DNA of 21,946 nucleotides from a virus (IMGVR_UViG_3300037070_001149:1-21946); one strand, 5' to 3'. Counted from the first letter of the stretch, positions 1-21,946 are shown. Program-made: numbers and translations. Notes: a model not told the origin generated them from the letters alone.

Positions 1-1
1 G

Positions 2-214
2 GGAGTCTTCTCGACGCTGCAAAGCTGGAAGGCTGAGTACCGGGTTTACAGGCGCGACGAGCGGGGCCGGATTGTCGACGGGCAGGCCGACCACCTGATG
101 GATTGCATGCGCTACCTGTGGCGAACATGGGACAAGGTCGCAACCATGCCACCGCTGAACGTCAGCAGGGGCGGCGCTGGCATGGGCATAGCCGACCAGA
201 GAGCAGGGTACTGA
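2..214 (+). CDS. Terminase large subunit, C-terminal fragment (5' end outside window)
   Basis: Partial gene: 70 codons are open from the window edge to TGA at 212-214. The packaging motor cuts concatemeric DNA and pumps it through the portal; only the end of its nuclease half is visible here. The fragment reads from GVFSTLQSWKAEYRVY through a DGQADHLMDCMRYLWRTW stretch. Large terminases characteristically have such an Asp-His-x-x-Asp-(A/C)-x-R-Y helix close to the C-terminus of the RNase H-like nuclease domain, which supplies acidic metal ligands; here D, H and D are all kept. The tail after it is short and glycine-rich. The portal gene starts one base after this stop codon, and terminase-portal-scaffold-capsid is the normal phage order, which backs the call. 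The ATPase domain lies outside the window and cannot be assessed. Confidence 0.85.
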   Translation, partial: GVFSTLQSWKAEYRVYRRDERGRIVDGQADHLMDCMRYLWRTWDKVATMPPLNVSRGGAGMGIADQRAGY

Positions 215-215
215 A

Positions 216-2642
216 ATGGCCGATATGATGGTGGCGAATCCGCCAGCGCAGAACATGCAGTTGCCCGAAACCTTGCAGCCGAAGATGCGACCGCCTTCGA
301 AGGACAAGCTGAAGGAGATCGTCGGGCGGATGGAGGCGGAGGTGACCTCCCGCATTGGCAAGCGCAACTCGCTGGAGGAGCGCTGGATTGCCGATCTGGA
401 GCAGTATCATGGCCGCTATGATCCCGGCACAGCCGACCGCCTGCTGAAGGAGGATCGCTCCGGGCTGTTCATCAACGCCACTCGTCCGAAGACCGACGCG
501 CTTGGCGCGCGGCTGAAAGACCTGCTGTTCCCGACCGACGAAAAGAACTGGGGCATTTCGCCGACTCCGGTGCCGTCGCTGTCCGACGAGGCTTCAGCCG
601 CAGCCGCAGCGGCGCGCGAGAAGATCAAGCAGGCGCAGGCCGCAGCCGCCGCCCCGCAGCAGGCGCAGGAACAGGCCGCAGCAGGCGGTCAGGAAGTCCC
701 GCCAGAGCAGATGGCCCAGATGGCGCAGCAGGCCCAGACCACGGCGGTCGAGGCCGACGCCGCCAAGGAAACCGCTGGCAAGCTGAACGCCATACTGGAG
801 GAAGCCCGCAAGCGCGCCGACGCGATGGAGAAGGAGATCGATGACCAGTTGAAGGAATGCCTTTACCAATCGGTCAAGCGCGAGCAGATCGACTGCGCCG
901 TCAAGCTGGGGACTGGCGTCACCAAGGGGCCGGTGACCGGCGACCGGGTGCGGCGCGGCTGGAAGGCTGACCCTGAGAGCGGCGAGCATGCCCTCGAAAT
1001 ATCGACCGGCGACCAGCCAGCCTATCGGTTTGTCGACATCTGGGGCTTCTTCCCCGACATGGACGCCACCTGCATCGAGGATGGGCAGGGGACGTTCGAG
1101 CGCCACCTGATGAACCGTCGCCGCCTGCGCCAGTTGCAGCACCTGCAAGGCTTCGACAAGGACGCGATCCGCCGCCTGTTGCAGCTTGCCCCGTCTACGA
1201 CAGCGCCCGCTTACCTAGCGCAACTGCGCAACATTCGCGCTGCCACCCAGCAGGTGACCGGCGATCTATACCATGTCTACGAATATTACGGCCCGCTCGA
1301 ACCGCAGGACATGCAGGACGTCGCGCTGCACATGATGACCAGCGAGGACGAGACGGTGTCGGGCATTGCCCGCGAGGGACTGCGGCAGGTCGAGGAGATC
1401 GACCCGCTCAAATCGGTCAATGCCTGCATCTGGTTCTGTCAGGGCGAGATTCTGAAGTTCGCCTTGTACCCCTACGATTCAGGCGAGACGGTCTATTCGG
1501 TGTTCAACCTCGTCAAGGACGAGGCCAGCATCTTCGGCTACGGGATGCCGTCGATCATCCGTGATCCGCAGGCGGCGCTGAACGGGGCGTTTCGCGCCAT
1601 GATGGACAACGCCGGGGTGTCGTCCGGGCCGCAGATCATCATCGACATGCAGAACCTTGAGCCGGAAGACGGCAACTACACGCTGAAGGCGCGCAAGGTC
1701 TGGCGGGCGAAGAACGGCATTGTGAAGGAGAATCCGCCGTTCCAGTTGTTCCATATCGAGTGCAGGCAGACCGAACTGGCCAACATCATCATGCTGTGCG
1801 AGCGCTTCATCGACAACATGTCGGCGGTGCCGCAGATCATTCAGGGCCAGATGGGCGAGGTCGGCACCCAGAACGTGATGAATACCGCCACCGGCACGGC
1901 GCTGATGCACAACTCGGCGAACACCGTCTTCCGGGCCATCGTCAAGAACTTCGATGACGACGTCACGGTGCCGGATATCAGGCGCGCTTACGACTGGAAC
2001 ATGCAGTTCAGCGAGAAGCCGGAAATCAAGGGCGACTACGAGATCGACGCGCGCGGCAGTTCCGTTCTTCTGATGCGCGAATTGCAGGCGCAGAACCTGA
2101 TGGTCATCGCCATCCAGCTTGGCGGTCACCCGATCTTCGGTCCCATGCTGCGCAACCGTGAACTCCTGAAGAAAATCTTCTCCGCCTACATGATCCCGGC
2201 TGAGGAGGTGATGCTGACCGACGACGAGATTGACGCGGTGCTGGCGGCTGCGGCGGCGCAGAACGAGGCGGCGGCGGCTGCTGCGGCGGCTGCGGAACAG
2301 GCCAAGCAGATGATGGAACTGGAGAACAAGAAGATGGAGATGGAAGCGGCGCTGGCCAATCAGGCCAATGCTTCCAAGGAGAAGATCGCCAAGATGAACT
2401 ACGACAGCCAGATGAACCAGACTGCGGCGCGGCTGAACATGTCCGTGCAGCAGCTTGAGGCGATGCTGGCTGGCAAGGAACTCGACCACGCATCGAAGGA
2501 GCGCATCTTTGCCAGCGAGGTGGCGATTGAGCAGAAGAGCGCGGCGGAAGCCCGCGCGCGCGGCGAAACACCGAAAGGCTCTGGCGGCTATGTCAGCGCA
2601 GGCGGCAGGGCGTCCGACTCCAAGAAGAGGCAACCAGCATGA
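216..2642 (+). CDS. Portal protein (head-tail connector), 808 residues
   Basis: The portal forms the dodecameric ring at one capsid vertex through which DNA is packaged and ejected. The N-terminal third has the portal-like stretch GLFINATRPKTDALGARLKD followed by LLFPTDEKNW (about residues 80-115). A central core around residues 430-640 includes GYGMPSIIRDPQAALNGAFR and a long MSAVPQIIQGQMGEVGTQNV segment, typical of large P22/T7-like podoviral portals. Two very Ala/Gln-rich stretches stand out. One (about residues 125-200) looks like an inserted helical arm; the other (about 675-780) is a C-terminal coiled coil that could build a barrel reaching into the head, as in P22. The ATG at 216 follows the terminase TGA directly and has only a weak purine stretch (AGAGCAGGG), so coupled translation is likely. 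The stop overlaps the next ATG (ATGA). The exact portal subfamily is uncertain; the role is secure from sequence and position. Confidence 0.9.
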   Translation: MADMMVANPPAQNMQLPETLQPKMRPPSKDKLKEIVGRMEAEVTSRIGKRNSLEERWIADLEQYHGRYDPGTADRLLKEDRSGLFINATRPKTDALGARLKDLLFPTDEKNWGISPTPVPSLSDEASAAAAAAREKIKQAQAAAAAPQQAQEQAAAGGQEVPPEQMAQMAQQAQTTAVEADAAKETAGKLNAILEEARKRADAMEKEIDDQLKECLYQSVKREQIDCAVKLGTGVTKGPVTGDRVRRGWKADPESGEHALEISTGDQPAYRFVDIWGFFPDMDATCIEDGQGTFERHLMNRRRLRQLQHLQGFDKDAIRRLLQLAPSTTAPAYLAQLRNIRAATQQVTGDLYHVYEYYGPLEPQDMQDVALHMMTSEDETVSGIAREGLRQVEEIDPLKSVNACIWFCQGEILKFALYPYDSGETVYSVFNLVKDEASIFGYGMPSIIRDPQAALNGAFRAMMDNAGVSSGPQIIIDMQNLEPEDGNYTLKARKVWRAKNGIVKENPPFQLFHIECRQTELANIIMLCERFIDNMSAVPQIIQGQMGEVGTQNVMNTATGTALMHNSANTVFRAIVKNFDDDVTVPDIRRAYDWNMQFSEKPEIKGDYEIDARGSSVLLMRELQAQNLMVIAIQLGGHPIFGPMLRNRELLKKIFSAYMIPAEEVMLTDDEIDAVLAAAAAQNEAAAAAAAAAEQAKQMMELENKKMEMEAALANQANASKEKIAKMNYDSQMNQTAARLNMSVQQLEAMLAGKELDHASKERIFASEVAIEQKSAAEARARGETPKGSGGYVSAGGRASDSKKRQPA

Positions 2643-2869
2643 TTGACGCCTACACCGATACGTGGCGGGCCATTGCTGCTGAGTGCAACAGCCAGATCGA
2701 GGCATGCCGCACCCGGCTGGAAGCCAACGACCAGCACTACGGCGAGAGCCAGTTTTTGCGGGGCAAGGTGGCGGCGATGCGCGAGATACTGGCGCTGGTC
2801 AAGCCAGCGGTCGTCACCACCACCGTCCAGCCGGAAGTCCTGCGCGGTAAAGACAGAAGCGGCATCTGA
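2639..2869 (+). CDS. Small helical protein between portal and scaffold (76 residues)
   Basis: A 76-residue protein, mostly alpha-helical in composition, with a central SQFLRGKVAAMREILALV helix and a short basic end. Its ATG overlaps the portal stop codon (ATGA at 2639-2642), which indicates translational coupling and supports it as a real gene. Small helical proteins at this position are common between portal and scaffold genes in podovirus-like genomes, usually without an assigned function. A role in head assembly or as a minor virion component is a positional inference only. An overlapping frame covering 2643-2951 was rejected because it lacks the coupled start and runs into the scaffold gene. 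Confidence 0.75.
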   Translation: MIDAYTDTWRAIAAECNSQIEACRTRLEANDQHYGESQFLRGKVAAMREILALVKPAVVTTTVQPEVLRGKDRSGI

Positions 2870-2880
2870 GGAGAGAAGCC

Positions 2881-3795
2881 ATGCCCGACACAAAAGAACT
2901 GAGCGAGGAAGAGATTTGGGCTGCGATGCAGGCCGAAGAGAAGCCGGATGAGAAGCCGGACGCCGCGTTTGCGGAAAAAGCTGAAAGTGGTAATGATACG
3001 CCGACTGAGGTGCCTTCGGGCACCCAGCGGGAAGAAGCCCCTGACATCTGGGCCAACGCGCCGCCTGACCTTAAGGCCGCACATGAGCAACAGGTTAAGG
3101 CGCTGGATGCTGCGCAGACTGATCATGCACGCCGCTCCATAGAGGGCCGCATTGCTGCTTACACGCGCAGGCTGAAGGAACGGCAGGAAGCCGCGAAAGC
3201 CGCTCCAGCCGCCAAGGACGAAGAAGCCGCCGATCCCTTTGTGGAACTGGCCGCTGACTATCCCGAAATAGCAAAGCCGCTTGAGAGCAAGCTCGCCCCG
3301 CTATCGGAAAAGATTTCCAAGTTCGAGTCCGACCTGCGCAGCCGCCAAGAGGCCGCTGACCAGCAGATGGACAATGAACTCATGGCCAACGAACGGTTGC
3401 TTGAAGAGAAGCATCCGGGTTGGGACAAGTACCTGCACGAGCATGGCCCTGCATTCGGCGCATGGATTGTCGATCAGCCGCTGGCGCTCCGTCAGGCCTT
3501 TGTCACCAATCAGGAAGCGATCATCGATCCCTACTCTGCGATTGAGACGCTCAGTGCCTTCAAGGACTTCGTTGCCCAGAACACGCAACCGTCGCAGCCG
3601 AACGGCAACGCTCCTGCGGCACCACAACAAAGGCTCAATCCACGGCGCGCGGCTCAACTCGCCGGATCGGCATCACCCCACACGGCAGGCTCAAGGCCGA
3701 CCGTGAGCGGCATTCCACAAGATGGTGACCCGGAGGCACTCTGGAACGCATTCAGGGACATAGACCCCGACGAGAAGAAGTATCGCAGTGCATGA
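2881..3795 (+). CDS. Capsid assembly scaffolding protein (304 residues)
   Basis: The scaffold directs correct polymerisation of the major capsid protein and leaves, or is degraded, before DNA fills the head. The protein is strongly charged: an acidic, Glu/Lys/Pro-rich N-terminal 60 residues, a conserved-looking DIWANAPPDLKAAHEQQVKAL stretch at about residues 57-77, then long coiled-coil helices (about 85-180) and a Pro/Gln/Ala-rich flexible tail (about 235-290). Length, composition and position immediately before the major capsid gene are those of podoviral scaffolds. A good ribosome-binding site (GGAGAG) lies 5-10 bases before the ATG. There is no sign of a fused protease domain, and no prohead protease is recognised elsewhere in the window, so scaffold exit without proteolysis is the simpler inference. 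Confidence 0.85.
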   Translation: MPDTKELSEEEIWAAMQAEEKPDEKPDAAFAEKAESGNDTPTEVPSGTQREEAPDIWANAPPDLKAAHEQQVKALDAAQTDHARRSIEGRIAAYTRRLKERQEAAKAAPAAKDEEAADPFVELAADYPEIAKPLESKLAPLSEKISKFESDLRSRQEAADQQMDNELMANERLLEEKHPGWDKYLHEHGPAFGAWIVDQPLALRQAFVTNQEAIIDPYSAIETLSAFKDFVAQNTQPSQPNGNAPAAPQQRLNPRRAAQLAGSASPHTAGSRPTVSGIPQDGDPEALWNAFRDIDPDEKKYRSA

Positions 3796-3800
3796 GGGGT

Positions 3801-3826
3801 TGAGCGGCTACCTTAAGGACCGCTCA
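3801..3826 (+). promoter_or_regulatory. Stem-loop displaying the Shine-Dalgarno sequence of the major capsid gene
   Basis: TGAGCGG (3801-3807) pairs perfectly with CCGCTCA (3820-3826). The 12-base loop (3808-3819) contains the sequence AAGGA, which is the ribosome-binding site of the capsid ATG at 3828. The stem ends one base before the start codon. Showing the Shine-Dalgarno bases single-stranded in a loop, with the start just outside the stem, could fix the ribosome on the most highly expressed gene of the virion or act as a regulatory switch. The pairing is seen directly; the function is inference. Confidence 0.5.
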
Positions 3827-3827
3827 C

Positions 3828-4826
3828 ATGCCCATTACCCAGTACGCAGACGGCGGGATTTCCCCCCGCACAAACGTCTACGCAGAACGGCAGATGCTCC
3901 GCCATGCCAAACCGGTCATGGTTCTGGAGAAGTTGGGCCTTACCAAGCCCATGCCGAAGAACAAGACGGACACGATTAAGTTTAGGCGTCCGCGAGTCTT
4001 CACCGCAGCAACGACGCCGCTTCTTGAAGGCGTTACTCCGACTGAAACCCAGTTCAGCTATGAAGATGTTTCGGCGACACTTCGCCAGTATGGCCAAGTC
4101 GTTGTCGTTACGGACAAGATCGAAGACCTGCATGAAGACCCTGTCCTGAATGACGCAAGTGTTCAGGCTGGCGAAAACATTGGCAGGACGATTGAAGCGC
4201 TGAACTACGGCGTTGTCCGCGCCGGGACTGCCGTCTACTACGCCAACGGGACGCTCCGCACCGACGTCAACACGCCGATCACGCTCGGCAAGCAGCGCGC
4301 GGTCTTGCGCAGCCTCAAGGCACTCAAGGCCCAGAAGATCACCCGCTCCCTGTCGCCGTCCTCGGACTATGGCACGCGGGCGGTTGAAGCCGCCTATGTG
4401 GCGGTCGCCCACACCGACGTCGAGTCCGACATCCGCAACATGCCGGGGTTCAAGACGGTGTCAGAATATGGCACCCGCTCACCGATCTCCGAATATGAAA
4501 TCGGCTCTGTCGAGGACGTTCGCTACCTGCTGTCGCCCGACCTCAACCCGTTCCTCGATGCCGGTGGCGCGAAGGGAACGATGGTCTCGACCGGTGGCAC
4601 CAGCGCCGACGTCTACCCGATCATCTACTTTGGCCAAGACGCTTGGGGCATGGTTGCTCTTCGCGGCCAAGGTGCTGTTTCGCCAACTATTATTCCAGTT
4701 GGACAGAAAACAAAAGATGATCCGCTAGGTCAAAGAGGTTATGTCGGCTGGAAGACTTACCACGCCGCACTAATACTCAATCAGGCTTGGATGGCTAGAC
4801 TTGAAGTTGCTGTGTCGGCCCTCTGA
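3828..4826 (+). CDS. Major capsid protein, N4-gp56 family (332 residues)
   Basis: This is the shell-forming protein with the HK97-type fold. The N-terminal portion (PITQYADGGISPRTNVYAER, then a KTDTIKFRRPR stretch and LLEGVTPTE) and the C-terminal signature from D298-P-L-G-Q-R-G-Y-V-G-W to LNQAWMARLE are the hallmarks of the N4-gp56-family major capsid proteins. Residues 185-230 include an AYVAVAHTDVESDIRNMPGF segment, also typical of the family. Its place directly after the scaffold and its size support the call. The ribosome-binding site AAGGA sits in a hairpin loop just upstream. Codon use is uneven: the last ~150 bases are clearly more A+T-rich than the middle of the gene (about 47% GC over 4681-4800 against about 67% around 4321-4380). 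No long N-terminal delta domain is present, consistent with a separate scaffold. Confidence 0.92.
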   Translation: MPITQYADGGISPRTNVYAERQMLRHAKPVMVLEKLGLTKPMPKNKTDTIKFRRPRVFTAATTPLLEGVTPTETQFSYEDVSATLRQYGQVVVVTDKIEDLHEDPVLNDASVQAGENIGRTIEALNYGVVRAGTAVYYANGTLRTDVNTPITLGKQRAVLRSLKALKAQKITRSLSPSSDYGTRAVEAAYVAVAHTDVESDIRNMPGFKTVSEYGTRSPISEYEIGSVEDVRYLLSPDLNPFLDAGGAKGTMVSTGGTSADVYPIIYFGQDAWGMVALRGQGAVSPTIIPVGQKTKDDPLGQRGYVGWKTYHAALILNQAWMARLEVAVSAL

Positions 4827-4880
4827 TATTCCCTCTGGAGCCGGGTTCGCATTTGTGACCGGCACGAAAAGGACTTCGTT

Positions 4881-5438
4881 ATGAAACCCGCAATTAAGAC
4901 AGGCGCTGTTCTCGGCACTGGTGGTGCCATCAACGTCGAACTGGGATTTATCCCGACCTTCGTGCAACTCTATTCAGGCGACAGCCTGACCGTCACCGCC
5001 GCCTTCCTCTCTTGGGCGGTGCCGTTCACCTCGGCTGGCACGGCCACTCCGGTTGGCGGCTCGACCATCCGGGGCGTCACGTCACGGGCGACGGCAGTGG
5101 TCAAGGAAGTCATGCTGACGTCCGGCTCCTACGCAGCCGGAAACGCGGTTGGCTTCTTCATCCTTGAGGAAGGCTCGCTGACCGGCACCTTCGGGGCGGA
5201 AAACATCGTCATCACCAACCTTGCCTCTGGCACGCTTGGCACCGACGATGCCACCGTCACCGCCAACGTGGTCTACAACGCGGCGCTGGCGGGCACGTTC
5301 TCCGCTCCCGCCGCAGCCGCATCGCTGTCCCGCTACGAGGGCACGGCGGCTGGCGCATCGAAGGGCTTCACCATCGGCGCAACGCTGTCGGTGGCTGGCG
5401 CACTGCTGCGTTTCGCTGCCTTCCGCGAAAACACATAA
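4881..5438 (+). CDS. Small beta-rich virion protein, possible capsid decoration protein (185 residues)
   Basis: A Gly/Ala/Thr/Ser-rich protein with alternating hydrophobic residues, likely all-beta. The N-terminus (KTGAVLGTGGAINVELGFIP) resembles a motif seen in small phage proteins coded just after the major capsid gene, where a G-x-G-x-A-x-N-V-x-L-G-(F/W)-x-P run is common. The 3' portion is low-complexity Ala/Ser/Thr. The ATG has a clear AAGGA site seven bases upstream. The 54-base gap before it holds only a weak hairpin, so it is probably co-transcribed with the capsid gene. A decoration or head-stabilising role is inferred from position and composition; I do not recognise a named family with certainty. 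Confidence 0.7.
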   Translation: MKPAIKTGAVLGTGGAINVELGFIPTFVQLYSGDSLTVTAAFLSWAVPFTSAGTATPVGGSTIRGVTSRATAVVKEVMLTSGSYAAGNAVGFFILEEGSLTGTFGAENIVITNLASGTLGTDDATVTANVVYNAALAGTFSAPAAAASLSRYEGTAAGASKGFTIGATLSVAGALLRFAAFRENT

Positions 5439-5451
5439 GGGAGGGCGTGAC

Positions 5452-5955
5452 ATGCCTTACCTTTCATCACTCGACTCTGCCGCTGCGCGCAATGCCATTG
5501 CGGGCGGCGATAACCGGGAAACAGCCAGATACCTGAGTGAGGGTGGCAACAACCCGATCCAGAACATCACCGGGACGACCGGCAGGCTGATTTCCGGCAC
5601 CAACCTGATCAACGTTGCGACGGGCGGCACGACACTGACGCTACCCGCTGCCAGCGGCAGTCAGGCCACCGTCAGGGCCGTCGTGCAGACGGCGATCACC
5701 AGCGGCAACGTCGTCATCAAGACAGCAACCAATGCCGACTTCTTCGTTGGCATGCTGACCTACGCGACGACCACCTTCGCAGCGGGATCGACCGAAGCAC
5801 TCGGCGGCACCGACGCACTGCTGACTCTGGTTGCAGCATCTGGCGGCGTGAAGGGAACTACCATCACCTTCACCGACATCGCGCCCAACCTGTGGCTGGT
5901 TCAGGGCACCTTGTCCTCGACCACAGGAGCGACCAACGCTGGCGCTTGGGCATGA
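5452..5955 (+). CDS. Small beta-rich virion protein (167 residues), unknown function
   Basis: A 167-residue protein with a short helical N-terminus (about residues 1-30), then a Thr/Gly/Ala-rich body with valine-threonine strands such as NVVIKTATNADFFVGML and ITFTDIAPNLWLVQGTLSS. The last segment looks like the final strands of a beta-sandwich and resembles the ends of small phage head-fibre or decoration domains, but the match is not strong enough for a name. The ATG at 5452 was chosen over upstream in-frame starts (the frame is open from 5221) because it follows a strong AAGGGAGGG site and leaves the preceding gene intact. A terminator-like hairpin follows the stop within ten bases, so this appears to be the last gene of the head block. 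Confidence 0.7.
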   Translation: MPYLSSLDSAAARNAIAGGDNRETARYLSEGGNNPIQNITGTTGRLISGTNLINVATGGTTLTLPAASGSQATVRAVVQTAITSGNVVIKTATNADFFVGMLTYATTTFAAGSTEALGGTDALLTLVAASGGVKGTTITFTDIAPNLWLVQGTLSSTTGATNAGAWA

Positions 5956-5960
5956 CATCT

Positions 5961-5994
5961 CCGGGCGGGGCAACTCGCCCGGTTTCTCTCATTT
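5961..5994 (+). terminator. Probable Rho-independent terminator closing the head-gene block
   Basis: CCGGGCG (5961-5967) pairs perfectly with CGCCCGG (5976-5982) across an eight-base loop, followed at once by the pyrimidine-rich TTTCTCTCATTT. The hairpin lies between two genes, right after the stop codon at 5953-5955. The tail is interrupted by C, so termination may be partial. That would lower tail-gene expression relative to capsid genes. Confidence 0.65.
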
Positions 5995-6007
5995 CAGGGA
6001 GATTCCA

Positions 6008-6106
6008 ATGCTTATCGAAGAGGCACCTGCTGCTGAAGAGGAACCTGTAGAGGGGTCCGTGAAGAGCATGCAGGCAGCAGGGGGGCCAGCGGGTTCTCCT
6101 CCCTGA
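6008..6106 (+). CDS. Short acidic ORF (32 residues) between terminator and hairpin
   Basis: A 32-codon ORF, from MLIEEAPAAEEEPVEG to a Gly/Pro/Ser-rich end, with an excellent ribosome-binding site (CAGGGAGA, six bases of spacing). Its stop codon lies in the loop of a strong hairpin (6080-6117). No domain is recognisable in so short a peptide; the first half is strongly acidic. It could be a small virion or regulatory peptide, or a leader-type ORF whose translation controls the hairpin and hence the downstream genes. The good Shine-Dalgarno sequence is the main support; existence as a functional protein is uncertain. Confidence 0.45.
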   Translation: MLIEEAPAAEEEPVEGSVKSMQAAGGPAGSPP

Positions 6107-6117
6107 CGCTGGCCCCC
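6080..6117 (+). promoter_or_regulatory. Strong GC hairpin over the stop codon of the 32-codon ORF
   Basis: GGGGGCCAGCG (6081-6091) pairs perfectly with CGCTGGCCCCC (6107-6117), an 11-bp stem with a 15-base loop. The loop contains the stop codon TGA (6104-6106) and a UCUCCUCCC stretch that resembles the anti-Shine-Dalgarno end of 16S rRNA. No T-run follows, so it is not a canonical terminator. It could be a pausing, processing or translation-linked element ahead of the gene at 6148. The structure is visible; the role is inferred. Confidence 0.5.
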
Positions 6118-6147
6118 TCCACCTCAAATCCAAGGGAGAAAAGTGAC

Positions 6148-6726
6148 ATGGCAATAAATCGCATTCCAACCAGCATGGTCAGCGCAACGGCGCTGTCCGA
6201 ACACGTAAGCGCCAACATGGGCCTCGACGTCCGGCCCAACATGGGCGTTCCCGGCATTCTCGCCAAGATGGCGCTGGCCGGGTTTCCGACCGACTACATC
6301 GACGTGGACGACGGCAAGGAAGAACCGGAAATCAAGCGGGTCGAGCCGAAGCGTGATCGCCATACCCCCGGCAGGCGGATGGTCCAGCTTCGCATCGAGC
6401 CGCAGGAAAAGCCGGGTGGCAACGAGCCGGTATTTACCTCGGTCAACGGCGTGCCGATCCTGATCCCGCGCGCCCAGACGTGCTGGGTCGATTACAAGTA
6501 TTTCATCGCCCTCCAGAACGCCGTCGCCCACATCGCGGAAACGGACGAGGACTCCGCCATCACCGGCTACCGCAAGGTGCCGGAATACCCGGTGTCGGTC
6601 TTCACCATCGAACCCAAGCTGACCAAGTCTGAGAAGAAGGCGGCGGAAGAGGCTGAGAAGGCACGCTTGGCTGAGATCGAGGCGAAGCGCGAAGAGGTCG
6701 ATGACGACGAGGACGAGTACGCATGA
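6148..6726 (+). CDS. Conserved hypothetical phage protein (192 residues), connector-region
   Basis: The central part has a beta-hairpin-like segment, PVFTSVNGVPILIPRAQTCW (about residues 90-110), followed by a helix. The pattern 'V-x-V-N-G-x-x-I-L-I-P-R-x' recurs in unnamed proteins coded near phage capsid and connector genes. The C-terminal 40 residues are a highly charged helix (KLTKSEKKAAEEAEKARLAE) ending in an Asp/Glu run. The ATG has a strong AAGGGAGAA site. The stop overlaps the next start (ATGA at 6723-6726), so it is coupled to the adaptor gene. A structural role is likely from context; the specific function is not known to me. Confidence 0.7.
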   Translation: MAINRIPTSMVSATALSEHVSANMGLDVRPNMGVPGILAKMALAGFPTDYIDVDDGKEEPEIKRVEPKRDRHTPGRRMVQLRIEPQEKPGGNEPVFTSVNGVPILIPRAQTCWVDYKYFIALQNAVAHIAETDEDSAITGYRKVPEYPVSVFTIEPKLTKSEKKAAEEAEKARLAEIEAKREEVDDDEDEYA

Positions 6727-7433
6727 CCTTCCTCGAACTCTGCCAGATGACGGCGCAGCAGTCCGGCACCATCCAAGGGGCTTTCCCGACGACGACGGTC
6801 GGGCAGGTGAACCGTCTGAAGCAGATCGTGGACTTCGTCCGCGAAGCCTACATCGACATCCAGAATGCCCACCGTGGCTGGCGCTGGCTGCAAAGCGAGT
6901 TCACCGGGGTCACGGTGGCTGGCACCCAGCGCTATGCCGCCACCAGCTTTACCGATCAGGGGACCGGCACGCCGGTCACCCGGTTTTCCCAGTGGGGCTA
7001 CAAGCAGGACGGCTCCGACCTCAGCCAGTCGATGTACCTCACTTCGGCTGGCGTGGCGGAGGAGGGGGCGCTGCGCTGGCAGGACTGGGACGACTTCTAC
7101 GTCATGCAGTTGCGCGGCACCCAGACGCCCGCCAAGCCGCAGGTCTACAGCGTTGACAACCAGAACCGGCTGGTTCTCTCGCCGGTCCCGAACGCCGTCT
7201 ACACGCTGCGCGGCAAGTACCGCAAAAGCCCGCAGTTGCTTGCTGCCGACATCGACGTTCCCGAAATGCCGGTCGAGTTTCACACCATCATCAAGGACGC
7301 CGCGCTGAGTTATCTGGAGGGCTTTGATGAGGGGCCGCGCATTCCGATCTACCGGCTGCGGATGCTGCCCAACTTCTCGATGCTGGAGTCGCACCAGTTA
7401 CCGAAAGTGTTGTGGGGGGAGTCGTTGGCCTGA
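6723..7433 (+). CDS. Head-tail adaptor (connector) protein (236 residues)
   Basis: Adaptor proteins form a ring under the portal and link head to tail. The N-terminal helices (FLELCQMTAQQSGT, then NRLKQIVDFVREAYIDIQN at about residues 29-47) and a following tryptophan-rich WRWLQSEF segment are typical of the podoviral adaptor family seen in phages such as SU10 and functionally equivalent to T7 gp11. The middle is beta-rich with DNQNRLVLSPVPN. The C-terminal helices (EFHTIIKDAALSYLEGFDEG) also fit. It sits directly before the nozzle-like gene, the same relative order as T7 genes 11 and 12. Coupled start (ATGA) with the upstream gene; the stop overlaps the next ATG (TGATG). Confidence 0.8.
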   Translation: MTFLELCQMTAQQSGTIQGAFPTTTVGQVNRLKQIVDFVREAYIDIQNAHRGWRWLQSEFTGVTVAGTQRYAATSFTDQGTGTPVTRFSQWGYKQDGSDLSQSMYLTSAGVAEEGALRWQDWDDFYVMQLRGTQTPAKPQVYSVDNQNRLVLSPVPNAVYTLRGKYRKSPQLLAADIDVPEMPVEFHTIIKDAALSYLEGFDEGPRIPIYRLRMLPNFSMLESHQLPKVLWGESLA

Positions 7434-9352
7434 TGGCGCAGCAAGTCCAAACCTCGATGATGACCGGTGGTCTGGACCTCGTCACGCCACCGATTGCGCT
7501 GCCACCCGGCAAGGCGATCTCGTCCATCAACTATGAGCCTGACGTCGCCGGGTACACCTCGATGGCTGGCTATGAGCGCTTCGATGGACGCCCCAGCCCG
7601 TCCGACGCCACCAAACCGGGCGGTCCAGCCAGCCGCCGCGCCGCCATTACGCCACCTCCCGGCACCGGGCCGGTACGCGGCGTCTGGGTCTACAACAATG
7701 CCGTCTACTGCTTTCGCGATCAGGAAGATGGCTTTGCCGGGATGTTCCGGGCCGGGGCTGGCGGCTGGGAACAGATGACCTTCGGCTTCACGATGGAGTT
7801 TGGTTTCGGCAAGCAGATTTTCGAAAAGGGCGAGTATGTCGTTGGCGCAACCTCCGCCGCCAGCGCCCGCGTCGACCGCATCGTCACGCGCGGGGGAAAC
7901 TATGATCCCGACGAGCCGACCGCGAACGGCTACCTGATTGTCTCCAACATAGCTGGCACTTTCCTTGCCGACGAAGTGATCAGCAGCGGCAGTGGCGGCG
8001 AGGCCATTGGCCAGATAACGACCCAGATCAACATCTTTTCCGGTGGCCGCTACGAGTTCGTCAACCACAACTTCTACGGTGCTGCCGAACGCGAGCGGAT
8101 GTATTTCGCCAACGGCGTCGACACTGCCTTCGAATGGGATGGCGATGCGCTGTCGCCGATCCATACAGGGATCAGCGGCGGTGCCTCCATCGCCACCGTC
8201 GATCTTGCTTCGCCGCCCTCCGTCACTCCACACACGACTGTCTCGCCGATCTACACGCCAGCGGTGGTCAGCCCGGTGATCCCGGAATCTCCGATCATCA
8301 TGTCGACGCTGTTCGATGCACCGTCCTTTATCGGCCAGTTCAAGAACCACCTGTTCCTTGGCTATACGTCCGGCACCCTCATGTACTCCTCGATTGGCGA
8401 GCCGCTGGAGTTCAGCACGACGACAGGAGCAGGGGAGATTTCCTTCGGCCAGCAGATCACCGGGCTTCTGACGGCTGCATCAACCTCGCTGATGGTCTTT
8501 GCCCAGAACCGCATCGGCTATCTGACCGGTGACGATTCAACGACCTTCGTCCTCGCACCGCTGACCGACTCTTCCGGGGCGCAGCCGTACTCGATCCAGA
8601 TGATGGACGAGCCAATGTTCCTTGATGACGCTGGCGTCAGGAAGCTGTCGGCGACGGCGGCATTCGGCGACTGGCGCATGGGAACGCTGACCGCCCCGAT
8701 TGAGACCCTGATCCGGCAGAAGCGAGACACCGGCATTGCGGCGGTCGCCTCGATGAAGGTGAGGGGCAAGGACCAGTACCGGCTGTTCTGGGCGGATGGC
8801 ACCGGCATTACCGTCTACGTCGGCAGGAAGTACCCGGAAACAATGCCGTTCAAGATGCCGTTTCAGGCGTTCTGCTCATGCTCCGGGGAGGTCGATTATG
8901 GTCGGGGCGAGCGGCTGTTCGTCGGCGCTGAGGATGGTTTTGTCTACGAGATGAATTGCGGCACTTCCTACGACGGGGCCGATATCCAGAGTTACATCCG
9001 GCTTCCCTTCACCTCGGCCAGCAGTCCCAGCCAGCACACCCGCTGGATGAAGGCGACGTTCGAACTGTCGACCCCCGATCCGATTACGCTGGGGGTGGCC
9101 TTCGATGTCGACTACGGGCGCGGGCTGGGCGGTGTCGAGGTGGACGTTCCCGTCGAGGCTGGCGCGGCGACGGTCACCACCAACCACTATGCCGACATCG
9201 TCTGGTTGCCGGTCGAAGCACGGCTTGAATATCACCTGTCAGGCATTGGGCCGAACATCGCGGCCACGCTGGTGCACAACTCGGCGGTGGCGCGGCAGCA
9301 CACGATTTCGTCCCAGACCTACAATTTCTCGCGCCGCAGAATGATGAGGTAG
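7433..9352 (+). CDS. Tail nozzle / tail-tubular-like protein (639 residues)
   Basis: A large beta-rich protein whose N-terminus has GGLDLVTPPIALPPGKAISS followed by NYEPDVAGYTSMAGYERFDG (about residues 12-52). This opening is shared by many podoviral proteins coded after the adaptor and thought to form the tubular short tail or nozzle, equivalent in position to T7 gp12. The middle has strand-rich segments resembling a beta-propeller, such as FKNHLFLGYTSGTLMYSS and FVYEMNCGTSYDGADIQ. The C-terminus (HTISSQTYNFSRRRMMR) is basic. The ATG at 7433 overlaps the adaptor stop (TGATG) and is preferred over an in-frame GTG at 7412, which would overlap the adaptor gene by 22 bases. Family assignment rests on pattern recognition and gene order. 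Confidence 0.7.
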   Translation: MAQQVQTSMMTGGLDLVTPPIALPPGKAISSINYEPDVAGYTSMAGYERFDGRPSPSDATKPGGPASRRAAITPPPGTGPVRGVWVYNNAVYCFRDQEDGFAGMFRAGAGGWEQMTFGFTMEFGFGKQIFEKGEYVVGATSAASARVDRIVTRGGNYDPDEPTANGYLIVSNIAGTFLADEVISSGSGGEAIGQITTQINIFSGGRYEFVNHNFYGAAERERMYFANGVDTAFEWDGDALSPIHTGISGGASIATVDLASPPSVTPHTTVSPIYTPAVVSPVIPESPIIMSTLFDAPSFIGQFKNHLFLGYTSGTLMYSSIGEPLEFSTTTGAGEISFGQQITGLLTAASTSLMVFAQNRIGYLTGDDSTTFVLAPLTDSSGAQPYSIQMMDEPMFLDDAGVRKLSATAAFGDWRMGTLTAPIETLIRQKRDTGIAAVASMKVRGKDQYRLFWADGTGITVYVGRKYPETMPFKMPFQAFCSCSGEVDYGRGERLFVGAEDGFVYEMNCGTSYDGADIQSYIRLPFTSASSPSQHTRWMKATFELSTPDPITLGVAFDVDYGRGLGGVEVDVPVEAGAATVTTNHYADIVWLPVEARLEYHLSGIGPNIAATLVHNSAVARQHTISSQTYNFSRRRMMR

Positions 9353-9355
9353 GCG

Positions 9356-11194
9356 ATGGCCAATATGTACATCAATGCGATGTCGGCGCTGTGGAACAGT
9401 GTCGGCACGTTCTATTCCGCCATCAAGATGAACGTCACCAACTCAGGCTCGGCGGCGAACTCGCGGCTGATCGACCTTCAGGTTGGCTCGGTCGACAAGT
9501 TCTATGCCACCAAGGACGGCCACGTTTACGCCGCTGGCAATATCTCCGCCGCTGGCAATTTGACGCTCGGCGGCGCGATGTTGCCTTCGGTCGCCGATAC
9601 CACGGCGCTCGGCTCGCTGGCCAACCCGTGGTCCGACCTCTTTCTGGGCGGTGGCGGCACCGTCAACTGGGCCAACAGCGACGTGCTGATCAGCCACGCC
9701 ACCGACGTGATTACGGTGAGCGGCGGCGATTTGCGGATCGACGTGGCGGGCACCAACACGGCTTCGGCTGTAACCGTGGGCGGCACCCAGAACCTGACCA
9801 ACAAGACTCTGACCGGCGCGCTGATGAACGGCACGGTCGGTGCGACCACGCCCTCGACCGGAGCGTTTACGACGGTCTCGGCCAGCGGCCTGATCAGCGC
9901 CAATGGCGGTGTCAACGGCGCTCACAACGGGACCGTTGGGGCAACAACCCCAGCGACCGGGGCATTCACCACGCTGACCACCAGCGGCAATGTTACAGTC
10001 ACCGGCACGATTACCGCATCAGGTGGCGTGACAGGCGGTGTGACCGGTGCATTCAATGGCACCATTGGCGCAACGACGCCGAATACCGGCGCTTTCACCA
10101 CCGCCACGGCCACCAGCTTCACCTCCACCCAGAACTTCCTGTCAGCCACCTCTACGTTGATGCTCGCCCCGACCGGCTCTGGCTCGATTTCGCTGAGGCC
10201 GTCCGGCGCTGGCTCTGCCACCGGTCAGTGGAGTCTCGCTTCCAGCGGGGCGATGGCTGGTGTCTCAATGAGCCTGAGTGGAACCATACAGGGCATTGCA
10301 GGAACGCTCGGCGTGACGGGTGGACTCTCGGCGACAGGAACGATCTCGGCCACTGGCGGCTTCAGCGGTGCCCTTACTGGCGAGGTGGGGCTAGTGACAC
10401 CCGCCGCAGGCCAGTTCACCTCCATTATTGCTGTTGACGGAGTCTTCCCGGAAGACGAGAACTCGACCATCGGCGCTCCGGGCGACGGCTGGGGAAACAT
10501 CTATATCGCCGGGGATGGTGCCCTCAACTTCCAAAGCTATGACAAGTACCAGATCACCTACGTCGATGTCGGCGAGATGGTTGTGAACAAGCTGCATTTC
10601 AGCGGGGCGATTGAGGTCTACGGGTCGGTAATCGGGTTGGGGTCAGGGGAGTTTACCGGATCACTTAGCTGTAACGGCATCACAAACGGCAGTTCGTTGG
10701 TTACCGGCGTAGCCACTTGGGGCACTTACGTTGCAGGTGGTGCCTCGGTCCAGAACGGGTGCCAGATCAACGCGAGTGAATACAGGACTTCCCGCACCGG
10801 CACTGCCTCAACCAATCGCCTGATTTTCTACAATGCCAGCGCCAGCGCCGTTGGCACGATCTCAACGAGCGGCACGGCAACAGCCTACAACGTCTCATCG
10901 GACGAGCGGCTGAAGGAGAACTTCCGCTCCTTCGAAAGCGGGGCGTTTATCGACGCCATCAACACCTACCAGTTCGAGTGGAAGGAAGACGGCAAGACGG
11001 CCTACGGCGTCAGGGCGCAGGAGTGCTACGAGGTTTTCCCCGACGCCATCACCGTTGGCAGTCCCGGCGAACTGGAAGACGGCGACGAAGACTGGATGCC
11101 GTGGTCAGCCGACTATTCCAAGTTCGTGCCGTTGCTGCTCGCCGAAGTGAAGGCGTTGCGCGCCCGCGTGGCAGCACTTGAAGGGAGCCGGTAA
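9356..11194 (+). CDS. Tail fibre/spike with C-terminal S74 intramolecular chaperone (612 residues)
   Basis: A receptor-binding fibre candidate. The N-terminal ~75 residues (virion-attachment part) lead into Gly/Thr/Ser-rich beta repeats. Four copies of a G-T-(V/I)-G-A-T-T-P-x-T-G-A-F-T-T-like unit start at residues 159, 192, 235 and, degenerate, 342. Residues ~515-612 form a peptidase S74 chaperone: the S-D-E-R-L-K signature is intact, placing the predicted self-cleavage dyad at Ser515 and Lys520 with the spacing known from endosialidase fibres. It continues with YGVRAQECYEVFPDAI and ends in a leucine-rich trimeric coiled coil (LLAEVKALRARVAALEG). The chaperone folds the trimer and is then cut off, leaving about 514 residues on the virion. 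A GAGGTAGG site precedes the ATG. The region ahead of the chaperone (10600-10760) looks less GC-rich, as expected of exchanged receptor-binding parts. Confidence 0.85.
   Translation: MANMYINAMSALWNSVGTFYSAIKMNVTNSGSAANSRLIDLQVGSVDKFYATKDGHVYAAGNISAAGNLTLGGAMLPSVADTTALGSLANPWSDLFLGGGGTVNWANSDVLISHATDVITVSGGDLRIDVAGTNTASAVTVGGTQNLTNKTLTGALMNGTVGATTPSTGAFTTVSASGLISANGGVNGAHNGTVGATTPATGAFTTLTTSGNVTVTGTITASGGVTGGVTGAFNGTIGATTPNTGAFTTATATSFTSTQNFLSATSTLMLAPTGSGSISLRPSGAGSATGQWSLASSGAMAGVSMSLSGTIQGIAGTLGVTGGLSATGTISATGGFSGALTGEVGLVTPAAGQFTSIIAVDGVFPEDENSTIGAPGDGWGNIYIAGDGALNFQSYDKYQITYVDVGEMVVNKLHFSGAIEVYGSVIGLGSGEFTGSLSCNGITNGSSLVTGVATWGTYVAGGASVQNGCQINASEYRTSRTGTASTNRLIFYNASASAVGTISTSGTATAYNVSSDERLKENFRSFESGAFIDAINTYQFEWKEDGKTAYGVRAQECYEVFPDAITVGSPGELEDGDEDWMPWSADYSKFVPLLLAEVKALRARVAALEGSR
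9830..10423 (+). repeat. Fibre repeats of the G-T-V-G-A-T-T-P type (4 copies)
   Basis: In-frame repeats begin at 9830, 9929, 10058 and 10379 and encode GTVGATTPSTGAFTT, GTVGATTPATGAFTT, GTIGATTPNTGAFTT and the diverged GEVGLVTPAAGQFTS. Spacing is 99, 129 and 321 bases, so the intervening modules differ in length. Such units are common in trimeric beta-structured fibres with S74 tails and allow length change by recombination. Confidence 0.8.
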
Positions 11195-12414
11195 TGCCTA
11201 CTGTCGATCCCGTCACCGGAGAGGTCATCCCGGACCCCGTCGTGACAACGACGCCACCGGCCACCACCACGCCCGCTGCCACGCCACCGGTCGCCACCCC
11301 GGCCACGCCGTGGATCGGCAGTCAGAACACCGTCGATGACTCGGTCGCCAACGCCGTCAAGAATCTGGCGTCGAAGGATTCCGAACTCAACCGGATGGCG
11401 GCGACGGAAGGCCTCAAGGCGGCGAACCGGCGCGGCCTGCTGAACTCCTCGATGGCGGTCGGCGCTGCGCAGGACAGCGTGCTGAAGAACGTCATCCCGA
11501 TTGCCAGCATGGATGCCCAGACAGCAGCGCAGAAGAACGCGGCGGCGCGGGCGTTCGAGTACGGCATGACGGCGCAGGAACAACAGCAGGCTTGGCAGAC
11601 CGCAGAGGCGATAGCTGGCCGTTCGTGGCAGACCGGCGAGCGGCTGGGGTCACAGGAGTTTACCACCAGCGAGCGGATGGGAACGGAAGCCTTTGCCCGC
11701 ACCACGCAGGAACTCGACCAGTCGCTGCAAAAGCTGCTGCAATCGAACCAGATCACCGCAGCGGAGCGCGCTCAGGCCAAGCAGATTGAATCGACGGAGG
11801 GCATCGAAGCAGCCAACCGCTTCCTGCAACAGCAATTGCAGGAAAGCCAGCAATCGTGGGCGACCGGCGAGCGGATCGGCACGCAGTCGTTCCAGACGAT
11901 GGAGAACATCGCGGCGCGCGAGTTCACCGGAACGCAGAACCAACTCAACCGCGATCTCGAACTGCTGATGCAGGGCAACCAGTTGAGCGCGGAAGAAGCC
12001 AACCTGATCCGGCAAATCACCTCTCAGGAGGGCATTGCCGCTGCCAACCGGGCACTGACCAAGACGCTGGCGGAGAAGGACATCGCCTTCCGCATGAGCG
12101 AGGGCAAGCTGGACCGGGCGGCTGCGGTAGTGGCGCAGGACAAGGATATCGCCTTCAACAAGGCGCAGAACGCGGCGGCGCGCGCAATGCAGGAGAAGAT
12201 CGCCAAGATGAATCTTTCCGGCACCCAGCAGCAGGGGCTGTCGTCGGCGGTGTCGAACACGATGGGTTGGTATCAGAGCATGTACTCAACCATCATGGGC
12301 AACAAAGACCTGTCGGAAGCGCAGCGCACCCAGCAACTGACCAACGCCAAGAACGTCTACGACAACGGCATGAAGCTGAACGAGCAGATGTACCACGTTG
12401 ACCTGAACTGGTGA
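11194..12414 (+). CDS. Helical virion protein made of 11-residue repeats, probable internal/ejection protein (406 residues)
   Basis: Residues 1-40 are a Thr/Pro/Ala-rich disordered leader. A conserved-looking block follows (NRRGLLNSSMAVGAAQDSVL, about residues 70-90), found in unnamed podoviral virion proteins. The rest is Gln/Ala/Glu-rich helix. Two adjacent 77-residue units (145-221 and 222-298) align without gaps; both start W-(Q/A)-T-G-E-R-(L/I)-G and both contain (S/T)-x-E-G-I-x-A-A-N-R. Each unit divides into seven 11-residue hendecads with a large hydrophobic or small residue in first place. The pattern continues with less order to about residue 345. Hendecads form nearly straight or right-handed coiled coils, suited to bundles or channels. 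The start overlaps the fibre stop codon (TAATG). Placement between fibre and internal-protein genes suggests an ejected or tail-associated protein; no enzyme motif is visible. Confidence 0.7.
   Translation: MPTVDPVTGEVIPDPVVTTTPPATTTPAATPPVATPATPWIGSQNTVDDSVANAVKNLASKDSELNRMAATEGLKAANRRGLLNSSMAVGAAQDSVLKNVIPIASMDAQTAAQKNAAARAFEYGMTAQEQQQAWQTAEAIAGRSWQTGERLGSQEFTTSERMGTEAFARTTQELDQSLQKLLQSNQITAAERAQAKQIESTEGIEAANRFLQQQLQESQQSWATGERIGTQSFQTMENIAAREFTGTQNQLNRDLELLMQGNQLSAEEANLIRQITSQEGIAAANRALTKTLAEKDIAFRMSEGKLDRAAAVVAQDKDIAFNKAQNAAARAMQEKIAKMNLSGTQQQGLSSAVSNTMGWYQSMYSTIMGNKDLSEAQRTQQLTNAKNVYDNGMKLNEQMYHVDLNW
11626..12087 (+). repeat. Tandem 231-bp (77-residue) in-frame duplication, seven hendecads per unit
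   Basis: Unit 1 spans 11626-11856 and unit 2 11857-12087. They are aligned at protein level without a gap, but the DNA has diverged widely, so this is an old duplication kept by selection. First-position residues of the seven hendecads are W, F, F, L, A, S, L in both units. Confidence 0.75.
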
Positions 12415-12418
12415 CCGG

Positions 12419-12928
12419 ATGATCCGTGACATGAAATTTGCCGACATCCCAGCCGTCACCCGGCTGCTGCTGGAAGCGCATGCGCGCAGCGTCTATGCGG
12501 GCGGCGTGGCGGAAATGGACGAGGGCGAGGTCAAGCGGCTGCTTGGTCAGGGCATTGGCCGTCATGGCCACACGACGGGCGGCGGCTGCTTCGTGCAGGT
12601 ATCGGACGGCAGGACCGGCATCGACGGGCTGATCTACGCCACCCTGTACCGGGTCTGCTCGGTCTACAACAAGCTGTTCGCCACCGACCTGTTCTGGCTG
12701 ACCAACGCCGACGCGGAGGTGCAGGCCGATCTGGTGCTGCTTCAGAACATGCTCAAATGGGCTAAATCCTCGCCGCATGTGATCGAGGTGCTGACTGGCC
12801 AGACGGCAGTCATCGGCGACCGCGAGAAACAACGCAGGCTACTCGGCCAGCATAAGTTCCAAGACTACGGAACGATGCACCGCCTCGAATTTGGAGAACG
12901 GGAATGGGCAGCATTATCAGCGGCATAA
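12419..12928 (+). CDS. GNAT-fold-like virion-region protein, T7 gp13-like in position (169 residues)
   Basis: The N-terminus (MIRDMKFADIPAVTRLLLEA) is the usual first strand and helix of GNAT acetyltransferases. The end (LLGQHKFQDYGTMHRLEF) matches their last strands, where 'L-Y-E-K-x-G-F-x-x-x-G-x-x-Y' is common. The acetyl-CoA pyrophosphate loop (R/Q-x-x-G-x-G/A) is not visible in the expected central place; instead there is a LVLLQNMLKWAKSS helix. It is therefore probably a catalytically dead GNAT fold. T7 gp13, a virion assembly protein coded just before the internal core proteins, is likewise a degenerate GNAT-like protein, and this gene has the same relative position. Its end overlaps the next gene by 25 bases. 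An active N-acetyltransferase cannot be fully excluded. Confidence 0.65.
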   Translation: MIRDMKFADIPAVTRLLLEAHARSVYAGGVAEMDEGEVKRLLGQGIGRHGHTTGGGCFVQVSDGRTGIDGLIYATLYRVCSVYNKLFATDLFWLTNADAEVQADLVLLQNMLKWAKSSPHVIEVLTGQTAVIGDREKQRRLLGQHKFQDYGTMHRLEFGEREWAALSAA

Positions 12929-13782
12929 CCAAGATTTTCACATCTCTTGGGACAGGTGTCGCCACGCTCGGCAACGCGGTGCGCGGGGTCGGCAGTGCGC
13001 TGTTCACCGGCTTGGCGGCGAGCGGCACCGGCATGGCAGGCGCATCGTCTGGCGGCGGTCTTCTGTCCAGCCTGTTTGGGGGTGGTGGTGGCGGCGGCGT
13101 GCTGGGCAACATCCTTGGCGGGGCGCTCAAGCAAGGCCTTGCCAGCGGTCTGGTTGGCGGGCTGGTCGGCGAAGTCACCGGGGAGGGATTCGGCAAGGGC
13201 TTCAAGACGGGTGCGATTACCGGCGCGATTACGGGTGGCGCTTCCGGCCTGTTCACGCCGACCGGCTTCGCGGCTTCGGACGGATTTGGCGGTGGCGGCA
13301 GCGGTCTTGAAATGGCGGGTGGCAGCACGGCAACCGGCGCTACCGTCGACAACATCGTTACCGGCAGCACCACGGCTGGCACGTCGGCGCATGCCATCGA
13401 ACGCGGCAGGGACTTGTCGCTGGGCGGCGCGACGACGACTGCAACCAATGCCTTCCCGACGACGCCTGCCGCCCCGACCATGGGTGCTGGCTGGAAGGGG
13501 CTGGGCGATTTCCTCAGTTCGAATGCCGGGTCTTCGCTGATCGGCGGCATTGGCGAGTCGCTGATGACCGAACGCATCCTTGAAGCCAAGAAGGAGGAGG
13601 CTGAAGCCAACCGCGAGTACCTGCGCAAGGAACAGCAGCGGGTGACCGACAGCTACAACGTCAGCGGCGATGCCTACCTCGGCGGCGCGGCGATGGCGGG
13701 AGCCGCCAAAACGGCGACGGCCAAGAACAAGAATCCCAAGTGGACCTACAATCCGGGCACCGGGATGATCGACTATGCGTGA
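12904..13782 (+). CDS. Glycine-rich amphipathic internal virion / ejection protein (292 residues)
   Basis: Residues 1-115 are rich in Gly, Ala, Ser, Leu and Val (GLLSSLFGG, LGNILGGALKQGLASGLVGG, GAITGAITGGASG), resembling pore-forming or membrane-inserting segments of podoviral ejection proteins such as T7 gp14 or P22 gp7/gp20. A Thr/Ala/Gly-rich linker follows. A charged helix (RILEAKKEEAEANREYLRKE, about residues 220-240) and a conserved-looking end (KNPKWTYNPGTGMIDYA) complete it. A W-x-Y-N-P-x-T-G-M-I-x-Y-A tail recurs in comparable phage proteins, perhaps as a docking signal. Residues 160-175 carry a motif shared with the next protein. The ribosome-binding site GGAGAACGGGA lies inside the upstream gene. 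Function is inferred from composition and context. Confidence 0.65.
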   Translation: MGSIISGITKIFTSLGTGVATLGNAVRGVGSALFTGLAASGTGMAGASSGGGLLSSLFGGGGGGGVLGNILGGALKQGLASGLVGGLVGEVTGEGFGKGFKTGAITGAITGGASGLFTPTGFAASDGFGGGGSGLEMAGGSTATGATVDNIVTGSTTAGTSAHAIERGRDLSLGGATTTATNAFPTTPAAPTMGAGWKGLGDFLSSNAGSSLIGGIGESLMTERILEAKKEEAEANREYLRKEQQRVTDSYNVSGDAYLGGAAMAGAAKTATAKNKNPKWTYNPGTGMIDYA

Positions 13783-13791
13783 GGATGTCTG

Positions 13792-16128
13792 ATGGCCGAC
13801 AAAGACGACCGCGACAAATCACTCAGCGGTGGCAGTAGTCACTCCTCTGAGCATGAGGTCGACAAGTCCGTCAGCAGTGGCGGCTCGTCCAGCAGTTCGT
13901 CTGGCAGTTCTGGTGGCTATCAGGGGGCGCGCAGCGACACGCCGTCCTCCGGGCGCAGCGGTGGTTTTGGTGGCGCGACGGGCGGCGGTACATCTTCCAG
14001 TGGCTCTTCCCCCGGAGGCACATCCTCTCACGGCTCGGAGCGTGGCAGGGATACCTCGCTCGGCGGTCGCAGCGGCTACGGCTGGGGTGGTGGTGCCAAT
14101 GCGGGGCGCACCGTCAGTGCAGCCCGCTCAGATACGCCAAGCTATGGCCGCAGCACCGGCAGCAATCTTCCCGGCAACGTGACGCAGAGCGGCTCCACCC
14201 CAACGATATCCCCGAACATCAACACCGACCGTTTCGGCAAAGTCACCTCGCGGGTGACCAACGATCTGCCGACCGGCTTCGACCCGAACCGGATTGGCGA
14301 CACCATCCGCTCGACTCTCAACAGCCCGATTTCCTACGATCCCGTCACCGGGATGGTTGGCGCTGCGGTGCAGCCGGGGAAGATCAACCCGAACATCAAC
14401 ACCAACCGCTTTGGCGCTACCACAACGGCGACCGGCATTGATCCCAACATCGATCCTGCCCGCTTTGCCGATCCGCGCGCTGGCACGGCGGTGGCCAACA
14501 CCGGCCTGCCGACCGGCTTCGATGCAGCACGGTTAGGCGGCACGGTCGATCCCACGGCTGGCGTGAACGTTGGTCGCTTTGGCTACGACACCGGGGCGGT
14601 GGCCGGGACTGCCGCGCCAACCACTGCCGCCACCGGCATTGATCCCAACATCGACCCGGCGCGGTTTGGCGCTGCCACAACCGCTGATATCAACCCGGCG
14701 CGGTTTGGCGACACGCTTACGCCAACCACCGCCCCGGCCACGGAACGGTTTGGTCCAACAACCGGATTTGCCTCTGCAATCGGCACGCCAGTGGGGCCGA
14801 CAGAAGCCATCCAGTCGGCCACAAATCCGACCGGCACCGTTGCCGCACCCGGCATCACCGACAGGCCGAACACCCGCGTTAGTCTGGCCGACGCAGCGAA
14901 GGCTGACTTCCTTTCCGCTCCGGGGTTCAGGGCACCAACGACCGACGTTATTGATCGCGTCCGCGCATCGTGGGCGGCTGAACTGGGCGCGGATAACGTC
15001 CGCATTACCGGCACGCCGCACGGTGGCCTGCGCACCTCGGCAAAGGGCGCTCGCTCCGGTCGTCATGGACCGGTGGAGGGTAGCGCGCTCGACTATACCG
15101 TCGAGGTCAAGGAAGACGGCAAGTGGCGCTCGCTCGACTTCGGCAAGCAGGACGACATCGAACTCGCTGACCGGGTCGCGATTGGCGGCATGCGCGATTT
15201 CGGCCTCAAGGGCTATGGCGTCGGCAACGGCTACATGGGCAACAAGGCCATCCACCACGACATCAAGGCCAACCCCAAGTCGGGTGGCTTCGAATGGACT
15301 GGTCCTAATGCTTCCTCGGCGGGCGTCTCGGCATCGCGGGCGCGCTCGTTTGCTGACGCACGCTCGGCCTATGCTTCCGCCAAGACGACAACACCTGCCT
15401 TTGAAACGCCGGTTGCTTCCTACACGGCGACCGCCTCGGACACGACGCCAGCGGTGGCGGCGCTCAATGCCTTTAGCGGGGCGGGTGGCAACAACACACT
15501 GACCGGCAATGGCACCACCACGGCAGACGCTGGCGTTGACCCGACCACCACCTCCTCGGCCACCCCGACAGGTGGTGGTACGGTGGACGCAGCCGGGAAA
15601 ACCGTTTCGACAGCCACGCCGGGAACCGACAACTATCCATCGCAGCCTACCCCGGCACCGGGCACCAGCGGCTTTGCGCCAACACCGAAAGGCCCATACG
15701 AGCAGACGTGGAAGGGCATGGCGGCGGCGCTGGGGATCGATGCTGCCGCAAGCATTCACCCTGCGGGCTGGGCGCTACAGGCTGGCGCGATGGTGCTGAC
15801 CGGAGGCGACTCGCTAGGCACCGCACTGACCGGCGCAGTCGGTGGCAAGTATGGCGACAACGCCTACAGGCCGGGGGCTGACGACCGCTATTCCGGCGAC
15901 CGGGCTGGCGGCGTTGGCAGCGGCAAGCAGAACACCACAGGCGTCAACAAACCGGAAACCATCGGCCAGACGCCAGCCGTCAAGCCGGGGTCCACCTCCG
16001 CCAAGACCACCGAAACCACCTCGACGGACACCCCGACCGTGGCGGCGGATTTCGTCAGCAAGTACATCGACCCGGTCAAGCGACCGACCCCATTCGAAAA
16101 ATGGGGCGCAGACTTTGGATGGAGTTAA
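13792..16128 (+). CDS. Ser/Gly-rich repeat virion protein with a probable zinc peptidase (M15/Hedgehog-type) domain (778 residues)
   Basis: Residues 1-135 are a Ser/Gly-rich low-complexity arm. Residues 142-321 hold nine R-(F/I/L)-(G/A) repeats. Residues ~365-510 form a compact domain with R-S-G-R-H425-G-P-V-E-G-S-A-L-D434, then GLKGYGVGNGYMGNKA and I-H488-H489-D490. This resembles the H...D...H zinc-ligand layout of M15/Hedgehog-type DD-peptidases and phage endolysins (S-x-H-x-x-G-x-A-x-D ... H-x-D), with two extra residues between the first His and Asp. A long Thr/Ser/Pro linker follows, then a hydrophobic Gly/Ala stretch (about 640-685) and a short end (SKYIDPVKRPTPFEKWGADF). The inferred role is local peptidoglycan digestion during DNA entry, by a protein carried in the particle. 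The peptidase call is by motif only. GAGG precedes the ATG by seven bases. Confidence 0.6.
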   Translation: MADKDDRDKSLSGGSSHSSEHEVDKSVSSGGSSSSSSGSSGGYQGARSDTPSSGRSGGFGGATGGGTSSSGSSPGGTSSHGSERGRDTSLGGRSGYGWGGGANAGRTVSAARSDTPSYGRSTGSNLPGNVTQSGSTPTISPNINTDRFGKVTSRVTNDLPTGFDPNRIGDTIRSTLNSPISYDPVTGMVGAAVQPGKINPNINTNRFGATTTATGIDPNIDPARFADPRAGTAVANTGLPTGFDAARLGGTVDPTAGVNVGRFGYDTGAVAGTAAPTTAATGIDPNIDPARFGAATTADINPARFGDTLTPTTAPATERFGPTTGFASAIGTPVGPTEAIQSATNPTGTVAAPGITDRPNTRVSLADAAKADFLSAPGFRAPTTDVIDRVRASWAAELGADNVRITGTPHGGLRTSAKGARSGRHGPVEGSALDYTVEVKEDGKWRSLDFGKQDDIELADRVAIGGMRDFGLKGYGVGNGYMGNKAIHHDIKANPKSGGFEWTGPNASSAGVSASRARSFADARSAYASAKTTTPAFETPVASYTATASDTTPAVAALNAFSGAGGNNTLTGNGTTTADAGVDPTTTSSATPTGGGTVDAAGKTVSTATPGTDNYPSQPTPAPGTSGFAPTPKGPYEQTWKGMAAALGIDAAASIHPAGWALQAGAMVLTGGDSLGTALTGAVGGKYGDNAYRPGADDRYSGDRAGGVGSGKQNTTGVNKPETIGQTPAVKPGSTSAKTTETTSTDTPTVAADFVSKYIDPVKRPTPFEKWGADFGWS
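14215..14754 (+). repeat. Nine degenerate R-(F/I/L)-(G/A) repeats
   Basis: Arginines of the motif fall at residues 147, 167, 206, 224, 247, 262, 291, 304 and 319 of the 13792-16128 protein. Most sit in N-I-(N/D)-(T/P)-x-R-F-G or G-F-D-x-x-R-(I/L)-G contexts. A 23-bp identical stretch at 14431-14453 and 14632-14654 shows recent duplication or exchange within the array. Confidence 0.75.
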
Positions 16129-16131
16129 GCC

Positions 16132-16830
16132 ATGCCACCTCTTGATCCGTCCCAGATACCGCCTGACGCCGTGCCACCCGAAGCCGTGCCACCTGAAGAG
16201 GGCGCGCTGCCACCGGAGCAGGCCAACCCGCTACAGGGCGGCATTCAGCAGGCTTCGCCGGAAGAGCAGGCGCAGGCCGACGAGTTCGTCCTCAAGGCGT
16301 GGCAGTTGATCTACGACGACAGGACATTTCCGCAGATCGTTGAGATGCTGAAGGGCGGTGGCGGCAATCCCGTGCAGGGACTGGCGATGGCCACCGACAT
16401 GGTGGTGTCACGGGTCGGGCAGGCGGCTGAGGATTCCGGCAAGGAACTCATGCCGGACGCGGTGATGTTTGCTTTCGGCGAAGTGCTTGAGGAACTGGCG
16501 GAGGTTTCGCGTCGTGCCAAGATCAAGGACTACGCCGAAGACAGGGACTCTCTGGAGGGGGCTTACTTTCAGGCCATCGATCTCTATCGCGACCGGCTGC
16601 AAAAGGCTGGCGTTCTCGATCAGGAGTCGCACAAGCAGGGTCTTGAGCAACTGATGCAGGCTGACAAGGACGGCACGCTGGAGCAGATCATGCGCCAGTT
16701 GGCGGAGGAGGACAGTTCCGGTCAGGCCGGTGGCGATGTTCCGCCGCCAGAGGCAGAGGCAAGGCCGAAGCGCAAGGGCATGGGGTCCGCGATGGGCAAG
16801 CCGCCCGCCAGTGAAATGATGGGGGTCTGA
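16132..16830 (+). CDS. Helical virion-module protein with Pro-rich N-terminus (232 residues)
   Basis: Residues 1-45 are Pro/Glu/Ala-rich and probably disordered. The core (about 48-190) is helical, with segments such as ADEFVLKAWQLIYDDRTFPQ, NPVQGLAMATDMVVSRVGQ and DAVMFAFGEVLEELAEVSRR. Proteins with this layout (disordered leader, then 'F-V-x-x-A-x-x-L-I-Y', then a helical pair ending 'E-E-L-A') are common and unnamed just ahead of large ejection proteins in podovirus-like genomes. The C-terminus is basic (PKRKGMGSAMGKPPA). GGAG is placed seven bases before the ATG. No enzyme motif is seen. A role as virion or internal-protein chaperone is inference from position. Confidence 0.65.
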   Translation: MPPLDPSQIPPDAVPPEAVPPEEGALPPEQANPLQGGIQQASPEEQAQADEFVLKAWQLIYDDRTFPQIVEMLKGGGGNPVQGLAMATDMVVSRVGQAAEDSGKELMPDAVMFAFGEVLEELAEVSRRAKIKDYAEDRDSLEGAYFQAIDLYRDRLQKAGVLDQESHKQGLEQLMQADKDGTLEQIMRQLAEEDSSGQAGGDVPPPEAEARPKRKGMGSAMGKPPASEMMGV

Positions 16831-16832
16831 CG

Positions 16833-17828
16833 ATGATCGGTCTTCTTGGAGCAATCGCTGGCGGCGCGATGAAGGGCTACGGCGCTGGCCAGATGGAAGA
16901 AATCAAGCAGCAGCGCGAGGCGAAGCTGAAGGAACTGGATCGCCAGTTCACCAAGGAAGAAAACGCCCTGAGCCGTGCCGTGCAGGAGAAGCAGATCGCG
17001 TCGAGCGAGCGGCAGTCCTCTGCCCAGCTTGCCGTTTCGGAGCGCATTGCCAACAACCAGCAGGCCACCAACAGGTATCTCGGCGAACTGAGCGAGCGTG
17101 GCGCAACCAACCGGACGGAACTTCAGGTCGGCAGCGCTGAGAAGATCGCGAGGGACCAGATCGCCGCCTCGAAAGACATTGAGGAGTTCAGGGCTGCATC
17201 CGACCAGTTGCTGAACACCAAGATGATCCCGGTCAGGGATGCGTCAGGCAAGGAAACCTACAAGGTGGTGACGCCGGACGGCCATGAGATTCCCAAGCTG
17301 AAGGGACCGGATGGCAAGGAACTCGACTGGGCTGGAGCAGACGCCGACACCGACGCAGCCAAGAACTACAAGTTCATGATTGCCAACGACTTCGATCCGG
17401 TGAAGGCGGGGCAACTAGCGTTTGGCGCGAAGGACAGCGACATCGATAGCATGACGGCTCAGTTCTACGATTCGTTCGTCAAGAGCAGTTTCACGACGCC
17501 CGACGAAACGAAATCGCAGCAGTTCCTGAAGATGGCCCGTGATGCGGCTGTCAGTATTGCCAACCGGGGAACAGCGACGGCAGCGCCTGCGACAGGAACA
17601 GACCCGGCAGCGGCAGCACCTGCGGCAGCAGGAACGCCAGCGGCTGCGTCCCCGGCAACAGAGCCGGACTATTCAGCGATCCCGCGCCCGACAGGAATGA
17701 GTGACGCGCAAATCATTGAGACGGTCAAGGCTGATCCGAAGCTGAGGACCAAGCCACCGGCAATGGTCAAGCGGCTGCTTCAGGCATGGGGTGTCAGTGA
17801 GGACGCTATCCGCAAAGGTGGCCTATGA
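16833..17828 (+). CDS. Internal virion-type protein: hydrophobic N-terminus plus coiled coil (331 residues)
   Basis: The first ~20 residues (MIGLLGAIAGGAMKGYGAGQ) are a short Gly/Ala hydrophobic segment. They run directly into a long charged helix (about 20-130: MEEIKQQREAKLKELDRQFT ... NRYLGELSERG). This combination is typical of podoviral ejection proteins that line up inside the head and enter the cell envelope. A small beta-like segment follows (ETYKVVTPDGHEIPKLKGPD), then helices, then an Ala/Pro/Thr-rich linker (about 245-285) and a compact end (MSDAQIIETVKADPKLR). The start lies two bases after the previous stop; the stop overlaps the start of the giant gene (ATGA at 17825-17828), so the two products are translated together and may act together. 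Confidence 0.65.
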   Translation: MIGLLGAIAGGAMKGYGAGQMEEIKQQREAKLKELDRQFTKEENALSRAVQEKQIASSERQSSAQLAVSERIANNQQATNRYLGELSERGATNRTELQVGSAEKIARDQIAASKDIEEFRAASDQLLNTKMIPVRDASGKETYKVVTPDGHEIPKLKGPDGKELDWAGADADTDAAKNYKFMIANDFDPVKAGQLAFGAKDSDIDSMTAQFYDSFVKSSFTTPDETKSQQFLKMARDAAVSIANRGTATAAPATGTDPAAAAPAAAGTPAAASPATEPDYSAIPRPTGMSDAQIIETVKADPKLRTKPPAMVKRLLQAWGVSEDAIRKGGL

Positions 17829-20800
17829 GCCTGCTTGACGCCCTGCCGGACATTGCGCCAGCCGGTGGTGGTACAGCGCCAAGCCTGCTCGACGTGCTGC
17901 CGGATATCCAGCAGGGTGGCAGCTTCGCCGACGCCGTCACCAGCGGGCAGGTTCCCGGCTTCTTCGACAGCCTGAATCCACCAGCCGCAGCGCCGGACGA
18001 TGTCGGCACTGGCTTCCAGCGGGGTGTCATCAATACAGCCAAGCGGGCTGAGGCGCGGCTGGGGCAGATGGGCACCCAGTTCATGATGGAGCAGACCGCC
18101 CAGCGTGCTGCTGACCGGCAGAAAAGTTTCGGCGAGATACTGGCGGAAACGCGGCAAGGCCTGACCGACATGCAGGGCAAGCCAATGCCGTCCTATGACG
18201 GCAGCGAGTTCATTCAGGCGTCAGCCCGCTGGATCGATGCAAAGTATGCCGACCTGATTGGCACTGACGATGAGGCTGCGGCGAACGACTATGCCGCGCG
18301 CATGCAGCAGAACATGGATGCCATCAAGAAAATCCCGAAGTCGGAGATCGCGCAGGACTTCGAAAAGAAGGCGATGGTCAAGGACGCCACGCTGGGCGAG
18401 ACGCTGGCCAACTTCGGCAAGGCGATCCTCCAGAACCCGGTTGGTGCCTTGTCGTGGTCGGCTGAGACGGCGGGTGAAAGCGCACCGCAGATGGGTGCCG
18501 CCATCGCTGGCGGCGTGCTGACCCGCAATCCGGCTATGGGCATCGGCCTGATGGGCGGCGGCAGCTATGCGACGGAACGCTACACCTCGCCCGGAGAGGT
18601 ATTTGAGGAGCACAAGCTGGACCTCAAGAAGCAGGAGGACCGGGATAAGCTGTTCAACGACCCCAAGATCATGCAGGAAGCGGCCAAGCGCGGCCAAGTC
18701 CGGGGTCTGGTCATTGGTGCTTTCGACATGCTGTCCGGTGGTCTGGCTGGCAAGACGCTGACCAAGAACCCGCTCGCCGAAGCGCTGTCACAGGTTCTGG
18801 TGCAGGGCATCATGGGATCGGCTGGCGAGGCTGGCGGTCGGGCATTGTCCGGGCAGAAAATCGACTGGAACGAGATTATCGCCGAAGGCATCAGCGAAGG
18901 CATGACCCTGCCGTTCGACATGGTTGCTGCCGGACGTGACATGATGACGGGAGCCGAAACCCCACCCGGCGAAGGCCAACGGCCATCCGGGGGTGGCGGC
19001 AGCACGCGCATCAACGCCACGCCGCTGACTGCCCCTGCCGGTGCGCTGCCAGCCGACGAGATCATTGGTGCTGAACCGGGTGCGCCGCCGTCCGGCCCAG
19101 AGGCTGCACTGGCTGAGGTGGAAGCCCTCGCATCGGGGATAACCCCAGCCGCCACCCCGGAAGCCACCGTTGCAGCCGCACCGCAGCGGATGCGGATCAA
19201 CGACCCGGCCTTCGAAACCGTGGACGGCCAGCAGTACCCGGACGGCGAAATGCACGGCGAGATCGTCACGCTGGAGAAGCGCGGCGACGACATGAGTTTC
19301 GTCCGCACAGAAGACGGGCGCATTCGCAAGATCGGCAACGACCTGCTGGAGCCGCTTGAACCGAAGCAAGCCGCCATTGCTGGCGCTGCACCGACGCAGG
19401 CGGCTGAGGCTCTCGCTGTCCCCGACAGTCCACGCCTGACCGAACAGGACCGCAAGTCGCCGATCCCCAATGAGGTGATCGATGCAGGCAAGGCGGCGGT
19501 CGAGGACGCCACCGGCAAGCCATCGACCTTCACCACCACGACCACGATCAACGGCAAGCGGGAAGTCGTTACCGGTAACGTCTCCGATCTGGTGGCTGGC
19601 AACCGGGCGGAATCGTCGGCGCTGATCGAACGGATCACGGCGGGGGTTTCCACCCCGGAAATCTTGGCGTCAGCGCCTGCCGCAGCCGCGCCAGCAGCGA
19701 CGGGCGAGGTGCCCGCTACCCTTGGACCTAGCACTGCTGCTGCCCCTGTAGCGCCTTCTACAGGGCAGCATTCGAGGGCCGACTACAGGAATGTCCGTGG
19801 CGCGGTCTATCATCTGTCGGACGCAGACCAGCAGGCGCTTGCCAGTGCCGTCGAGACTGCCGTCGATCAGAAGGGTGAAGTTACCTTTGACGACCTGCCC
19901 AGAGCCATCACCGACCGGATCGGCCACGCTGAACTGACGGCGATCAAGAGCAATCTCGGCAATCCATCCCTGCTCACGGATGCCTTCAGAGCGGACTGGT
20001 CGCGCGTTACGAAAGGCCCGACAGCCACACCCGACCTGACGCCTGCACCCATCGAAGATGTCAGCGACGATGCGCAGGTACGCACCAGAGACACAGCATC
20101 GTTCGAGGAGTGGAAGGCCAAGACGCAAGCCCATTGGGATGCGCGAAAGGCAAAGGCGGCGGAGATCGCGGCCAAGGGTGGCTCGACCCGCATGGAGCAC
20201 CGGACGCGGGAAGGCCAGAAGGCGCTGATCGGTCCCGACACGGCGGAACCCGGCAAGTTTCGCATCACCCGTTTCGACAAGGACGGACCTTTCGGCCACA
20301 CCACCTTCAACACGCTGGAGGAGGCGGCGAACGAGGCGCTGCGCGACGGCTACGTTCCGACTGCTACGCCGACCGTACTCTCCGAACCGGCCAAGCAGAC
20401 GGCGCTGAAGGACAAGATCGAAGCCAACCGGGGTGCTGCCGCGCCAGCCCAGCGGCCAAAGGTCGAGACTCGTCCGATCAAGGACGACGTTGCCATCACC
20501 GCGACCGGGCGCGACGTGCCGGTCACCTACGCGGTGGTCGAGGCCGACAGCCTGATTGCCTCGCAGCGCGACGAGGGCGGGGCCAACCCGGACTACCCGG
20601 CTGAACTCCAGCCGCGCGACCGCAGCCGGGGCACCAGCGATGCCCAGATCAGCACCATTGCCAACAAGCTGGACCCACGCCTGCTCGACCAGAACCCGAA
20701 CGCCAGCGACGGCGCACCGATCATCTCGGAGGACGGCGTGGTCGAGAGTGGCAACGGTCGCGTGCTGGGTGTCCGCAAGGCCTACAACGAAGGCCTGCCC

Positions 20801-21946
20801 ACGGCAGAGGGCTATCGGCAGTATCTGGCCAGCCAAGGCTACCCGGTCGAGGGAATGCAGCGTCCCGTGCTCGTGCGTGTCCGGCAGGGGCAATTGCAGT
20901 CCGGCGAGCGGCAGGCCTTCACGCGGGAAGCCAACGAACGCACGACGATGGGAATGTCCGCGCCTGAGAAGGCGATGTCGGACGCCTCGGCGATGGATGA
21001 CAGCGTGACGGCGCTCTATCGCGGCGGCGATATCGAGGACGCTGGCAACCGGGATTTCGTGCGGGCCTTCTTGCAGAAGGTGGTCGGCCAGAACGAACTG
21101 AACGAGATGGCCACGACGGCTGGCGAGATTTCAACTGACGCCATTCGCCGGGTGCGCAATGCTCTGCTCGGCAAGGCCTATGGCGATGCCAATCTGGTGG
21201 CGACTCTGGTCGAAAGCCCAGACAACAACATCCGCTCGATTGGCAATGCGCTGACCGACATTGCTGGCGTCTGGTCGCAGATGCGGGCGGAGGTGAAGAG
21301 CGGCAAGATCGCCCCGGACATGGACATCACCGACCGCCTGATCGAAGCGGTGCGGATGGTGCAGCGGGCGCGCGATGCAAAGCGGCCATTAGCTGAGTTT
21401 GTCGAGCAGACAGATGTGTTCAGCGGCGAGCGGATGCACCCGGAAGCGGAGTTCCTGCTCAAGCTGATGTTCCGCAACGAGCGCTCTTGGACCAACCCGT
21501 ATGGCCGCGAAAAGATCGCGGACGCACTATTGTACTACGGAAATGAAGCGCGTAAGACTACGGCGGAGGAGAACATCTTCGGCGAGCCACCGGTTTCGCA
21601 CGGGCAGATTCTCGAACAAGCAAAGAAGAAACAGGATGCCGGACGACAAGAAGAGCAAGGCCTCCTCACCCCGCGTGACGGAACTGCTCGCGCGGACGAT
21701 GGAGCGGCAGGCGGCAAGCGAGCCGTCGAAGCTGGACCGCGACCGCAAGCTGCGGCTGGCCAACCAGTTCAGGGAAAAAATGAAGCCAAGGCACCGTCCA
21801 AACTAGCCAAGAAGGTTGCCGAAGTCCGGGCGAAGAAGTCCAAGTTCTTCAAGACCAAGAAGGGCGACATCAGCCAAGCGAAAAAGGCGGCAGCGAAGCG
21901 GGAAGCCGACCGGAAGACTCCAGAATGGCAGGCGGAACTCGCGCGA
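17825..21946 (+). CDS. Giant polyvalent virion protein with DdrB-like ParB domain (3' end outside window)
   Basis: Open from ATG 17825 to the window end with no stop: at least 1374 residues. Order of parts: a duplicated SLLD(A/V)LPDI motif (residues 2-10, 19-27); charged helices (about 60-200); two Gly/Ala hydrophobic helical regions (about 205-250 and 290-375) that could cross a membrane; a Pro/Ala linker; a small beta unit (about 456-514); more linkers; a short FRITRFDKDGPFGHTTFNTL unit (about 814-845); and a DdrB-like ParB-superfamily domain (about 895-1010) with Q-P-R-D-R at 929-933 and E-S-G-N-G-R at 974-979. The usual DdrB helical extension follows (to about 1260), then a basic tail. 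Such polyvalent proteins of phages and conjugative elements are believed to enter the recipient cell with the DNA and protect or manage it. It is coupled to the upstream gene by ATGA. Codon signal weakens at 21640-21800, where another frame looks coding. Confidence 0.8.
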   Translation, partial: MSLLDALPDIAPAGGGTAPSLLDVLPDIQQGGSFADAVTSGQVPGFFDSLNPPAAAPDDVGTGFQRGVINTAKRAEARLGQMGTQFMMEQTAQRAADRQKSFGEILAETRQGLTDMQGKPMPSYDGSEFIQASARWIDAKYADLIGTDDEAAANDYAARMQQNMDAIKKIPKSEIAQDFEKKAMVKDATLGETLANFGKAILQNPVGALSWSAETAGESAPQMGAAIAGGVLTRNPAMGIGLMGGGSYATERYTSPGEVFEEHKLDLKKQEDRDKLFNDPKIMQEAAKRGQVRGLVIGAFDMLSGGLAGKTLTKNPLAEALSQVLVQGIMGSAGEAGGRALSGQKIDWNEIIAEGISEGMTLPFDMVAAGRDMMTGAETPPGEGQRPSGGGGSTRINATPLTAPAGALPADEIIGAEPGAPPSGPEAALAEVEALASGITPAATPEATVAAAPQRMRINDPAFETVDGQQYPDGEMHGEIVTLEKRGDDMSFVRTEDGRIRKIGNDLLEPLEPKQAAIAGAAPTQAAEALAVPDSPRLTEQDRKSPIPNEVIDAGKAAVEDATGKPSTFTTTTTINGKREVVTGNVSDLVAGNRAESSALIERITAGVSTPEILASAPAAAAPAATGEVPATLGPSTAAAPVAPSTGQHSRADYRNVRGAVYHLSDADQQALASAVETAVDQKGEVTFDDLPRAITDRIGHAELTAIKSNLGNPSLLTDAFRADWSRVTKGPTATPDLTPAPIEDVSDDAQVRTRDTASFEEWKAKTQAHWDARKAKAAEIAAKGGSTRMEHRTREGQKALIGPDTAEPGKFRITRFDKDGPFGHTTFNTLEEAANEALRDGYVPTATPTVLSEPAKQTALKDKIEANRGAAAPAQRPKVETRPIKDDVAITATGRDVPVTYAVVEADSLIASQRDEGGANPDYPAELQPRDRSRGTSDAQISTIANKLDPRLLDQNPNASDGAPIISEDGVVESGNGRVLGVRKAYNEGLPTAEGYRQYLASQGYPVEGMQRPVLVRVRQGQLQSGERQAFTREANERTTMGMSAPEKAMSDASAMDDSVTALYRGGDIEDAGNRDFVRAFLQKVVGQNELNEMATTAGEISTDAIRRVRNALLGKAYGDANLVATLVESPDNNIRSIGNALTDIAGVWSQMRAEVKSGKIAPDMDITDRLIEAVRMVQRARDAKRPLAEFVEQTDVFSGERMHPEAEFLLKLMFRNERSWTNPYGREKIADALLYYGNEARKTTAEENIFGEPPVSHGQILEQAKKKQDAGRQEEQGLLTPRDGTARADDGAAGGKRAVEAGPRPQAAAGQPVQGKNEAKAPSKLAKKVAEVRAKKSKFFKTKKGDISQAKKAAAKREADRKTPEWQAELAR
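21636..21806 (+). CDS. Possible nested 56-residue gene inside the polyprotein gene
   Basis: In the +1 frame relative to the giant gene, ATG 21636 to TAG 21804-21806 encodes 56 residues. It begins MPDDKKSKASSPRVTELLAR and continues with a charged amphipathic helix (SKLDRDRKLRLANQFREKMK). Third positions in this frame are almost all G or C, as in the confirmed genes of the window. The giant frame over the same bases has many A/T third positions and reads as a disordered Gly/Ala/Pro/Gln linker. After 21806 the giant frame looks coding again. No strong Shine-Dalgarno sequence is present (only AAGAAGAAACAGG before the ATG). Alternatives are a pair of compensating frame changes within the polyprotein, either natural or from sequence errors (an A6 run lies at 21775-21780), or chance. 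Confidence 0.4.
   Translation: MPDDKKSKASSPRVTELLARTMERQAASEPSKLDRDRKLRLANQFREKMKPRHRPN

Follow-up and report, generated by a model that had tools for sequence, protein, structure and literature searches.

Polyvalent proteins of phages, as described by Iyer et al. in 2017 (PMC5512222, main text), are found in a late-gene context and combine many exchangeable domains. One of these is the DdrB-like ParB domain (Pfam PF18763), and zeta-toxin, HExxH peptidase-like and LPD-type domains are among its partners. For DdrB-like ParB domains, the authors prefer a nucleotide function, NTP sensing or degradation. DdrB of phage P1 is a virion protein of about 109 kDa, and the P1 data favour loading and anti-restriction as the role of the ParB core (PMC12810830, PMC9024508). 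Phage N4 ejects its virion RNA polymerase, gp50, the N-terminal domain of which enters nanodiscs (PMC12633501). In podovirus JC1, a DarB-like giant of 4515 amino acids, which closes the virion module, is found in virions with 51 unique peptides (PMC9144972). The gene for gp16 of Pseudomonas phage AF (2213 amino acids) comes after head, tail, two "internal virion protein" and endolysin genes. We found no proteomics on this type of giant in the phage Ab31 paper.

The window analysed here, a whole stretch of 21,946 nucleotides, ends inside a giant gene which may be compared with these systems. Its product is a long phage protein composed of several unrelated domains, with a late-gene context, so that it is polyvalent, as the original prediction held. 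It contains PF18763 and many exchangeable domains, and its relatives have the zeta-toxin, HExxH and LPD-type partners found in PMC5512222. Like P1 DdrB, it has a ParB core followed by a helical partner (33% identity over residues 890–1269, tblastn). On the other hand, P1 is a myovirus and the core of the DdrB-like PHROG 2299 (995 positions) begins at position 32, which leaves no room for a comparable N-terminal module. N4 gp50 is also a giant, and the last of the internal virion proteins in its podovirus. Its N-terminal domain is matched by a sister version of the N-terminal module, but its cargo is an RNA polymerase and it has no ParB core. AF gp16 has a module of the window's type (25% identity over 91% of the module), without the ParB core and without the domains at 523–612 or 767–850. 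In Pseudoalteromonas phage vB_Pun_Y3 (OR779980), gene order from portal to giant is similar to that of the window. The Y3 giant (WPJ21802.1, 3421 amino acids) has a ParB core 32.7% identical to the window's over residues 892–1236. Unlike the visible part of the window's giant, it contains ART, methylase-like, LPD5 and LPD1 domains, and its N-terminal module is not recognisably of the window's type.

A named phage with a similar layout therefore exists, and the exact domain order of the window, originally considered noteworthy, is one of many: 53 of 143 open reading frames with a ParB core (143 includes repeat fetches of the same contigs) carry a recognisable hydrophobic module followed by ParB. 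ParB, zeta-type kinase and peptidase parts have already been described in polyvalent proteins (PMC5512222, main text). Two features are less familiar: the group of N-terminal modules that spans ParB giants, AF gp16 and N4 gp50; and the constancy of the helical partner of ParB. The modules, the helical partner and the 523–612 and 767–850 domains are not named in the passages of that text consulted.

The giant gene and its genomic context

An ATG at 17825 opens a frame of 1374 codons with no stop up to 21946 (ORF scan), which confirms the claim of a gene of at least this length. Given the base composition, a stop-free run this long has a chance probability of about 4e-17, and GC content by codon position (0.67/0.50/0.75) is gene-like. 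The virus record itself ends at 21946. It is probably a fragment, and relatives were used in place of a contig extension. They were drawn from 49 genome and 80 viral loci, given here as L numbers, and provided an alignment of 82 cores. The giant frame and the preceding gene (16833–17828) share four bases, an overlap of the kind seen in tight operons. An NCBIfam search with protein P0001 gave no match. Several long antisense open reading frames (19670–20893 on the minus strand and others, 408 amino acids at most) resemble shadows of GC-rich coding frames.

Table 1. Features of the window; residues are those of the giant protein
Feature	Position	Strand	Basis or context
Portal	216–2642	+	Start of structural block (216–7433) closed by giant
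Major capsid protein	3828–4826	+	Structural block
SU10-like adaptor	6723–7433	+	Structural block
Tail/stabilisation protein	7412–9352		Upstream of giant
Fibre with S74 chaperone	9356–11194		Upstream of giant
Gene 14, 778 aa, Gly/Ser/Thr-rich, M15-peptidase-like motif, putative internal virion protein	13792–16128	+	Same position in L058, L136
Genes 15 and 16 (232, 331 aa), putative internal virion proteins	16132–17828	+	Order kept in L058, L003, L057
Giant gene, 3'-truncated, at least 1374 codons	17825–21946	+	Cut by contig end
N-terminal module, residues 58–375, probable packaging/ejection role	17996–18949	+	Similarity to L002, L058/L136, AF gp16
Small beta-barrel, residues 451–514, SH3/Tudor/KOW-like	19175–19366	+	AlphaFold2 (pLDDT ~80), Foldseek
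Conserved "SPIPNE" domain, residues 523–612	19391–19660	+	Alignment A8
Helical insert, residues 645–722	19757–19990	+	No relative found
Small alpha/beta domain, residues 767–850 ("KFRITRFDKDGPFGHT")	20123–20374	+	AlphaFold2 (pLDDT ~86), alignment A7
DdrB-like ParB domain, residues 895–1020	20507–20884	+	PF18763, AlphaFold2, invariant residues
All-alpha partner of ParB, residues 1025–1280, no Pfam name	20897–21664	+	PHROG 5143, AlphaFold2
Lys/Ala low-complexity linker, residues 1285–1374, cut by contig end	21677–21946	+	Sequence

The giant comes last in a structural block of podoviral type, after the portal, an N4-gp56-type capsid, the adaptor, tail genes and internal virion genes. The capsid protein shares 49% identity with the Y3 protein, which is annotated as N4-gp56 family. 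On the basis of this match and the upstream structural genes, the phage is a podovirus as judged by its gene content, with the giant in last place. The original comparison with the largest ejection protein of T7-like phages holds for the position of the gene: the capsid is of the N4-gp56 type and no T7 core protein was matched. A T7 gp16-like ejection protein was rejected as a candidate, the N-terminal region having no PHROG, Pfam or PDB match (on the basis of sequence, the N-terminal model being poor).

Six upstream genes have no good matches in the databases searched. Gene 14 has no Pfam or PDB match, and no solved structure was matched by genes 14 to 16. The pattern RSGRHGPVEGSALDY (15052–15096) together with AIHHD (15247–15267) in gene 14 is putatively M15-peptidase-like. 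In L004 and L005 an M15 domain is fused to the giant itself, unlike the separate gene 14 of the window. PHROG 5107 labels the tail/stabilisation protein as "amidase", probably a mis-annotation; in related phages it is annotated as head-closure or phage stabilization protein.

Domains of the giant protein

The predicted DdrB-like ParB domain was recovered by profile search. Pfam PF18763 matches residues 895–1020 with E=1.1e-36 (126.1 bits, curated cut-off 27.6), and the PHROG 5143 match spans residues 887–1282. A tblastn search finds 36 phage records, P1 DdrB included, and 602 plasmid records, mainly from Escherichia. The motifs QPRDR (929–933) and ESGNGR (974–979) are exactly where they had been placed. 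In the 82 relatives Q929, P930, R931, R933, S975, G976, N977 and R979 are conserved in 100% and E974 in 99%, so that these motifs are the two strongest signatures of the core. G963, Y997, P1014, D1053 and R1109 are also invariant or nearly so.

The AlphaFold2 model of the core (mean pLDDT 95.4) consists of a ParB-like alpha/beta part and, after it, an all-helical one. In the loci collected, the helical partner is found in 131 open reading frames, compared with 134 which contain ParB. As it nearly always accompanies ParB, the conserved unit extends over about 390 residues, and the Pfam model covers just 121. The two-domain model has no match to a PDB structure by fold or by profile, so the active site of the core is deduced from conservation. 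In the viral library BFVD, the best Foldseek matches are DdrB-like domain proteins; models named ParB/Sulfiredoxin reach probabilities of 0.8–1.0, but with E values of only 0.06–0.1. According to these matches, the ParB domain has the ParB/sulfiredoxin fold.

The main text of PMC5512222 lists two hallmarks of the DdrB-like group: an arginine in the pocket, and an additional helix which lies between the last helix and strand and contains a conserved tyrosine. These plausibly correspond to R979 (100%) and Y997 (99%); Y997 lies inside helix 992–1003, with strand 1014–1020 next (AlphaFold2, 82 relatives). A further feature given there is an Asp or Asn ending strand 2: N921, which is 91% conserved, is a candidate for it. 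Two ParB/Srx-looking segments, at about 591–730 (VDGHHGWMA) and 1270–1312 (LLDGFHRIEAA), flank the core in the L003 protein. The linker after the core has no phmmer relatives among the loci collected, and aligns loosely with the linker before the kinase of L003.

The mean pLDDT of the model of residues 1–890 is 47, so only two small domains of this model have been used. These domains, at 451–514 and 767–850, are fairly confidently folded and correspond to two of the three segments originally described as unassigned (about 456–514 and 805–848). Residues 451–514, found elsewhere in the loci collected only in L057, look SH3/Tudor/KOW-like in the model. Foldseek matches are mostly of this type, with a probability of about 1 but E values of 0.1–0.5 and low overall model confidence. 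The 767–850 domain is also found in open reading frames of about 90 amino acids, stop to stop (L140 4381–4647, L141 5947–6216). The third segment, taken here as 645–722, has no match in phages nor in the loci collected and, within these, is peculiar to the window's giant. The 523–612 domain is present in the ParB giants of the window's group, with partial matches in the L148–L150 giants, which lack a ParB core in the stretch examined. Their cargo is helicase/methylase, inorganic pyrophosphatase/methylase/helicase, or LPD5/LPD1/MuF-C. No methylase or helicase was detected by Pfam or PHROG in the visible part of the window's giant.

The N-terminal module contains the two Gly/Ala-rich helical segments which had been proposed, at about 219–250 and 294–334. 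Their best 19-residue Kyte–Doolittle means are 1.05 and 1.12, below both the 1.6 usual for a transmembrane helix and the average maximum of shuffled versions of the giant (1.5). The Gly/Ala-rich helices thus hold, and a membrane-type character is only possible. The membrane-inserting N-terminal domain of the N4 polymerase reaches just 1.29–1.39 on the same scale, so a weak hydropathy does not decide membrane insertion.

Residues 58–375 are 68% identical to the L058/L136 version and 44% identical to L002, whose protein of 767 amino acids has LPD22 and no ParB. The profile of the module finds AF gp16 with 23.7 bits, and no solved structure is matched. A sister module precedes the same 523–612 and 767–850 domains and the ParB core in L003, L057/L138 and L139, and sister modules are also found before helicase/methylase or pyrophosphatase cargo. 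The sister profile (L003/L057 family) matches N4 gp50 at 317–435 with 29.2 bits. Decoys (300 shuffled N4 N-termini and the reversed protein) do not exceed 8.7 bits, and other frames of the N4, AF and Y3 stretches do not exceed 8.2 bits. In a PHROG scan, residues 236–294 of L003 match phrog_2206 (virion RNA polymerase) with E=3e-4. The window's own module, searched as profile A5, has no direct match in N4 gp50. The window and sister modules are likely to be related, judging from a weak profile link: hhalign gives a probability of 56% with E=1e-4 and hmmsearch 12.9 bits, and column-shuffled profiles of two related families give 0–0.3% in hhalign. At this N-terminal end some related giants have an enzyme acting on peptidoglycan: M15 (L004/L005) or SLT (L062).

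Proposed role and alternative explanations

In our opinion, the giant is probably the last internal virion protein of this podovirus, a polyvalent protein which is packaged in the head and ejected with the genome, and whose ParB core acts after entry. Gene order and the relation of the N-terminal module, with the presence of the JC1 giant in virions, make packaging and ejection into the cell the best reading, by analogy. Residues 58–375 would serve for packaging and passage through the envelope, as does the N-terminal domain of the N4 polymerase. The domains at 451–514, 523–612 and 767–850 may be exchangeable linkers or adaptors. The ParB and helical core (890–1280) would have nucleic acid or nucleotides as its target immediately after entry; most likely it would contribute to anti-restriction or DNA protection, similarly to P1 DdrB/DarB. 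Against this reading, DarA, Hdf and other P1 Dar partners are not recognised in the window. Candidate roles are nucleotide sensing or hydrolysis, DNA nicking, protection of the entering DNA and head loading. Domain identity, gene order, module sharing and the content of relatives were computed here, and we infer packaging, ejection, processing and biochemical activity. By analogy with the P1 Dar proteins, JC1 gp69 and N4 gp50, presence in virions, injection, membrane insertion and a nuclease, DNA-binding or anti-restriction activity may be attributed to the giant.

The core might instead be mainly structural, recruiting or loading other cargo into the head and doing no enzymatic work in the cell. 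For P1 DdrB, the listed function is that it "aids DarB addition to capsid" (PMC9024508), and other Dar proteins are no longer packaged once Hdf and DarA have been deleted (PMC12810830). In addition, the ParB domain and its helical partner are equally constant. We nevertheless consider this doubtful, since the pocket residues (QPRDR, G963, SGNGR and Y997) are invariant or nearly so in 82 relatives, beyond the needs of a scaffold, and no DarB-like partner is recognised within the window.

It seems rather unlikely that the core is an NTP-regulated DNase which attacks host DNA early, in a host takeover, rather than protecting phage DNA. The paper of Iyer et al. may be counted in its support and the zeta-toxin-like kinase of the relatives also points at the host, but NTP sensing or degradation is the function preferred in the main text of that paper, and the evidence on P1 DdrB concerns packaging and restriction, not loss of host DNA (PMC12810830, PMC9024508). 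Finally, the giant might be a late protein that is not packaged but stays inside the cell, its gene lying in the structural operon by chance; this is very improbable, given that its place after internal virion genes is conserved in distant relatives, that its module is common to AF gp16, which follows two annotated internal virion protein genes, that a sister module is found in the ejected N4 gp50, and that the JC1 giant is found in virions (PMC9144972).

Returning to a packaged and ejected giant, we tentatively suggest, as a possibility that falls short of being likely, that podoviruses share one N-terminal delivery module with interchangeable cargo, and that the window's giant is an injected DNA-acting machine built on it. 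The cargo would be an RNA polymerase in N4, ParB with its helical partner in the window, and helicase/methylase or pyrophosphatase in others. If this is true, the module alone could be a general signal for the packaging and injection of proteins. How podoviruses pack proteins of several hundred kDa into the head and move them through a narrow tail, a long-standing question, would become testable. Late proteins of phages commonly contain the ParB core and its constant helical partner, for which neither a structure has been solved nor an activity assigned.

Full-length relatives and the predicted 3' part

In L136 and L058 the window genes from 7412 to 17828 are found in the same order: a tube-like protein, the S74 fibre, genes 11 to 16 and the giant, which is complete and has 2787 amino acids. 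The last two genes are also present in L057, whose stretch starts shortly before them and whose giant has 3178 amino acids. The closest relative by core is L003 (67–68%), with a kinase present before its contig end.

The original prediction that the missing part may carry further effector domains is borne out in these syntenic relatives. The core is followed by a zeta-toxin-like kinase (PF06414, E about 1e-15) in both the L058 and L057 giants, which also have a HExxH segment (at 1668 and 1640, respectively) with no Pfam match, an uncharged Gly/Ala-rich stretch of 46–48 residues and a large C-terminal region. They suggest that the missing 3' part contains a zeta-toxin-like kinase, a HExxH peptidase-like segment and a large C-terminal region. 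Since this content is known from full-length relatives only, it is predicted for the window's giant, whose visible part has no HExxH peptidase-like (MPTase) segment. The C-terminal region may be helical, and the HExxH segment might be a zincin-like peptidase which processes the giant. Other ParB giants bear ART, SLT, M15, LPD5, LPD1, LPD38 and methylase-like domains.

N4 gp50 also has a HExxH segment after its cargo, like L058. A relation between the C-terminal parts of L058 and the N4 C-terminal domain was tried and rejected, with scores at or below those of decoys. In phage Y3, part of the C-terminal module known from the L058-type giant is found on a separate downstream protein (L137, 28439–31522), as if the gene of the giant had been split or fused during evolution.
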